A stretch of DNA of 64,000 bases from Cupriavidus malaysiensis. Lineage in GTDB: Bacteria > Pseudomonadota > Gammaproteobacteria > Burkholderiales > Burkholderiaceae. The stretch spans positions 3,224,001 through 3,288,000 of the forward strand of contig NZ_CP017755.1 in the NCBI RefSeq assembly GCF_001854325.1, read 5' to 3'. The position numbers were made by a program, and so were the translations under genes. Position 1 is the stretch's first letter; each line of letters opens with the position of its first letter. The notes under the pieces were generated by a model. The model saw nothing but the letters and a program-made list of their open reading frames with translations. It was not told where the DNA came from and searched no databases. Positions 1 to 64,000 of the stretch are shown here, piece after piece.

Positions 1-1
1 C

Positions 2-679
2 CAGCTCGCGCAGGCGACCGGGGAAAAGGACACGGCGGCCACCCTGCGCAGCATCCAGGGCATCCGTGCCTGGTACTTCGAGGCGAGGCAGCTCAAGCAG
101 GCGGTGCTGGAAGGCCTCGCCACGCTGCAGGCGCAGATCGGCGCCCTCAACGAGGCCGCCGTCACCGACCCCATGACGGGCCTGCGCAACCGGCGCGCCC
201 TGTCGGCGCAGCTGCGCAACTGGGGCGCCGCCGCCCAGCCCTTCGCGGTCATCGCCATCGACGTGGACCGCTTCAAGCGCGTCAACGACACGTACGGGCA
301 CGAGGCGGGGGACAAGGTGATCTGCCACATCGCCAGGCTCATGCGCGAATGCTCGCGCCAAGGCGATTTCCTGTGCCGGGCCGGTGGCGAGGAATTCCTC
401 ATGCTGCTGCCCGGCTGCGGCGCGGCCGAGGCCATGCTGATCGCCGAACGGCTGCGCCAGCGCACCGCCGCCACGCCCGCGCCAGGCGTCTGCGCGGTGA
501 CGGTCTCGCTCGGCGTCGCCAGCTGGCCCGAGTCGCACGGCAGCATGGAGCGGGTGCTGGCGCTGGCGGACGCCGCCCTCTATGCGGCGAAGGAACAGGG
601 GCGGAACCGGACCGTGGCCGACGCCTCCCTCGACCTGCCGGACGCGCCCCGTCCCCCGGCGCCACGCTCCGCCGGCTGA
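2..679 (+). CDS. Diguanylate cyclase, C-terminal part (GGDEF domain)
   Basis: The reading frame is open from the first bases of the window, so the N-terminus is missing. The visible 225 residues hold a GGDEF domain, which makes cyclic di-GMP from two GTP. The active site reads GGEEF. An RxxD inhibitory site (RQGD) lies at the usual distance before it, so product inhibition is expected. A helical segment before the domain may connect to an upstream sensor that cannot be seen. The tail after the domain is proline-rich. The gene converges on the response regulator that follows. Confidence 0.9.
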   Translation, partial: QLAQATGEKDTAATLRSIQGIRAWYFEARQLKQAVLEGLATLQAQIGALNEAAVTDPMTGLRNRRALSAQLRNWGAAAQPFAVIAIDVDRFKRVNDTYGHEAGDKVICHIARLMRECSRQGDFLCRAGGEEFLMLLPGCGAAEAMLIAERLRQRTAATPAPGVCAVTVSLGVASWPESHGSMERVLALADAALYAAKEQGRNRTVADASLDLPDAPRPPAPRSAG

Positions 680-717
680 GGCCCGGCCCGATGGCGTCCG
701 CTACCGCTGGCCGCTGC

Positions 718-1440
718 TCAATGCCGTACTGCCGCCGCCTCCTGTTCGAAGCGGTAGCCGTAGCCGTACACCGGCGCCACCCGCCAGCCCTTGCTGCCGT
801 CGAGCTTGAGCTTCTTGCGCAGGCGGCTGACATGGGTGTCGACGGTGCGCGTGTCGACGTCGGCGTTCAGGCCCCAGATGCGGTTGAGCAGGTGGTCGCG
901 CGAGAGCAGCTTGCCGGGACTGTCGAACAGGTAGACGGCCAGGTCGAACTCCTTCTGCGTCAGTTCGACAGCCTGGCCGTCGAGCGCGATGCGCACCGCC
1001 TGCAGGTCGATCTCATAGGCGCCATGGCGCTTGGCCGCCGTGCCGGCGACGGTGGTGCCAGCGGTGGTGCCGGCGGTGGCGCCATAGCGGCGCGCCAGGG
1101 CCTCGATACGGGCCAGCAGCACCGCCGGCCGCACCGGCTTGACGAGGTAGTCGTCGGCGCCGGACCTGAGCGCGCTGACGGTGGTCTGCTCGTCCTCGCG
1201 CGCGGTCAGCACGATGATGGGCAGCTCCCAGCCGAGCTGCTCGCGCGCCCAATGGATGATGTGGCCGCCGTCGGTGTCGGGCAGCATCCAGTCGATCAGC
1301 AGCAGCTCGCAGCCGCGTCCCACCTGCGCCATGAAACCCGCGCCGTCGCCGAAGCCCTGCGCCACATGGCCGCCGCCCTCCAGCCAGGCCAGGATCACAT
1401 CGCGCTGGTCCGGATCGTCTTCCAATACCGCGATCTGCAT
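718..1440 (-). CDS. OmpR/PhoB-type response regulator
   Basis: A 240-residue two-component regulator. The receiver domain has the acidic pair EDD near residues 7-9, a phospho-acceptor Asp near residue 50 (LLLIDW) and the conserved Lys in VKPVRP. A winged-helix DNA-binding domain follows (ELTQKEFDLAVYL, then VDTHVSRLRKKL). No histidine kinase lies next to it, so its partner is unknown. It is divergent from the N-ATPase operon, so the 300-bp gap between them probably holds promoters for both. Its target genes cannot be read from the sequence. Confidence 0.88.
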   Translation of the reverse strand: MQIAVLEDDPDQRDVILAWLEGGGHVAQGFGDGAGFMAQVGRGCELLLIDWMLPDTDGGHIIHWAREQLGWELPIIVLTAREDEQTTVSALRSGADDYLVKPVRPAVLLARIEALARRYGATAGTTAGTTVAGTAAKRHGAYEIDLQAVRIALDGQAVELTQKEFDLAVYLFDSPGKLLSRDHLLNRIWGLNADVDTRTVDTHVSRLRKKLKLDGSKGWRVAPVYGYGYRFEQEAAAVRH

Positions 1441-1599
1441 TGCCCCTCCCTTTCATCGCCCAGGCCCTCCCGCCACCGGCTGGCGGGGCCGGATTCTACC
1501 TGTTGCGCGCGCACAACCCGGCGCCACGCGGCCGGCCCGGGCGCGCCAGGGCCCACCCTCCCACCATAGCAGCCGGGCGCCTGCGAGCGCACCCCTCGC

Positions 1600-1641
1600 T
1601 TGATGGATATCAATCCGCGGCGTGACGGCGGCGTCTACAGT
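1600..1641 (+). promoter_or_regulatory. FNR-box promoter of the N-ATPase operon
   Basis: A perfect FNR/ANR dyad, TTGAT-N4-ATCAA, lies at 1600-1613. A -10-like hexamer TACAGT lies at 1636-1641. If transcription starts near 1648, the dyad is centred at -41.5, the classical class II activator position. This predicts induction of the ATPase operon at low oxygen. It is the best-matching FNR site in the window. The rest of the 1441-1737 gap shows nothing else clear. Confidence 0.75.
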
Positions 1642-1650
1642 AGGAAGTGA

Positions 1651-3679
<2,029 letters not shown>

Positions 3680-3683
<4 letters not shown>

Positions 3684-4102
3684 GCGCAACGCAGCACGAT
3701 GGCGCACATGCCGCCGGTGGTCCTGGCGGTCCTGGTGACGCCGATGGCGCCGTCGATGGCGCCGTCGATGGGGGCGGCGGCAAGGGCGGCGCTCACGGCC
3801 AGGGCAAGGACAACGGCAACGGCAACGGCGGTGAACGCGTGGCGCAGCGCGCGCTGGCCCGCGCACGGCAGGCCGCGCGCGTGCCGGAGCCCTCGCTGGC
3901 CAGCCGCCTGGCCCAGATCGGCGTGCTCGGCTGGACCATCGTGCTGCCCACCGTGCTCGCGCTGGCGGCCGGCCGCTGGCTGGACCGGCGGCTGCATACC
4001 GGCGTCTTCTTTTCGGCGCCGCTGTTGATGATCGGGGCCGCCATCGGCCTCTGGTGCGCCTGGCGCTGGATGCGGCGCCACGGCGGGGAGGATGGGCAAT
4101 GA
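3680..4102 (+). CDS. atpQ: N-ATPase accessory membrane protein AtpQ (AtpI-like)
   Basis: A 140-residue protein with a Gly/Asp/Asn-rich N-terminus (about residues 10-55), then two hydrophobic segments near residues 80-98 and 110-127. Position and topology match AtpQ of N-ATPase operons, a relative of AtpI thought to help assemble the rotor ring. The low-complexity N-terminus includes DGAV repeats and looks like an expansion. Start and stop are coupled by ATGA overlaps to both neighbours. The role is inferred from operon position. Confidence 0.8.
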
Positions 4103-4440
4103 TCGACCTGGGCGGAGCGGCTGCCGCGCTCACCGGCGGACTGGCCGGTGGAGCGGCGGGCGCGGTGGCGGGGCTCGTGGCGGGACTGGCGGGAGGGCTG
4201 GCGCACTTCGGCAGCCTGCACGCCGTGGTGCGGCGCCTGCAGCGCGGCGCCACCGCCGGCGCGCTGGCGCTGCAGGGCGTGCGCCTGGCGCTGACCGGCG
4301 CCCTGCTGTTCGCCTGCGCCAAGGCAGGCGCGGCACCGCTGCTGGGCGCCGGCGCCGGCCTGCTGGCGGCGCGCGCCGTGGTACTGCGCCGCCTGCCCCG
4401 GCCACGCGATGGACGCGCTGCGCGCGCGGACACGCCATGA
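4099..4440 (+). CDS. atpR: N-ATPase accessory membrane protein AtpR
   Basis: A small hydrophobic protein of 113 residues made almost entirely of Gly/Ala-rich membrane segments (about residues 5-35, 50-75 and 80-100). AtpR is a hallmark of N-ATPase operons and always lies between atpQ and atpB. It is proposed to help assemble or stabilise the membrane sector, possibly by contacting the rotor carboxylates. It overlaps atpQ upstream and atpB downstream by four bases each. The label rests on gene order and membrane character. Confidence 0.8.
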   Translation: MIDLGGAAAALTGGLAGGAAGAVAGLVAGLAGGLAHFGSLHAVVRRLQRGATAGALALQGVRLALTGALLFACAKAGAAPLLGAGAGLLAARAVVLRRLPRPRDGRAARADTP

Positions 4441-5219
4441 CCTTGCACTCGCCGCTGCTGACCGAGCCCTTGTTCCACCTCGGGCCGGTCCCCGTCTCCG
4501 CCCCCGTGCTGATGACCTGGGCCATCATGCTGGCGCTGGGCGCGGGCGCCTGGCTGGCCACGCGCCGCCTGGCGCTGCACCCGTCGCGGCACCAGGCCGC
4601 GCTGGAACTGCTGGTGACGACGCTCGACCAGCAGATCCGCGACACCATGCAGGTGGCGCCGGAGCGCTACCGCGCCCTGCTGGGCACGCTCTTCCTCTAC
4701 ATCCTGCTGGCCAACTGGTCCTCGCTGCTGCCCGGCGTCGAGCCGCCCACCGCCCACCTGGAGACCGACGCCGCGCTGGCCCTGCTGGTGCTGGCCGCGA
4801 CGGTGCTGCACGGCGTGCGCAGCCGCGGCCTGGCCGGCTACCTGCGCACCTTCGCCGAGCCCAGCTGGCTGATGGTGCCGCTCAACCTCGTCGAGCAGCT
4901 CACGCGCACCTTCTCGCTGGTGGTGCGCCTGTTCGGCAACGTGATGAGCGGCGTCTTCGTGGTCGGCATCGTGCTGTCGCTGGCCGGCCTGCTGGTGCCG
5001 ATCCCGCTGATGGCGCTGGACCTGCTGACCGGCGCGGTGCAGGCCTACATCTTCACGGTACTGGCGATGGTCTTCATCGGCGCGGCGGTGGCCGACGCGC
5101 AGCCGGGCGCGGTCGAAGGCATGCGGCCGCGCGGGCCGGACGAGCGGCCGGCCCGGGGCGCCGCACGCGAGCCGCGGGCAGCGCTGGATCAGGACAAGGA
5201 AAAGGAGAGCGCAAGATGA
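4437..5219 (+). CDS. atpB: N-type ATPase subunit a
   Basis: Stator channel subunit of 260 residues with about five membrane segments. The essential Arg is in RLFGN, preceded by LNLVEQLTRTFSLVV, as in other a subunits. It lets ions on and off the rotor ring. The C-terminal tail is charged (DERPARG onward) and probably lies on the cytoplasmic side. The start is set by the ATGA overlap with atpR, and the stop overlaps atpE in the same way. Confidence 0.93.
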   Translation: MTLHSPLLTEPLFHLGPVPVSAPVLMTWAIMLALGAGAWLATRRLALHPSRHQAALELLVTTLDQQIRDTMQVAPERYRALLGTLFLYILLANWSSLLPGVEPPTAHLETDAALALLVLAATVLHGVRSRGLAGYLRTFAEPSWLMVPLNLVEQLTRTFSLVVRLFGNVMSGVFVVGIVLSLAGLLVPIPLMALDLLTGAVQAYIFTVLAMVFIGAAVADAQPGAVEGMRPRGPDERPARGAAREPRAALDQDKEKESAR

Positions 5220-5464
5220 ACAACCTCGTGGAAGTGGTCAGCATCATCGCGGCGGCAGTGGCGGTGTCGTTCGGCGCGATCGGGCCGGCGCTGGCCGAAG
5301 GCAGGGCGGTGGCCGCCGCCATGGACGCGCTGGCGCGGCAGCCCGAAGCGGCCGGCACCATCTCGCGCACCCTCTTCGTGGGCCTGGCGATGATCGAGAC
5401 CATGGCCATCTACTGCCTGGTGGTGGCGCTGCTGGTGCTGTTCGCCAACCCCTTCCTCAAGTAG
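5216..5464 (+). CDS. atpE: N-type ATPase rotor subunit c
   Basis: An 82-residue hairpin of two membrane helices joined by an ARQPEA loop, the signature of c subunits. The ion-binding Glu is E61 in MIETMAIY. A second carboxylate, E28 (ALAEG), sits in helix 1 where Na+-type c subunits such as that of Ilyobacter have Gln. T62 and Y66 fit further site positions. This double-carboxylate pattern is typical of N-ATPases. The Burkholderia pseudomallei homologue forms a 17-subunit ring reported to be proton-specific. A good Shine-Dalgarno (AAGGAGAG) precedes the ATG. Confidence 0.93.
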   Translation: MNNLVEVVSIIAAAVAVSFGAIGPALAEGRAVAAAMDALARQPEAAGTISRTLFVGLAMIETMAIYCLVVALLVLFANPFLK

Positions 5465-5476
5465 GCGGGGCCCATC

Positions 5477-6232
5477 ATGCGCATCGACTGGTGGACGCTC
5501 GGCCTGCAGGCCGTCAACGCCCTGGTGCTGGTGTGGATCCTGTCGCGCTTCCTGTTCCGGCCGGTCGCCAGGATCATCGCCGCGCGGCAGCAGGCCTGCG
5601 ACGACGCACTGGCCCAGGCCCGCACGGCGCGCGACGAGGCCGGGCGCGAGCGCGAAGCCGCCGCCGCGGCGCGCGCGCAGGCCGAGGCCGAGCATGCCTC
5701 GGCGGCAGCCGGCGCCGCCGCCGAAGCGGCGCGGCTGCGCGACGCCCTGGCGCAATCGGCGCGGGCCGAGGTCCAGGCCGAGCGCGCCGCGGCCGAGGCC
5801 GACATCGCGGCCGCCCGGCGCGCCGCCGTCCAGCGCGGCGGCGAGGATGCGGCGCGCCTCGCGCTCGACATCGCCGCGCGGCTGTTCGCGCGGCTGCCGC
5901 GCGAGGCCCGCATCGGCGCCTTCATCGACGGCCTGGCCGCCGCCGTGGCCGCGCTGCCGGCCCCGGCGCGCGCCGGCCTGCTGCAGGCGGACGCCGGCCT
6001 GGTACTGGCCGCGCCCTGCGCGCTCGCGGCGGATGAACTGGCGCGCTGCGCGCAGGCACTCGGCGCGGCGCTGGGCGCGGCCCCGGTCCTGGCCACGCGC
6101 GTGGACCCCGGGCTGGTGGCCGGCCTGGCGCTGGAAAGCGACCGCCAGGTGATCGGCAACAATGTGCGCGAGGACCTGGCGCGCGTGCGCGCCGCCCTCG
6201 CCCAGGAGCACGACGATGTCCCTGCCGCCTGA
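5477..6232 (+). CDS. atpF: N-type ATPase subunit b
   Basis: Peripheral-stalk subunit of 251 residues. One N-terminal membrane segment (about residues 8-30) is followed by a long Ala/Glu/Arg-rich coiled coil. The C-terminal 100 residues form a separate domain ([14 protein letters not shown], then [10 protein letters not shown]) resembling the C-terminal part of delta subunits. This fits N-ATPases, which have no delta gene and an enlarged b subunit. The start of atpA lies inside its 3' end. Confidence 0.9.
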
Positions 6233-8015
6233 ACCGCCGCTGGAGGGGGCTCCCCTGCCGCCGCAGGCCGGGCCGGCTGAATCGGCGCAATCTGCACTAT
6301 CTGCACCGTCGGCAGAAGCAGCGGGAGCAGCGGGAGCGGCAGACGACCGCCACCCGCCCGCCGGCGCCTGGCTGGCGCAGGCGCGCGGCGCGCTGACGCG
6401 GGCCGAGCTCGGCCCGCTGGCGCGCGAAGTAGGGCGGGTGGAACGCGCCGCCGACGGCATCGCCATGGTCGCCGGGCTGCCGCAGGCACGGCTCGACGAA
6501 CTGCTGCGCTTCGATGGCGACCGCTATGGCCTGGCGCTGACCCTCGACGCGGACCGCATCGGCGCCGTGCTGCTCGACGACGACGGCTCGGTGGGCGCCG
6601 GCTGCCGCGTCAGCGCCACCGGCGAGGTGGTCAGCGTGCCGGTGGGGCCTGCCCTGCTGGGGCGGGTGGTCGATCCCCTCGGGCGGCCGCTCGACGGCCT
6701 GCCGCCGCCGGAGTGCGCGCAGCGCCTGCCGATCGAGCGCCCCGCGCCGGCCATCGTCGAGCGCGACCTGGTCAGCCAGCCGCTGGCCACCGGCATCCTG
6801 CTGGTCGACGCGCTGTTCCCGATCGGCCTCGGCCAGCGCGAACTGATCCTCGGCGACCGCGCCACCGGCAAGACCTCCATCGCCCTCGACGCCATCGTCA
6901 ACCAGAAGGACAGCGGGCTCATCTGCATCTATGCCGCGGTGGGCCAGCGCGCCGGCGCCGTGGAGCGCGCCATCGAGACCGTGCGCGCGCAGGGCGCGGC
7001 CGGGCGCTGCATCTTCGTGGTGGCCTCGGCGGCGGCGGCGCCGGGCCTGCAGTGGATCGCGCCGTTTGCGGCCTTCAGCATGGGCGAGTACTTCCGCGAC
7101 CGCGGCGAACATGTGCTGGTGGTGATCGACGATCTCAGCCAGCACGCCGCCACCCACCGCGAACTGGCGCTGCTGACGCGCCAGCCGCCGGGACGCGAGG
7201 CCTACCCTGGCGACATCTTCTACCTGCACGCGCGCCTGCTGGAGCGCGCCGCCAAGCTGTCGCCCGCGCTCGGCGGCGGCTCGCTGACCGCGCTGCCGAT
7301 CGCGCAGACCGAGGCGGGCGACCTCTCCGCCTACATCCCCACCAACCTGATCTCGATCACCGACGGCCAGCTGGTGATGAGCAGCGAGCTGTTCGCCGCC
7401 AACCAGCGCCCGGCGGTCGACATCGGCCTCAGCGTCAGCCGCGTCGGCGGCAAGGCCCAGCCCGCCGCGCTGCGCCAGGTCTCCGGCCGCCTGCGGCTGG
7501 ACTACGCGCAGTTCCAGGAACTGGAGATGTTCACGCGCTTCGGCGGCCTCACCGATGCGCGCGTCAAGGCCCGCATCGTGCGCGGCGAACGCACCCGCGC
7601 GCTGCTGCGCCAGCCCCGCTTCGCCGCGCTGGCGCCGCTGTCCCAGGTGGCGCTGCTGGCGGCGCTGGCGGCGGGCGCCTTCGACGGGCTGCCGGTCGAG
7701 GACGTGGGCCGCCTGCGTGCGCGGCTGCCCGCGTGGCTGCAGGCACATGGCGCGGCCCTGCCCGATGGCGGCCCGCTCGGCGCCGAGGCCGAGGCGTCGC
7801 TGGCGGAGGCGGTGCGGGCCTGCCTGCGCGGGATGGCGCAGGAGTCCGCTCGGGGGGCGGCACAAGCGGCGGCACAAGCGGCGGCACAAGCGGCGACACA
7901 AGCGGCGGCACAGGACACGGCGCACGAGGCGGCGCATGCCAGCGAGGCGTCCGGCACTGCCACCGCGACCGCAGCGGAGCCCGCGCCGCAGCGCGTACCG
8001 GGGTCCCCGCCATGA
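6216..8015 (+). CDS. atpA: N-type ATPase subunit alpha
   Basis: Non-catalytic headpiece subunit, 599 residues. The P-loop is GDRATGKT near residue 210, and QRELILGDR and [17 protein letters not shown] are standard alpha signatures. The start is at 6216, with AGGAG eight bases upstream, inside the end of atpF. An Ala/Pro-rich N-terminal extension (about residues 15-45) and a C-terminal AQAA-type repeat (about residues 548-575, from 12-bp tandem repeats) go beyond the normal alpha fold. The stop overlaps atpG. Confidence 0.94.
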
Positions 8016-8890
8016 GCACGCGGCGCGGCGAACTCCAGGCCCGCATCGCGGGCGTGCGCCAGCTCGAGGCCGTGGTCGGCGCCGTGCGCGGCATGGCGGC
8101 CAGCCGGTCGGCCGAGGCGCGCGCCCACCTGCCCGGCGTGCACGCCTGCGCGGCCATGCTGGCGCAGGCCATCGGCGACGCGCTGGCGCTGGCCGGCGCG
8201 GCAGACCCGGCCGGTGCCGCCGCGCAGCCGCCACTGCAGGCACCGGCCGCACCAGCCACCCCGCGCGTCAGCGTGGTGATCGGCAGCGACCAGGGCTTCG
8301 TCGGCACCTTCAACGAGCGGCTGCTGGACACCGCCCAGGCCGGCGCCGGCGCCCACGGCACGGTCTACTACATCGTGGGCCAGCGCGCCGCCGCGCTGGC
8401 CGCCGAGCGCGGCCTGGCACCGGCCTGGTCGGCACCGATGGCCGCCCACCCCGGCGACGTGGCCGCGCTGGCCACACGCCTGGCGCACGCGCTCGAACCG
8501 CAGCTGGCGGCCGCCCGGCCCGCCGCGCTCAGCGCCTGGCACGCGTGCCCGCCACCGGCCACGTCGCCCATCCGCGAACTGCGCCTGCTGCCCTTCGACT
8601 ACGGCCGCTTCACCCGGCCCGCCCACCGCCAGCCGCCGCTGGCCAGCCTGCCCGCGCCGCTGCTGCTGGCGCGCCTGGCCGAGTCGTATATCCACACCCA
8701 GCTGTGTGAAGCGCTGTTGCAGTCCTTCGCCGCCGAGAACGAAGCACGCATGCGCACCATGCTGTCGGCGCGCGACCACGTGCGCGCGACCCTGGCCCGG
8801 CTGGAGATGCAGGCGGGACGCGAGCGCCAGGAACAGATCACCAACGAGATCATCGAACTGGGCGCTGCCGGCGCCGGGGAGGAGGCATGA
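8012..8890 (+). CDS. atpG: N-type ATPase subunit gamma
   Basis: Central-shaft subunit, 292 residues. The N-terminal helix ([27 protein letters not shown], shown only in part here: [15 protein letters not shown]) and the C-terminal helix ([14 protein letters not shown]) form the coiled-coil shaft, as in other gamma subunits. [12 protein letters not shown] is the usual Rossmann-like core motif. It is the last gene of the operon; the only reading frame overlapping its stop has no protein-like features. Confidence 0.9.
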
Positions 8891-8958
8891 GCCCTGGGCC
8901 GCGCGGGCCGCCACCCCTGCCGCCGCGCTGCGGCCATAGGCGCGCCACCCGCGCTGCC

Positions 8959-8999
8959 TTGACGCAGGACAAGATGTGCACCACCGGCTGTGCCAGCAT
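8959..8999 (+). promoter_or_regulatory. FNR-like site upstream of a small hypothetical gene
   Basis: TTGAC-GCAG-GACAA at 8959-8972 is an imperfect FNR-like dyad. A weak -10 (CAGCAT, 8994-8999) sits at the same distance as in the better sites of this window. It would drive the 94-residue gene at 9087. The match is weaker than most of the others. Confidence 0.45.
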
Positions 9000-9086
9000 C
9001 ACAGGCAACCATCACAACGCACCCGTCGCGGCCCGGCGCGCCCACCGGCTTCCGCCGCCACCCCGGGGCATCCAGGAGACCACACC

Positions 9087-9371
9087 ATGACCCAGACCGC
9101 ATCCACCCAGCCGCACGCGGCCACGCCGGGCCCCGCCAGCGCCGCTGAGATCCGCGCCGTGATCGGCCCCTTCGAGGCCGAAGTGATCGCGCAGATCCTT
9201 GCCCTCGAACCGACCCTCGATGAAGTACGGCTGGCCTACAAATGGCTGCGCTCCGACGAGCACCTGCTGCGCGGCATGGATTCGAGCCTGCTGTCCGGCC
9301 GCGCGGCCCAGGTGTTCGAGGTGCTCGACGCCGAATTTCCCGACTTCGACTCCGGCGGCCACCCGGCCTGA
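9087..9371 (+). CDS. Small hypothetical protein
   Basis: A 94-residue protein with AGGAG ten bases before its ATG. A flexible N-terminus (residues 1-20, Thr/Pro/Ala) is followed by a predicted helical, acidic core (LALEPTLDEVRLAYKWL). No known domain, signal peptide or membrane segment is recognised. It lies after the N-ATPase operon behind a weak FNR-like site, so a role in the same low-oxygen response is possible but not shown. Confidence 0.6.
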   Translation: MTQTASTQPHAATPGPASAAEIRAVIGPFEAEVIAQILALEPTLDEVRLAYKWLRSDEHLLRGMDSSLLSGRAAQVFEVLDAEFPDFDSGGHPA

Positions 9372-9393
9372 GCGCCAGCGGCAGGCCCGACGC

Positions 9394-9420
9394 AGCGCCG
9401 CGCCGCGCTCGGGCGGCGCT
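9394..9420 (+). terminator. Hairpin between convergent genes
   Basis: An 8-bp inverted repeat (AGCGCCGC / GCGGCGCT) with an 11-base loop lies between the stop of the small hypothetical gene and the stop of the phosphorylase gene. It could act as a terminator, but there is no clear T-tract. Confidence 0.35.
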
Positions 9421-9459
9421 TGACCTGGATCGCGGCCGGTGCCGGTCACGGCGCGCGGA

Positions 9460-10992
9460 TCAGCCGGCCTCGCCGATCACGATGGCCGGATGCGCGGCGA
9501 GAAAGCCGCCCGCGTAGGCCAGTTCGCCCGAGGCCTGCGCATGCAGCGTCAGCAGCGGCTGGCCGGCGCGCACCGTGTCGCCCAGCCGCACGTGCAGGTC
9601 GATGCCCGCGACCTGGCGCTCGGGCGCGCCGGCCAGCCTGGCGGCGCGTGCCAGCCGGCGGTTGTCGATGGTGGCCACCACGCCGTCGCGTGGCGCCGGC
9701 ACATCGCGCAGGAACAGCGCGCGGCCAGGCGCGCGCAAACCGCCCTGCGCCTCGCAGATGGCCTGGAACCGGGTCCAGGCGGCACCGCCGGCCAGCAGCG
9801 CCGCGGCCAGCGCCGCCCCCTCGCCGGCGCCGCAGGCCCCGCAGAACTCCATCAGTTCGCCGGCCAGCATCAGGCTGCGCTCGCGCAGGTCGTGCGGCGC
9901 CGACGGCGCGCCCTGCAGCACCGCCAGCACGTCACGCGCCTCCAGCGCCGGCCCGATGCCGCGCCCGACCGGCTGGGTGCCGTCGGTGCGCACGATGCGC
10001 ACACGCACGCCGAGGGCCTGCGCGGCAAGCGTCAGCAGACTGCGCAGGCGCTCCAGGTCGGCTTCCTCGCGCACCTTGGCGGTTGGGCCCACCGGCACGT
10101 CGATCAGCACATGGGTGGAGCCCGCGGCCACCTTTTTCGACAAGATCGACGCCACCAGCTGCGCGTCGCTGTCCAGGTCGAGCGCGCGCTCGACCTGGAT
10201 CAGCATGTCGTCGGCCGGACTCAGCCCGAGCGCCCCGCCCCAGGCCAGCGACGCCCCGGCCTGCTCCACTACCTGGCGCAGCGTGGCGGCATCGAGGTCG
10301 ACGCGGGTCAGCACCGCCATGGTGTCGGCGGTGCCAGCCGGCGAAGTGATCGCGCGCGAGGAGGTCTTGGGCACCAGCAGGCCGGCCGCGGCGGCGACCG
10401 CCACCACGATGGGCGAGGTGCGGTTGCCGGGCAGCCCGCCCACGCAATGCTTGTCGGCCACCACGGGCCGATTCCAGGACAGCCGCTCGCCGGTGCCGAT
10501 CATGGCGCGGGTCAGGTCGATGGTCTCGCGCTCCGTCATGCGCCCGCCCGCGCAGGCGGCCAGGAAGGCGGCGATGGGCACGCCGGTGTAGCTGCCGCTG
10601 GCCACGTCCTGCATGATGGCGTCGAGCTGCGCGCCCGCGAGTTCGTTGCCGTAGACCTTGGCGCGCACCCAGCGCAGCGATTCCAGCCCGGGCGCGTGGG
10701 TGACGTAGACCAGATCCCCCGCACGCGCCTCCAGCGCGCCGCTGGCGCTGGCCGACAAAGCCGCCTCGGCGCGGCCGAGCACGCCCGAGCCGACCACGTT
10801 GACGGTGGCGATCAGCCGCCGCGCGCCGACCTGCACCTGCACGCGCGCCTGCGCGCGGAAGCCCTCGGCGCGGCACACCGCGCAGTCGCGGTGCAGGTAG
10901 ATCACGTGCTCCTGCCAGGTATCGATATCCAGCGCGCGGTAGCGCAGGGGCTCCAGCACGCAGGGGCTGTCGAAGCGGACCGTGTCGTTCAT
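9460..10992 (-). CDS. Thymidine phosphorylase / AMP phosphorylase-like
   Basis: A 510-residue member of the pyrimidine-nucleoside phosphorylase family, in the longer (about 500 residues) class that includes archaeal AMP phosphorylases and proteobacterial putative thymidine phosphorylases. The N-terminal extension (residues 1-95) is typical of that class. Family motifs are [14 protein letters not shown] and [15 protein letters not shown]. It splits a nucleoside or nucleotide with phosphate; the true substrate (thymidine or AMP) cannot be told from sequence. It follows the USP gene with a 30-bp gap and is probably cotranscribed with it. Relatives often sit beside USP genes in low-oxygen loci. 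Confidence 0.85.
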
Positions 10993-11022
10993 GGCAGTCT
11001 CCCCGGGGCGCGCCGGCCCGGC

Positions 11023-11478
11023 TCAGTCATCGGCATTGCTGCGCGTGAGCAGCATGGGACCGGCCCATTCGCGCAGCACGGCGCGGGCCACGCTGCCCAT
11101 CACCGCACGGCGCAGGCCGCGACGCCCATGGGTACCCATCGCGATGAGATCGGCGTGGCAGGCCTCGGCGCGTGCCACCAGCGTGCGCGCGACCTGGCCC
11201 GGCGCGACGCAGTGCTCGACCAGTGCCAGCGTATGGGCGACACCCGCCGCGCCGAGCTGGTCGCCGGTGGCACGCAGCACACCGCGTCCGAACTCGGCCA
11301 TGCTGCGCCATAGCGCGTCACGGTCGAGGTAAGCCACTTCGAGCAGGGGCTCGCGGTCATCCAGCACATAGACCGCGTGCACGGTCGCGGCCATCGCGCG
11401 GGCCAGTGCCGCCGCCTCGAACGTGGCCAGGCGGGAGGCATGGCTGCCGTCCACCGCCAGGAGGATGGTTCGATACAT
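11023..11478 (-). CDS. Universal stress protein (UspA family)
   Basis: A single UspA domain of 151 residues. The N-terminal strand ILLAVDGS and the ATP-binding signature G-x2-G-x9-G-S (GTHGRRGLRRAVMGS) are intact, so ATP binding is expected. It is one of five full-length USPs in the window and is first in a probable two-gene operon with the phosphorylase. It shares a bidirectional FNR-like promoter with the BON gene. Confidence 0.9.
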   Translation of the reverse strand: MYRTILLAVDGSHASRLATFEAAALARAMAATVHAVYVLDDREPLLEVAYLDRDALWRSMAEFGRGVLRATGDQLGAAGVAHTLALVEHCVAPGQVARTLVARAEACHADLIAMGTHGRRGLRRAVMGSVARAVLREWAGPMLLTRSNADD

Positions 11479-11532
11479 GGGTGCTCCTTGCGCTCGCGCA
11501 GGGCGATCCGTGCCGGACGGACCGCTGCTGCC

Positions 11533-11600
11533 AGCCTAGCCAAGGCGCATGCCGCCACGTTGACATGGGTCAAGGGCGCCGCGCGCGGCTCGCCTAGTCT
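11533..11600. promoter_or_regulatory. Bidirectional FNR-like promoter, USP / BON
   Basis: A perfect dyad TTGAC-N4-GTCAA lies at 11560-11573. On each side, exactly 28.5 bp from the dyad centre, a TAnnnT hexamer begins: TAGTCT at 11595-11600 toward the BON gene, and TAGGCT (read on the minus strand, 11538-11533) toward the USP gene. This symmetry supports one regulator dimer serving both genes. Confidence 0.7.
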
Positions 11601-11629
11601 GCAGGTGTGCCGCCGCGAGGAGAACCGAG

Positions 11630-12283
11630 ATGAAGGGCGATATCCAGCTCAAGCAGGACGTGATGGAAGAACTGGCCTGGGATCCGGCCGTCGACGCCAC
11701 CGGCATCGGCGTCGAGGTGCAGGACGGCATCGTGACGCTGAGCGGCCACCTGCCGACCTTTGCCGAGAAATACGCGGCCGAGGCAGCCGCGCAGCGCGTG
11801 ACCGGGCTCAAGGGCCTGGCGGTGGAGCTCGATGTGCGCCTGCCCGACGACGCCCAGCGCACCGACGCCGACATCGCGCGCGCGGCGCGCCATGTCCTCG
11901 ATTGGATGAGCGGACTGCCTGCCGACCGCATCCACCTGATGGTGGAGCACGGCGCGGTCACGCTGCGCGGCGAAGTCGACTGGAACTACCAGCGGGTGGC
12001 CGCCGAACAGGCGGTGGCGGGCCTGTTCGGCGTGCGCGGCGTCAGCAACGGACTGGCGGTCCGCCCCGCCATGGCCGCCGACGACGTCAGGCAGCGCATC
12101 CGCCAGGCCATCGAACGGCAGGCCAGCGACGATGCCGGCCACGTCAGCGTGGAAGTCAGCGAAGGCGTGGTGACGCTGCGCGGCACGCTGCGCACCTGGG
12201 CCGAACGCCAGGCCGCCTTCGAGGCGGCGTGGTCGGCGCCGGGGGTGAGCGCGGTGCACAACCAGATCCAGGTCACGCTGTAA
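11630..12283 (+). CDS. Triple BON-domain protein
   Basis: A 217-residue protein made of three BON domains (about residues 5-70, 78-145 and 148-217), each with a GxVTLxG strand (IVTLSGH, AVTLRGE, VVTLRGT). BON domains bind phospholipid or other hydrophobic surfaces and occur in osmotic-shock proteins such as OsmY. No signal peptide is seen, so it is probably cytoplasmic. It is a paralogue of the BON protein at 23266. Good Shine-Dalgarno (GAGGAGAA). Confidence 0.88.
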   Translation: MKGDIQLKQDVMEELAWDPAVDATGIGVEVQDGIVTLSGHLPTFAEKYAAEAAAQRVTGLKGLAVELDVRLPDDAQRTDADIARAARHVLDWMSGLPADRIHLMVEHGAVTLRGEVDWNYQRVAAEQAVAGLFGVRGVSNGLAVRPAMAADDVRQRIRQAIERQASDDAGHVSVEVSEGVVTLRGTLRTWAERQAAFEAAWSAPGVSAVHNQIQVTL

Positions 12284-12311
12284 GGCCGCGGCGGCCGGTG
12301 CGGGGCGGCGC

Positions 12312-12400
12312 TCAGGGCGGCGCATCCCGCGCCGCCAGCTCGCTCAAGGCCAGCACTTCGCCGGCCAGTGTGGTGGCCACCGACAGCAGGCGGGACTGGA
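12312..12400 (-). pseudogene. 3'-end remnant of a hypothetical gene
   Basis: This stretch matches the 3' end of the hypothetical gene at 17029-17385. A 62-bp core (12329-12390 against 17052-17113) is nearly identical and codes for the same LLSVATTLAGEVLALSELAA sequence before a stop. No start codon or upstream homology is found, so only the tail of a second copy survives here. It lies directly before the KdpA-KdpC fusion and marks a rearrangement boundary. Confidence 0.65.
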
Positions 12401-12455
12401 GTTCTAGCGTTCCAGCACCACGGCGCCCATCTCATCTCTTCTGCAGGGGGGACCT

Positions 12456-13244
12456 ATGTGGACCCTGCCCTTACTCATCCTGGCGATTGCCATCGTCGTC
12501 TCCATTCCCTTGAGCCGCTACATGGCGTGGATCATGGACGGCAAGTACCGGCCGCTGCCGGGACTGCGCTGGTTCGAAGCCCGCCTGGACAGCGGTGCCC
12601 AGGACTGGAAGCAGTACACGGTGGCGCTGCTGGTGTTCAACGCCGTGCTGTTCGTGTACGGCTTCGTCGTGCTCGCACTGCAACCGGTCGCGCCGCTCAA
12701 CCCGCTGGGACGCGGCATGCTGGCGCCGTCGACCATCTTCAATACGGTCATCTCGTTCATGACCAACACGAACCTGCAGCACTACTCCGGGGACCAGCAC
12801 CTTTCGAACTTCAGCCAGATCTTCTTCATCCTGCCGAACATGTTCCTGGCGGATGTGCCGCGTACCGGGGCGGATGGAAAGCCGGCCACCGTGGTGGAGC
12901 CCGTGCGGGCAGGCAGCGACATCCAGTCGGTCTTCTTCGAGATGTGGCGGCAGGAACATCCCGATGCCCAGCTCGCGCCCGTGCCGGGCGACATGGTCAC
13001 GGCCCCGGCCTCCGGGCTGGATCCGGACATCACCCTGGCCAATGCGCTCTTCCAGCTGGATCGCGTGGCGGCTGCATGGGCGCGCGATACGAAGCGCAAT
13101 GCCGCACCGCTGCGGGCGGAGATCCTGGCGCTGCTGCAGCAGCAGGCCAGGGCGCCGCTGGGTGGACTGGCCGGAGAGCCGATGGTCAACGTGCTGGCGA
13201 TCAACCTGGAACTGCGCAAGCGTTACGGTGCGCCATCCGCTTGA
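12456..13244 (+). pseudogene. KdpA-KdpC in-frame fusion, deletion product of a kdp operon
   Basis: Residues 1-130 match the N-terminus of KdpA, the K+ channel subunit (DWKQYTVALLVFN, NTVISFMTNTNLQHYSG, FSQIFFI). From about residue 133 the sequence matches the C-terminus of a long-form KdpC (GDMVTAPASGLDPDIT, NALFQLDRVAAAWA, GEPMVNVLAINLEL). Most of KdpA, all of KdpB and the KdpC membrane anchor are gone, yet the frame is kept. No K+-pumping ATPase can be made from it. A strong Shine-Dalgarno (AGGGGGG) precedes the ATG. It is best read as a large in-frame deletion of kdpABC; a function for the chimera is unproven. Confidence 0.75.
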
Positions 13245-13499
13245 AATCGCCGCAGGCGGCAACGGGGCCTGATGGCCTGCGAGGCTGTCGACGATCCGAA
13301 TTGGGAGCGCGAGACTGGTGCCCTGAATCACAGATTCCTTGGCTCGGCCTGCCCTAAGTCCGTCGATGGGCCGCACGACGCGTCGTCACCGATGCTCGCG
13401 AGGCTCCAGCCTTGCCGCGCTTTGTTCCTGGCCTCGCGGGTCTTCTCGACGGACTCGGTTCTTCCATGGATTTCCGACTCAGGACACTGGGCTCTGTCC

Positions 13500-13740
13500 A
13501 CTTCCTGACGAAGGTCCCGACCTTGCGGGCAAGCGATGCCGATGCCAACCGGCTGCCTGTGAGTTTGCGTAGCGTGCCTCGACTCGCTGGAAATGCTTGA
13601 TCCGGTTGGAGAGGCGCTCGACGACATCGTGACACCCGGCCCACCGGTCGCATCCGGCCCGACACACGGACGTTGGCCTGCCCCGCGATCCCATCAAAGC
13701 CCGCCGCGCAGCATTCCACCGCAGCTTCCGCAATTTCCAC
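13500..13740 (-). pseudogene. Degraded IS5-type transposase fragment
   Basis: Read on the minus strand, one frame gives HDVVERLSNRIKHFQRVEARY. This matches the C-terminal DDE region of IS5-family transposases (V-E-R-x-F-x-R-x-K-H-F-R-R-x-x-T-R-Y). Homology then slips to another frame (RKLTGSRLASASLA), so the reading frame is broken. The rest of the transposase and the terminal inverted repeats were not found. The remaining sequence between the Kdp fusion and the immunity-like gene (13245-14245) shows no intact gene. Confidence 0.55.
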
Positions 13741-14245
13741 ACCAATCGGCAGAAAGCACCTAACCCGGTACTCTCCCCCTCGCCACTAGCATGGCTCCCA
13801 AGCCTGCGGACCGCGCCGCGCCGCCCCGGCAGCCGGCCCCCGCGCGCGCGCACCGGCCCCGCGCGCTCCGCCGCCATGCCGCCATGCCCGACCTGGTGAT
13901 GCCCGAGTACCGGCATCAACGGCCCGACAAGGGCAGTACTTTCGTCATCGCGGAAATCAGGTTTCCGGGGATCGGATCGAGGCGAAGCCGTTCATCGCAA
14001 GCAAGCGGATGCTTGAGCAGGACGTGAATACTAGGACGGCTCGCTCGCCGATCCGTCTCCAGAACAAGTCCGTGAATCCGGGGGGACGGTTGTCGCTGTT
14101 CCGGTACCCGGAGGATGTCGCGGTGCATGGAAGGCAGAAGCCCGGGACGCCCGACGGGCATGACAAGAACGAAGAACCATCGAAGCGGGAAGCCCGGAGG
14201 AAGCCCGGTGGTCGGACCCCGAAATAGCAAGAAGCGAGGTACTGG

Positions 14246-15439
14246 ATGAGCACGGCAGAACAATATCTGAACTCCGACGAGATCGAAGAATTCATCCGCG
14301 AGAGCAAGATCGCCCCGCAGTGGTTCTACGGTGACGAGGGACGGGAACTGGGCATCTGCCCCTATGTGACCTTCTACGTCCACCACCAGCCCAAGGACTA
14401 CATGGTGGTGGCGGACAAGTTTATCGACATCTGGGAGCGCTTCGATCGCATCGCCGACAACCCCTTCCAGAAGATGTTCAAGTCGCGCACGCAGGTTTGG
14501 CTCCAGGCCGGAGACAAGCGGTTTCCCACCGACCTGCGGGCCGAAGCCAGGCGTCTGCGGGAGGTATCCCGGCCGTTCTACTTGATGGCGACCGACATGG
14601 AATCGCCCGATGCGTCCCCCCTCTGGTCCTACTCCGCCCGGGTCCATCATGTCCCGCAGCGGTGCTACAGCACGCTGAAACTGGTGTTCCGCCATGACTG
14701 GTACGCGAACGGCAACGAGATGGCGTGGCGCGCCTTCTCGCACAGTTGCATCCGGTCGCTATGCCCCGAGCAAGCCTACATGGGCTACGAGGTAGGCAAT
14801 GGCGGACTCAGCGTGATGGGGGCCTATGAATCCGACGTGCTGGAACGCATTTGTGCCGACTATTTCTACGGCTTGGACATCGATCACCCGGTCGACATGG
14901 GTTTCCACTATCACGATGCGATCAACGGGGGGCATATCAACCCATCGCGCCTTGGAGCAGGCTTACGCCCGCCCACCTGGTGCTTCATGCTGTCCCCCGT
15001 TTGGCAGCGCAAGCTTGGCAAGAGCGAGTCCGAGATCCGGGCGGAACTGGCGCACCCACGTATCCGCATCACCTCCATGCCATACCCCCGCAACGCGCTC
15101 AATCCCGATGGCGCCAACGGCCTGTGGATCGAACTCGGCGACCTGGACCTCTACCCCGTGGAAGACGGCGTTCCCGAGGTGCTGGTCAGGGCCAACCGCC
15201 TGATTCGCCCGATCCGCTGCGATAGACTGAACCTCAGTACGCTCGATCCCTGGGACGGTGACCCCAACCCGCGCTTCGACTACGGCAGCGCCTCGCGCTG
15301 GATACGCCGCTTCGACGACGACAGCAACTGGCCCGGCGCGGCCCAGCGTGCTGGCACGCCGCCGGCCCTCTCCGGGGATGCCGGGCCGCATCACACCCCC
15401 GGCTCGGTTCCCGGCCGCCAACCCTGCTTGGCGGGATAG
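14246..15439 (+). CDS. Type VI immunity-like protein (DUF3396/TsiV family)
   Basis: A 397-residue protein resembling the DUF3396 family, which includes immunity proteins to T6SS VRR-NUC nuclease effectors. Features are the FYVHHQPKDYMVVADKFIDIWERF segment (cited in part), a central FRHDWYANGNEMAWRAFSHSC region and the G-Y-E-V-G-N-G-G-L-S patch. The last 50 residues are Pro/Gly-rich and may be a read-on extension. Start has GAGG upstream. Base composition is less GC-rich than the neighbours, which suggests transfer. No intact effector lies beside it, so it would be an orphan immunity gene. The family call is from memory of motifs. Confidence 0.6.
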   Translation: MSTAEQYLNSDEIEEFIRESKIAPQWFYGDEGRELGICPYVTFYVHHQPKDYMVVADKFIDIWERFDRIADNPFQKMFKSRTQVWLQAGDKRFPTDLRAEARRLREVSRPFYLMATDMESPDASPLWSYSARVHHVPQRCYSTLKLVFRHDWYANGNEMAWRAFSHSCIRSLCPEQAYMGYEVGNGGLSVMGAYESDVLERICADYFYGLDIDHPVDMGFHYHDAINGGHINPSRLGAGLRPPTWCFMLSPVWQRKLGKSESEIRAELAHPRIRITSMPYPRNALNPDGANGLWIELGDLDLYPVEDGVPEVLVRANRLIRPIRCDRLNLSTLDPWDGDPNPRFDYGSASRWIRRFDDDSNWPGAAQRAGTPPALSGDAGPHHTPGSVPGRQPCLAG

Positions 15440-15679
15440 TGGATGACACCCGCCAAGCAAGGGTGCGGCGCTATTTCCACCAAGGCGAAATCATGCGACC
15501 GTGGCCGTCGACTACGGTGACGCCGTCTGGCAGTGGGACAGCGACCAGTCAGGCCCCAGGCTCCGGTCATCCCTGCACACGTTCAAGACACCTGGCGTCG
15601 CGGTGTCGCGGCGCCGCATGAAGATCATGGCGCTATACCGTGGTCCGATCGCTCGTGGCACTCATGCCCAAACCGGAAA

Positions 15680-15720
15680 TGCTCCCCGCGCCACGTGACT
15701 GATTGGGAGCGCGGGGAGCA
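15680..15720. repeat. Perfect 12-bp inverted repeat
   Basis: TGCTCCCCGCGC at 15680-15691 is the exact reverse complement of 15709-15720, separated by 17 bases. It can fold into a strong hairpin. It lies in a 430-bp stretch (15440-15870) with no gene that I can support, between the immunity-like gene and the DUF2188 gene. It may be a terminator or an end of a lost element. Confidence 0.6.
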
Positions 15721-15870
15721 CCTGTTCGGGCCGGCCATGTCCCCGCCACAGCGCGCCATTCAGCCTTTGCAGCATTTTTATGCAGCAGGCGATTGGCATG
15801 ACAGCCGCTTGATGCGCGGCCACCTACCATAGGTATAGGAATCACGCCGCGACCGGCTGAGGAGACATCC

Positions 15871-16095
15871 GTGACCATGCAGATCGAGGTCGTTGCCTAT
15901 CGGGAAGGCTGGGACGTCATCTACGAAGGAGCGAGGTACGCGGAGTCACATCACGCGAGCCGCGACGATGCGGTCGTAGCCGGCATCGAGAAAGCGCGCC
16001 GCGACGGCGTCACGCTCGTCATACTGGATCGCGACGGACGGGAATGTGCGCGGACCGACTATTCGGCAGCCTCCGCGGGAGCCATGCTGCCATGA
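15871..16095 (+). CDS. DUF2188-like small protein
   Basis: A 74-residue protein with the layout of DUF2188 proteins: a strand (VVAYREGWDVIYEGA), a helix with DDAVVAGIEKARRDG, and a C-terminal LVILDRDGRE strand. The start is GTG at 15871 with GAGGAG seven bases upstream; an ATG two codons later is an alternative. Its stop overlaps an ATG in the next frame (ATGA). Function of the family is unknown. Confidence 0.6.
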   Translation: MTMQIEVVAYREGWDVIYEGARYAESHHASRDDAVVAGIEKARRDGVTLVILDRDGRECARTDYSAASAGAMLP

Positions 16096-16190
16096 GCACT
16101 TTCGTCTCGGCTGGCGCTGGACGGCCCAGGCTTCCGGCAGTGGAATGCCCGAACACCACCCGGCCGTGTCTCGCTTCGCGCAATGTCACG

Positions 16191-16964
16191 ATGCACATCA
16201 CCATCGACGCACAGCACGCCAGGCCGCTTCGTCAGGCCTTGGTCAGGGACTGCGCGGGGCAGCCGTGGTCGATCTGCATCGCAGTCATGCCCGGTGGTGC
16301 CAGGATGCGCGTCTCCCTGACCCTTCCCAGGCTCTCCGTCGGGGATGCCCTTGCCCAGCTCAATCGCCTCACGCCGGGCGCCGAGGTCAGCCAGTATGTC
16401 GAGGTTCCTGAGAGGCCTTCCGGCGCGTGGATCGATCTGATCCATGGTACGCAGGCGCGGCCAGGTCCACGTGTCAGCGCTTCACACGCGTCGACCATCG
16501 GAAGCATCCTGTGCGAAGAGGATGTCGTGCTGGATTGTGAAGCCGCCGACCGGAGCGCACTGTTCCATCACTTGGGCACGCTTGCCAGGCAACACCATGG
16601 CTTCGACGCAGAAGCCGTGACGGCAGGGCTCATGGAGAGAGAGGCATTGGGATCGACAGGGCTCGGCCAGGGCGTGGCGGTGCCTCATGCACGAATCCGC
16701 CGCGTTCCCCGGGAACTCGCCTTCTACGTTCGCTGCGTCACACCGCTACCGTTCGATGCACCGGATGGGCTGCCCGTGAGCGACCTGATCTGCCTGCTCC
16801 TGCCGGATTGGGGCAACAACGCGCACCTGCGCTTCCTGGCCAGCGCCGCTCAGTTCTTCTGCGACCAGCGCTTTCGCAGTGCGCTGCGGCACTGCAGGGA
16901 TGCGCGTTCCGTATGCCGACTGTTCTCCGGCGATCCGGCTTCGGACTCCGCTGTGCGCCGATGA
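16191..16964 (+). CDS. PTS EIIA-type (PtsN-like) protein
   Basis: The C-terminal 150 residues form a type-2 EIIA domain, with the phosphorylatable His in AVPHARI and the usual MEREALGSTGLGQG before it. The N-terminal 90 residues (MHITIDAQHARPLRQALV onward) form an extra small domain of unknown role. EIIA-Ntr proteins take part in phosphate relays that tune K+ and nitrogen metabolism. An upstream ATG at 16092 overlaps the previous stop and would add 33 residues of poor quality, so 16191 is preferred. The region has mixed codon use compared with the stress genes. Confidence 0.75.
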   Translation: MHITIDAQHARPLRQALVRDCAGQPWSICIAVMPGGARMRVSLTLPRLSVGDALAQLNRLTPGAEVSQYVEVPERPSGAWIDLIHGTQARPGPRVSASHASTIGSILCEEDVVLDCEAADRSALFHHLGTLARQHHGFDAEAVTAGLMEREALGSTGLGQGVAVPHARIRRVPRELAFYVRCVTPLPFDAPDGLPVSDLICLLLPDWGNNAHLRFLASAAQFFCDQRFRSALRHCRDARSVCRLFSGDPASDSAVRR

Positions 16965-17028
16965 ACTGCCATCGCGATGCGCTTGGTGGTTGCCGGCTTG
17001 CCGGCGACCCGGAAGGAGAAAGCGACGC

Positions 17029-17385
17029 TCAGCGCAGCCGTGCCGGATCCTGCGCCGCCAGTTCGCTCAAGGCCAGCACTTCTCCGGCCAGCGTGGTGGC
17101 CACCGACAGCAGGTGGGTGCGGATGCCTGCCTCCGGCGCGTCGTCGTCGCTTACGTTGCCGCAATCTGAGTCGTACTCCTGGCTGGCAACCAGCAGCGCA
17201 TGCAATTGAGCCGCCTTCTCGGCGGCAAGGCTCAGCGGCGTTTCCGCGGCGACTTCGGTGTTCAGGTAAAGACTGGCGCCCACCTGTTCGGCGCGAACGC
17301 CCCGGCGGCAAGGGCAGGAAGAAAATGCGGCGGCGGACGCCAGGGAGCGGGATGAACGAGGCGCCGAGGGCGGTGAACTAGACAT
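17029..17385 (-). CDS. Hypothetical protein, parent of the 12312 remnant
   Basis: A 118-residue protein starting at 17385 with AGGAG eight bases upstream. The N-terminus is Ser/Pro-rich. The rest is helical and acidic, with ETPLSLAAEKAAQLHALL and a C-terminal LLSVATTLAGEVLALSE helix. No membrane segment is seen. The layout recalls the small DUF3077-like proteins of pseudomonads, but I cannot assign a family with confidence. Its 3' end is duplicated at 12312-12400. Confidence 0.6.
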   Translation of the reverse strand: MSSSPPSAPRSSRSLASAAAFSSCPCRRGVRAEQVGASLYLNTEVAAETPLSLAAEKAAQLHALLVASQEYDSDCGNVSDDDAPEAGIRTHLLSVATTLAGEVLALSELAAQDPARLR

Positions 17386-17670
17386 GACATGGACTCCTGT
17401 GTGCGGTTCAGGCACTGCTTCAAAACGCCGCCAACCGGCGGCTTTCCACGCACAAGTGTTCGGGACGCCAATCCCGTTCGCCTCTGTATCGACGATGCGG
17501 ACAATATAGTGCCGCCCAAGGGCCAGCGGCCGGCGACGATTCCGCATGGCGGCGCGATTTCCGCTCACCAGCTTCGCTGCCCGGCGGCAACGCATCCACG
17601 CAACGCCCGCCCGCCCCGGTTTCGGCGGACAATACCCCCTTTCCGTACCGATGCATGGATCCCAAGCCTC

Positions 17671-18018
17671 ATGAACAGCGACGCCGCCGTCAAAGCCCTG
17701 GCCGCGCTGGCGCAGCCTTCGCGCCTGGCCATTTTCCGCCTGCTGGTCCGGGCCGGCCGTACCGGCCTCTACGCGGGGCAGATCGGGGAAGCGCTCGGCC
17801 TCCCGCCGGCTACCCTGTCCTTCCATCTCAAGGAGCTCTCGCATGCGGGGCTGATCGCGGGCCAGCAGGAAGGGCGCAATGTGCTGTACCAGGTCCAGTT
17901 CCCGCAGATGAACGACCTGATCGGCTTCCTGGTGGAGCACTGCTGCGAGGGTGACGCGCAGGGCTGCGACGTGCCCACCTCCGCCTGCGCGCCGGCAGGC
18001 CGGAAGGCCCGGGCCTAA
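17671..18018 (+). CDS. arsR: ArsR-type repressor 1
   Basis: A 115-residue winged-helix repressor (PSRLAIFRLLVRAG, ATLSFHLKELSHAGLI). A Cys cluster near the C-terminus (EHCCEGDAQGC) resembles As(III) sites of Acidithiobacillus-type ArsR. It is about 60% similar in layout to the second ArsR at 19813. It converges on the aqpS gene. The gap before it (17386-17670) holds AT-richer -10-like stretches (for example ACAATATAGT near 17501) but no operator that I can define. Confidence 0.85.
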   Translation: MNSDAAVKALAALAQPSRLAIFRLLVRAGRTGLYAGQIGEALGLPPATLSFHLKELSHAGLIAGQQEGRNVLYQVQFPQMNDLIGFLVEHCCEGDAQGCDVPTSACAPAGRKARA

Positions 18019-18076
18019 GCCCGCCTGCGCCGCGAGGAGCCCCGGGCCCGCGCGGACAGCCAGGATGGCGGCGCGC

Positions 18077-18781
18077 TCAGTCAGTCGGCTGCTCGCCCGA
18101 GGACTCGATCACATTGGGATGGCCACGCCGCGCCGCTCGCGGCTCCAGCAGCCGGTGCAGCCCCAGGCCGATGGCGCCGCCCACGCACTGTGCGATGACG
18201 AAGCCCGGCACGCTGGCGGGGGCGATGCCGGCAAAGCTGTCGCTGAACATGCGGCCGAACGCGGCCGCCGGATTGGCGAACGACGTGGATGCCGTGAACC
18301 AGTAAGCCGCGCCGATATAAGCCGCCACCATGGACGAGGCTCGGCCCGCCGGCGCCCGCAGAATCACCAACAGCAGCCCCGCCGTAGCCACCGCTTCCGC
18401 GATCCATTGGCCAGGGCCACCGCGCACCTTGGTGGAGTACTGCAGGATGCTCAAGTCGAACATGGCATGGGCCAGCCAGGCGCCGAGCACCGCGCCGGCC
18501 AGTTGCGCGAGCAGATACGGCGCCAGCGCGGAGCCCGGCAGTTCGCCGCGCACGGCCATGACCGCACTGACCACAGGATTGAAGTGCGCGCCGCTGAGCG
18601 GCCCGAAGACTTCGATCAGTACGTACAGGCCAAGCACCGTGGCGCCCGTGTTGGCCAGCAGTGCGATGGCGACATTACCGCCGGCAAGCCGCTCCGCCAT
18701 GATGCCCGAACCGATGACGATGGCCAGCAGCAGCGCCGTGCCCAGCGACTCCGCCAGAACCTTGTGCCGCAAGTCGACCAT
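18077..18781 (-). CDS. aqpS: Aquaglyceroporin-type arsenite channel
   Basis: A 234-residue MIP-family channel with six membrane segments and two half-helix motifs, NPV (SGAHFNPVVS) and NPA (TSFANPAAAFGR). In ars operons such channels (AqpS) let arsenite out of the cell in place of an ArsB pump. It is the last gene of arsR-arsI-arsC-aqpS, five bases after arsC. The start MVDLRHKVLAESLG fits the first helix of MIP channels. Confidence 0.88.
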   Translation of the reverse strand: MVDLRHKVLAESLGTALLLAIVIGSGIMAERLAGGNVAIALLANTGATVLGLYVLIEVFGPLSGAHFNPVVSAVMAVRGELPGSALAPYLLAQLAGAVLGAWLAHAMFDLSILQYSTKVRGGPGQWIAEAVATAGLLLVILRAPAGRASSMVAAYIGAAYWFTASTSFANPAAAFGRMFSDSFAGIAPASVPGFVIAQCVGGAIGLGLHRLLEPRAARRGHPNVIESSGEQPTD

Positions 18782-18786
18782 GGCGT

Positions 18787-19290
18787 TCAGCTCCGCGCAA
18801 TGCGCTGCAGCGCGACCTGCAGCTCGGCGTCGCTCATCTCCTCGAGCGGCAGTTGCAACAGTTGCAGCATGCGATAGCCGATGGCCTGGCGCGTCAGCTC
18901 GAAGGCGACCCGCTTGCCGTCGTCGCCACCTTGTGCGTTCGACGGATCGGCGTAGCCCCAATGCACTTTCACGGGGCTTCCCGGCCAGTAGGGACACTGC
19001 TCCGCGGCCGCGCTGTCGCACACGGTGATGACGACCCGCATGCGCGGGGCATCATCCGCCACGAATTCATCCCAGCTCTTGCTGCGGAAACCGGCCGTTT
19101 CCACACCGGCATTCTGCAGTGCCTCGATCGCGAACGGGTTGATGCGGCCGCTCGGCGCGCTGCCAGCGCTGTACGCGCGGACGTCGCGGCCGAGCTGCTG
19201 CGCCAGATGATTGAGCATGCCCTCGCTCAGCACGCTGCGTGCCGAATTGTGGGTGCAGAGGATCAGGACGTTGGTGGTCTTGCCGCCCAT
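18787..19290 (-). CDS. arsC: Arsenate reductase, low-molecular-weight phosphatase type
   Basis: A 167-residue LMW-phosphatase-fold protein. The catalytic loop C-x5-R is CTHNSAR at residues 12-18. A later Cys-containing segment (VITVCDSAAAEQCPYWPG) holds the further redox Cys expected of thioredoxin/glutaredoxin-coupled arsenate reductases. It reduces As(V) to As(III), which the AqpS channel can release. It sits between arsI and aqpS on the same strand. Confidence 0.88.
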   Translation of the reverse strand: MGGKTTNVLILCTHNSARSVLSEGMLNHLAQQLGRDVRAYSAGSAPSGRINPFAIEALQNAGVETAGFRSKSWDEFVADDAPRMRVVITVCDSAAAEQCPYWPGSPVKVHWGYADPSNAQGGDDGKRVAFELTRQAIGYRMLQLLQLPLEEMSDAELQVALQRIARS

Positions 19291-19300
19291 GCCGGCCTCC

Positions 19301-19801
19301 TCAGCAGCAGGACGACTTGGACGTCACGGCCACGCCGATGGGCTTGCCCCTGGGCGCACGCGGCGCGCAGCAGGCCGATTCGGCAGCAGGGGCAGCGGCA
19401 GCAGCGGGCGCCTCGGCCGGCCGGCTTTCGCCGAAGACCGGCACGTTGCCCAGCGTGTGGAAGTGCTCCCAGGCGATGCCTTGCGGATCCGTGATCCAGT
19501 GCTTCTCGCTGCGCGCGTAGCAACAGGTGGTCTCGCCCTCGTCCAGCAGCGCCATGTCGGCCGCCTCGGCGCGCGTCTTCAGCTCCGCCAGTTCCGCCGC
19601 ATCGTCGGTCTGGAAGCCCAGGTGGTCCAGGCCCGCCTGGGTACCACGCGTCGAGATGGCGAAGTTCACCCGCGGATCCTCGAGCATCCACTTGGCGTAG
19701 TCGGCTTCGACCCGCGCCGGCTCCGCCGCGAACAGCTTGGAATAGAAGGCGATGCTCTTGCCGAGGTCATCGACGTGGATGTGTACGTGAAAGCGCTTCA
19801 T
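19301..19801 (-). CDS. arsI: ArsI-type C-As lyase (dioxygenase of the glyoxalase fold)
   Basis: A 166-residue vicinal-oxygen-chelate protein. Likely iron ligands are a His in HVHIHV, H60 (LDHLGFQ) and E112 (WEHF). The vicinal pair C93-C94 (TTCCYAR) matches the As(III)-binding Cys pair of ArsI, which cleaves the C-As bond of trivalent methyl- or aryl-arsenicals. A Cys-rich tail (SACCAP, then KSSCC) is extra. It lies eleven bases after arsR. This gives the operon organoarsenical as well as inorganic arsenic resistance. Confidence 0.82.
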   Translation of the reverse strand: MKRFHVHIHVDDLGKSIAFYSKLFAAEPARVEADYAKWMLEDPRVNFAISTRGTQAGLDHLGFQTDDAAELAELKTRAEAADMALLDEGETTCCYARSEKHWITDPQGIAWEHFHTLGNVPVFGESRPAEAPAAAAAPAAESACCAPRAPRGKPIGVAVTSKSSCC

Positions 19802-19812
19802 GGGGTTCTCCC

Positions 19813-20142
19813 TCAACATTCGCAGACACCGCCGGCGGCGGTGGTTTCCGGGCAGGCGTCTCCCTGGCAGCAGTTCGCCGTCAGGAAGCCCAGCAGTGAA
19901 TTCATATGTTCGAACGCCGCCCGATAGATCAGGTGCCGGCCATCCCGTTGCTGCAGGACCAGGCCCGCGTGCATCAATTCCTTCAGGTGAAAGGACAAGG
20001 TGGCGCCGGGCACCTCCAGGCGCGCCGCGATCGCGCCCGGCGTCATGCCGGCGTGGCCGGCCACCACCAGCAGGCGGTAGACCTCGAGGCGCAGCCCGTG
20101 GGCCAGTGCGGCGAGGGAGCGGATGGCGTCTTGGCTTTCCAT
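19813..20142 (-). CDS. arsR: ArsR-type repressor 2
   Basis: A 109-residue winged-helix repressor (LRLEVYRLLVVAGHAG, ATLSFHLKELMHAGLV). The C-terminal NCCQGDAC cluster is a likely As(III) site. It opens the arsR-arsI-arsC-aqpS operon. A dyad lies directly before its start codon, so autoregulation is expected. A further Cys pair closes the protein (GVCEC). Confidence 0.88.
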   Translation of the reverse strand: MESQDAIRSLAALAHGLRLEVYRLLVVAGHAGMTPGAIAARLEVPGATLSFHLKELMHAGLVLQQRDGRHLIYRAAFEHMNSLLGFLTANCCQGDACPETTAAGGVCEC

Positions 20143-20144
20143 CC

Positions 20145-20170
20145 TTCCATACTAGTGGAAATATAGAATA
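20145..20170 (-). promoter_or_regulatory. Probable ArsR operator and -10 region
   Basis: TTCCA-N6-TGGAA at 20145-20160 is a perfect inverted repeat three bases before the arsR start. Next to it, read on the minus strand, are TATTCT and TATATT (20170-20159), good -10 candidates. Repressor binding here would block transcription. The rest of 20171-20421 shows no other feature. Confidence 0.5.
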
Positions 20171-20421
20171 CAAACAAGGCCGCGTGGATTGCGAAGGGAT
20201 CGCGAATGCGCCGCCGTTGACGCCATCGTTACCTCATCGCTTATGCGTGAGCGATAAACCGCCTGAAGCGCTCATGGGTGAGCGGTCAGGTGCCGCGACA
20301 GCTGTCGCACGCGCTTCCGGCTCAGGTGCACGTGGCGAGCCGTTCTCGACAGGGTTCCGCGGCGATCGGCATGCCATACACGCATCCTGCCAAGCGCCGT
20401 GCGGCGCCGCAGCGGCTTTCC

Positions 20422-20462
20422 CTGATCCAGGTCAAGCCGCGCCGCCGCCGCCGCGCCACACT
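20422..20462 (+). promoter_or_regulatory. FNR-like promoter of the USP at 20541
   Basis: CTGAT-CCAG-GTCAA at 20422-20435 is a near-FNR dyad with one perfect half. CACACT at 20457-20462 sits at the standard 28.5 bp from the dyad centre and keeps the A and final T of the -10 box. It is one of the weaker members of the set. Confidence 0.5.
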
Positions 20463-20540
20463 GTGGATCAAGAGAGCGGAAACATGCCAAGCGCGCTTGC
20501 CCTCCCGCGCCAGCCCCCACCCATCACCAGGAGTCCCGCC

Positions 20541-21032
20541 ATGCCCCAGACCATCCTCGTCGCCATCGATGACAGCAGCTGCGCCAGAAAGGCCCTGCAG
20601 CAGGCGGTATCCCTGGCCGCCTCGACCCAGGCGCGGCTGGAGATCCTGCACGTGGTGGACTACGGCTACCTGAAGTACGACCTGGGCTATGTCGACGCCG
20701 GCGCACTCGGGCCGCAACTGGTAGTGGCGGGCGAAGAACTGCTGCGCGACGCCGCGGCCGCCGCCGACGCGGCCGGCGTCTCGTGCGGCGTGCACCTGGT
20801 CAACGACGTGCTGACGCTGGGCGACATCCCGTCCGCGGTGCGGCAGGCCGCCAGCGAATGCAAGGCCGACATGATCGTGATCGGCACGCACGGGCGCCAC
20901 GGCCTGCGCCGCCTGCTGCTCGGCAGCGTGGCCGAAAGCCTGGCGCGCGAGTGCGAGGTGCCCGTGCTGCTGGTGCGCGAGCCGGCCGCCGCGGCAGGCG
21001 GCCAGCAGGCCGAAGCGCGCGCCGCGGCCTGA
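20541..21032 (+). CDS. Universal stress protein
   Basis: A 163-residue single-domain USP. ILVAIDDSS at the N-terminus and GTHGRHGLRRLLLGS (G-x2-G-x9-G-S) indicate an ATP-binding UspA. The last 15 residues are Ala/Gln/Glu-rich. AGGAG is nine bases before the ATG. The USP at 21080 follows after 47 bp and is probably cotranscribed. Confidence 0.9.
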   Translation: MPQTILVAIDDSSCARKALQQAVSLAASTQARLEILHVVDYGYLKYDLGYVDAGALGPQLVVAGEELLRDAAAAADAAGVSCGVHLVNDVLTLGDIPSAVRQAASECKADMIVIGTHGRHGLRRLLLGSVAESLARECEVPVLLVREPAAAAGGQQAEARAAA

Positions 21033-21079
21033 GCCCTTCCCCTTTTTTCATTGCTCGCCGCAAGGCCGGGAGACCTACC

Positions 21080-21547
21080 ATGTATCAACGCATCCTGCTG
21101 GCGGTGGATGGCAGCCACTGCGCCGAACTGGCCATGGAGCAGGCCATCGGCCTGGCCAAGGCCGGCGGCGGCGCCGTCCAGGCGATTTTCATCGCCGACG
21201 ACATCGACATGCTGTATGACGCACGCTACTACGACCCCGGGCAGATGCGGCGGGAACTGGAGGCCTGGGGCGAGAAGGTGCTCGCCGCCACCGCCAGGCG
21301 CTGCGAGGCTGCCGGCGTGCCCTGCACGACACGCCTGGTGACCCGGCCGGCGGCGCCGGGGCATTTCGCCGATTCCATCGTCGCCGAAGCCGAGGCCTGC
21401 GGCGCCGACCTGCTGGTGCTCGGCACGCATGGCCGGCGCGGCCTGTCGCGCGCGCTGATGGGCAGCGTGGCCGAGGGCGTCGTCCGCAAGAGCCGTCTGC
21501 CGGTGCTGCTGGTGCGCAGCGATTCGCGCCAGCCGGCGGCGGCTTAG
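21080..21547 (+). CDS. Universal stress protein
   Basis: A 155-residue single-domain USP. ILLAVDGSH and GTHGRRGLSRALMGS form the nucleotide site. It is closer to the USP at 11023 (same YQRILLAVDGS-type start and an L-Y-D-A/E-V-A-Y-Y-D-like segment) than to its direct neighbour. It is the second gene of a run that continues with DUF1488 and a hypothetical gene. Confidence 0.9.
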   Translation: MYQRILLAVDGSHCAELAMEQAIGLAKAGGGAVQAIFIADDIDMLYDARYYDPGQMRRELEAWGEKVLAATARRCEAAGVPCTTRLVTRPAAPGHFADSIVAEAEACGADLLVLGTHGRRGLSRALMGSVAEGVVRKSRLPVLLVRSDSRQPAAA

Positions 21548-21650
21548 CCGGCATCCGGCACGGGACCGCTGGCGCGCACGTTCTGCGGCGGCAGTGGCTG
21601 CAGTAGGTAGAGGGAAGCTGGAGGAATCCAGCCAGCACAGCGAGCACGGC

Positions 21651-21932
21651 ATGAACAAGCAGATTGCCTTTCCGGACGCCACGCCCGACTACTGCGCGGC
21701 CGGCCCCTGCCTGGACTGCGCGGCCACGGTCGACGGCCACCCCGCCACCTACTCGGTCACGGCCGAGGCGCTGGAAGACCACTTCGGCGCGCGCTCCCTG
21801 CGCGCCGACGACCTGCTCTGCGCCTTCCAGCACCACCGGCAGGAAATCCAGGACGTCGCGCGCGCGCTGTTCGAGATGACCGGTGCGCACCGCATCGTCC
21901 TGCACAGCGGGCACTTCCGCTTCGCCGGCTGA
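21651..21932 (+). CDS. DUF1488 protein
   Basis: A 93-residue protein with the DUF1488 layout: an N-terminal IAFPDATPDY, a middle YSVTAEALEDHFGA, and a C-terminal RALFEMTGAHRIVLHSGHF. Members are small proteins of unknown function, common in Burkholderiales and pseudomonads. GAGGA is upstream at a slightly long distance. It lies between a USP and a hypothetical gene on one strand. Confidence 0.7.
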   Translation: MNKQIAFPDATPDYCAAGPCLDCAATVDGHPATYSVTAEALEDHFGARSLRADDLLCAFQHHRQEIQDVARALFEMTGAHRIVLHSGHFRFAG

Positions 21933-22029
21933 GGGCGGCCCGGCAAGGCGGCCGCGGCGCTCGCGGCGCGCAAGCGCGCGCGCTTGCGCGCCCGTGCGCA
22001 AACCCAGGCGCGCACAGGAGGAAACCGAC

Positions 22030-22581
22030 ATGTCCACGCAAGACCTGGGCTGCCTGGGCAGCGAACACCTGCGCCTGTTCGGTGCCGTCACGCAGTGGTT
22101 CGCGCGTTATGAACTGCTGATGCAGGAGGCCATCGCCACCTTGAGCGGCGCCGATCCGACCGCGGTGATGCTGCTCGTGCGCCGGCTCGACTTCGGCGCC
22201 CAGCGCGAGGCGCTGCTCGACCTGCTGCGCTGCCGCCACGTACCGGTGGACCGCTTCGACCGGATCCACGCCTACCTGCTGGTGCCTCATACCCATCGGC
22301 AGTTGCTGCACGACATTGCCCACGCGCGCTGGGCGCCGGGACGCCTGCCGGGCTCGCTGCAGCCCGCCTGGGTGTTCGGCCTGCCGCGCAGCATCGTGGC
22401 GCTGCACGAGGTGCCCGATGATGGCGGCGAGCCGGCGCCGGCGCGCGCCGCCGAAGAAGACGCCTACTCGCTCGACGACCTGAGCGGCATCGTCCGCACC
22501 CTGGCCACGCACCACGCGGCGCTGGCGTCCTACCTGCGCGAGATCGGCCTGGTGAAGGACCCCGGCAGCGAAGCCGCCTGA
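22030..22581 (+). CDS. Hypothetical protein
   Basis: A 183-residue soluble, helical protein with a strong Shine-Dalgarno (AGGAGG). No known domain is recognised. Notable are a WFARYELLMQEAIATL helix, an Arg-rich RRLDFGAQREALLDLLRCR stretch, and a C-terminal LATHHAALASYLREIG helix. It is last in the USP-USP-DUF1488 run, so it may belong to the stress response. Confidence 0.65.
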   Translation: MSTQDLGCLGSEHLRLFGAVTQWFARYELLMQEAIATLSGADPTAVMLLVRRLDFGAQREALLDLLRCRHVPVDRFDRIHAYLLVPHTHRQLLHDIAHARWAPGRLPGSLQPAWVFGLPRSIVALHEVPDDGGEPAPARAAEEDAYSLDDLSGIVRTLATHHAALASYLREIGLVKDPGSEAA

Positions 22582-22630
22582 GTCCTGCACCCGTGCCACC
22601 CGGGCGGCGCCACGGAGGCCGCCGCCACGC

Positions 22631-23095
22631 CTACGGCCGGCCCGGCCGCAGCCGCTCGTGCTGGCGCTGGCAGGGCAGGCAGCGCCGCGCGGTCGGGCAG
22701 GCCAGCAGGCGCGGCTGCGGGATGCCCTGCCCGCAGTCCGCGCAGATGCCGTAGTCGCCCGCCGCCAGCCGCGCCCGCGCCGCGGCAATCTCCGCCAGCT
22801 CGCGGCGCGCGTGCGCCTGCGCCGCCTCGCTCACTTGCGCCGAGGCGGCGCGGCCGGCCAGGTCCTTGTAGTCGACCTGGTCGGTCTGGTCGGTCTGGTC
22901 GGTCGGCTCGATCCGGTCGACCTGGTCGGCCGGACCGGCCGCCGCTTCCACCGGGACCGCGCCGGCCCCGGCTCCGCCGCACTGCGCCAGCGCACGCTGC
23001 TCGGCCTGGTCCAGGCGCGTCGCCACCTCTCCCCGCCATCCCTTGCACAGGGCACCGCACGTGCCCGTGCAGGCCCTGCCTTCCGCTGTTGTCAT
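22631..23095 (-). CDS. DksA/TraR-type zinc-finger protein
   Basis: A 154-residue protein. The C-terminal zinc finger C-x2-C-x17-C-x2-C (ICADCG, then CLPC) and the preceding helix AQAHARRELAEIAAARARL match the DksA/TraR family, whose members bind RNA polymerase. The middle carries a TDQ repeat (about residues 76-86) from a 9-bp tandem repeat. The N-terminus has extra Cys residues (ACTGTCGALC). It is divergent from the BON gene and shares its FNR-like site. Confidence 0.8.
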   Translation of the reverse strand: MTTAEGRACTGTCGALCKGWRGEVATRLDQAEQRALAQCGGAGAGAVPVEAAAGPADQVDRIEPTDQTDQTDQVDYKDLAGRAASAQVSEAAQAHARRELAEIAAARARLAAGDYGICADCGQGIPQPRLLACPTARRCLPCQRQHERLRPGRP

Positions 23096-23162
23096 CGTGC
23101 CCCCTCGCCTGTCCGGCTGCCTCGTCGATGGCGGACCGCGCGCGGCATCCGCCCTGTCTCCG

Positions 23163-23230
23163 ATTGTCTCCGCGCGCGCCACCGCGGCCTTGCGCCAGGT
23201 CAAAGCCGGTCGCGGCGCGCCGCCTATATT
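23163..23230. promoter_or_regulatory. Bidirectional FNR-like promoter, BON / DksA-like
   Basis: TTGCG-CCAG-GTCAA at 23190-23203 is an FNR-like dyad with one perfect half. TATATT at 23225-23230 starts 28.5 bp from its centre toward the BON gene. GACAAT on the minus strand (23168-23163) sits at the same distance toward the DksA/TraR-like gene. Confidence 0.65.
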
Positions 23231-23265
23231 GCGAACAGGCCCGGCCAACGCAGAGGAAGGACGAC

Positions 23266-23931
23266 ATGAAGACGGATGCCCAGCTCCACCAGGATGTCAG
23301 CGCCGAACTCGAATGGGAGCCGGCGGTGCACGCCGCCGCCATCGGCGTCGAGGTCAACGACGGCATCGTGACGCTCAGCGGCCACCTGCGCAGCCACGCG
23401 GAGAAGCTGGCGGCGGAACGCGCCGCCGAGCGCGTCGCGGGCGTACGCGGTGTGGTGGTGCAGCTCGAAGTGCGCCCGGGCGAAGCGATCGGCGACGAAG
23501 CGCTGGCCCAGGCCGCGCACGCGGCGCTGCAGTGGCAGGCCAACCTGCCCGCCGGCGCCATCAAGGTGCGCGTCGAGAAGGGCTGGATCACGCTGAGCGG
23601 CGAGGTCGAGTGGGGCTACCAGCGCGCCCTGGCCGAACGCACCGTGAGCCATCTGCGCGGCGTCACCGGCCTGCACAACTACCTGACCGTCCAGTCGCGC
23701 ATGACGCCGCCCGACGTCGCCCGCCGCATCGAGGCCGCCCTGTGCCGCCACGCCCAGCGCGAGGCCCGCCACATCGATGTGCGCGTGGAGCATGGCGTGG
23801 TCACCCTCAGCGGGCAGGTGGATTCCCTGGCCGAGCGCGACGCCACGGTCGGCGCCGCCTGGTCCGCGCCGGGGGTGGTCAACGTGATCGATGAACTGCG
23901 CGTGAACGGCGCGCCGGCGGCGCACCGCTGA
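23266..23931 (+). CDS. Triple BON-domain protein
   Basis: A 221-residue paralogue of the protein at 11630. Three BON repeats (about residues 6-72, 80-147 and 150-216) carry the strands GIVTLSGHL, WITLSGEVEWGYQ and VVTLSGQ. Likely binds membrane lipids or other hydrophobic surfaces; no secretion signal is seen. It is followed by Hsp20 after 56 bp, with a hairpin between them. Confidence 0.88.
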   Translation: MKTDAQLHQDVSAELEWEPAVHAAAIGVEVNDGIVTLSGHLRSHAEKLAAERAAERVAGVRGVVVQLEVRPGEAIGDEALAQAAHAALQWQANLPAGAIKVRVEKGWITLSGEVEWGYQRALAERTVSHLRGVTGLHNYLTVQSRMTPPDVARRIEAALCRHAQREARHIDVRVEHGVVTLSGQVDSLAERDATVGAAWSAPGVVNVIDELRVNGAPAAHR

Positions 23932-23950
23932 ATCCGTCGCGCATCTGCAA

Positions 23951-23967
23951 GGCGGCGTTGCGCCGCC
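23951..23967 (+). terminator. Hairpin between BON and hsp20
   Basis: GGCGGCG-TTG-CGCCGCC is a tight 7-bp GC stem followed by TGTCTT. It could be a partial terminator or a processing site that sets the BON to Hsp20 ratio. Confidence 0.45.
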
Positions 23968-23987
23968 TGTCTTCCCAGGAGAGAACG

Positions 23988-24410
23988 ATGAGCAATATCC
24001 GACTGCATGATCCCTTCTCGCTCGAGCCGATCGGCGATGTGATGCAAGGCATGCTGCGCGCGCTGCGCGGCAGCGCCGACAGCGGCATGCCGTTCAAGGT
24101 CGATGTCAGCGAGTCCGACAAGGCCTACACCGTGGTGGCGGAAATCCCCGGCGCCAAGAAGGAGGACATCCAGGTCGCGGTGGAGCGCGGCACGGTGATG
24201 ATCTCGGCCAAGGTCGAGCGCGCCTCCGAGACCAAGGAAGGCGAGCGCGTGATCCGCCGCGAGCGCTACGCCGGCACCATGCAGCGCGCCTTCACGCTCG
24301 ACAGCAATATCGACGAGGGCAGCGTCGATGCGAGCTACGAGGACGGCGTGCTGAAGGTCGTACTGCCCAAGAAGGAAGCCACGCCGCAGCAGCGCATCAC
24401 GATACGCTGA
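23988..24410 (+). CDS. Small heat-shock protein, Hsp20 family
   Basis: A 140-residue alpha-crystallin-domain chaperone. Domain strands include PFKVDVSESDKAYTVVAEIPG, ISAKVE and the conserved ASYEDGVLKVVLPKK near the end. It holds unfolding proteins until refolding. The start at 23988 has AGGAGAG upstream. It lies in an operon-like position after BON and before a USP. Confidence 0.93.
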   Translation: MSNIRLHDPFSLEPIGDVMQGMLRALRGSADSGMPFKVDVSESDKAYTVVAEIPGAKKEDIQVAVERGTVMISAKVERASETKEGERVIRRERYAGTMQRAFTLDSNIDEGSVDASYEDGVLKVVLPKKEATPQQRITIR

Positions 24411-24424
24411 GGCGCGCGCACGCC

Positions 24425-24463
24425 GCTTCCCGCGGCTTCCTGCCGCTTCCTGCCGCTTCCTGC
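24425..24463 (+). repeat. 10-bp tandem repeat
   Basis: About three copies of GCTTCCTGCC lie in the gap between hsp20 and the USP. No regulatory role is evident. Confidence 0.8.
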
Positions 24464-24522
24464 TGTCGGCCGCCGGCGCGCGCGAGTGCGCCGGCGCCGC
24501 GCATCGCCCTGAAGGATCCGCC

Positions 24523-25347
24523 ATGCGCCCAGCCAGCATCCTTGTCCATCTCGACAGCTCGGCGCGTTCGAGCCTGCGCCTGGCACTCGCGGCCCGGCTC
24601 GCCCAGGCTGCCCAGGCCAGGCTGATCGGCCTGTACGCCGCCTTCGAACCCGATCCCGCCTGGTACGCGATGATGGAAGGCGCCGAGACCTATATGGCGG
24701 AAGACATGGCGCGCCGCGACGCCACCCGCGCACGCGCCGAGGCGGCCTTCCACGCCGCCGTCGACGCGCTGCCGATCGCATCGGAGTGGCGCCAGGCCGA
24801 CGGCGACGCCGTCACCTCGGCGCTGCGCGAAGCGCGCGAGGCCGAACTGGTGGTGGCGGGCCAGACCGATCCTTCCGAGCCGGAGGGCTATGTCGGGCCG
24901 CAGTTCCTCGAATCCCTGATCCTCGAATCGGGCCGGCCGGTCCTGGTGGTGCCTTGCGCCGGCCGCTTCGACACCATCGGTACGCGCGCCATCGTGGCCT
25001 GGAACGGCAGCCGCGAAGCGGCACGTGCCCTGCATGACGCCATCCCGCTGCTGTCCGGCGCGCAGGCCCTGCTGCTGTGCGCGGGCGACCTGCGTGCCAG
25101 CGCGACACCGCCGGCACACGCCTGCCGCGCGCTGGCGCTGCACGGCGTGCAGGCCGCACTGGAGCGTTCGCCGCCGCTGGCCGATGCCGGCGTCGGCGAA
25201 CTGCTGCTGTCGCGTGCCGCCGACTTCGGTGCCGATCTCATCGTGATGGGCGCCTACGGACGTGGGCGCATGCGCGAGCTGGTGCTGGGCGGTGTCACCC
25301 AGGCGCTGCTGTCCAGCATGACGGTGCCGGTGCTGATGGCGCATTGA
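24523..25347 (+). CDS. Universal stress protein, two-domain type
   Basis: A 274-residue tandem USP. The N-terminal UspA domain (ILVHLDSSARS) has lost the usual nucleotide loop. The C-terminal domain keeps GAYGRGRMRELVLGGVTQ, where the final Gly-Ser is Gly-Gly. The stop codon is inside the first unit of a 10-bp tandem repeat. It is closely related in layout to the two-domain USP at 26243. Confidence 0.88.
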   Translation: MRPASILVHLDSSARSSLRLALAARLAQAAQARLIGLYAAFEPDPAWYAMMEGAETYMAEDMARRDATRARAEAAFHAAVDALPIASEWRQADGDAVTSALREAREAELVVAGQTDPSEPEGYVGPQFLESLILESGRPVLVVPCAGRFDTIGTRAIVAWNGSREAARALHDAIPLLSGAQALLLCAGDLRASATPPAHACRALALHGVQAALERSPPLADAGVGELLLSRAADFGADLIVMGAYGRGRMRELVLGGVTQALLSSMTVPVLMAH

Positions 25348-25397
25348 TTCGCATTGATGCGCATTGATGCGCATTGATGCGCATTGATGCGCATTGA
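25341..25397 (+). repeat. 10-bp tandem repeat, TTGAT-containing
   Basis: Six near-exact head-to-tail copies of GCATTGATGC. Each unit holds the FNR half-site TTGAT, and each junction makes the palindrome ATGCGCAT. The unit length equals one helical turn. The array begins in the last codons of the USP gene and lies about 180 bp upstream of the CBS promoter. Confidence 0.9.
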
Positions 25398-25575
25398 CCG
25401 GCGCCGGCAGCGGCGTCGCCGGAATCTTCGGCCGCGCCGCCCTGATCCGCACAGCGCGCACAGGCCGATGCCGAGCCGGCATGCGGTCAGCGCGGCGAAG
25501 GCGGGCTGGGACGGGAGCATGCCGACCCGTCCGCGGCGCTTGGCGCCGGTCGCCGTGAGTGCGCCGACACCGCCC

Positions 25576-25616
25576 TTGCGTTCGATCAAGGTGGCGCGGC
25601 ACGGCCACCATATAGT
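25576..25616 (+). promoter_or_regulatory. FNR-like promoter of the CBS gene
   Basis: TTGCG-TTCG-ATCAA at 25576-25589, then TATAGT at 25611-25616, exactly 28.5 bp from the dyad centre. This is the best -10 box in the set. The rest of 25398-25575 shows no other feature. Confidence 0.65.
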
Positions 25617-25651
25617 GAATCCGGACCCCGCACCGATAACAGGAGCCACCC

Positions 25652-26128
25652 ATGAGAGTCGACGAAGTGTGCTCCCACGCGCTGCACCACGTTTCCGCGA
25701 CCTGTACCTTGCGCGAAGCGGCGCAGCTGATGCGCGACCGCCGCGCCAAGCTGCTGTTCGTCACCGAGCAGGACGGGCCCTACCAGCGCATCCTGGGCGT
25801 GGTCACGGACCGCGACATGGTGGTGCATGGCCTGGCCGACCTGCCCGCCTGCGGAGAAGCCCTTGTCACCTGCGTGATGACGCCCGGGGTGATCACCACC
25901 GAACGCCACGCCGCCGTCAGCGACGCCCTGCGCAGCATGCTGGCGCACGGCGTGCGCCGGCTGGCCGTGCGCGATGGCGAATCCGCCGTGATCGGACTGT
26001 TGACGCTGGACGATGCGGTGCGCTCGCTGAGCGCCGAGGTGGACATGGTGTCCAACGTGCTGCGGCGCGAGCGCAGCGAGAACGGCCTGCCCGGCGAGAT
26101 GGCGGCGACGCCCGCGTTCCGCTTGTAG
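25652..26128 (+). CDS. CBS-domain pair protein
   Basis: A 158-residue protein with two CBS domains (about residues 8-60 and 75-130; GVVTDRDMVVHGLA and GLLTLDDAVRSL). Such pairs bind adenine nucleotides and sense energy state. No effector domain is attached. AGGAG precedes the ATG. It stands alone between two USP genes behind an FNR-like promoter. Confidence 0.88.
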   Translation: MRVDEVCSHALHHVSATCTLREAAQLMRDRRAKLLFVTEQDGPYQRILGVVTDRDMVVHGLADLPACGEALVTCVMTPGVITTERHAAVSDALRSMLAHGVRRLAVRDGESAVIGLLTLDDAVRSLSAEVDMVSNVLRRERSENGLPGEMAATPAFRL

Positions 26129-26242
26129 CGCGTTCTGTACCTGTAGCTGTAGCGCGTTCGTTCGTGGCCGCCACCTGCCACCGCCTGCCACCACCTGCCG
26201 GCGGCGGGCGGCGCCTTGCGCCCCCGCGCGGGCATCCCGGTC

Positions 26243-27085
26243 TCAGTGCGAGAAGAACACCGGTACCGTCATCGCGCCCAGCAGGGTCTGGGTGACACCG
26301 CCCAGCACCACCTCGCGCATGCGCGCGTGGCCGTAGGCCCCCATTACCAGCAGGTCAACGCCCAGGTCCGCGGCGCGCGACAGCAGCAGTTCGCCGAGCG
26401 CCGCATCGCCCGCGACACCGGGCAGCGTATGCAGCGTGGCGTCGATGCCGTGGTAGCGCAGGCTGGCCACGGCGTGCTCGCCGGGCGCCTCGCGCTCGCG
26501 CGCGGCGCCGCCATCGTGCGGCGCGCAGACGACATGCACGGTCCGCGCCAGGCGCAGCAGCGGCAGCGCATCGTGCAGCGCGCGCGTGGCTTCGCGGGTG
26601 CCGCTCCACGCCACCATCACCGTGGCGCCGACGCTGGCGAAGCGGCCCGCATAGGGCACCACCAGCACCGGGCGGCCGCAGCCCAGCAGCAACGACTCGA
26701 CGAAGCGCTCGCCGATCCAGGCTTCGTCGTCGTCGGGATCGCTCTGCCCGGCCACGACGAGGTCGGCCAGGCAGGCTTCGCGCCGCACCACGTCGGCCGG
26801 ATCGCCTGCCACCGCGCGCCACTCGACCGCCACCGGCGCCTCGTCCGCGGCGCCCTCGAAAGCATGGCGCATCTGGCTGATGGCCGCCTCGTGGCGCGCC
26901 TGCAGGGCATCCATGAAGCCGCGATCCTGCTGGCGCAGCAGGGCCAGGCCCGGGTCCGGCTGCGGTATCAGCGGCAGGCCGAGCAGCCTGGCCCGCTGCG
27001 CGGCCGCCAGCCGGGTGGCGATCTCCAGGCGGTGATAGGCCCTGCGGCTGTTGTCGAGCAGCACCATGATGGTCGAGTAAGGCAT
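26243..27085 (-). CDS. Universal stress protein, two-domain type
   Basis: A 280-residue tandem USP. Domain 1 starts STIMVLLDNSRRAYH and domain 2 holds GAYGHARMREVVLGGVTQ. Start chosen at 27085, where AGGAG lies six bases upstream; longer versions have no ribosome-binding site. It is a paralogue of the USP at 24523. It is divergent from the nitroreductase gene and has its own FNR-like site. Confidence 0.88.
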   Translation of the reverse strand: MPYSTIMVLLDNSRRAYHRLEIATRLAAAQRARLLGLPLIPQPDPGLALLRQQDRGFMDALQARHEAAISQMRHAFEGAADEAPVAVEWRAVAGDPADVVRREACLADLVVAGQSDPDDDEAWIGERFVESLLLGCGRPVLVVPYAGRFASVGATVMVAWSGTREATRALHDALPLLRLARTVHVVCAPHDGGAAREREAPGEHAVASLRYHGIDATLHTLPGVAGDAALGELLLSRAADLGVDLLVMGAYGHARMREVVLGGVTQTLLGAMTVPVFFSH

Positions 27086-27131
27086 GTTCAGGCTCCTGTG
27101 AAGACAGGGCGCCGCAGCGCCGGCTGCATTG

Positions 27132-27172
27132 ACTGTAGCGTGCCCCCGCGGCCGCGGCTTGACCCAGCGCAA
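27132..27172 (-). promoter_or_regulatory. FNR-like promoter of the USP at 26243
   Basis: Read on the minus strand, TTGCG-CTGG-GTCAA spans 27172-27159. TACAGT follows at 27137-27132, 28.5 bp from the dyad centre. This is the same -10 hexamer as in the N-ATPase promoter. Confidence 0.65.
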
Positions 27173-27192
27173 GATGGCGCGCCACCTGTCCT

Positions 27193-27233
27193 TTGACGCC
27201 CATCAAGCCCCGCCGGCAGGGATGGCCTAAGTT
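27193..27233 (+). promoter_or_regulatory. FNR-like promoter of the nitroreductase gene
   Basis: TTGAC-GCCC-ATCAA at 27193-27206, then TAAGTT at 27228-27233, again 28.5 bp from the dyad centre. The two dyads in this divergent region are 34 bp apart, about three helical turns, and each has its own -10 box. Confidence 0.65.
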
Positions 27234-27301
27234 GGACAACGGAGCGGCACGCGGCAGGCCCGCCTGGCGCACCGCTGCCGCCACGGGTCCAGGAGACAAG
27301 C

Positions 27302-27961
27302 ATGGAAGAGGTCAAGTCGCTCACGTATCAACCGCTCGCCGGCAAGGAGCCGAAGGCGGTGCGCGGCAAATCCGAGCGCACCATCGCGCTGCCGGCGCCC
27401 GACATGGCTTCCGGCCTGCCCTTGATGGGCGCGCTATGGGAACGCAAGAGCACGCGCGAGTTCGCCGCACGCGAGCTGCCGCTGGCGCGGCTGGGCGAAC
27501 TGTTGTGGGCCGCCGGCGGCGTCAACCGCAGCGATACCGGCGGGCGCACCGCGCCGTCGGCGCACGGCCTGAACGAGATCGACATCTATGTGGCACTGCC
27601 GACCGGCGTCTACCGCTACGAACCGCTGCACCATACCCTGGTGCTCAAGCGCGCGGTCGATGCGCGCAACCTGACCGGCTACCAGGACTTCGTCGCCACC
27701 GCGCCGCTCGACCTGATCTATGTGGTCCGGCGCGCACGCCTGCAGGGACTGCCGAAGCCGGGGCAGGAAGTGTTCCCGGCGATCGCGGCGGGCGCCATCG
27801 CGCAGAACGTCTACCTGTACTGCGCCTCGTGCGGGCTGGGTACCGTGGTGCGCGGCTGGCTGAACCAGCGCCTGCTGGCAGAGGCGCTGTCGCTGAACGA
27901 GGACGAGGTGCCGCTGCTGGCGCAGACGGTGGGCTACACCACGGGCAACGGCGTGCAGTAG
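27302..27961 (+). CDS. Nitroreductase-family (SagB-like) oxidoreductase
   Basis: A 219-residue FMN-dependent nitroreductase-fold protein. The RKSTREFAARELPLARLGELLWAAGGVNR segment (cited in part) and APSAHGLNEIDIYVAL are typical of the SagB-like branch, and the C-terminal NVYLYCASCGLGTVVRG is the usual core helix. The substrate is unknown. It converges on the response-regulator gene. Confidence 0.83.
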   Translation: MEEVKSLTYQPLAGKEPKAVRGKSERTIALPAPDMASGLPLMGALWERKSTREFAARELPLARLGELLWAAGGVNRSDTGGRTAPSAHGLNEIDIYVALPTGVYRYEPLHHTLVLKRAVDARNLTGYQDFVATAPLDLIYVVRRARLQGLPKPGQEVFPAIAAGAIAQNVYLYCASCGLGTVVRGWLNQRLLAEALSLNEDEVPLLAQTVGYTTGNGVQ

Positions 27962-28026
27962 AAGAGGAAAGGAAAGGAGAGGGGGAGAAGAGAAGAAGCG
28001 CCCGGCCGCAGCGCACCGCGGCGGCC

Positions 28027-28671
28027 TCACAGATCGTCGGCCTCGTCGAACAGGCGGTGGCGGATCGCGTAGCGCACCAGGGCCGCGTCGTTGGCCAGTT
28101 CGAGCTTCTCCATGATGCGCATCTTGTAGGTGCTGACGGTCTTGGCGCTCACGCACAGCGCGGCGGCGATGTCCACCAGCGCCTCGCCTGCGACCAGGCG
28201 GCGGTAGACCTCCATTTCGCGGTCCGACAGGCGCAGGTGCGGTGCTTCCAGCCCTTCCTGCAGGCCGGTGGCGAGCTTCTCGGCGATCGCCTGGCTCATA
28301 TAGGTGCCGCCCGCCGCGACCTTGGCGATGGCATTGACCAGTTCCATCGCCGCGCTCTCCTTGGTCAGGTAGCCGGCGGCCCCGGCACGGAAGGCGCGCA
28401 TCACGTACTGTTCCTCGGCATGCATGGTCAGCACCAGGATGCGCAGCGCGGGACGCTCGGCGCGCAGCAGCCGGATCAGTTCGAGCCCGCTGCGCCCGGG
28501 CATCGACAGGTCGAGCAGCAGCAGTTCGGGCTCGCTTTCCCTGGCCAGGCGCGGCACCTCGGCACCGTCCGCCGCCTCGGCCACGATCTCGAAGCCCCCA
28601 GCGCGTTCCAGGATGTGGCGCAGGCCGTCGCGCACCACGGCGTGGTCGTCGGCGATCATCACCCGGATCAT
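28027..28671 (-). CDS. NarL/FixJ-type response regulator
   Basis: A 214-residue regulator. The receiver has ADD near residues 7-9, phospho-acceptor D54 (LLLLDLSMPG) and Lys in YLTKESA. A LuxR-type helix-turn-helix follows (LSDREMEVYRRLVAGE, VSAKTVSTYKMRIMEKL). Its start overlaps the stop of the kinase gene (ATGA), so the two are a pair. Known relatives control oxygen or redox responses, but its targets cannot be read here. Confidence 0.9.
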   Translation of the reverse strand: MIRVMIADDHAVVRDGLRHILERAGGFEIVAEAADGAEVPRLARESEPELLLLDLSMPGRSGLELIRLLRAERPALRILVLTMHAEEQYVMRAFRAGAAGYLTKESAAMELVNAIAKVAAGGTYMSQAIAEKLATGLQEGLEAPHLRLSDREMEVYRRLVAGEALVDIAAALCVSAKTVSTYKMRIMEKLELANDAALVRYAIRHRLFDEADDL

Positions 28672-29984
28672 GCGTGCTCCTCCTCGCCGCAGCCCGCCAC
28701 CGCCGGGAAGCGCACGGTCAGGCCGAAGCCCGCGCCCGGCGTGTGCGCGATGGCCACGCTGCCGCCGATCAGCCTGGCGCGCTCGCGGATGCCGAGCAGG
28801 CCGAACGACACCCGCCTGCCGCGCTCCGGCATCTTGCCGTCCCAGCCGCAGCCATTGTCGCGCACGGTCAGCTGGTACCAGTCGCCGGCACGTACCAGCG
28901 CGATCTCGACGGCCGTCGCGTGGGCATGGCGCGCGACATTGTTGAGCGCCTCCTGCACGATGCGGTAGACGGCGGTGCCGGTGCGCTCGGGCACCTCGAC
29001 CTCGTCGCCGAGCGCGTGCGGCTCGATGCGGATGCCATAGCGCGTGGAGAAGTCCTTGGCCAGCCACTCGATGGCGGGCACCAGTCCCAGCTCGTCGAGC
29101 AGCGCCGGCCGCAGGTCGGCGGCGATGCGCCGCACCGAGCCGACGGTCTCGTCGATGACCGCCTGCATGGCGGCGATCTGCGCGCGCGCGGCATCGGCGG
29201 CGGCGGTCTGGCGCAGGTCCTCGTCGAGCATGGCGAGATCCATCTTGAGTGCGCTCAGCCGCTGCCCGAGATCGTCGTGCAGTTCACGCGCGATGCGCCG
29301 CTTCTCCTCCTCGCGCGCGGCCAGGATGCTGTCGGAAAGCTGCTGCAGTTCCTCGCGCGAGCGGCGCAGCGCCTGCTCGGCCAGCACGCGCTCGGTGGTG
29401 TCGCGCAGCATCACGGTGTACAGCTTGCCGCCGCCGTCCGGGGTCTGCGAGATGGAGGCCTCGATGGGAAACTCGACGCCGTCGCGCCGCAGCGCGTACA
29501 GGGTGCGCTGCTGTCCCATCTGCCGCTCGGTGACGCCGGTCACGCCGAAACGGCGCACATGGCGTTCGTGGGCGGCGCGGTAGCGCGCCGGGATGAAATC
29601 GCCGAGCTGGCGGCCCAGGGCGTCCTCCGCCTTCCAGCCGAACAGGGTCTCCGCCATCGGGTTGAACAGCACCACGCACTGCTGCTCGTCGACGGTGATG
29701 ATGGCCTCCATCGACGAGCGGATGATGCCGGCCAGGCGGGCCTCGCTTTCGGTGGCCAGCGCGGCGGCGCCCGCCGCGGCCTTGCCGTCCGGCACCGGTA
29801 GCGGCACCCGGACCGTGCGCCGCCGCGCCGCCAGCGCCGCGGCGGCCATCGCGGCAACGGCAGCGATAGCGGCAACGCAGGCCGCCAGCTTCGGTGCGGT
29901 ACGCCCGGCTGGATCCGAAGAAGTGGAGGAATGACCACGCAGCATGCGGGGGAAGGGGGCGGAAAAATGCCTTGGCGGGGGCAT
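28668..29984 (-). CDS. PAS-domain sensor histidine kinase (NarX/FixL-like)
   Basis: About 438 residues. A membrane segment (residues 33-53), a PAS domain (about 83-200), a HisKA_3 domain with the phospho-His in ARELHDDLGQRLSALK, and an ATPase domain (EALNNVARHAHA, DNGCGWDG, FGLLGIRERA). The PAS region, with a His in YRAAHERHVRRF and an Arg in MGQQRTLYALRRDG, lines up with the haem His and nearby Arg of FixL, so haem-based O2 sensing is possible but not proven. Start uncertain: 29984 and 29945 both lack a good ribosome-binding site. Confidence 0.82.
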   Translation of the reverse strand: MPPPRHFSAPFPRMLRGHSSTSSDPAGRTAPKLAACVAAIAAVAAMAAAALAARRRTVRVPLPVPDGKAAAGAAALATESEARLAGIIRSSMEAIITVDEQQCVVLFNPMAETLFGWKAEDALGRQLGDFIPARYRAAHERHVRRFGVTGVTERQMGQQRTLYALRRDGVEFPIEASISQTPDGGGKLYTVMLRDTTERVLAEQALRRSREELQQLSDSILAAREEEKRRIARELHDDLGQRLSALKMDLAMLDEDLRQTAAADAARAQIAAMQAVIDETVGSVRRIAADLRPALLDELGLVPAIEWLAKDFSTRYGIRIEPHALGDEVEVPERTGTAVYRIVQEALNNVARHAHATAVEIALVRAGDWYQLTVRDNGCGWDGKMPERGRRVSFGLLGIRERARLIGGSVAIAHTPGAGFGLTVRFPAVAGCGEEEHA

Positions 29985-30173
29985 GAGATACGTTAGGCGA
30001 GTTTTGCCGACTTGGAAACTCCACCGCTCGGAGGAGATGGCCGACCCTCTCCACCCGCGCCGCATGATCCACATCCGGCATGCCTTCCCCTTCCCGGGCG
30101 ATGCCGTAGCCAGGATGCCTGCCCTGTCGCCACGCCCGGCCCTTTCCCGCCCCGTCCCGTCGCTTCCCGCCCC

Positions 30174-30189
30174 GTCAGGGAAACCTGAC
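30174..30189. promoter_or_regulatory. 16-bp dyad between kinase and fnr
   Basis: GTCAGG-GAAA-CCTGAC is a perfect inverted repeat in the 370-bp gap (29985-30354) between the divergent kinase and fnr genes. It could be an operator for one of the local regulators. No FNR dyad was found in this gap. Confidence 0.4.
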
Positions 30190-30354
30190 ATCTCTCTTCG
30201 CGCGGATGACAGCCGATTCAGCGCAGCCTGATTGGATCGGCGCCGCGCCGGTGGAATACTGGATTCACAGATCACCGGCGCGCCCGCGGACGGGCAGCCC
30301 ACCGGGGCTTGCCGCGCTGCTGCGCGCGCCCGAGCCAGCCACAGGGATACCGAC

Positions 30355-31143
30355 ATGCTTGATACCTGCCCCCACGTCAGCGCGGATACCTTTCCCATCT
30401 CCCTGCCGTCGCACCGCCCGCAGCCAGCGCATGGCACCGAGGACAGCGCCGCCCCGGGCCCGGACGGCGCCGCGCGCTGCAACCGCTGCATGCTGCAAGG
30501 CGTCTGCTCCGGCATGTGCGGGCAGGCGCGCCCGGCGCCCGCCGACGGGCGCACCTGGCGCCTGGTCAAGCGCGGGCAGTACCTGTTCCGTGCCGGTGAC
30601 GCCTTCCAGAGCGTCTACACGCTGCGCGCCGGCACCATGAAGACCGTGGTGCCCGCGCCCGGCGGCGGCGACCAGGTCACCGCCTTCTTCCTGGCCGGCG
30701 AGACCCTGGGGCTGGACGGCATCGACTCGGAGACCCACACCTGCGATGCGGTCGCGCTGGAAGACAGCGCCGTGTGCGTGATCCCCTTCGGCGTGCTGGA
30801 GGCGCTGTGCCGCGAGACGCGCGACCTGCAGCACCGCCTGCTCAAGGTGATGAGCGCCGGCCTCGTGCGCGAGTCCGAGCACGCGATGCTGCTGGCAGGC
30901 CTTTCCGCCGAGCAGCGCGTCGCTTCCTTCCTGCTCAACCTGTCGGCGCGGCTGCGCGCGCTCGGCTATTCGTCGACGGCCTTCTCGCTGCGCATGACGC
31001 GCGAGGAAATCGGCAGCTACCTCGGCATCAAGCTGGAAACCGTCAGCCGCATCCTGTCGCGCTTCCAGCGCGAGGGCTGGGTGCAGGTCCGCTCCAAGTC
31101 GATCACCCTGCTCGACCCCGCAGCGCTGCGCGTGCTGCTGTAG
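30355..31143 (+). CDS. fnr: FNR-type oxygen-sensing transcription regulator
   Basis: A 262-residue CRP/FNR-family protein. C42-x2-C45-x5-C51 at the N-terminus and C141 (SAVCVIPF) match the four ligands of the oxygen-labile [4Fe-4S] cluster of FNR. A cyclic-nucleotide-type beta barrel, a dimer helix and a helix-turn-helix follow. The recognition helix ETVSRILSRFQ keeps the E-x2-S-R residues that read TTGAT/ATCAA. It is therefore the natural candidate to act on the dyads in this window. The 35 residues before the first Cys of the cluster are longer than in E. coli FNR. Confidence 0.9.
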   Translation: MLDTCPHVSADTFPISLPSHRPQPAHGTEDSAAPGPDGAARCNRCMLQGVCSGMCGQARPAPADGRTWRLVKRGQYLFRAGDAFQSVYTLRAGTMKTVVPAPGGGDQVTAFFLAGETLGLDGIDSETHTCDAVALEDSAVCVIPFGVLEALCRETRDLQHRLLKVMSAGLVRESEHAMLLAGLSAEQRVASFLLNLSARLRALGYSSTAFSLRMTREEIGSYLGIKLETVSRILSRFQREGWVQVRSKSITLLDPAALRVLL

Positions 31144-31216
31144 CCGGGGCTGCCTTCACCAGGCCCCGCAGCGTCGCCCATCGCATCGTCGCCGCGCGAC
31201 GCCGGCTCCTCTTAAG

Positions 31217-31232
31217 CCAGGCTTAAGCCTGG
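31217..31232. promoter_or_regulatory. 16-bp palindrome before the DUF1840 gene
   Basis: CCAGGCTTAAGCCTGG is a perfect palindrome. It overlaps a second one, TTAAGCC-A-GGCTTAA (31212-31226). TACCTT at 31238-31243 is a possible -10. This does not fit the FNR pattern and may be another operator or a short hairpin. Confidence 0.45.
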
Positions 31233-31352
31233 CCGCCTACCTTGCAGGCAACGGTCCGCCGCGCAGGCCCTGCTGCCCGCGCCGGCGCACCGCCACGCCA
31301 CGCCATCGAACGATCCGGCGGCACGCGCCGCCCGCCAAGACAAGGAGTCGAC

Positions 31353-31640
31353 ATGCTGCTCACCCTGCACAGCAAGGCCGCCCCGGACATCACGCTGCCC
31401 CGGGACCTCGCCCAATACCTGCTCGGCCTGGTCGGCAAGCGCATCGGCGAGCGCGGCGTGATCCGCCCCGACGAGCTTCCGGGCGCCATCGAGCGCCTGG
31501 AGAGCGCGCTCGGCCACGGCGGCGAGGCGCCGCTCGCGGACGCGCGCCGCAGCGCGGTGCTGTCGCGGCGCGCCTACCCCTTCCTCGACATGTTGCGCGC
31601 CGCCCGGCGGCAGCAGGCCGACATCCTGTGGGGCATCTGA
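31353..31640 (+). CDS. DUF1840 protein
   Basis: A 95-residue protein of the DUF1840 family (MLLTLHSKAAPDITL at the start, then a LPGAIERLESAL helix and a C-terminal FLDMLRAARRQQADILWG). The family is small, soluble and of unknown function, found mainly in betaproteobacteria. AAGGAG is seven bases before the ATG. It converges on a TonB-dependent receptor. Confidence 0.75.
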   Translation: MLLTLHSKAAPDITLPRDLAQYLLGLVGKRIGERGVIRPDELPGAIERLESALGHGGEAPLADARRSAVLSRRAYPFLDMLRAARRQQADILWGI

Positions 31641-31663
31641 GCACGGGCGCGGCCTGCCCGCGC

Positions 31664-33940
31664 TCAGTAGCCAACCGTCAGCGTGGCCTGGAAGGAGCGG
31701 CCGGGAGCGGGCGAATGCAGGTTCTGCGTGCCGTCGTTCCACACGTACTCGTAGTAGCGGTCGGCCAGGTTCTTGACCTGCAGGTCCAGCATCACTGACT
31801 TGGCGAGGCGGTAGCCGAGCCCGGCGTTGAGCAAGGCATAGGCGCCGTAGCGGCCCGTGCTGTTGGTCTTCTCCAGGTAGTAGCTGCTCTGCGCGCTGCC
31901 CCACAGCGACAGGCGCAGCGCGGGCGTGGCCTGGTAGTCGAGCCCGGCCGAGACCATGCGGTCGGGCACGTGGTCGATCTGCTTGCCGGCGGTGACGCCA
32001 TCGCCGGGGCCCGGATCGACGATGCGGGCCATCTGGAAGGCATAGGCGAACCACAGGTTCAGCCCTGCCATCGGCCGCAGATTGGCCTGCAAGTCCACGC
32101 CCCGGCGCCGCGTCTTGCCCAGGTTGTCGTAGTCGCCCGACGGATCGTTGAGCTTGCGCTTGACCTCATTGGAGGCCAACTGCTCCCAGTAGGCGACGCG
32201 CCCTTCCAGCCACGCGGCCGGGCGGAACTTGACCCCGGCCTCCCAGCCGTCGTTGAGCGACGGTGACAGGTCGGCGGTGCGTGGCGGGATCTTGTAGGCG
32301 CCGGCGCCGGTGCCGGCCTGGAAGGTGCGGCCCCAGTTGCCGTAGAGGCTGTAGCCGTCGGCCACGGCCAGCACCGCGCTGATCCTGGGCTGGCCGATGG
32401 TGCCGTAGTCGTTGATGGCGTAGTCCTGTCCGTTCAGGCCGTTGGCGAAGCCGCCACGGATCACGTCGACGCGGTAGGCCGGCACCAGCCTGAGCGCGGG
32501 CAGCGGCTGCAGCACGGCCTGCACGTAGGCGCCATAGACGTCGAAATCGAACGCCTGGTCGCGCGTCTGCGCCGTGCGCACCTGGGCCACCGTGGTGTAG
32601 CGCAGGCTGCGGTTATGCTGGCGCTCCATGTCCACGCCCCCTTCCAGCGCGAAGCCGCGCAGCCAGGACGGCTCGAGGCGGGGCCGCCACGTCATCACGC
32701 TGCTGGCGCCGAACTGCTGCTCGTCGGCGAAGCGCTCCTGCTGCGACACGTTGGCGGAGTAGGTGACGTAGCGCCGGTCGCGGAAGGTGTTCAGGTAGAT
32801 CTTGCTGGCCCAAGATACGGTCTCACCGAGGTCGGTGTCGGCGTGCAGGCTGTACTGCCCCGTTTCGCGCGTGCCTTCGTCGGTGCTGTTGAAGGCGTAG
32901 GACGCGGACGGGCGGGTGTAGGCGTCGGCCCCGGTCAGATAGCCGGGCTCCTGCGCGTGTCCGCTGTAGTAGCGCGCCATCGCGCCCACGCGCCAGCTGC
33001 CGTCGTCCGGCGTGAAGAACCACTTGCCCGAGAGCGCCAGCTTGTCATAGCGCGAGTGGTCGCGCCAGCCATCGCTGCGGCGGTAGCCGAAGGCATAGTT
33101 CTGCGCCAGGTTGCCGTTGTCGTAGCCTGCCACCGCTTCGGTATCGGCCGTGCCGAAGCTACCGTAGCCGACCCGCCCGCGCGCATAGTTGCCGCCCTGC
33201 AGCGTCTGGATGCCGGCATTGCCGGCGATGTTGTGCAGCCCGTAGCGCGGATCGTTGGTGCCGCGCACCGTCTCCAGCGAAGCGATCTCGAGCGGGAACA
33301 CACCGTCGATGAAGGGCATGTTGCCATCGTTGCTGTTGCTGGGGATACCGTCGATCAGCAGCTTGACCGCGTTGATCTCGCCCTCGCCGTTGAAGCCGCG
33401 GAAGGACAGCTTGCCCGAGGTGGTGCCCTGGTTGAAATCGGTCAGCAGCACGCCGGGCATCTGGCCGAACAGTTCCCAGGCATACCCCACGCTCTGGTCG
33501 ACCATGCGGTCCGCGCCGAGCACGTCGACCGAGGTCAGCACATTGCGCGTGGAGAGCTTGCCGCTCCGGCTGGCCTGCACGGTGACGCCGCCGAGCGTCA
33601 GCGTGGAGTCCGCGCGCTGCGCGTCGGCGCCGCGGCGCGCGCCCGCCTTGCCGCTCGCCACGCCGCGCTCTCCTTCAGCCGCCACCTCGGCCGCCACCTC
33701 CGTGGCGCCGCCGGCCGCGTCGCCATCGCCGGCCCCGGTCCCGGCCCAGGCGCCGCCGGCCAGCGCGATGGTGCCGATTGCCAGCCAGCGGCGGCGCGGC
33801 CTGCCCCTCGGGGCGGCCGGAACGGCGCAAAGGCGGGCCGCGGGACGCGGGGCGGATGGAGACGGCGAGGAAGACGCCTGTGCCGCGGGGGCGGCGGCAT
33901 GGCGCCGGCGCCGGTCGGCGCGCGATCGGTCAGGTGGCAT
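31664..33940 (-). CDS. TonB-dependent outer-membrane receptor 1
   Basis: A 758-residue receptor. The N-terminal segment RRRWLAIGTIALAGGAWA may be a long signal peptide, followed by an Ala/Glu/Gly-rich spacer. The plug domain (VLTSVDVLGADRMVDQSVG, LSFRGFNGEGEINAVKLLIDG cited in part) begins near residue 145. A 22-strand barrel ends in an aromatic residue (ATLTVGY). No FecA-like signalling domain is seen. It is divergent from receptor 2, near the mbn genes, so it is one of two candidates for methanobactin uptake. The substrate cannot be told from sequence. Confidence 0.85.
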   Translation of the reverse strand: MPPDRSRADRRRRHAAAPAAQASSSPSPSAPRPAARLCAVPAAPRGRPRRRWLAIGTIALAGGAWAGTGAGDGDAAGGATEVAAEVAAEGERGVASGKAGARRGADAQRADSTLTLGGVTVQASRSGKLSTRNVLTSVDVLGADRMVDQSVGYAWELFGQMPGVLLTDFNQGTTSGKLSFRGFNGEGEINAVKLLIDGIPSNSNDGNMPFIDGVFPLEIASLETVRGTNDPRYGLHNIAGNAGIQTLQGGNYARGRVGYGSFGTADTEAVAGYDNGNLAQNYAFGYRRSDGWRDHSRYDKLALSGKWFFTPDDGSWRVGAMARYYSGHAQEPGYLTGADAYTRPSASYAFNSTDEGTRETGQYSLHADTDLGETVSWASKIYLNTFRDRRYVTYSANVSQQERFADEQQFGASSVMTWRPRLEPSWLRGFALEGGVDMERQHNRSLRYTTVAQVRTAQTRDQAFDFDVYGAYVQAVLQPLPALRLVPAYRVDVIRGGFANGLNGQDYAINDYGTIGQPRISAVLAVADGYSLYGNWGRTFQAGTGAGAYKIPPRTADLSPSLNDGWEAGVKFRPAAWLEGRVAYWEQLASNEVKRKLNDPSGDYDNLGKTRRRGVDLQANLRPMAGLNLWFAYAFQMARIVDPGPGDGVTAGKQIDHVPDRMVSAGLDYQATPALRLSLWGSAQSSYYLEKTNSTGRYGAYALLNAGLGYRLAKSVMLDLQVKNLADRYYEYVWNDGTQNLHSPAPGRSFQATLTVGY

Positions 33941-34207
33941 TGCGCAGGGGCGGGAACGATAGGCCGCGGGACGGAAGTCGGGCGGCGCCGGCCGATGCGC
34001 GGCGCATCCCGCGGATGCCGGACGATTCTAGCGGCCGCCACCGCCGCGCGGCGTGCGACAGATCGACGCGGGACCGCCGGCGCGGCCAAATGCCACATCG
34101 TGTCTGCGAGCGTGCGCCGATAAAGTGGCGCCGAAAAAAATGAAGCGCGGGCGGCCCGCAGGCTGCGGCCGCGCGACAAGACAAGACGCCAAGGAGGAAG
34201 GACCGCG

Positions 34208-36271
34208 ATGAATCGACATGTGCTGCTGGCCTGCACGCTGGGCACCGCGCTCGCTCCGGCATGGTGCAGCGAGCCGCTGCTGGCCGCCGAGGAGAACGGG
34301 GGCAAGCGCGCCGCGGCCACCCTCGACCCGGTGGTGGTGTCGGCCACCCGTACCGGCAACATGCTGTCGGCCACAGCCGCCTCGGTCAGCGTGGTCACGC
34401 GCGACGACTACGAGGAACGCCAGGCGGACTCGGTATCCGACGTGCTGGGCACCCTGCCCAACGTCGACTTCGGCGGCGGTCCGCGCCAGGCCGGCGAGAT
34501 CCCCTCGATCCGCGGCTTCACCGGCAAGGAAATCACGCTGACGATCGACGGCGCGCGCCAGAACGGCGCGGCCGGCATCACCTCGCCGCTCTACCTCGAC
34601 CCCTATTTCCTCGCCGGCACGGAAGTGATGCGAGGCGCCGCCTCCTCGCTGTATGGCAGCGGCGGGCTGGGCGGTGCCATGGTGTTCCGCACGCTGTCGG
34701 CGCGCGACCTGCTCGCCCCCGGCCAGGCGGCCGGGGGCGACGCGCGCGCAGGCTACACCTCGGCCGACCGCTCGCCGCACTATAACGGCCGCGCCTACGG
34801 GCAGTATGGCCCGCTCGATGCGCTGGCGGCCTTCGGCTACGCGGAGTCCGGACCCATCCGCCAGGGCGGCGGCACGCTGCTGTCGCCCAACGACGGCCAT
34901 ACCGGCAGCGGCCTGTTCAAGCTCGGCCTGGAGCCGACCGGGCGGCTGCGCTTCGAGCTGTCGCACCTGTCCTATCAGAGCGGCACGCTGCGCCCGAACA
35001 ATCCGGAAGCCGACAGCAGCCTGGGCACGTCGTCGACGGTGCCGGTGCAGAACAATCGCGTCAGCCAGGAACAGACCGTGCTCAAGGGCACGCTCAAGGA
35101 CACCGAGGGCCGGCCCGAGCTCGACATCACGCTGTATCGCACCCGCCTCAACCTGAGCGCGGACGCCAATCCATCCGTCTCCTCGCTGCCGGTGACAGCC
35201 AACGTGACCACCACCACCGGCGCCTCGCTGCAGCACTCGATCGCGCTGCCGGGCGAGGTGGTGGGGCAGCGCATCACTTACGGCCTGGACTATTACCGCG
35301 ACGAGCAATACGCGTCGAGCGCCGGCGCGGCCAACCCTGTGATCCCGAACGGCGCGCAGAAGGTCTACGGCGCCTTCGTGCAGGACGAGATCCGCCTGGG
35401 CGAGCCATGGCGCCTGACACCCAGCCTGCGCGCCGACCGCTACGACACCGACGTCGGCGCCAACAGCGCGGCGGACAGCCATGTCTCGCCCAAGCTGACG
35501 CTGGCCTGGCAGCCGGCGGCGCGCGGCAAGCTGTATGCCAGCTTCGGCGAGGCCTACCGCGCGCCGTCGATCAGCGAGTCCTTCCAGAACCTGTCGGGCC
35601 GCCACTACCTGTTCAACTTCGCCGCCAACCCCGACCTCAAACCCGAGACCGCGCGTACCCTGGAACTGGGCGGCTCGCTGCAGGGCAGGGACCTGCTGGC
35701 GGCGGGCGACAGCGCGCGGCTGCGCGCCTCGGTGTTCCAGTCCTGGATCAAGGACCTGATCGCGAGCACGGTGATCGGCACCTATGCGCGCACCGCGCCC
35801 TTCGCCGGCGTCGGCACCATCACGCAGTACCGCAACGTCAGCAATGCCACCAGCCGCGGCGCCGAGGTCGAAGGCCTGTACCAGTCCGGCGGCTTGAGCT
35901 TCGGCGCGGCCTACAGCCGCGTGCGCACCACCGACGACGGCAACGGCGGCTACCTGTACTCGCCACCCGACAAGGTGGTGCTGACGCTGCGCCAGGCGCT
36001 GCCGCGCTGGCGCACCACGCTCGGCTGGACCAGCTCCCTGGTGGCCGCGCAGGACTATGACTCGACGCTGCTGCGGCGGCGCCCCGGCTATGGCGTGCAC
36101 AGCCTCTACGCGAGCTGGACCCCGCCCGGTGTCAAGGACCGGCTGCGCCTGGACGTCGGCATCGAGAACCTGTTCGACAAGCGCTACTTCCCCTACCAGT
36201 CCGGCAACGCGGTGGCCTACACCGCGGACACGGGCCGCAACTTCAAGATCGCGCTGAGCGCCAGCTTCTGA
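34208..36271 (+). CDS. TonB-dependent outer-membrane receptor 2 (haem-receptor-like)
   Basis: A 687-residue receptor with a signal peptide (LLACTLGTALAPAWC), a TonB-box-like LDPVVVSATRTG, a plug and a barrel ending in ALSASF. The YRAP and NPDL motifs (EAYRAPSISESF, FAANPDLKPETA) resemble the FRAP/NPNL box of haem and haemoglobin receptors. It lies 76 bp before mbnP on the same strand and may be cotranscribed with it. It could therefore carry a copper-peptide complex instead of haem; context and motif point different ways. AGGAGGA precedes the ATG. Confidence 0.85.
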   Translation: MNRHVLLACTLGTALAPAWCSEPLLAAEENGGKRAAATLDPVVVSATRTGNMLSATAASVSVVTRDDYEERQADSVSDVLGTLPNVDFGGGPRQAGEIPSIRGFTGKEITLTIDGARQNGAAGITSPLYLDPYFLAGTEVMRGAASSLYGSGGLGGAMVFRTLSARDLLAPGQAAGGDARAGYTSADRSPHYNGRAYGQYGPLDALAAFGYAESGPIRQGGGTLLSPNDGHTGSGLFKLGLEPTGRLRFELSHLSYQSGTLRPNNPEADSSLGTSSTVPVQNNRVSQEQTVLKGTLKDTEGRPELDITLYRTRLNLSADANPSVSSLPVTANVTTTTGASLQHSIALPGEVVGQRITYGLDYYRDEQYASSAGAANPVIPNGAQKVYGAFVQDEIRLGEPWRLTPSLRADRYDTDVGANSAADSHVSPKLTLAWQPAARGKLYASFGEAYRAPSISESFQNLSGRHYLFNFAANPDLKPETARTLELGGSLQGRDLLAAGDSARLRASVFQSWIKDLIASTVIGTYARTAPFAGVGTITQYRNVSNATSRGAEVEGLYQSGGLSFGAAYSRVRTTDDGNGGYLYSPPDKVVLTLRQALPRWRTTLGWTSSLVAAQDYDSTLLRRRPGYGVHSLYASWTPPGVKDRLRLDVGIENLFDKRYFPYQSGNAVAYTADTGRNFKIALSASF

Positions 36272-36347
36272 GCGCCGCGCCGCGAGCCCCGCCTTCCCCG
36301 GCGCCCGCCAGCGGGCGCCGCTTCCCGACATCCGCTGAGGCCATGCC

Positions 36348-37313
36348 ATGCTGCCCCGTCCCGCCATCCGCCTGCTGCCTCCCGCCGCGCCCCTTCTTCT
36401 GCTGGCCGCCTGCGCTGCGCCACTGCCGGCGCAGCTACCCGGCGCGGGCGCGGAGGGCACGGTGCCGGTGCAAGTCCCGGTGGCGGTGCGCTTCGCCGCG
36501 CGTGTCGGCGCGCAGCCGTTCCGCTGCGGCGCCGGCTACGACGGCATCGGCCGCACGGCCTCGCGCATCACGCCATCCGACTTCCGCTTCTACGTGTCGT
36601 CGGTGGCGCTGCTCGACGAGGACGGGCGCGACGTGCCGCTGCGCCTGGAGCAGGACGGCCGCTGGCAGTACCGCGACGTGGCCCTGCTCGACTTCGAGGA
36701 CGGCAGCGGTCCCTGCCGCAACGGCAACGCCGGCCTGCACGAGGCCGTCACCGGGCACGTGCCGGCGGGCCGCTACCGCGGCCTGCAGTTCACGCTGGGC
36801 GTGCCGGCCGACCTCAACCACGGCGACCCTGCCGTGGCGCCGCCGCCGCTGAACCTGAGCGCGATGTTCTGGAGCTGGCAGGCCGGCTACAAGTTCGTCA
36901 AGATCGACATGGCCACGCGCGGCCAGGCACGGGGCGGCACCGCCCCTCCCGCAGACGCCGCCCCCGTGCCGGCGGCCGCACCGCGCCGCCGCGCGGCCGG
37001 CTTCCCCATCCACCTGGGCAGCACGGATTGCGTGTCGCCGGCGGCCACCGCGGCGCCGTCTTCGTGCGCGCGGCCCAACCGCGTCACGGTGCGCCTGGAC
37101 GCCTTCGACGTAGCCACCGAGCAGGTCGAATTCGATCTCGCCGCGCTGCTGCGCGACACCGACGTGGACGTCAACGCGCCGGACAGCGCGCCCGGCTGCA
37201 TGGCCGGCCCGGACGATGCCGACTGCCGCTTCGTGATGCCGGCCTTCGGCCTGCCCTTCGACGGCCAGCCGGCGCTGCCGCAGCGCGTCTTCCGCGCCGC
37301 GCCGCGCGGCTGA
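36348..37313 (+). CDS. mbnP: MbnP-family periplasmic copper protein
   Basis: A 321-residue protein with a lipoprotein-type signal (LLLLAACAAPLP). Conserved Cys residues (FRCGAG, GPCRNG, STDCVSP, SSCARP, PGCMAG, ADCRF) and the Trp-rich FWSWQAGYKFVKID match the MbnP family. In methanotroph MbnP the partner MbnH converts a Trp to kynurenine, which then helps bind copper. The gene is followed directly by mbnH. A Pro/Ala-rich insert (about residues 195-220) is unusual. Confidence 0.87.
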   Translation: MLPRPAIRLLPPAAPLLLLAACAAPLPAQLPGAGAEGTVPVQVPVAVRFAARVGAQPFRCGAGYDGIGRTASRITPSDFRFYVSSVALLDEDGRDVPLRLEQDGRWQYRDVALLDFEDGSGPCRNGNAGLHEAVTGHVPAGRYRGLQFTLGVPADLNHGDPAVAPPPLNLSAMFWSWQAGYKFVKIDMATRGQARGGTAPPADAAPVPAAAPRRRAAGFPIHLGSTDCVSPAATAAPSSCARPNRVTVRLDAFDVATEQVEFDLAALLRDTDVDVNAPDSAPGCMAGPDDADCRFVMPAFGLPFDGQPALPQRVFRAAPRG

Positions 37314-37316
37314 GCC

Positions 37317-38519
37317 ATGCCGATGCGACGCCTGCGCACCGGCCTGGCCCTGGCGGCCGCGGTGGTGGTCGCGCTGGCCGGCCTGACCGGAGCGGCCGCA
37401 CCCGAGGCCACCTCCGCCGCCACCCCGGCCGCCACCCCCGCGGACGACTACCGCTGGGCGCTGCCCGACTGGATGCCCCGTCCGGTGGTACCGGCCGACA
37501 ATCCGATGTCGGCCGCCAAAGCCGAACTGGGACGCCACCTGTTCTACGACAAGCGCCTGTCGGCCGACGGCAGCATCGCCTGCGCGAGCTGCCACCTGCA
37601 GGCGCGCGCCTTCACCGACGGCCGCCAGCTGCCGCTCGGCGTGCACGGCACACCCGGCGTGCGCAATGCGATGAGCCTGGGCAACGTGGCCTACCTGCCG
37701 GTGCTGACCTGGGCCAACCCCAACCTCAAGCGGCTGGAGCGCCAGCTGCTGGTGCCGCTGTTCGGCGAGACGCCGGTGGAAATGGGCATGGCCGGCCAGG
37801 AGGCGCGCCTGCTCGACACCCTGCGCGCCGACCCGCGCTACCCGGCGCTGTTCCGCGCCGCCTACCCCGAACGCGCCGGCACGCCGGACCTGGTCTCGCT
37901 GGCCACCATCAGCCGCGCGCTGGCCACCTTCGAGCGCACGCTGCTCAGCTTCGATGCGCCCTACGACCGCTACAAGTACGGCGGCCGGCCCGACGCCATC
38001 AGCGCGTCCGCCAAGCGCGGCGAGGCGCTGTTCTTCAGCGAGCGGCTCGAATGCGCGCACTGCCACGGCGGCTTCAACTTCACCGACAACAACCTGCACG
38101 CACGCCTGGCCGATGCCGAGTCCGGCTTCCACAACACCGGCCTCTACAACCGGGACGGCCACGGTGGCTATCCGGCCGGCAACCACGGCCTCCGCGAGTT
38201 CACCGGCGACCCCGCCGACGAGGGCAGGATGCGCACACCCTCGCTGCGCAACGTCGCGGTGACCGCCCCCTATATGCACGACGGTTCCATCGCCACGCTG
38301 CGCGAGGTACTGCGCGACCACTATGCGATCCAGGGCCGCGCCGCCAGCGGCCCGCACGGCCCCAGCCCGCTGCGCAGCGAGTTCATCGAAGGCTTCACGC
38401 TCAGCGCGCAGGAACTCGACGACGTGGTGGCCTTCCTCGAAGCGCTGACCGACCACGGCTTCCTCACCGACCCACGCCTGGCCGATCCGTGGCCGGCCGG
38501 CGGCGCGGCGGCGCGCTGA
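37317..38519 (+). CDS. mbnH: MbnH-family di-haem cytochrome (MauG-like)
   Basis: A 400-residue periplasmic protein with a signal peptide (LALAAAVVVALAGLTGAAA). Two haem c sites, CASCH (near residue 85) and CAHCH (near 245), place it in the di-haem peroxidase/MauG family. MbnH oxidises a Trp of its partner MbnP. It starts one base after the mbnP stop, so the two are translated together. It converges on mbnC. Confidence 0.9.
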   Translation: MPMRRLRTGLALAAAVVVALAGLTGAAAPEATSAATPAATPADDYRWALPDWMPRPVVPADNPMSAAKAELGRHLFYDKRLSADGSIACASCHLQARAFTDGRQLPLGVHGTPGVRNAMSLGNVAYLPVLTWANPNLKRLERQLLVPLFGETPVEMGMAGQEARLLDTLRADPRYPALFRAAYPERAGTPDLVSLATISRALATFERTLLSFDAPYDRYKYGGRPDAISASAKRGEALFFSERLECAHCHGGFNFTDNNLHARLADAESGFHNTGLYNRDGHGGYPAGNHGLREFTGDPADEGRMRTPSLRNVAVTAPYMHDGSIATLREVLRDHYAIQGRAASGPHGPSPLRSEFIEGFTLSAQELDDVVAFLEALTDHGFLTDPRLADPWPAGGAAAR

Positions 38520-38547
38520 GGCGGCGGTCGGCCCGGCGCGCCGCCTC
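38518..38547. terminator. Hairpin spanning both convergent stop codons
   Basis: GAGGCGGC / GCCGCCTC is an 8-bp perfect inverted repeat. Its arms overlap the stop codons of mbnH (plus strand) and mbnC (minus strand), which are 26 bp apart. A bidirectional terminator is likely, though no T-tract is present. Confidence 0.5.
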
Positions 38548-39160
38548 AGCGCGGCACCGCCATCCAGCCGGGAAAGGTGTCGAGCGTGAAGCCGGGCACG
38601 AGGAAATGGCCGAAGCGGTCCGGCGGCGCGTCGAGCGGCTCGTCCAGCGCGATGCGCTCGACCCGGCGCGCGCCGTCCACGCTGGCGCATTTCCAGCCCG
38701 CCACCAGCACAGGCGAGGCTGCCTGCGCGTCGGCCAGCACGATGCCGGCGTGGCGCCCGCGATCGACCGCGGCCCAGCGCGCCGCCGAGGCGGCCAGCAG
38801 GGTCTCGGCCAGCGTGGGCGGCAGCCGCGCGGCGAATTCCGACTGGCACAGCCAGCGGTAGACCCAGAGGTAGACGCTCCAGCCGAGCGACAGCCGCTGC
38901 GCCTCGGCCCAGGCCATGAACGGGCGGAAAATGCGCAGCCCGTCGGGGCCGGACAGCTCCAGCAGCGCGGGACAGACGTCGAACAGCGTGTGCCAGTAGG
39001 CGCGCAGGCTGGTATCGATGCGCACGAAGGCGGCGGACTCGCGCGCGAAATCCGACTGCAGCGCCGGCACGCTCAGCGCCGGCAGCAGTTCGGCATCAGT
39101 GCGCACCGTGCGTGGCGGGACGGCATACGCCGGCCGGGTGGCGTGAATGTCAGTCGGCAT
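38546..39160 (-). CDS. mbnC: Methanobactin biosynthesis protein MbnC
   Basis: A 204-residue protein. MbnC is the partner of MbnB; together they turn Cys residues of MbnA into oxazolone-thioamide groups. The sequence (LQSDFARESAAFVRID, WHTLFDVCPALLEL, WSVYLWVYRWLCQSEFAA, HFLVPGFTLDTFPGW) and its place directly after mbnB support this. Start 39160 overlaps the mbnB stop by 11 bases. In-frame ATGs at 39172 and 39184, inside a 12-bp repeat, are possible alternatives and would add MPTL units. Confidence 0.82.
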   Translation of the reverse strand: MPTDIHATRPAYAVPPRTVRTDAELLPALSVPALQSDFARESAAFVRIDTSLRAYWHTLFDVCPALLELSGPDGLRIFRPFMAWAEAQRLSLGWSVYLWVYRWLCQSEFAARLPPTLAETLLAASAARWAAVDRGRHAGIVLADAQAASPVLVAGWKCASVDGARRVERIALDEPLDAPPDRFGHFLVPGFTLDTFPGWMAVPR

Positions 39161-40019
39161 CAAGGTCGGCATCAAGGTCGGCATCAAGGTCGCGATCTGG
39201 GTCGCGATCTGGGTCGGCGGGAGCGGGGTCGGCGGCAAAGAGCGCGCGCAGGCGCCGCACCTCCGCGCGCACCGCAGCGGCATCGATGGCGGCGTCGCGC
39301 TCGTAGGTGAGGGTATGGCCGGGCGCGTCGATCAGCGGGCGCAGCGCCCGCAGCCAGGCCATGGTGTCGTCGGCGAGGTCGGCGTCATGGGTATCGAGCG
39401 CCAGCTTCGGCGCCAGCATCGATTCGCCATAGCCGGCCACGTGGAAATGGCTGGCACGCGCCGCCACCGGCAGCCAGGCATCCAGCGCGAGGCCGCAGTT
39501 GCGCTGCGCGCAGACCGCGTTGGAGAGGTCGAACAGCAGGCCGCAGCCGGTATCGTCCATCAGGCGCGTGAAGCAGTCCGGTGCATCGTGCCCGCCCGGC
39601 AGCAGCGAGGGGTAGTTCTCCAGGTGCAGGCGCACGCCCAGCTGCTGCTGCCACCATTGCACACGCGCGCGCAGCGCGGCATAGCCCGCGCGGTAGTCGA
39701 CCTCGGCCAGGTGGTAGAGGTGGCGGCCCTGGTGGGTGAAGGTAGCCACATGGTCCGAGACATAGAGCGGGCGCAGCACCGCGATGTAGTCGCGCAGGCG
39801 TTGCGCCAGCGCCTCCAGCGCGGCCTGGTCGTTCTCGAGGAAGCGCGAGAACATGATGTGCAGGCCGAGCGGGCAGGGAAAGGCGGCGGCCAGTTCGGCG
39901 GGCGGGACCTGCAGGAAGTTGTCGATCAGCAGTTCGCAGTAGTCGATCTCGCCGTCCTGAGCCATCTGCCGTACGAAGGGATAGGTACTGCCCAGCGTGT
40001 AGTTGAAGCCGATCAGCAT
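39150..40019 (-). CDS. mbnB: Methanobactin biosynthesis protein MbnB (DUF692)
   Basis: A 289-residue TIM-barrel protein of the DUF692 family. Likely iron ligands are in LHIMFSRF, YVSDHVAT, LHLENYP, LLFDLSNAV, HFHVAGYG and LDTHDAD. MbnB uses oxygen to oxidise Cys of the MbnA core. The last 25 residues are an Asp-rich repeat (DPDR, then DLDA units) outside the usual fold, coded by 12-bp tandem repeats that also code the N-terminal region of mbnC. Start 40019 (ATG) is chosen; a TTG five codons upstream is an alternative. It follows mbnA by 63 bp. Confidence 0.9.
   Translation of the reverse strand: MLIGFNYTLGSTYPFVRQMAQDGEIDYCELLIDNFLQVPPAELAAAFPCPLGLHIMFSRFLENDQAALEALAQRLRDYIAVLRPLYVSDHVATFTHQGRHLYHLAEVDYRAGYAALRARVQWWQQQLGVRLHLENYPSLLPGGHDAPDCFTRLMDDTGCGLLFDLSNAVCAQRNCGLALDAWLPVAARASHFHVAGYGESMLAPKLALDTHDADLADDTMAWLRALRPLIDAPGHTLTYERDAAIDAAAVRAEVRRLRALFAADPAPADPDRDPDRDLDADLDADLDAD
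39154..39214 (-). repeat. 12-bp tandem repeats in the mbnB/mbnC overlap
   Basis: Three copies of a 12-bp unit (GTCGGCATCAAG on the plus strand) are followed by two of GTCGCGATCTGG and a degenerate pair. The units keep both frames open: DLDA and DPDR repeats in MbnB, LMPT and QIAT repeats in the frame of mbnC. Confidence 0.85.
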
Positions 40020-40082
40020 GGGTCGGGAGCGCAACGGAGGAAGGGCGGCGCCCGCACCGCGGGCGCCGTTGCACCGGTGCCG

Positions 40083-40175
40083 TCAGGCACCCAGGGCGGC
40101 ACAGCAGGCGCCGCAGCAGGCGCCGGCGCGGCCGGGGACTTCGATGGTCTGCTGGCTTGCGATACGGATCTTCAT
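40083..40175 (-). CDS. mbnA: Methanobactin precursor peptide MbnA
   Basis: A 30-residue peptide gene, easily missed because of its size. The leader begins MKIRIASQQTIEV and ends at a P-G-R, matching the M-x-I-K/R-I-A ... V-x-G-R pattern of known MbnA leaders. The core, AGACCGACCAALGA, holds two Cys-Cys pairs spaced by Gly-Ala. The methanotroph OB3b precursor has a similar leader and Cys-rich core. GAGGAA lies eight bases before the ATG. mbnB and mbnC follow on the same strand. The mature product should bind copper through two modified Cys residues; which ones cannot be told from sequence. Confidence 0.88.
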   Translation of the reverse strand: MKIRIASQQTIEVPGRAGACCGACCAALGA

Positions 40176-40194
40176 GTCGATTCCTCTTGCTGTC

Positions 40195-40233
40195 GGGGTT
40201 GGGGTTGGGGTTGGGGTTGGGGTTGGGACTGGG
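40195..40233 (+). repeat. (GGGGTT)5 G-quadruplex-type repeat before mbnA
   Basis: Five perfect GGGGTT units (40195-40224) are followed by GGGACTGGG. The array begins 19 bp upstream of the mbnA start. G-runs are on the template strand and CCCCAA is on the coding strand. The sequence can form a G-quadruplex in DNA. The mbnA promoter must lie in or beyond it (40234-40356), where I can offer only weak candidates. Confidence 0.92.
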
Positions 40234-40356
40234 AATATCTGCAAGCCCCTGCGCGCCATATCGCACGTGCAGGAGCGTCCACAGCATAAGCAGTGGCGCC
40301 CTCCGGCGCAGCGTGACGGATTGCCGCAACCCCGATCGCCTCCGGCCCGTGCGCTG

Positions 40357-40986
40357 TCAGGCCCTGCCCGCCAGGCAGTCCACCACCTCCTCGTCGCTGA
40401 CCTGCGGGAACGACAGATAGTGGTGCCCCACCGCCTGGAAGCCTGCCGGCGCGTACAGGCAGACCACCTCGTCGGCATACGCCTGCACCTCCCGCAGGCC
40501 ATCGGGCGCTGCCACCGGCACCGCGCATACCAGCCGCGCCGGCGCCTGCGCGCGCACGGCGTGCAGCGCGGCGATCATGGTGGCCCCGGTGGCCAGCCCG
40601 TCGTCCACCACGATGGCCACGCGGCCGGCCGCAGAGGGTGCCGCCGCACGGCCCGGCGTATAGCGCGCGCGCCGCTGCCGGATGCGCTCCAGTTCCTCGG
40701 CGCGCACGCGCTCCAGGTAAGCGCTGCCGGCAGTGGGCTCGGCGTAGGGCGCCAGATAGGTCCAGCCGTCTTCGGCCACGGCGCCCAGCGCGAACTCGGG
40801 GTCGCCCGGCGCGCCGAGCTTGCGCACCAGCACCACGTCCAGGTCCGCCTGCAGCGCGTCGGCCAGCACGCGCCCCAGCGGCACGCCGCCGCGCGGCAGG
40901 GCCAGTACCAGGGCACGCTGCCCGCGGTAGTGGCCCAGTGCATCGGCCAGCTGCGCGGCCGCGTCCTGCCTGTCTACGAATCGCAT
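40357..40986 (-). CDS. Phosphoribosyltransferase-family protein
   Basis: A 209-residue type I PRTase-fold protein. The PRPP loop is VAIVVDDGLATGATM, and ALPRGGVPLG near the N-terminus is the usual first loop. Members of this group are annotated as putative phosphoribosyltransferases and often sit among USP genes; the substrate is unknown. Start 40986 has GAGGGG upstream; a start six codons earlier is possible. It follows the periplasmic gene by 18 bp and is upstream of mbnA on the same strand. Confidence 0.85.
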   Translation of the reverse strand: MRFVDRQDAAAQLADALGHYRGQRALVLALPRGGVPLGRVLADALQADLDVVLVRKLGAPGDPEFALGAVAEDGWTYLAPYAEPTAGSAYLERVRAEELERIRQRRARYTPGRAAAPSAAGRVAIVVDDGLATGATMIAALHAVRAQAPARLVCAVPVAAPDGLREVQAYADEVVCLYAPAGFQAVGHHYLSFPQVSDEEVVDCLAGRA

Positions 40987-41004
40987 CTTCGGCCCCTCTT
41001 CCAT

Positions 41005-41544
41005 TCACCGCCGCCCGCAAGGTGCCGCCGCGCGCTGGCAAGGCGCGCCGGCCTGTGGCGGCGCGGCCAGCAGCTCGGCCGGTTCGTTCCGCGCGGGAAA
41101 GCGCAACTGCAGGTCGAGCGCGCGCCCGCCCGGCTTGACCTCGATGCCGTGGGACTCGATGGTGACGCCATAGCGGATCACCGCGCGGTAGGTGCCCGGC
41201 TCCAGTTTGAGAAACAGGTAGGGGCCTTCGCTCAGCACCAGCAGCACGATCTCGCGCCGCGCGTTGAACAGGGTCACCGACACATCGGACAAGGACCCGT
41301 CGCCGCCGCTGTCGAGGAAATGCATGCGCACATTGAAGCGCGGCGCGATGCGGCGCAGCGCGGCGGCCTCATCGCTGCCGATGCCGCCGGACACGTAGGT
41401 GATCCCGTTCACATGGTGCAGCGGTGGCACACCGCCTTCCTGCACGGCAGGCGCGTCCGCCGCGATGCCGACGGCCGGCACGCCAGCCGCCAGCGCCAGG
41501 CCGGTGATGCCGAGCAGACTCAGTTTCCTTGCCAGGGCGCGCAT
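41005..41544 (-). CDS. Secreted protein of unknown function
   Basis: A 179-residue protein with a signal peptide (LSLLGITGLALAAGVPAVGIAA). The mature part has a beta-rich segment, with VSVTLFNARREIVLLVLSEGPYLFLKLEPGTY resembling carboxypeptidase-regulatory-like folds (cited in part). It also has an I-T-Y-V-S-G-G-I-G motif that is common in periplasmic proteins of Burkholderiales. No enzyme motif is seen. AGGAG is in front of the ATG. It is first in an operon with the phosphoribosyltransferase, behind an FNR-like promoter. Confidence 0.72.
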   Translation of the reverse strand: MRALARKLSLLGITGLALAAGVPAVGIAADAPAVQEGGVPPLHHVNGITYVSGGIGSDEAAALRRIAPRFNVRMHFLDSGGDGSLSDVSVTLFNARREIVLLVLSEGPYLFLKLEPGTYRAVIRYGVTIESHGIEVKPGGRALDLQLRFPARNEPAELLAAPPQAGAPCQRAAAPCGRR

Positions 41545-41630
41545 GCTGCCCTCCTCGCTGGTTGGAGGCGTCGGGGCGCCCCGGCCGGCTCACGCGGAGC
41601 GGACGGGGCCACGCCGCGATGCTTGCTTCG

Positions 41631-41671
41631 AGACTAGGCCATGCGGCGCGGCAGGGCTTGGCGTGGATCAA
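41631..41671 (-). promoter_or_regulatory. FNR-like promoter of the 41005-41544 operon
   Basis: On the minus strand TTGAT-CCAC-GCCAA spans 41671-41658. TAGTCT follows at 41636-41631, 28.5 bp from the dyad centre. The -10 hexamer is identical to that of the BON gene at 11630. Confidence 0.62.
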
Positions 41672-41699
41672 GAAAGACGTGAGTGCGGGCAGGATGCGC

Positions 41700-41970
41700 C
41701 CAAGCCGCTCGAACCAGCCGACCGGTGTGCTCCCTTTCCGCCCATGGGAAAGGGGCCGGGGGTGAGGGCAGGCGCTGGCTGGCCGTGGTGGCCGGGATCG
41801 CACCGTTGGCTTCGTCTCTGCGCTCGCGTGCTGGATCACACCGTTGGCTTCGCTGGATGCGGCGCCTTGCTAAACCACCCCTCTCCCCCACACTCTCCCC
41901 GTGCGGGGAGAGGGAGCCAAGACACTATGCTTGGCGCTCGGTGTTGGTGCATCTCGCCGGCTTGGTCCCG
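41700..41970. repeat. Composite intergenic repeat, copy 1
   Basis: Contains about two units of a 41-bp repeat (core CACACCGTTGGCTTCG), a perfect palindrome CTCTCCCCG-TG-CGGGGAGAG (41894-41913), and a CTTGGCGCTCGGTGTTGGTG end. The same modules appear in inverted orientation at 50740-51115. This is a dispersed non-coding element. Confidence 0.75.
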
Positions 41971-42252
41971 CGCGGCGGTGACCAGGGGAAAATCCGCGAA
42001 ATGCTCGGCGAGATCGATGCGCTCGCCCGCCGGCGCCGTCAGGCAGACCAGTTCGTCGGCCAGCGGGCGCCCCTTGGCCAGCCCTTGCGCGGGCGCGGCC
42101 GGCACGGCATCCGCCCTGGGCCTGGGCGGGCGCAGCCAATCCGGGCCGGCGCAAGCCGCGCAAGCGGCGCACAGCACGAGGCCGGCGCAGCGCCTCGCGT
42201 ACCCGCGCCATCGGCCATGCCGCTGTCGGCCCGCCTGCCGCATCCGCTCCAT
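41965..42252 (-). pseudogene. Truncated phosphoribosyltransferase remnant
   Basis: On the minus strand, AVPAAPAQGLAKG and LADELVCLTAPAGE line up with the C-terminus of the intact PRTase at 40357 (AVPVAAPDGLREV, YADEVVCLYAPAG), ending near FADFPLV. The N-terminal catalytic part is missing; in its place is a short segment resembling a lipoprotein signal (CAGLVLCAACAACAG). The 3' end runs into the composite repeat. The FNR-like promoter in front is intact. Confidence 0.62.
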
Positions 42253-42318
42253 GCTCCACCTCCTGTCCACGCCGTCCGATGGCGCGACCGTGCCATGCGC
42301 GCGCCCCTGGCCATGAAA

Positions 42319-42359
42319 AGGCTAGGCGAGCGTCGTCCGCGCGGCTTGACCCGGATCAA
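42319..42359 (-). promoter_or_regulatory. FNR-like promoter in front of a gene remnant
   Basis: On the minus strand TTGAT-CCGG-GTCAA spans 42359-42346, with TAGCCT at 42324-42319, 28.5 bp from the centre. It is one of the best dyads in the window, yet the only downstream gene is a truncated phosphoribosyltransferase. Confidence 0.62.
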
Positions 42360-42380
42360 GCCGCCCGCGCGCGGCACACC

Positions 42381-42452
42381 TGCAGGGCAGCCGAAGCCTG
42401 CAACGCCGCCCTCGTTGCCCTCGGCACCCACGGCCGGCGTGGCGCCGGAAGC
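42381..42452 (+). pseudogene. Universal stress protein remnant
   Basis: The plus-strand frame reads AAEACNAALVALGTHGRRGAGS. This is the C-terminal ATP-loop region of a UspA protein (compare AEACGADLLVLGTHGRRGLSR at 21080). Nothing else of the gene is left, so it is a short fossil inside the 41.5-42.6 kb gap. Confidence 0.6.
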
Positions 42453-42470
42453 ACCACCCGCCCGCACGGC

Positions 42471-42530
42471 TTGACCTGGCGCAAACGCAGCGCGCAGCGC
42501 TGCGCCCGGTGCCGGCGCAGCGGCTATATT
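42471..42530 (+). promoter_or_regulatory. FNR-like site and -10 for the 42614-44834 genes
   Basis: TTGAC-CTGG-CGCAA at 42471-42484. The best -10, TATATT, is at 42525-42530, which puts the dyad near -60, close to the class I activator position (-61.5) and unlike the other sites. Confidence 0.5.
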
Positions 42531-42613
42531 TGCCTGCGCACGGGCCGCGGCATCCGCGCTGCGGCCACGACACGCGCTGCACCCAGGGTGCCCATGCACG
42601 GGGAGACGAAGTC

Positions 42614-42841
42614 ATGCTGAGCCCGCACGAAATCGCGACGCTGATGGTACTGGGCCATCCACAGCCGCCAGCCGGCATGGATCCCGAGGACATTCGTGTG
42701 CTGGTCGAGCGCCGCCTGGTGCAGCTCGATGCCCAGGCGCCAGCCCAGCGCATCCAGCTCACCCACGAAGGCCTGCGCCTGCTGCAGGCCGTGCGCAGCC
42801 GCCGCGCTGCGCCGGACGCGGCGGCGCGCTGGCTGGCGTGA
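42614..42841 (+). CDS. Small hypothetical protein before ftsH
   Basis: A 75-residue, probably helical protein (MLSPHEIATLMVLGHP at the start, then VLVERRLVQLD and LTHEGLRLLQAVRSR). The pattern suggests a small winged-helix-like unit, but no family is recognised with confidence. It lies 46 bp before the ftsH-like gene and is probably cotranscribed. Confidence 0.6.
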   Translation: MLSPHEIATLMVLGHPQPPAGMDPEDIRVLVERRLVQLDAQAPAQRIQLTHEGLRLLQAVRSRRAAPDAAARWLA

Positions 42842-42887
42842 GCGCCAGAGCGCATCGCGGCTCGCCGCCATACCAGGACAGCCCCCC

Positions 42888-44834
42888 ATGAAGCCGATGG
42901 AATCGCGCCGGCAGTTCTCCCTTTGGTACCTGGCCGCGGCCATGCTGGCCATGTTTGCGCTACAGGCCTATCTCTTCTCCGGCGAGGTGGAGACGCTGCC
43001 CTACAGCGACTTCAAGGCGCTGCTGCACGCCGGCAAGATCGAGGAAGTGTCGGTCGGCGAGCAGGTCATCAGCGGCACCTTCTCCACCGCCGGCATCGAC
43101 GACGTGCTCGGCAAGGCGCGCGCCGAAGCCGCGCGCGGCCACGGCGACAGCCCGCGCGCCTTCAGCAGCGTGCGCGTGGCCGATCCCTCGCTGGTGCAGG
43201 AGCTGGAAGCTGCCCACGTGCGTTTCACGGGTCAGATGGATAACAAGGTGCTCGGCACCGTGCTCTCCTGGGTACTGCCGGCGCTGATCTTCTTCGCCAT
43301 CTGGAGCCTGCTGATCCGCCGCATCGGCGGCGCCGCCGGCGGGCTGATGGAGATCGGCAAGAGCAAGGCCAAGGTCTATATGCAGACCGAGACCGGCGTG
43401 ACCTTCGCCGATGTCGCCGGCATCGACGAAGCCAAGCAGGAACTGGCGGAGATCGTCGACTTCCTCAAGGAGCCGGGCCGCTACCAGCGCCTGGGCGGCA
43501 AGATTCCCAAGGGCGTGCTGCTGCTCGGCGCGCCGGGCACCGGCAAGACGCTGCTGGCGCGGGCGGTGGCCGGCGAGGCCGGGGTGCCCTTCTTCAGCCT
43601 GAGCGGCGCCGACTTCGTCGAAATGTTCGTCGGTGTCGGCGCGGCACGCGTGCGCGACCTGTTCCAGCAGGCCGAGACGCGCGCGCCCTGCATCATCTTC
43701 ATCGACGAGCTCGACGCGCTGGGCAAGACCCGTGCCCTCAACGCGGTGGGCGGCAACGAGGAGCGCGAGCAGACGCTGAACCAGTTGCTGGTGGAGATGG
43801 ATGGCTTCGACACCAACAAGGGCGTGATCCTGATGGCGGCCACCAACCGGCCGGAGATCCTTGACCCGGCCCTGCTGCGGCCCGGCCGCTTCGACCGCCA
43901 CATCGCGCTGGACCGGCCCGACCTGCGCGGGCGCGAGCAGATCCTCAAGGTGCATGCCAGGCGCGTGACCCTCGGCCCCGACGTCGAACTCGCCGCGCTG
44001 GCCGCGCGCACCCCCGGCTTCGCCGGCGCCGACCTCGCCAACCTGGTCAACGAGGCCGCGCTGCTGGCCGCGCGCGAGGGCAAGGCGGCGGTCTCGATGT
44101 CGGACTTCGATGCGGCGCTGGACCGCATCGTGGGCGGCCTGGAGCGCAAGAACCGCGTGATGAACACGCTGGAAAAGGAAACCATCGCCTACCACGAGGC
44201 CGGCCATGCCATCGTGGCGGAGCTGCGCCCGCATGCCGACCGCGTCACCAAGATCTCCATCATCCCGCGCGGCATCGCGGCGCTCGGCTACACGCAGCAG
44301 ACCCCGGCCGAGGACCGCTACCTGCTCAAGCGCAGTGAACTGCTCGACCGCCTCGACGTGCTGCTGGGCGGTCGCATCGCCGAGGAACTGGTGTTCGGCG
44401 ACGTCTCCACCGGCGCACAGGACGACCTGCAGCGCGCCAGCGACATGGCGCGCCGGATGATCACCCAGTTCGGCATGGACGAGGCGCTCGGCCTGGCCAC
44501 CTACGAAAGCCCGCCCAATCCACTCTTCTCCAGCAGCGGCCTGCCGCAGCGCGAGCGCAAGGAGTACAGCGAACGCACCGCGCAGATGATCGATGCGCAG
44601 GTACGCAAGACGCTGGCCGAGGCCGGCCTGCGCGTGCGCGCCACGCTGGCCGGCCAGCGCGCCCGGCTCGACGCGCTGGCGCGGCTGCTGCTGGAACGCG
44701 AGGTAGTCGACCGCAACGATCTCGACCGCCTGCTGAGCGGCAAGGTGCTGCCGCTGCCGCCCGCGCGGCCGCAGGCGGACAGTACACCCGGGCGCGCCGC
44801 GCCAAGGCCGGATCAGGACCTGCAGCAACCCTGA
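42888..44834 (+). CDS. ftsH: FtsH-type membrane ATP-dependent zinc protease
   Basis: A 648-residue AAA+ protease. Two membrane segments (about residues 11-31 and 116-137) flank a short periplasmic domain. The AAA domain has Walker A GAPGTGKT, Walker [12 protein letters not shown] and the second-region [18 protein letters not shown] (cited in part). The zinc site HEAGH lies near residue 435. FtsH degrades damaged membrane proteins and short-lived regulators. The place in a stress island suggests this is an extra paralogue and not the housekeeping gene, which normally sits beside rrmJ/folP. Confidence 0.93.
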
Positions 44835-44855
44835 GGCCGCGCCGCGCAGGCTGCG

Positions 44856-44955
44856 CTACACCACGCCCTCGCGCTTCAGCGCTTCCAGCTCGGCCGCGCC
44901 CAGCCCGAGCGCGCCGTAGACCTCCGCATTGTGCTCGCCCACGCCCGGCCCGCTG
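44856..44955 (-). pseudogene. CaiB/BaiF CoA-transferase C-terminal remnant
   Basis: The minus strand reads GPGVGEHNAEVYGALGLG, then LEALKREGVV and a stop, which is the typical end of class III CoA-transferases. Homology stops abruptly near 44955, where an IclR fragment on the other strand begins. Confidence 0.65.
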
Positions 44956-44956
44956 C

Positions 44957-45271
44957 GGCGCCGCCGAGCGCGAAGCCGTGCTGAACCGGCTGCGCCTGCA
45001 CGATGCCGAGGCGGTGCGGCGCGCCATGCCGGCGCTGGCCGCCGCGCGCGAGAGCCTGGAGCGGCGTGGCTTCTGCTCCAGCCCGGCCGAATGGCACCCC
45101 GACGTCTACGGCTTCGCCACGCCGCTGTGCGCGCAGGTCGACTCGCAGTGGTTCGTGCTCAATTGCGCGGTGCACCGCAAGCGCGGCCGCTTCGCCACCG
45201 TCGAGGCCCAGGCGGGCGCGCGCCTCGCCGCGCTGGCGCACGGCCTGGAGCGGCTGCTGGGCCTGCGCTGA
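44957..45271 (+). pseudogene. IclR-family regulator C-terminal remnant
   Basis: About 100 residues match the end of the IclR effector domain (ESLERRGFCSSPAEWHPDV, then GFATPLCAQVDSQWFVLNCAV cited in part). The helix-turn-helix half is missing. Homology starts at the same point where the CoA-transferase remnant ends, so a deletion joined two once-separate genes. Confidence 0.65.
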
Positions 45272-45287
45272 ACGCGCCGCCGGTCCC

Positions 45288-46829
45288 TCAATGCAGGCGG
45301 AACACGGCGATGGCGCCGTCGAGCGAACGCGCCTGCTCCTCCAGCGCGGCGGCCGCGGCGGCGGCCTCCTCGACCAGGGCGGCGTTCTGCTGCGTCGCCT
45401 CGTCCATCAGCGTGACCGCCTTGTTGACCTCGTGGATGCCGGTGCTCTGCTCCTTCGAGGCCGCGGCGATCTCGCCCATGATGTCGGTCACGCGGCGGAT
45501 CGAGGCGACGATATCGGCCATCGTGCTGCCGGCGCGCTCGGCCAGCGCGCTGCCCGCTTCCACCTTGGTCTGCGAGGCCTCGATCATGGCCTTGATCTCC
45601 TTGGCGGCGGCGGCGCTGCGCTGAGCCAGGCTGCGCACTTCGCCGGCCACCACGGCGAAGCCGCGGCCCTGCTCCCCCGCGCGCGCCGCTTCCACCGCGG
45701 CATTCAGCGCCAGGATGTTGGTCTGGAAGGCGATGCCGTCGATCACGCCGATGATCTCCGTCACGGTGCGCGAAGCGGTGCTGATCTCGCGCATGGTCCG
45801 CACCACCTCGGACACCACCGTGCCGCCCTGCTGCGCGACTTCGGAGGCGCTGTCGGCGAGCTGGCAGGCCTGGCCTGCGTTGTCGGCGTTCTGCCGCACG
45901 ATCGAGGTCATCTGCTCCATGCTGGCGGCGGTCTGCTGCAGCGAACTGGCCTGCTGCTCGGTGCGCTGCGACAGGTCGGCGTTGCCCGCGGCGATCTGCC
46001 GCGTGGCCGCCGAGATGGCGCCCGAGCCGTGGCGCACGCGCTGCACGGTCTCGGCCAGCGCGCCCTGCATGCGCGCCAGGCCGTCCAGCAGGCGGCCCAT
46101 CTCGTCGCGCCGCTGGTGGCGCACCGGCTGCGCCAGGTCGCCGGCGGCGATGCGGTCGAACTGGGCGACCGCCGCCTCCAGCGGGCCGACGATGGCCCGC
46201 AGCAGCGACCAGGCGCACCACGCGGCGACCGCCAGCGCCATCAGGATGGCGGCCAGCACCACCCAGCGGAAGCGGGCGTAGGCCGACTGGGAATCGTCGA
46301 AGTTGGCCTGCGACAGCTTGAGCTGCAGCTTGCCGAGCGCCTGGCTGGCGTCGTTGGCCGCGCGGAAGGCCTTGGAGACGCTCTTCTCCATCAGGGCATC
46401 GGCGCTGGCGCGGTCGCCGGCGCGCAGGGCGGCGATGATGTCGCGCAGGCTCTTGACGGCCGCCTCGCGCTGCGGCGCGAGCGCCTGGGCCAGGCGGTCC
46501 TCCTCGGCGTCGCGCGGCAGCGCCAGGTAGCGCTTCCAGGCCGCGTCGGAGCGGGTGATCAGCTCCTCGGTGCGGTCGAGCAGCGGCATCGCGTCCGCGT
46601 CGGACGGGTACAGCATCGACTTGTCCAGCGCGGTGCGCGCACGGGTCAGGCTCAGGTCGGACTCGCCCAGCGCCAGCGCGGACGGAAACTGGTTGGTGAA
46701 AGTCTGCTCGTGGGCGCGGTTGGCGTCGCGCAGGCCCAGCAGGCCCGCCGCGCCGACCAGCAGGGCAAGCAGGAACAACGTCGAGACGGACAGCAGCAGT
46801 CGGAGACGGATCGTCAGGCGGGAGGACAT
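45288..46829 (-). CDS. Methyl-accepting chemotaxis protein
   Basis: A 513-residue receptor of the Tar/Tsr class. Two membrane segments (about residues 10-30 and 188-208) flank a four-helix periplasmic sensor. A HAMP domain follows, then a signalling hairpin with [19 protein letters not shown] and [20 protein letters not shown]. The ligand is unknown. Start 46829 follows GAGG-like sequence and the first helix directly. No CheW-binding pentapeptide tail is seen at the C-terminus. Confidence 0.92.
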
Positions 46830-46971
46830 GGGGGCGGGGGCGAGTGCATGCAGGCGGTCTCCCGCGCTGCGCCCATCGCAGCACGGCCGCCGGCTATACG
46901 CCCCGGCTATCGGACGGCGCCGGGCGAACTTGAGCGGCGCGCCCCGGGGGTGGCCCGTGGCTGTGGCGCAT

Positions 46972-47007
46972 GCGCCGCACTCGCCGCACTCGCCGCACTC
47001 GCCGCAC
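46972..47007 (+). repeat. 9-bp tandem repeat
   Basis: Four copies of CGCCGCACT lie upstream of the chemotaxis receptor gene. The 46830-47311 gap otherwise holds a chloride-channel remnant and a second short repeat (GGCTACTGGCGGA-type units, about 47264-47322). Confidence 0.85.
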
Positions 47008-47118
47008 CGGAACCAGACCGGCTCGGCGGCCACCTTCCGCCCCATGGCACGCCTGGCTGGCGTGACGGGCGCGGCACGCGGGGCATTCCGCGCCCTGTCT
47101 CAGCGCGCGGCGGCTTCG

Positions 47119-47210
47119 GGCGGCGCCGGCCAGCGGCGTGCCGAACACCGAGGCAAAGCCCGCGCTGATGCCGCCATCAGCAGGATGCGCCCGATCGGCA
47201 GGTTGTGGCC
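47119..47210 (-). pseudogene. Chloride-channel (ClC) fragment with frameshift
   Basis: On the minus strand LPIGRILLM is followed, after a one-base slip, by GISAGFASVFGTPLAGA. Together these match the helix with the FGTPLAG motif of ClC-type chloride channels. Nothing else of the gene remains. Confidence 0.5.
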
Positions 47211-47311
47211 TCCCGCCACGGCGCCACCGGCGCGGGCGGCTTGCGGACTGCCGGCCTGCTGGGCGGCTACTGGCGGAGCGGCTACTGGCGGACCTGCTAC
47301 TGGCGGAGCGG

Positions 47312-47581
47312 CTACTTGCTGACCGAGAACGCGGGCAGTTCCAGGCCCTTGAACAGCGCCGGGCTCGGAGCCGCCTCCGACCTGGCCTGCGCCGAACAGC
47401 TGCGCCGGATCGCCTCCAGTTCGCGCTGGCCGACCTGTCCGCCCCGCTCGACGATGGCCTGGAACAGCCGCGAACCCGCGTCGTCGCAGGCGTGCAGGGC
47501 CTGCAGCGCGGGCCAGACGAAGTTGATGCCGACCAGCGCGGGAAGGCCGATCAGCAGGCAGGGTAAGGCGGACTTGAGCAT
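47312..47581 (-). CDS. Small exported hypothetical protein
   Basis: An 89-residue protein with a signal peptide or membrane anchor (LKSALPCLLIGLPALVGINFVW). The rest is helical with two Cys (HACDDAG, RRSCSAQ). No family is recognised. A TTG four codons upstream is an alternative start. Ribosome-binding signals are weak, so the call is cautious. Confidence 0.5.
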   Translation of the reverse strand: MLKSALPCLLIGLPALVGINFVWPALQALHACDDAGSRLFQAIVERGGQVGQRELEAIRRSCSAQARSEAAPSPALFKGLELPAFSVSK

Positions 47582-47711
47582 GGGGGCGGTCAATGATGCG
47601 TTACAGCAAGGATTAACGGCGCCCGCCGCGCCAACTGAACCCGCCGCCGTCCCCGCCCTCCGTCCCCGCCTCTCCCGGCCGCCGCGCGAGGAGTCCTCCT
47701 GGCGCGCCGCC

Positions 47712-48776
47712 TCAATCCTTCGGCCGGAAGGTGATGGTGAAGCGTGTCGGCAGGCGGCCGTCGTCGGGCAGCGGGAAGGGCGCGGACAGCGCCACCGCGC
47801 GCATCACCGCAGTGTCCCAGCGCGCGTCGCCGCTGGACTGCACCAGCCGGGACTGCAGCAGGCTGCCGTCGCCGCGCAATTCCACCATCACCACGGCGGC
47901 AGGGTTGCCCGCGATCTCGGCGTCGACGCGCACGTTCGGCCGCACGCGCCGCCGCACCGCATCGGCGAAGGCGCGCGCCGACGACGTACCCGTGCCGGCA
48001 GCCGGCATGGGCGCCGCGGCGGCACCGGCGGCCGGCAGCAGGCCATCCAGGTCCTGCAGGCTCGCCTGTCCGGTGGCGGGCGGCGGTGCCTTGGCGGCAG
48101 CGGGCGCAGCCGCCAGCGACGCCACCGATGCCACCGGCGCCTCGGTCTGCGATGGGGCGGCCCGGCCCGCCGTGCCGGCGCCGGCACCTTCGAGCCGGCT
48201 GCCCTGGCCAAGGGCGATCTCGCGGCAGCCCGGCAGCATGTGGTCGCGGATCAGGCCGTTGGTCAGGTCCACCGCGAACACGGCGCCGCGCTCGGCCAGC
48301 GGGATCACGGTGCCGCCGCGCCCGAAGTCGAAGCTGCCGCGCCAGACCGGCCGATGCCCTTGCATGGCGCCCAGCGTGGCGAGATAGTGGATCGAAATGC
48401 GGTTGCCGCCGCCCATCATGACCACGCCGCCGCCATGGGCGATGGTCAGCAGCGTATCGGCGCGGAAATCGGCGGCGCGCTGGACCGGCGTGCGCTGGTC
48501 CAGTTCCAGCCCCGACAGTTCGACGAAACCGGCGGTATTGCCGCAGGCGCCGACGATCTCCTGGAACTTCTGCTGGAAGGCCTGCGAGAACTCGCTGCCC
48601 CAGCCCATGCCCGCGCCGGTGGCGACATAGATGCGGCCGGGCCGGGCGACATAGTCCGAGGCATGGTTGGTCTGCACCACGGTGGCAGGCGCGCAGCCGG
48701 CCAGCAGCACGGCGGCGAGCAGGGAGAGCGCCGCGGGCAGGCGCGGCACGGAGCATGGCGGGATCGGCAGCAGCAT
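47712..48776 (-). CDS. Lipoprotein with TonB/TolA-like C-terminal domain
   Basis: A 354-residue lipoprotein. The signal peptide ends in a lipobox (AAVLLAGC). The middle has a region of unknown fold (YVATGAGMGWGSEFSQAF, GGGVVMMGGGN). After an Ala/Pro-rich linker (about residues 205-270), the last 85 residues match a TonB C-terminal domain (VRPNVRVDAEIAGNPAAVVMVEL cited in part, FPLPDDGRLP). Such domains link the envelope to inner-membrane energy systems. The start was chosen for the signal peptide; longer starts have none. Confidence 0.72.
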   Translation of the reverse strand: MLLPIPPCSVPRLPAALSLLAAVLLAGCAPATVVQTNHASDYVARPGRIYVATGAGMGWGSEFSQAFQQKFQEIVGACGNTAGFVELSGLELDQRTPVQRAADFRADTLLTIAHGGGVVMMGGGNRISIHYLATLGAMQGHRPVWRGSFDFGRGGTVIPLAERGAVFAVDLTNGLIRDHMLPGCREIALGQGSRLEGAGAGTAGRAAPSQTEAPVASVASLAAAPAAAKAPPPATGQASLQDLDGLLPAAGAAAAPMPAAGTGTSSARAFADAVRRRVRPNVRVDAEIAGNPAAVVMVELRGDGSLLQSRLVQSSGDARWDTAVMRAVALSAPFPLPDDGRLPTRFTITFRPKD

Positions 48777-48891
48777 CGGCGGGCAGGGAGCGTGACGGAT
48801 GGGCCCGATTCTACGGGAGCGCGGGGGCGGCATGGCGCGGTTCTGCCGAGCCCGCCCCGCCCCGCCCTGCCGGGGGCGGCGCGCATCGGGC

Positions 48892-49602
48892 TCAGCGCAG
48901 CGCCGGCCGCGCCGCCAGGCCTCCTCCCTCGACACCGCGCGGCCATGGCTGCGCCAGCGGGAGGCGCAGCCGCGGCGCGCCCGCCAGCGACCGCGCCGCG
49001 TGCATGGCGATGCCGAAGCGGTCGTAGAAGGCCGACGCCAAGTCGCCCTGCGGCGGCCAGCCGGCCGCCCGCTTCACCTGGGCCGCGGCATGGCCTGCCA
49101 GGGTTTCGAACAGGGCACGCATCAGCCGCTGGGTGCGGCACAGCTCGGTCAGCGCCGTGCCTTCCGAGAACAGCATGCGGCGCAGCTGCGGCGGCGGGAT
49201 ATCGAGCAGCCTGGCGATGTCGCTCGCATTCCACGCGTGCTGCGGCTGCAGGAAGATGCGGCGCGAGAGTTGCCGGTGCAACGCGCCGTCGACCGCGGGC
49301 GGACGCGCCACATGCAGGGCCAGCGCACACGACGAAGGCTGCTCGCTGCTGCCATCAAGGCCGAGCTCGACCGGCTCGAAGGCATCGAGCAGGACCTGCT
49401 GCCCGGGCGCCAGCGCGCGCTCGAAGCCGCGCCGCCGGAGGATCACGCGGCCCTGCAGGGCGGCCACCGAGAGCGGGAATGCCGGCAGGAGATGGCGCAG
49501 GCTGAGGTGCTGGCAGGCGTGCAGATGGGCGTGCATGGGATGTGGGGGCAGACGGTTCCGGCCGCCATCATCGCCGCCGGCCGCCGTGGCCGCTATCTGC
49601 AT
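48892..49602 (-). CDS. AraC-family transcription regulator
   Basis: A 236-residue protein. A sensor-like N-terminal half is followed by an AraC helix-turn-helix (WNASDIARLLDIPPPQLRR, TELCRTQRLMRALFETL). The C-terminal part is shorter and less conserved than in typical AraC proteins. The first 22 residues may not be used; an internal Met at MHAHLHACQHLSL is possible. Its target is unknown. Confidence 0.7.
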   Translation of the reverse strand: MQIAATAAGGDDGGRNRLPPHPMHAHLHACQHLSLRHLLPAFPLSVAALQGRVILRRRGFERALAPGQQVLLDAFEPVELGLDGSSEQPSSCALALHVARPPAVDGALHRQLSRRIFLQPQHAWNASDIARLLDIPPPQLRRMLFSEGTALTELCRTQRLMRALFETLAGHAAAQVKRAAGWPPQGDLASAFYDRFGIAMHAARSLAGAPRLRLPLAQPWPRGVEGGGLAARPALR

Positions 49603-49830
49603 TTCCCGAAGCTAACGTTCGGCCGGCCGTAACGCCCGCGCCGCTGCCGCCCTTCCCGCCGCCGCGCCTGCCACGGGGCGGCCCGATTCACTATAATCGC
49701 GGGACTGTCCGCCTGTCCCATCGCACCGCCGCCACCCCGCTGCGGCATGCCCTGGGCCCCATAACGATTCGAGCGATGCGCGCGATCCCCGCGATCCACC
49801 CGCTCCGAGACACCGCCGCCCGCAGCAGTC

Positions 49831-50733
49831 ATGCGCTTCGACCTGGTCGACCTGAAACTCTTCACGCATATCGCCGAGGCCAACAGCCTGACGCGGGGCG
49901 CGGAGCGCTCGCACCTCTCGCTCGCGGCGGCCAGCACCCGCATCAAGAACCTCGAGGAACACGTCGGCGTCAAGCTGCTCAGCCGCAGCAACCAGGGCGT
50001 GAAGGTCACCGGCGCCGGCGAGACCCTGCTGGCCCACGCGCGCCGCGTGATCCGCCAGCTCGAGCAGCTGAGCGGCGACCTGCAGGAATACGCCTCCGGC
50101 GTGAAGGGCCACGTGCGCGTGCTGGCCAATACCACCGCGATGAGCGAGTACCTGCCCGCGGTGCTGCGCACCTATCTGGTCAACCACCCGGACGTGACCA
50201 TCGAGATGCAGGAGCGCCTGAGCCCGGACATCGTGCGCGCGGTGCAGGAGGGCATGGTCGACATCGGCATCGTCGCCGGCAATGTGCGCACCGAAGGCCT
50301 CGAGGTGATGCCGTACCGGCACGACCGCCTGGTGCTCGCCACCGCGCTGAGCCATCCGCTGGCGCAGCGCCGGCACGTCGGCTTCATCGACACGCTCGAC
50401 TACGACTTCATCGGCCTGCCGGAGGCCAGCGCGATCCACAACTTCCTCAAGCGCGCCGCCGGCGACCTGCAGCGCGCGCTGCGCTGGCGCGTGCAGGTCA
50501 GCAACTTCGAGACCGCCTGCCGCATGATCGAAGCCAACGTCGGCATCGGCGTGCTGCCCGAGAGCACGGCCAGCCGCCACGCGCGCACCATGGCGCTGCA
50601 GATCGTGCGGCTGGAGGACGAATGGGCGGAACGCAAGCTGCAGATCTGCGTGGCCGATCTCGCCGCGCTGCCGGTCTTCGCGCGCAAGCTGGTGGACCTG
50701 CTGGTCGAGGACGGCCTAGGGCGCCAGGACTGA
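49831..50733 (+). CDS. LysR-family transcription regulator
   Basis: A 300-residue regulator. The N-terminal winged helix (LKLFTHIAEANSLTRGAERSHLSLAAASTRI, cited in part) precedes a periplasmic-binding-like effector domain (VRVLANTTAMSEYLPAVL, VDIGIVAGNV). It is the nearest regulator to the acyl-CoA catabolic cluster and may control it. A composite repeat separates it from the CoA ligase. Confidence 0.92.
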   Translation: MRFDLVDLKLFTHIAEANSLTRGAERSHLSLAAASTRIKNLEEHVGVKLLSRSNQGVKVTGAGETLLAHARRVIRQLEQLSGDLQEYASGVKGHVRVLANTTAMSEYLPAVLRTYLVNHPDVTIEMQERLSPDIVRAVQEGMVDIGIVAGNVRTEGLEVMPYRHDRLVLATALSHPLAQRRHVGFIDTLDYDFIGLPEASAIHNFLKRAAGDLQRALRWRVQVSNFETACRMIEANVGIGVLPESTASRHARTMALQIVRLEDEWAERKLQICVADLAALPVFARKLVDLLVEDGLGRQD

Positions 50734-50739
50734 GCGGGG

Positions 50740-51115
50740 AAGACAGCCAACACCGCCGGCCAAGCATAGTGTCCTGGCTCCCTCTCCCCGCACGGAGAGG
50801 GCGGGGGTGAGGGGTGGTCTAGCAAGGCGCCAAGCCCAGCGAAGCCAACGGTGTGATCCAGCGCGCGAGCACAGAGACGAAGCCAACGGTGTGATCCAGC
50901 ACGCAAGCACGGAAACAAAGCCGATGGTGTGATCCCACTCGCCACGGCCTGCCAGCGCCTGCCCTCACCCCCGGCCCCTCTCCCGCAGGCGGGAGAGGGG
51001 AGCGAACCGGCGCGATGCGAAACCCAACGCGCTTGCCGAAGCCGACGAGATGCACCAACACCGAGCGCCAAGCACACGGTCTTGGCGCCCTCTCCCGCAG
51101 GCGGGAGAGGGGGGC
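50740..51115. repeat. Composite intergenic repeat, copy 2
   Basis: Three units of a 41-bp repeat (core GAAGCCAACGGTGTGATCC, last copy degenerate), two hairpins of CTCTCCCGC-AG-GCGGGAGAG type (50976-50998 and 51089-51110), and a flanking CACCAACACCGAGCGCCAAG. The modules match copy 1 at 41700-41970 in inverted order. The 418-bp gap 50734-51151 is filled by this element. Confidence 0.78.
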
Positions 51116-51151
51116 AGACCAGCGGGGAGCCAACCGGCGCACCGCCGGCGG

Positions 51152-52720
51152 CTAGCGCGGCTCCGCCAGCATGCCGCGCAGCTGGAGCTTGAGCAGCTTG
51201 CCGCTCGCGGTGCGGGGAATGGTGGCGACGCGCAGGATGCGCTGCGGCCGCTTGTAGGGCGAGAGGCGTTCCTTCAGGTAGGCCTGCACCGCCGGCACGT
51301 CGAACGCTTGTCCTTCTGCCACCTCGACGAAGGCGACCACTTCCTCGTCGCCGTCCTGCCCCGGCATGCCGACCACCGCGGAGACACGGATCGACGGATG
51401 CGCATTGAGCACCGACTCGACCTCGATCGGATAGACGTTGAAGCCCGAGCGGATGATCAGGTCCTTGGTGCGGCCGACGATGAAGAGCGCGCCGTCCTCG
51501 TCGAGCCGGCCGATGTCGCCGGTGTTGAGCCAGCCGTCGGGACGCAGCGCGGCGGCGGTGAGTTCCGGCGCGTGGTAGTAGCCGCGCATCACGCCCGGCC
51601 CCCTGACCCACAGCTCGCCCGGCGTGCCGGCCGGCACCGGCTGACCGTCGGCGCCGACCACGCGCAGCTCCGCGCCCTCGACGATCTGGCCCGCCGAGCA
51701 GTCGGCGCGCGGCTGCTCCATGCGCGTGACGAACAGGGAGCCGGCGTACTCGGTCATGCCGTAGCCGTGGTGCAGCGGCAGGCCGAACAGGGCCTCCACC
51801 TCGCGCTTCAGCGTCAGGTCCAGCGGGCCGCCGCCGGTGTAGAGGTAGCGCAGCCGGCCCCACGGCTGCGCGCCGGGGCCTTGCGCGCCTGGGCCTTGCG
51901 CGCGTAAGTGGGCCAGGATGCGGCTGAACAGGGTCGGCACGCCCTGCAGGATGGAGATCTCGCCCGCGCGCAGCGCCGCCACCACGTCGGCGGCGCTGAA
52001 GCGGGCGCACAGGTACAGGCTGGCGCCGGCCTGGAAGGTGGACAGCAGCACCGTCGCCAGCCCGAACACATGCGACATCGGCATCAGCGCATAGGCGCAG
52101 TCGTGCGGCCGCAGCCGGCGCGACGCCACCGTGACGCGGGCATAGTGCAGCAGGCCGCGGTGGGTGACCATCACCCCTTTCGGCTGCCCGGTGGTGCCGG
52201 AGGTATAGAGCAGCGCGGCGACCTCGCGCGCGACCGCTTCGGGCTCGCGCGGACTGGCCGTGTCGAGCGCGCCCGCCATCAGCGGGCCGAGGCCGGGCAG
52301 CACGCTCTCCAGCGCGCGATAGCGCACGCCATGGCGCAGCGCGTCCGGCGACGCGCCATGGGTGAACAGCGCCAGGCGCGGCCGGCAGTGCGCATGGATC
52401 TCATCGACCTCGCGCTCCGACAGGCGCGCATTGACCACCACCGGCCAGGCGCCGAGCTCCGACAGCGCGAACAGCAGCGTGATCACCGCCAGGCAGTTCT
52501 CGGCGACGACCAGCACGCGATCGCCGGTGGCCACGCCCTGGTCCTGCAGGTAGGCGCGCGCCGCTTCCACGTTCGCCCACAGCTGCGCATAGGACACCGT
52601 GCGGCCGTCTTCGACCACGGCCGTATCGTCGGGGGCCAGCCCGGCGCGCTGGCGCGGGATATCGCTGATCCGCTGCGCGGTGGTGGGGGGCGGGGACATC
52701 TCGCTGGGGTTCCTGGGCAA
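51152..52720 (-). CDS. Acyl-CoA ligase (AMP-forming)
   Basis: A 522-residue adenylate-forming enzyme. Motifs are the P-loop YTSGTTGQPKGVM, HGYGMTEYAGS, the hinge TGDIGRLDEDG and the catalytic Lys in RTASGKLLKL near the end. It makes acyl-CoA from a free acid and probably feeds the downstream beta-oxidation genes. The acid is unknown. It lies 139 bp after the acyl-CoA dehydrogenase on the same strand. Confidence 0.9.
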   Translation of the reverse strand: MPRNPSEMSPPPTTAQRISDIPRQRAGLAPDDTAVVEDGRTVSYAQLWANVEAARAYLQDQGVATGDRVLVVAENCLAVITLLFALSELGAWPVVVNARLSEREVDEIHAHCRPRLALFTHGASPDALRHGVRYRALESVLPGLGPLMAGALDTASPREPEAVAREVAALLYTSGTTGQPKGVMVTHRGLLHYARVTVASRRLRPHDCAYALMPMSHVFGLATVLLSTFQAGASLYLCARFSAADVVAALRAGEISILQGVPTLFSRILAHLRAQGPGAQGPGAQPWGRLRYLYTGGGPLDLTLKREVEALFGLPLHHGYGMTEYAGSLFVTRMEQPRADCSAGQIVEGAELRVVGADGQPVPAGTPGELWVRGPGVMRGYYHAPELTAAALRPDGWLNTGDIGRLDEDGALFIVGRTKDLIIRSGFNVYPIEVESVLNAHPSIRVSAVVGMPGQDGDEEVVAFVEVAEGQAFDVPAVQAYLKERLSPYKRPQRILRVATIPRTASGKLLKLQLRGMLAEPR

Positions 52721-52859
52721 GGCGGTCGATCGGCGGGCGGGGCCCGGCGGGCCCCGATGGGTGCCAGTGTAGGGTCGCCCGGGACGGGGTGCAATCGCCG
52801 GGCGCGACGTGCCCGGCGCGGGGCGGCCCGCCCCCGCCCGGGGGAGGGCCGGCCGGGGC

Positions 52860-54026
52860 TCAGAACGAGCGCGGCAGGCCGAGGATGTGCTCGGCCACGT
52901 AGGAATAGATCAGGTTGGTCGAGATCGGCGCCACCTGGTACAGGCGCGTCTCGCGGAACTTGCGCTCCACGTCGTACTCGCAGGCGAAGCCGAAACCGCC
53001 ATGGAACTGCAGGCAGGCGTTGCCGGCCTCCCAGCTCGCCTTGGCCGCCAGGTACTTGGCCATGTTCGCCTGGGCGCCCATCGGCTGGTGTGCGTCGAAC
53101 AGCTCGCAGGCCTTCCAGCGCATCAGGTTGGCGGCCTCCAGCTCGATGAAGGTCTCGGCGATGGGGAACTGCACGCCCTGGTTCTGGCCGATGGGGCGGC
53201 CGAACACCTGGCGCTCCTTCACGTACTGGGTGACGCGGTCCATGAACCAGTAGCCGTCGCCGATGCACTCGGCGGCGATCAGGGTGCGCTCGGCATTGAG
53301 GCCGTCGAGGATGTACTTGAAGCCCTTGCCCTCCTCGCCGATCAGGTTCTCCTCGGGAATCTCCAGGTCCTCGAAGAACAGTTCGTTGGTCTCGTGGTTG
53401 ACCATGTTCGGGATCGGACGCACGATCATGCCCTTCTTCTGCGCCTCGTGCAGGTCCACCATGAAGATGGACATGCCCTCGCTCTTCTTCTTGACCTCGG
53501 CCAGCGGCGTGGTGCGCGCCAGCAGGATCATCCAGTCGCTGTGCTGCACGCGGCTGATCCATACCTTCTGGCCGTTGACGACGTAGCGCCCGTCCTTCTT
53601 CTCGGCCTTGGTCTTGATCTTGGTGGTGTCGGTGCCGGTGGTCGGTTCGGTCACGCCCATGGACTGCAGGCGCCACTCGCCGGAAGCGATCTTGGGCAGG
53701 TACTTCTGCTTCTGCGCTTCGGAGCCGTGGCGCAGCAGCGTGCCCATGTTGTACATCTGGCCGTGGCAGGCGCCGGAGTTGCCGCCGCAGCGGTTGATCT
53801 CCTCCATGATGACCGAGGCCTCGGTCAGCCCCAGGCCGGAGCCGCCGTACTCCTGCGGGATCAGCGCGGCCAGCCAGCCGGCCTTGGTGAGCGCGTTGAC
53901 GAAGGCCTCGGGATAGGCACGCTGCTCGTCCACCTTGCGGAAGTACTCGTCCGGGAACTCGGCGCACAGCGCGCGCACCGCGTCGCGAATTTCCTGGTAG
54001 TTGTTGGATTGGGTCTGCTCGATCAT
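52860..54026 (-). CDS. Acyl-CoA dehydrogenase
   Basis: A 388-residue flavoenzyme of the ACAD family. Signatures are MGVTEPTTGTDTTKI, the FAD-site GQNQGVQFPIAETF, and the helical C-terminus QFHGGFGFACEYDVERKFRETRLYQ (cited in part). It introduces the first double bond into an acyl-CoA. Expressed from the minus strand, divergent from the SDR gene across a 429-bp gap (54027-54455) that holds GC-rich short repeats and no clear operator. Confidence 0.92.
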   Translation of the reverse strand: MIEQTQSNNYQEIRDAVRALCAEFPDEYFRKVDEQRAYPEAFVNALTKAGWLAALIPQEYGGSGLGLTEASVIMEEINRCGGNSGACHGQMYNMGTLLRHGSEAQKQKYLPKIASGEWRLQSMGVTEPTTGTDTTKIKTKAEKKDGRYVVNGQKVWISRVQHSDWMILLARTTPLAEVKKKSEGMSIFMVDLHEAQKKGMIVRPIPNMVNHETNELFFEDLEIPEENLIGEEGKGFKYILDGLNAERTLIAAECIGDGYWFMDRVTQYVKERQVFGRPIGQNQGVQFPIAETFIELEAANLMRWKACELFDAHQPMGAQANMAKYLAAKASWEAGNACLQFHGGFGFACEYDVERKFRETRLYQVAPISTNLIYSYVAEHILGLPRSF

Positions 54027-54455
54027 GGAAACGTTCGGCGTGTTGGCTGTTCAGGGCCCCCGGGCTTGCCGCGCAAGCGCCGGCGGTGCGGCGGCGCGGG
54101 CCGGCACGGCGGCGGCGGGCCGCTGCCCGCGCACGCCGGACCCGGTCCACGCCCGTGTCTGGTACGTCAGGTCCGCATGGTCGGGCCAGTCGGCCGCCGG
54201 CGCAATCAGCGTTTGCGGAAGCGCGTCTTCGCGTGTGCTTAAGTCCTGCCCGGATCGCGCCGGGATCGCGCCGGGATCGTGCCCCCCGCGGCGCCGCGCC
54301 AGGCCGCTCCGCCGCCGCCTTGCACTTCACTTCCACCCCACGGTCGCGCCCCACTTTCACCATTGCCGAAGGCGGCCATTGGCATTGTCGAATAGCGCAA
54401 AACGCCGTTTGGCGAGATCCTGCCGGCAATTTCCGTACACAAGAGAGGGACCGAC

Positions 54456-55370
54456 ATGGCAGGCATGATGCAGGACAAGGTGGTGGTGGTGACGGGCGCC
54501 GGCGGCGGCATCGGGCGCGATATCGCCCTGGCCATGGCCGCCGAGGGCGCCAAGGTGGTGGTCAACGACATCGGCACCTCGACCAACGGCGAAGGCCAGG
54601 ATGCCGGTCCCGCGCAGCGCGTGGTCGAAGAGATCCAGGCCGCCGGCGGCCAGGCGGTGGCCAACACGGACAGCGTGTCGGAAGCCAACAGCGCGGCCCG
54701 CATCATCGCCTGCGCCGTGGACACCTTCGGCCGCGTCGACGGCGTGGTGAACAACGCCGGCATCCTGCGCGACCGCTTCTTCCACAAGATGAGCGTGGAC
54801 GAATGGGACGCCGTGCTCAAGGTGCACCTGTACGGCAGCTACTACATGAGCCGCGCCGCCGCCAACCACTTCAAGGAGCAGGAGGGCGGCGCCTTCGTGC
54901 ACATGACCTCGACCTCGGGCCTGATCGGCAACCTGGGCCAGGCCAACTACAGCGCCGCCAAGCTCGGCCTGGTGGCGCTGTCCAAGAGCATCGCGCTGGA
55001 CATGCAGAAGTTCAACGTGCGCTCCAACTGCATCGCGCCGTTCGCCTGGAGCCGCATGATCGGCTCGATCCCCACCGACACGCCCGAGCAGCAGGCGCGC
55101 GTGGCCAAGATCCAGCAGATGACGCCCAACAAGATCGCGCCGCTGGCCGTCTACCTGCTCTCCGACGCTGCCCGCGAGGTCAATGCCCAGGTCTTTGCCG
55201 TGCGCAACAACGAGATCTTCGTCATGAGCCAGCCGCGCCCGCTGCGCTCCGTGCACCGCAGCGAAGGCTGGACGCCCGGCTTCATCGCGGAACACGGCAT
55301 GCCGGCGCTCAAGGCCGCCTTCGTGCCGATGGAGCGCTCGGGCGACGTGTTCTGCTGGGATCCGGTCTGA
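54456..55370 (+). CDS. SDR-family (3R)-hydroxyacyl-CoA dehydrogenase
   Basis: A 304-residue short-chain dehydrogenase. NAD(P) motif TGAGGGIGRDIALAMAAEG, NNAG (VVNNAGILRD), and catalytic YSAAK. The sequence resembles the dehydrogenase unit of peroxisomal multifunctional enzyme 2 (17-beta-HSD4), which acts on R-hydroxyacyl-CoA. A MaoC-type hydratase gene follows, which fits an R-specific beta-oxidation path. Start ATG 54456 follows GAGAGGG. Confidence 0.9.
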   Translation: MAGMMQDKVVVVTGAGGGIGRDIALAMAAEGAKVVVNDIGTSTNGEGQDAGPAQRVVEEIQAAGGQAVANTDSVSEANSAARIIACAVDTFGRVDGVVNNAGILRDRFFHKMSVDEWDAVLKVHLYGSYYMSRAAANHFKEQEGGAFVHMTSTSGLIGNLGQANYSAAKLGLVALSKSIALDMQKFNVRSNCIAPFAWSRMIGSIPTDTPEQQARVAKIQQMTPNKIAPLAVYLLSDAAREVNAQVFAVRNNEIFVMSQPRPLRSVHRSEGWTPGFIAEHGMPALKAAFVPMERSGDVFCWDPV

Positions 55371-55392
55371 GCCGACGCGAGCGGCAGGAACC

Positions 55393-55500
55393 ACCCGGCA
55401 GCACCCGCAGCACCCGCAGCACCCGCAGCACCCGCAGCACCCGCAGAACCCGCAGAACCCGCAGAACCCGCAGAACCCGCAGAACCCGCAGAGCCCGCCA
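55393..55500 (+). repeat. 9-bp tandem repeat, about 12 units
   Basis: About six CCCGCAGCA units are followed by about six CCCGCAGAA units in the gap between the dehydrogenase and MaoC genes. Clustering of the two unit types shows that the array grew by local duplication. Confidence 0.92.
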
Positions 55501-55542
55501 GCAGCACCAACGATCCGAGCCAGCGACCAGGAGGAGACACCC

Positions 55543-56436
55543 ATGGCCATCCGCTACGACCACCTCAAGCAGCGCGCCTTCGCGCCCATCCGCCAGCACT
55601 ACGCCGAGCGCGACACCATGCTGTACGCGCTCAGCCTGGGCCTGGGCAGCGACCCGCTGGACGAGGCCGCCCTGCCCTTCGTGTTCGAGGGCAAGGCCGG
55701 CGGCCTGCGCGCCCTGCCCACCCAGGCCGTGGTGCTCGGCTATCCGGGCTTCTGGGCGCGCGAGGCCGACACCGGCATCGACTGGGTCAAGCTGCTGCAC
55801 GGCGAGCAGCGCATGCGCCTGCACCGCCCGCTGCCGGCCAGCGCCGACATCGTCGGCCACAACCGCATCACCCACCTGAGCGACAAGGGCGAGGGCAAGG
55901 GCGCCATCATGGTGACCGAGCGGCGCCTGGAAACCGCGCAGGGCGAACTGCTCGCCACCGTGCAGCAGGTCTCCTTCCTGCGCGGCGACGGCGGCTACAG
56001 CCTGCGCGACGGCGGCCAGCCCAGCGACGCGCCGCTGCCGGCGCTGCAGCCCGTGCCCGAGGAGCGCGCCCCGGACTTCACCGACACCCGGGCGATCCGC
56101 CCCGAGGCCGCGCTGCTGTACCGCCTGATGGGCGACTACAACCCGCTGCATGCCGACCCGGCGGTGGCCGCCGCGGCCGGTTTCGCGCGCCCCATCCTGC
56201 ACGGCCTGGCCAGCTACGGCCTGGTGGGGCATGCGCTGCTGCGCCAGTGCGCCGGCGGCGACCCGGCCCGCCTGCGCGCGCTCGACATCCGCTTCGCCGC
56301 GCCGGTCTACCCCGGCGAGACGCTGGTGACCGAGATCTGGCGCGTGCCGGGCCAGCCGAACCACTTCCAGCTGCGCGCCCGCGTGGCCGAGCGCGACAAG
56401 GTCGTGCTCAGCCACGGCTGGGCCGAGCTTGCCTGA
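55543..56436 (+). CDS. MaoC-family enoyl-CoA hydratase (R-specific)
   Basis: A 297-residue double-hotdog protein like peroxisomal hydratase 2. The catalytic segment is LYRLMGDYNPLHADPAVAAAAGFARPILHG (cited in part), with the Asp and His of the hydratase site. It adds water to trans-2-enoyl-CoA to give the R-hydroxy form used by the preceding SDR. AGGAGG precedes the ATG. Confidence 0.92.
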   Translation: MAIRYDHLKQRAFAPIRQHYAERDTMLYALSLGLGSDPLDEAALPFVFEGKAGGLRALPTQAVVLGYPGFWAREADTGIDWVKLLHGEQRMRLHRPLPASADIVGHNRITHLSDKGEGKGAIMVTERRLETAQGELLATVQQVSFLRGDGGYSLRDGGQPSDAPLPALQPVPEERAPDFTDTRAIRPEAALLYRLMGDYNPLHADPAVAAAAGFARPILHGLASYGLVGHALLRQCAGGDPARLRALDIRFAAPVYPGETLVTEIWRVPGQPNHFQLRARVAERDKVVLSHGWAELA

Positions 56437-56596
56437 GCCGCTTGCCTGAGCCGGCCCGAACGCCGACACCGGCCGACACCGGGCGACAGCGGCCGGCACC
56501 GGCCGGCATTCCGCCCGACCGCCATCCCGCCGCCGGCCGCAGCCCGGCCGCCGGCCTGCCCCCCCTGCCCCCTGCCCCCTTAGGAGCTACCGTTCC

Positions 56597-57907
56597 GTGG
56601 ACACGCAAACCCTGGCCTCGCGACTGCAGGCCCTGATCCGCCCCGGCGACACCGTCTGGTGGGGACAGGCCACCGCCGAGCCGCTGACCCTGACGCGCGC
56701 GCTGGTCGGGCACCGCCACGCCATCGCCCAGGGCGGGCGGCTCGGCATCTTCGTCGGCATCGGCCAGGCCGACACGCTGCAGCCCGCGCAGGCCGACGTG
56801 TTCGACTTCTTCGGCTACGCCGCCAGCGGCCCGCACCGGCAGCTGGCCAAGGCCGGCGTGCTGGACATCGTGCCCAGCCACTACTCGCACCTGCCCGGCC
56901 TGATCCGCGCCGGCACGCTGCCGGCGGACGTGGTGCTGGTGCAGGTGTCGCCCGCCGACGAACTGGGCCGCCACAGCCTGAGCGTGGTGCACGAATACAT
57001 GCCGGCCGCGCTCGACCGCGCCCGCGTGGTCATCGCCGAGGTCAATCCCGCCCTGCCCTGGACCCATGGCAGCCGCTACCTGACGGCGGACGACATCGAC
57101 CTGCTGGTGCCGGCGCAGTATCCGCCGCTGGACCTCGGCCGCGGCGCCCCCGGCGAGGCCGAGCAGGCCATCGCGCGCCATATCGCCGGCTGGATCGAGG
57201 ATGGCGCCACCTTGCAGATGGGCATCGGCAACCTGCCCGAGGCGGTGGTGGCCGCCCTGCACGGCCACCGCGACCTGGGGCTGCACAGCGGCGCCGTCGG
57301 CGACGGCATCGCCGCGCTGGCCGAGGCCGGCGTGCTGACCAACGCGCGCAAGACCGTCGACACCGGCCTCGGCATCGGCGGCATCCTGATGGGCGGCGAG
57401 CGGGTGCGGCGCTGGGCCCACCGCAACGCAGGCTTCGAGCTGCGCGAGACCCGCTATACCCACGACCCCGAGGTGCTCGCCGCCAGCCACAAGCTGGCCG
57501 CCATCAACGCCGCGATCGAGGTCGACCTGACCGGCCAGGTCAATGCCGAGGTGGCCGCCGGCGTCTACGTCGGCGCCGTGGGCGGCGCGGTCGACTTCCT
57601 GCGCGGCGCGGCGCGCAGCCGCGGCGGCCTGCCCATCGTCGCCCTGCCGGCCACGGCCAAGGACAGCAGCCGCATCGTGGCGGCGCTGTCCGGCCCGGTC
57701 AGCACGCCGCGCGCCGACGCCGGCCTGATCGTCACCGAATACGGCGTGGCCGACCTGCGCGGCGCGACGCTGTCGCAACGCATGCGCCGCATGCTGGACA
57801 TCGCCGCGCCGGCGCACCGCGCCGAGCTCGAACGGCAGGGCCATGCGCTGCTGCGCCAGTGCGGCGCGGTCTTCGTGGCCCAGCCGGGACCGGCGGCCGC
57901 GGCCTGA
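56597..57907 (+). CDS. Acetyl-CoA hydrolase/transferase-family protein
   Basis: A 436-residue member of the class I CoA-transferase/acetyl-CoA hydrolase family. A G-I-G-N-L-P motif (QMGIGNLPEAVV), LHSGAVGDGI and ITEYGVADLRG support it. It moves CoA between acids or hydrolyses acyl-CoA. The GTG start has AGGAG upstream. It lies between the hydratase and the thiolase on one strand. Confidence 0.88.
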   Translation: MDTQTLASRLQALIRPGDTVWWGQATAEPLTLTRALVGHRHAIAQGGRLGIFVGIGQADTLQPAQADVFDFFGYAASGPHRQLAKAGVLDIVPSHYSHLPGLIRAGTLPADVVLVQVSPADELGRHSLSVVHEYMPAALDRARVVIAEVNPALPWTHGSRYLTADDIDLLVPAQYPPLDLGRGAPGEAEQAIARHIAGWIEDGATLQMGIGNLPEAVVAALHGHRDLGLHSGAVGDGIAALAEAGVLTNARKTVDTGLGIGGILMGGERVRRWAHRNAGFELRETRYTHDPEVLAASHKLAAINAAIEVDLTGQVNAEVAAGVYVGAVGGAVDFLRGAARSRGGLPIVALPATAKDSSRIVAALSGPVSTPRADAGLIVTEYGVADLRGATLSQRMRRMLDIAAPAHRAELERQGHALLRQCGAVFVAQPGPAAAA

Positions 57908-57973
57908 CATGCCGGCCGCCGATCCCGCCTGACCGACCCAGCCCATTCCACAGACCTTCCCAAGGAGACTCCC

Positions 57974-59182
57974 ATGCGCAGAGCCGCAATCGTCACCCCC
58001 CTCCGCACCCCCGTCGGCACCTTCGGCGGCAGCCTGCGACCGGTGCCCGTCGAGGAACTGGCCGCCACCACGGTGCGCGCCGTGGTGCAGAAGAGCGGCA
58101 TCGATCCCGCCCGCATCGACGACGTGGTGTTCGCCCAGTCCTACGCCAACAGCGAAGTGCCCTGCGTGGGCCGCTGGGCCGCGCTGCAGGCCGGCCTGCC
58201 GGTCGAGGTGCCGGGCATGCAGCTCGACCGCCGCTGCGGCGGCGGCCTGCAGGCCATCGTCACCGCCGCGATGATGGTGCAGAGCGGCGCCGCCGACGTG
58301 GTGATCGCGGGTGGCGTGGAGAGCATGAGCAATATCGAGTACTACACCACCGACATGCGCTGGGGCGCGCGCTCGGGCAATGTGCGCTTCTTCGACCGCC
58401 TCGACCGCGGCCGCGAACGCTCGCAGCCGGTGGAGCGCTTCGGCAGGATCTCCGGCATGATCGAGACCGCCGAGAACCTGGCGCGCGACTACGGCATCAG
58501 CCGCGAGCAGGCCGACGCCTTCGCCGTGCGCAGCCACGCGCGCGCCGCGGCGGCGTGGGAAGCGGGCCGCTTCGCCGATGAGATCGTGCCGGTCCAGGTG
58601 CCGCAGCGCAAGGGCGACCCCGTCGCCTTCACGCGCGACGAGGGCTTCCGCCCCGATACCTCGCTGGCCAGCCTGGCCAAGCTGCGCGCGCTGATGCCCG
58701 ACGGCACCGTCACCGCCGGCAACGCCAGCCAGCAGAACGATGCCTCCGCCGCCTGCCTGATCGTGGCCGAGGACAAGCTGGCCGAGCTCGGCCTCACCCC
58801 CATGGCCACGCTGGTGGGCTGGGCGGCCGCCGGCTGCGAGCCCTCGCACATGGGCATCGGCCCGGTGCCGGCGGTGAAGAAGCTGCTGGCGCGCCTGAAC
58901 CTGACGCTGGAGCAGATGGACCTGGTCGAGCTGAACGAGGCCTTCGCCTGCCAGGTGCTGGCCGTGCTCAAGGGCTGGGACTGGCACGACCAGGATGCCA
59001 TCGAGCACAAGCTCAACGTCAACGGCTCCGGCATCTCGCTGGGCCACCCGATCGGCGCCACCGGCGTGCGCATCCTGGCCACGCTGCTGCACGAGCTGCA
59101 GCGCCGCGGCGGCCGCTACGGGCTGGAAACCATGTGCATCGGCGGCGGCCAGGGTATCGCCGCCGTCTTCGAGCGCTGCTGA
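57974..59182 (+). CDS. Thiolase (acetyl-CoA acyltransferase)
   Basis: A 402-residue thiolase. The active-site Cys is in DRRCGGGLQAI near residue 90. The C-terminal GHPIGATGVRIL and CIGGGQGIAAVFE hold the His and second Cys. It splits 3-ketoacyl-CoA in the last step of the cycle. AAGGAG precedes the ATG. Confidence 0.94.
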   Translation: MRRAAIVTPLRTPVGTFGGSLRPVPVEELAATTVRAVVQKSGIDPARIDDVVFAQSYANSEVPCVGRWAALQAGLPVEVPGMQLDRRCGGGLQAIVTAAMMVQSGAADVVIAGGVESMSNIEYYTTDMRWGARSGNVRFFDRLDRGRERSQPVERFGRISGMIETAENLARDYGISREQADAFAVRSHARAAAAWEAGRFADEIVPVQVPQRKGDPVAFTRDEGFRPDTSLASLAKLRALMPDGTVTAGNASQQNDASAACLIVAEDKLAELGLTPMATLVGWAAAGCEPSHMGIGPVPAVKKLLARLNLTLEQMDLVELNEAFACQVLAVLKGWDWHDQDAIEHKLNVNGSGISLGHPIGATGVRILATLLHELQRRGGRYGLETMCIGGGQGIAAVFERC

Positions 59183-59263
59183 CGCGGCGCCGTTCCCCCT
59201 GAAGCGCAGCACCCCGCGCCCGCGCGCCGGCCCGTCCGGCGGCGCGGCGGGCGCGGCCGTGCC

Positions 59264-59325
59264 TGCGTTTCCTGCGTTTCCTGCGTTTCCTGCGTTTCCT
59301 GCTTTCCGCTTCCTGTTTTCCGCTT
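59264..59325 (+). repeat. 9-bp tandem repeat
   Basis: About four perfect TTTCCTGCG units followed by degenerate copies lie in the gap between the thiolase and Bug genes. It resembles the short arrays found in other gaps of this window. Confidence 0.85.
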
Positions 59326-59351
59326 CCCGCATTACGAAGGAGATTGTCTTG

Positions 59352-60335
59352 ATGTCCGCTTCACGCCGCCGCCTCCTGCTGTCCACCCTTGCCCTGTGCG
59401 GCGCGGCGCTGGCCACCGTCCCCGCGCACGCGCAGGCCGGCGGCCAGCCGATCCGCCTGGTGGTGGGCTACGCCGCCGGCGGCCCTGCCGACCAGGCCGC
59501 GCGCCTGTTCGCCGTCGCGCTGGGCAAGAGCCTCAACGCCAACGTCATCGTCGACAACAAGCCCGGCGCCAACGCGACGCTGGCCGGCCGCGAGGTGGTG
59601 CGCGCCCGCCCCGACGGCAACACGCTGTGGTTCGCCGCCAGCGCCGCGCTGACCGTCGCGCCCAACATCATGCGGCACCTCCCGTTCGATCCGGCCAAGG
59701 ACCTCACGCCGGTGGCACCGGTGGCGCGCTACTACAACATGCTGGTGGCCAACCAGAAGGAGCCGTTCCGCACCACCCAGGAACTGGTGGCCTACGCCAA
59801 GGCGCACCCCGGCAAGCTCAGCTACGGCTCGTCCGGCGTGGGCAGCTCCAACCATATCGCCGCGGCCCTGTTCGCCCGTCAGGCGCAGATCGAGCTGAAC
59901 CACATCCCCTACAAGGGCAACGCGCCGGCCATGACGGACACCATCGGTGGGCAGATCGACCTGCTGTTCGACATCATCAGCACCGCCAGCTCCTACGTGC
60001 ACGGCGGCAAGGTCAAGGCCATCGCCGTGGGTTCGCCCAAGCGCAGCCCCGCGCTGCCCGACGTGCCCACCTTCCGCGAGTCCGGCATCGCCGGACTCAA
60101 GGACTACGAGGCCGGCGGCTGGTACGCCATCTACGCGCCCAGGGGCATGGCTCCCGAGCTGGCCCGCAAGCTGGGCCAGGCGGTGCAGCAGGCCGTGGCC
60201 GACCCCGACCTCAAGAAGCGCTACGCCGACGTCGGCTACGAGCAGTGGAACGGCAACGCGCAGGACGTGGTGAACACGGCCGCGCGCGAGCGCGCCCAGT
60301 GGGCCACCGTGCTCCAGGGCGTGACGCTGGACTGA
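59352..60335 (+). CDS. Bug-family (TctC) periplasmic solute receptor
   Basis: A 327-residue exported receptor with a signal peptide (LLLSTLALCGAALATVPAHAQA). The motif IRLVVGYAAGGPADQAARL and the C-terminal helices match Bug proteins of tripartite tricarboxylate transporters. Burkholderiales carry many of them, most without transporter genes nearby, as here. It may bind the acid that the cluster degrades. GAAGGAG lies upstream of the ATG. Confidence 0.9.
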   Translation: MSASRRRLLLSTLALCGAALATVPAHAQAGGQPIRLVVGYAAGGPADQAARLFAVALGKSLNANVIVDNKPGANATLAGREVVRARPDGNTLWFAASAALTVAPNIMRHLPFDPAKDLTPVAPVARYYNMLVANQKEPFRTTQELVAYAKAHPGKLSYGSSGVGSSNHIAAALFARQAQIELNHIPYKGNAPAMTDTIGGQIDLLFDIISTASSYVHGGKVKAIAVGSPKRSPALPDVPTFRESGIAGLKDYEAGGWYAIYAPRGMAPELARKLGQAVQQAVADPDLKKRYADVGYEQWNGNAQDVVNTAARERAQWATVLQGVTLD

Positions 60336-60562
60336 GCGCGCCGCCGCGACGTGCGGCGGTTCCGCCGGTACGAAGGGAGCCCGCAGGTCCAGCAGGTCAT
60401 CATCGCGCGCAACATGGTGCGCGAAGCGCGCGGCGCCGCCCGGGAAGCGTCGCCCAAAGACCGCCTTCCAAAATCCCGAACTCAGGCGCACGGGCGCCCT
60501 CTAGCATGGACGCCCGTGCCTGCCGTGCCTGCAGGCTGCCCGTCCCGTTCGCCCCGACCGCC

Positions 60563-61873
60563 ATGACCGACGCTTCCTCCGTCTCCGCCCCCTCCGCCCC
60601 CTCCGCCCCTGCCGGTGCCCCCGGTGCCCCCGGTGCCTTGAGCCACCTGCGCGTACTCGACCTCTCACGCGTGCTGGCCGGCCCATGGTGCACACAGAAC
60701 CTTGCCGACCTGGGCGCGGACGTGATCAAGATCGAAAAGCCCGGCGAAGGCGACGACACCCGCCACTGGGGCCCCCCGTTCTTCGCCGACGAGGCCGGCG
60801 AGCCGACCCGCCAGGCCTGCTACTTCGCCGCCTGCAACCGCAACAAGCGCTCGCTCACCGTGGACATGGCGACCAGCGAGGGCCAGGCGCTGATCCGCGA
60901 GCTGGCCCGCCAGAGCGACGTGGTGGTGGAGAACTTCAAGACCGGCGGCCTCAAGCGCTACGGGCTGGACTACGACAGCCTGCGCGAGCTGAACCCGCGC
61001 CTGATCTACTGTTCCGTGACCGGCTTCGGCCACACCGGCCCCTATGCCGCGCGGCCCGGCTACGACCTGCTGATCCAGGCCATGAGCGGCCTGATGAGCA
61101 TCACCGGCCATGCCGACGGCGAGCCCGGCGGCGGCCCGATGAAGGTCGGCGTGGCGGTGATCGACCTGTTCACCGGCATGTATGCCACCACCGCCATCCT
61201 GGGCGCGCTGGAGGCCCGCCACCGCACCGGCCGCGGCCAGCACATCGACATCGCGCTGCTGGACGTCGCCATGGCCGTGCTGGCCAACCAGGGCGCCGGC
61301 TTCCTCAATGCCGGCAACGTGCCGCAGCGCCAGGGCAATATCCATCCCAGCGTGGTGCCCTACCAGGACTTCCCCACCGCCGACGGCAATATGCTGCTGG
61401 CGATCGGCAACGACGGCCAGTTCGCGCGCTTCTGCGAGGCCGCCGAAGTGGACTGGGCGCAGGACGAGCGCTTCGCCACCAATGCCGGCCGCGTGACCCA
61501 CCGCAAGACGCTGATCCCGATGATGATGGAGGTCACGCGCGGCCGGCCCACGGCGCAGTGGATCACGCTGCTGGAAGCCAAGACGGTGCCGTGCGGCCCG
61601 ATCAACGACATCGCCCAGGCCTACGACGATCCGCAGGTGCGCCACCGCGGCCTGCGCATCGAGCAGGAGCGCTACCCGGGCGCGCGCCCGCCGGCGTCCG
61701 ACGGCATCGCCCGGGTGGTCAGCACCGCCAGCCCGCTGCGCCTGTCCGACACGCCGCCGACGCTGCGCCATGCGCCGCCGGCGCTGGGCCAGCATACCGA
61801 GGAAGTGCTGCGGGACTGCCTGCAGATCGGCCCGGAGCAGTTCGCGGCGCTGCGCGCCAAGGGCGTCGTGTAA
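60563..61873 (+). CDS. CaiB/BaiF family CoA-transferase
   Basis: A 436-residue class III CoA-transferase. LRVLDLSRVLAGPWCTQNLADLGADVIKIEKP (cited in part) and the catalytic Asp region (GYDLLIQAMSGLMSITG) are standard. The first 25 residues are a Ser/Ala/Pro repeat. It moves CoA from a donor acyl-CoA to a free acid. It follows the Bug gene after 227 bp, where no other feature is clear. Confidence 0.9.
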   Translation: MTDASSVSAPSAPSAPAGAPGAPGALSHLRVLDLSRVLAGPWCTQNLADLGADVIKIEKPGEGDDTRHWGPPFFADEAGEPTRQACYFAACNRNKRSLTVDMATSEGQALIRELARQSDVVVENFKTGGLKRYGLDYDSLRELNPRLIYCSVTGFGHTGPYAARPGYDLLIQAMSGLMSITGHADGEPGGGPMKVGVAVIDLFTGMYATTAILGALEARHRTGRGQHIDIALLDVAMAVLANQGAGFLNAGNVPQRQGNIHPSVVPYQDFPTADGNMLLAIGNDGQFARFCEAAEVDWAQDERFATNAGRVTHRKTLIPMMMEVTRGRPTAQWITLLEAKTVPCGPINDIAQAYDDPQVRHRGLRIEQERYPGARPPASDGIARVVSTASPLRLSDTPPTLRHAPPALGQHTEEVLRDCLQIGPEQFAALRAKGVV

Positions 61874-61953
61874 CGCTCCTTCCCGCGGCACCGGGCGGCA
61901 CCGGGCGGCACCGGGCGGCTCCGGGCGGCTCCGTGCGGTGCCGGCGGTCGCGC

Positions 61954-62268
61954 TCAGTGGCTGATCATCCAGGGCCGCGAGCCCGCCTGCCTGGCGCCCT
62001 CGGCGCGCCCCGCCAGCTTCACCGGCCCGCAGCAGCCGCAGCCCGGTCCGTGCCGCGCGCTTTCCTTGGGCGCGCTGGCGCTGCGCTCGTTGAGCGCGTG
62101 CGCCTGGCGCGTCGCGGCGTTCATGCTGGCCAGCGCGGGCGCGGCCACCCAGGCACGGGGCGCGTACGCCCCGCAGCCGGGGCAGCGCGCCGCCTCGTCG
62201 CGCCGCGCCATCGGCCGCATCACGGCGAAGTCGCCGCAGTCATCGCATCGGTAGTCGTAGGTGGGCAT
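61954..62268 (-). CDS. FmdB-type zinc-ribbon regulator
   Basis: A 104-residue protein. The N-terminal zinc ribbon (YDYRCDDCGDF, then RCPGCGA) is of the FmdB type, as found beside formamidase genes where it is thought to regulate them. The C-terminus adds a Cys cluster (GCGCCG). It follows formamidase on the same strand after 44 bp. Confidence 0.82.
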   Translation of the reverse strand: MPTYDYRCDDCGDFAVMRPMARRDEAARCPGCGAYAPRAWVAAPALASMNAATRQAHALNERSASAPKESARHGPGCGCCGPVKLAGRAEGARQAGSRPWMISH

Positions 62269-62312
62269 CGGTTCTCCGCAATGGTGGCAACGGTGGGGCG
62301 CGACGATCCGCG

Positions 62313-63545
62313 TCAGGGCAGGTCCGGCGACAGCGGCAGGTCCACGCCGCCCTGGATCATGCGCGCCGGGCCGCTGGCGCTCGGGCGGATGTCGAAGTCG
62401 AAGATCTGCGTCGGCAGCCACAGCGTGGCGCAGGCGTTCGGCACGTCGACCACGCCGCTGATATGGCCCTGCACGGGCGCGGTGCCGAGGATCGAGTAGG
62501 CCTGGGCGCGCGAGTAGCCGAACTTGGTCAGGTACTCGATGGCGTTCAGGCAGGCCTGGCGGTAGGCCACGTTCACGTCGAGGTAGTGCTGCTTGCCCGC
62601 CTCGTCCACCGAGATGCCTTCGAAGATCAGGTAGTCGTTGTAGGCCGGCGTGATCGGGCTGGGCTTGAAGATCGGATTGCGGATGCCGTACTTGGCCATG
62701 CCGCCCTTGATCAGCGACACGCGCATGTGGACCCAGCCCGCCATCTCGATGGCGCCGCAGAAGGTGATCTCGCCATCGCCCTGGCTGAAGTGCAGGTCGC
62801 CCACCGACAGGCCCGCGCCATCGACGTAGACCGGGAAGTAGACCTTGGCGCCGCGCGACAGGTCCTTGATATCGCAGTTGCCGCCATGCTCGCGCGGCGG
62901 CACCGTGCGCGCGCCGGCGGCGGCCGCCTGCTCGCGCGCGTCGCCCTGCAGCCGGCCCATGTGGGCGGTGGCGGCGAAGGGCGGGTTGGCCAGCCCGGGC
63001 ACGCGGGCGGGATCGCTGGAAATCAGCTCCGCTTCGCGCCGGTTCCACGTCTCCAGCATGGCCTTGTCCGGCAGGCAGCCGATCAGCCCGGGATGGATCA
63101 GGCCGGCGAAGTTCACGCCGGGAATATGGCGCGACGAGGTGAACATGCCGTGGAAGTCCCAGATCGACTTCTGCGCCTGCGGGAAATGGTCGGTGAGGAA
63201 GCCGCCGCCGTTCTGCCTGGAGAAGAAGCCGTTGAAGCCCCACTGGCTGTCGGCCTTGGCGCCGATGTCGAGCAGGTCGACCACCAGCAGGTCGCCGGGC
63301 TCGGCGCCTTCGACGCCGACCGGGCCGGAGAGGAAATGCACGATCGACAGGTCGATGTCGCGCACGTCGTCGGCCGAATCGTTGTTCTGGATGAAGCCGC
63401 CGGTCCAGTCGTAGGTCTCCAGGATGAAATCGTCGCCCGGCTTGACCCAGCAGGCCATCGGGATGTCCGGGTGCCAGCGGTTGTGCACGTCGGGGTTTTC
63501 GTAGGGCGACTGGGCCAGGTCGACCTGGATCAGGGTGTCTGTCAT
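62313..63545 (-). CDS. fmdA: Formamidase
   Basis: A 410-residue FmdA/AmdA-family amidase that hydrolyses formamide or other short amides to acid and ammonia. Signatures are NRWHPDIPMACWVKPGDDF (cited in part), VVDLLDIGA and LHFSQGDGEITFCGAIEMAG (cited in part). It is flanked by an ABC ATPase and FmdB, a usual amide-use arrangement. Confidence 0.93.
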   Translation of the reverse strand: MTDTLIQVDLAQSPYENPDVHNRWHPDIPMACWVKPGDDFILETYDWTGGFIQNNDSADDVRDIDLSIVHFLSGPVGVEGAEPGDLLVVDLLDIGAKADSQWGFNGFFSRQNGGGFLTDHFPQAQKSIWDFHGMFTSSRHIPGVNFAGLIHPGLIGCLPDKAMLETWNRREAELISSDPARVPGLANPPFAATAHMGRLQGDAREQAAAAGARTVPPREHGGNCDIKDLSRGAKVYFPVYVDGAGLSVGDLHFSQGDGEITFCGAIEMAGWVHMRVSLIKGGMAKYGIRNPIFKPSPITPAYNDYLIFEGISVDEAGKQHYLDVNVAYRQACLNAIEYLTKFGYSRAQAYSILGTAPVQGHISGVVDVPNACATLWLPTQIFDFDIRPSASGPARMIQGGVDLPLSPDLP

Positions 63546-63607
63546 GGCGATGCCTCCTGCTTGGGATGCCGGTGGTGGGAAGTGGGAAGTGGGAGTGGGA
63601 AGGCCGC

Positions 63608-64000
63608 TCAGACCGAGAGCAGCGCGCGGATATGGCCGACGTCGGTACTGTCGCGGGCGGTCTCGTGGACGAAGCGGCCGCCCTCGATGACCAGCAGCCG
63701 GTCGGCCACGTCGAGCGCGAAGCTCAGGACCTGCTCGGAGAAGACGATGGTGATGCCGCGCGTGCGGCGGATCTCGTCGAGCGCGCGCGCGATGTCCTTG
63801 ATGATCGACGGCTGGATGCCCTCGGTCGGCTCGTCGAGCAGCAGCACCTTGGGCTCGGCGACCAGGGCGCGCGCGATCGCCAGTTGCTGCTGCTGGCCGC
63901 CCGACAGGTTGCCGCCCTTGCGCTTGCGCATCTCGAACAGCACCGGGAACATGGCGAAGATGTCCTCCGGAATGCGGCGCGCGCTGCCCTGCTGCATGCC
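63608..64000 (-). CDS. ABC transporter ATP-binding protein, urea/amide type (3' part)
   Basis: The frame stays open to the window edge, so the N-terminus with Walker A is outside. The visible 130 residues hold the signature LSGGQQQQLAIARAL, Walker B KVLLLDEPTEGIQPSI and the switch region of LivF/UrtE-type ATPases. Next to formamidase it probably serves uptake of short amides or urea. Confidence 0.88.
   Translation of the reverse strand, partial: GMQQGSARRIPEDIFAMFPVLFEMRKRKGGNLSGGQQQQLAIARALVAEPKVLLLDEPTEGIQPSIIKDIARALDEIRRTRGITIVFSEQVLSFALDVADRLLVIEGGRFVHETARDSTDVGHIRALLSV

Follow-up and report, generated by a model that had tools for sequence, protein, structure and literature searches.

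A probable Group III methanobactin cassette with a cysteine-doublet core and no detected MbnM in Cupriavidus malaysiensis

We found that a six-gene cassette in Cupriavidus malaysiensis is very probably a Group III methanobactin cassette, which is the best explanation for its gene content and layout. The cassette lies in the window, by which we mean the whole 64,000-nucleotide stretch of DNA that was analyzed. The window is part of contig 2 (3.39 Mb); the genome has three contigs totaling 7.95 Mb. On the minus strand, mbnA, mbnB, and mbnC span 38546-40175, exactly where the original prediction had placed them, and each scores above its own curated cut-off. An mbnT-like TonB receptor, mbnP, and mbnH run convergently on the plus strand, with 26 bases separating the end of mbnH from the end of mbnC. 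In profile searches, curated cut-offs were exceeded by the precursor, MbnB, MbnC, MbnP, and MbnH, and with five families passing, the reading of mbnABC as a methanobactin operon is supported. The genes, their families, the active-site residues, the cysteine register, and the co-occurrence of the genes all rest on direct evidence here. The cassette is of an ordinary kind, its novelty lying in the species and the core sequence; the methanobactin family and its occurrence in the genus Cupriavidus are already in print. Indeed, the mention of Cupriavidus mbn operons in the original prediction was correct, as Cupriavidus basilensis B-8 is assigned to Group III, with two cysteine doublets, in Kenney and Rosenzweig 2013 (PMC3621798). 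The features are as follows.

40083..40175, minus strand: mbnA, 30-aa precursor (TIGR04071, PF25751, register against 25 other precursors)
39150..40019, minus strand: mbnB, MNIO (DUF692) iron oxygenase, 289 aa from the ATG at 40019 (TIGR04159, 7fc0_E, iron-site residues, tree)
38546 to about 39160, start uncertain, minus strand: mbnC, partner subunit, leader-binding in relatives (TIGR04160, 7fc0_F)
37317..38519, plus strand: mbnH, di-heme MauG-like enzyme (TIGR04039, 6e1c, two CxxCH motifs)
36348..37313, plus strand: mbnP, copper-binding partner of MbnH (TIGR04052, PF20243, 7l6g, WSW motif)
34208..36271, plus strand: TonB-dependent receptor, mbnT-like by context (TIGR01785, homologues in 20 of 32 named loci)
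39153..39216, no strand: 12-bp tandem repeats in the mbnB/mbnC overlap (repeat search; database MbnB P0002 one 4-residue unit shorter)
40195..40227, no strand: 6-bp repeat (GGGGTT on the plus strand), 5.5 copies, immediately upstream of the probable mbnA ribosome-binding site

MbnA (MKIRIASQQTIEVPGRAGACCGACCAALGA), translated from the minus-strand open reading frame at 40083-40175, comprises the leader MKIRIASQQTIEVPGR and the core region AGACCGACCAALGA, with cysteines at positions 20, 21, 24, and 25. Against TIGR04071 it reached 57.4 bits (cut-off 24, E 8.3e-16), and its score for PF25751, the Pfam Methanobactin family, was 45.2 bits (cut-off 27), so the 30-residue precursor with a leader and two cysteine pairs that had been proposed is real. 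A leader/core pattern fit only 1 of 1153 start-to-stop readings of 20-60 amino acids in the window, MbnA itself, with nested starts counted separately; since this pattern was written after MbnA was known, the independent evidence for MbnA is the TIGR04071 E-value. The remainder of the cluster also agrees with Group III membership: MbnB lies directly downstream with its iron-site residues, mbnC follows immediately and overlaps mbnB, the core carries two cysteine doublets, and the TonB receptor provides at least one transport gene, which in a methanobactin cluster may be either a MATE-type MbnM or a TonB receptor (PMC3621798). Cysteine doublets are usual in Group III rather than strict, as Tistrella has two single cysteines (PMC3621798).

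The presence of MbnB and MbnC downstream of the precursor was borne out by scores of 432 bits against TIGR04159 (cut-off 325) and 276.5 bits against TIGR04160 (cut-off 185). MbnB aligns to Rugamonas rubra MbnB, 7fc0_E, over 260 residues without gaps (338.7 bits, E 2.4e-100) and more weakly to 7tcr, while MbnC scored 194.4 bits against 7fc0_F and also matched 7tcr_C. The MbnB iron-site residues H54, H90, E134, D164, N167, H193, D209, H211, and E240 are present, and all nine are invariant in a 25-sequence alignment, whose numbers run one lower because its reference began at residue 2. These residues were matched by order and spacing to the ligands of VcMbnB, for which PMC8888699 lists eight iron ligands and also names His211. 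Asp242, the proposed general base of Rugamonas MbnB (PMC8888699), is likewise found in the window MbnB, and its column is invariant in the same alignment. When the profile comparison suggested in the original prediction was carried out, no unrelated DUF692 system scored better for MbnB, the best competitor being BufB at 73.4 bits (cut-off 310). TIGR04061, which competes for MbnC, exceeds its cut-off as well (191.1 bits against 124.15), yet the MbnC model wins.

The 12-bp repeats at the mbnB/mbnC overlap are read in two frames, giving the DLDA units that end MbnB and the LMPT units that start MbnC. Each LMPT unit contains an ATG, and mbnC probably starts at one of those in the repeat (39160, 39172, or 39184) rather than at the longest ATG, 39283. 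Since the database MbnB P0002 is identical except for residue 2 and one 4-residue unit fewer, the copy number of the repeat probably varies between strains, in steps that keep both frames.

MbnP, MbnH, and the TonB receptor, which had been placed across a convergent border, are all present there. MbnH scored 457.7 bits against TIGR04039 (cut-off 362.85) and 367.9 bits against the solved structure 6e1c, and it has two CxxCH motifs, CASCH at 89 and CAHCH at 246. MbnP scored 284.4 bits against TIGR04052 (cut-off 140), 139.3 bits against PF20243, and 148.7 bits against 7l6g; it carries a WSW motif at 175-177, and its N-terminus is lipobox-like by eye. MbnH would convert a tryptophan of MbnP to kynurenine, and MbnP would handle copper in the periplasm.

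To place the core cysteines in register, we used the leader as a ruler and allowed no gaps. The MbnB alignment yielded 32 named loci, from which precursors were extracted by script, and 25 of these, chosen by leader pattern and the presence of a cysteine regardless of cysteine position, gave 26 rows with the window (21 distinct sequences). Four Acetobacteraceae loci (L027, L028, L029, and L034), whose leaders are spaced differently, were excluded, as were L030, L031, and L032, which lack a clear precursor (L032 has one weak candidate); in the stretches that were compared, L036 and L057 (genome G419) proved to be the L010 contig and were not counted a second time. Cys21 occurs in 26/26 aligned precursors and Cys25 in 24/26, and cysteines 20, 21, 24, and 25 occur together in 13/26, the window included (12 of the 25 others). 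Rugamonas MbnA has no cysteines besides Cys21 and Cys25, and according to mass data either of them can be the modified residue. Modification is lost when both are changed to serine, copper is bound by the modified peptide, and the crystal shows Cys25 as an iron ligand (PMC8888699). Since Cys21 and Cys25 of the window align with the positions modified in Rugamonas, modification probably falls on the second cysteine of each pair, and in doublet cores the first cysteine likely takes the place of the preceding residue (Arg20 and Ser24 in Rugamonas). The register thus predicts rings formed from Cys-Cys pairs and two spare thiols.

The best score of the receptor at 34208-36271 is with a heme-type TonB receptor model, TIGR01785 (436.4 bits). 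Next to the cassette, 31664-33940 (minus strand) encodes another TonB receptor, which is without a match in the C. basilensis locus. Three Pseudomonas loci have homologues of it (56-57% identity) close to the mbn cluster; they are found past mbnC, at about 1.8 kb in L011 and L022 and at 5.7 kb in L012. About 8 kb from the cassette, a TonB C-terminal domain protein (47712-48776, minus strand; PF13103, 70 bits) may be able to energize a receptor.

Many relatives have a long same-strand open reading frame after mbnC (16 loci were looked at), and the one in Gallionella is a MatE protein. No MbnM-type reading frame follows mbnC in the window, in C. basilensis, or in two Rugamonas loci. When whole genomes were searched with Gallionella MbnM, the query matched Gallionella itself and Comamonas; the window's genome, C. 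basilensis, and R. rubra gave no hit. Those three genomes and Rugamonas sp. CCM 8940 also gave no hit with Comamonas MbnM, which matched 4/4 controls (Achromobacter, Chromatiales, Methylocystis, and Pseudomonas). The window's genome has 11 MATE domain matches, 10 over the cut-off and none within the window; unlinked MATE genes scoring above it lie at 3.32 and 4.23 Mb on C1 and at 1.67, 2.88, and 3.13 Mb on C2. There may be a distant exporter. In the published survey, MATE genes occur in 13 operons and the remainder are left open, several being on small contigs (PMC3621798); because the window's genome is in three contigs, the lack of a close MbnM stands on firmer ground here. We tentatively propose, at somewhat less than even confidence, that the methanobactins of Cupriavidus, and separately those of Rugamonas, exit without MbnM, by an unlinked or general transporter or by lysis.

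Going by solved relatives, MbnC would hold the MbnA leader while the tri-iron center of MbnB would oxidize Cys21 together with Cys20, and Cys25 together with Cys24, the preceding residue in each case, to oxazolone/thioamide pairs, after which a protease would remove the leader. The peptide may then leave the cell, bind copper, and return through the receptor at 34208-36271, presumably with a role in copper starvation. By analogy, the window peptide would carry two oxazolone/thioamide groups. Two rings per peptide are not assured, since Rugamonas MbnA is modified at either Cys21 or Cys25 and MtMbnA at Cys21 only (PMC8888699). These same observations are compatible with a product in which a single ring is formed, or in which the first cysteine of a doublet is used; such a product would differ in its copper site and contain free thiols or a disulfide. 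Group V precursors, which have a single cysteine (PMC3621798), point the same way, and our literature search, in which most subscription journals were out of reach, found no structure of a mature product with a cysteine-doublet core. On the other hand, the second cysteine of each doublet aligns with the modified Rugamonas positions, and an earlier study is cited in PMC8888699 for a second modification of MtMbnA, at Cys27. We consider such a product rather unlikely, and modification at Cys21 and Cys25 remains our preferred reading. In Rugamonas, each modified cysteine brings mass shifts of 2 and 4 Da, with absorbance near 335 nm (PMC8888699). For the window precursor, two full modifications would lower the computed monoisotopic mass from 2948.43 to 2940.36, and that of residues 17-30 from 1140.42 to 1132.36. 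RrMbnBC acts on precursors from Groups I-V, among them that of Azospirillum sp. B510, a Group III precursor (PMC8888699) with two cysteine doublets (PMC3621798).

The genus Cupriavidus is known for metal resistance, and it is conceivable that MbnB makes a thiooxazole or another MNIO product of the bufferin type, so that the peptide buffers excess copper with no scavenging. The BufB and HvfB models do match MbnB, but weakly: HvfB reached 43 bits of 360 and BufB fell short of its own cut-off as given above, against 432 over 325 for the MbnB model. The partner protein is MbnC, and the precursor has a methanobactin leader where bufferins and oxazolins carry Sec signal peptides (PMC12452194). Membership of the bufferin and oxazolin classes was rejected on these grounds, and we regard a buffering peptide as very improbable. 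Thiooxazoles typically absorb near 305 nm (PMC12668002). It is also improbable, although slightly less so, that the cassette is decaying, with no exporter and no secretion, and serves only to take up the methanobactin of others through its receptor. The failure of two queries to find mbnM in the window's genome would fit such decay; however, all six cassette genes are open, the iron-site residues of MbnB are kept, the same six genes recur without a detected mbnM in C. basilensis, and Rugamonas, also without a detected mbnM, has an MbnBC that is active in Escherichia coli (PMC8888699).

The cassette is rare among close relatives. MbnB scored over the cut-off in 2 of 398 sampled family genomes, the window's own and C. 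basilensis (G419); at E 0.001, 146 of the 398 had a match, nearly all far below the cut-off. MbnP was found in 2/60 genus genomes, the same two that pass for MbnB, and MbnC matched 2/60 relatives, passing the cut-off in one, the window's own genome (G419 was outside this set). When 19 kb of DNA was compared with 60 genus genomes, with five candidates scored per genome, the cassette was matched only in G419 and the window's own genome among the matches listed, the others being to flanking genes. Of ten window proteins compared with the C. basilensis locus, all six cassette proteins recur and 0/4 flanking ones do, which fits a movable cassette. Base composition (0.71-0.73 in the cassette, 0.716 in the window) gave no sign of recent transfer. 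Plasmid records gave one short megablast match to Cupriavidus necator outside the cassette (202 bases, 75.8%), while a distant blastn search gave matches of 67-71% to five Methylocystis/Methylosinus plasmids on which mbnB and/or mbnC are annotated.

Among the 32 named loci, some of them on truncated contigs, 20 have a homologue of the TonB receptor next to the cluster and 22 have MbnP together with MbnH. In 17 of these 22, MbnP and MbnH are on the same strand as mbnABC, in 4 (all Methylocystis) they are divergent upstream, and in 1, C. basilensis, they are convergent downstream as in the window. In the MbnB tree, the window and C. basilensis group together (99/95); ten inner forks are open and several branches are long. 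A separate, long-branched group in this tree is formed by MbnB/MbnC-like pairs without a clear precursor from a Chromatiales MAG, an Elusimicrobia MAG, and Archangium of Myxococcota (L030, L031, and L032). Three Pseudomonas loci also have a divergent second MbnC-like protein (L011 3015-3425, L012 19642-20019, and L022 3046-3408; 38-45% identity).

Scans of 33900-41600 gave 0 promoter-like sites and 1 terminator-like site where 2.0 were expected, comparison of words and palindromes in the two Cupriavidus upstream regions gave no convincing common motif, and no Rfam family reached its gathering score in the window. We saw no regulator gene within the cassette itself; at a distance of 3-6 kb there are a Crp-type regulator (30355-31143) and a two-component pair (28027-29849). 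Elsewhere in the window, we noted by eye an apparent second F-type ATP synthase operon (4437-9371, judged from open reading frame starts) and ArsR-like, aquaporin-like, and phosphatase-like reading frames at 17671-20142 that resemble an arsenic resistance cluster.

No pmoA/amoA family match was found in the window's genome, with 3/3 methanotroph controls positive, nor in C. basilensis or R. rubra. As neither a methane nor an ammonia monooxygenase was detected in the host, scavenged copper would have some other use. The window adds a second Cupriavidus lineage with a full methanobactin cassette, and we found no paper on its core in the literature within our reach, which left out most subscription journals. 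Two points deserve to be pursued, the predicted Cys-Cys register and the exporter that was not detected; the latter makes secretion a question that can now be tested in two betaproteobacterial genera. If both hold, this would be a chalkophore with a different export route and, given the predicted Cys-Cys rings, two extra thiols beside the copper site.

The closest known system is that of C. basilensis, where our sequence comparison rests on strain GW210010_S58 (L010, contig NZ_JARJLM010000124.1) and not on B-8. It shares with the window all six genes, the convergent layout, and a precursor with two cysteine doublets in the same register; identities are 59% for MbnB, 66% for MbnC, 71% for MbnH, 69% for MbnP, and 67% for the receptor, and the core is SGACCGSCCAAIGA in place of AGACCGACCAALGA. 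Rugamonas rubra (family Oxalobacteraceae), like the window's host a betaproteobacterium, has MbnABC enzymes that have been solved (PDB 7fc0) and are active when expressed in E. coli (PMC8888699). Its MbnB is 59% identical to that of the window and shares the iron-site residues, and no mbnM was found in either genome, but its core has two cysteines (RCASSCGAKS) and all its genes are on one strand. The Group III loci of Pseudomonas and Azospirillum (L011, L012, L007, and L026) share the CC..CC register and, like the window, hold the receptor, MbnP, MbnH, MbnA, MbnB, and MbnC in one cluster; they differ in having cores that end APVGVN or APLGVN and genes on one strand, and in Pseudomonas protegens, the one of these four genomes that was searched, MbnM was confirmed, unlike in the window's genome.
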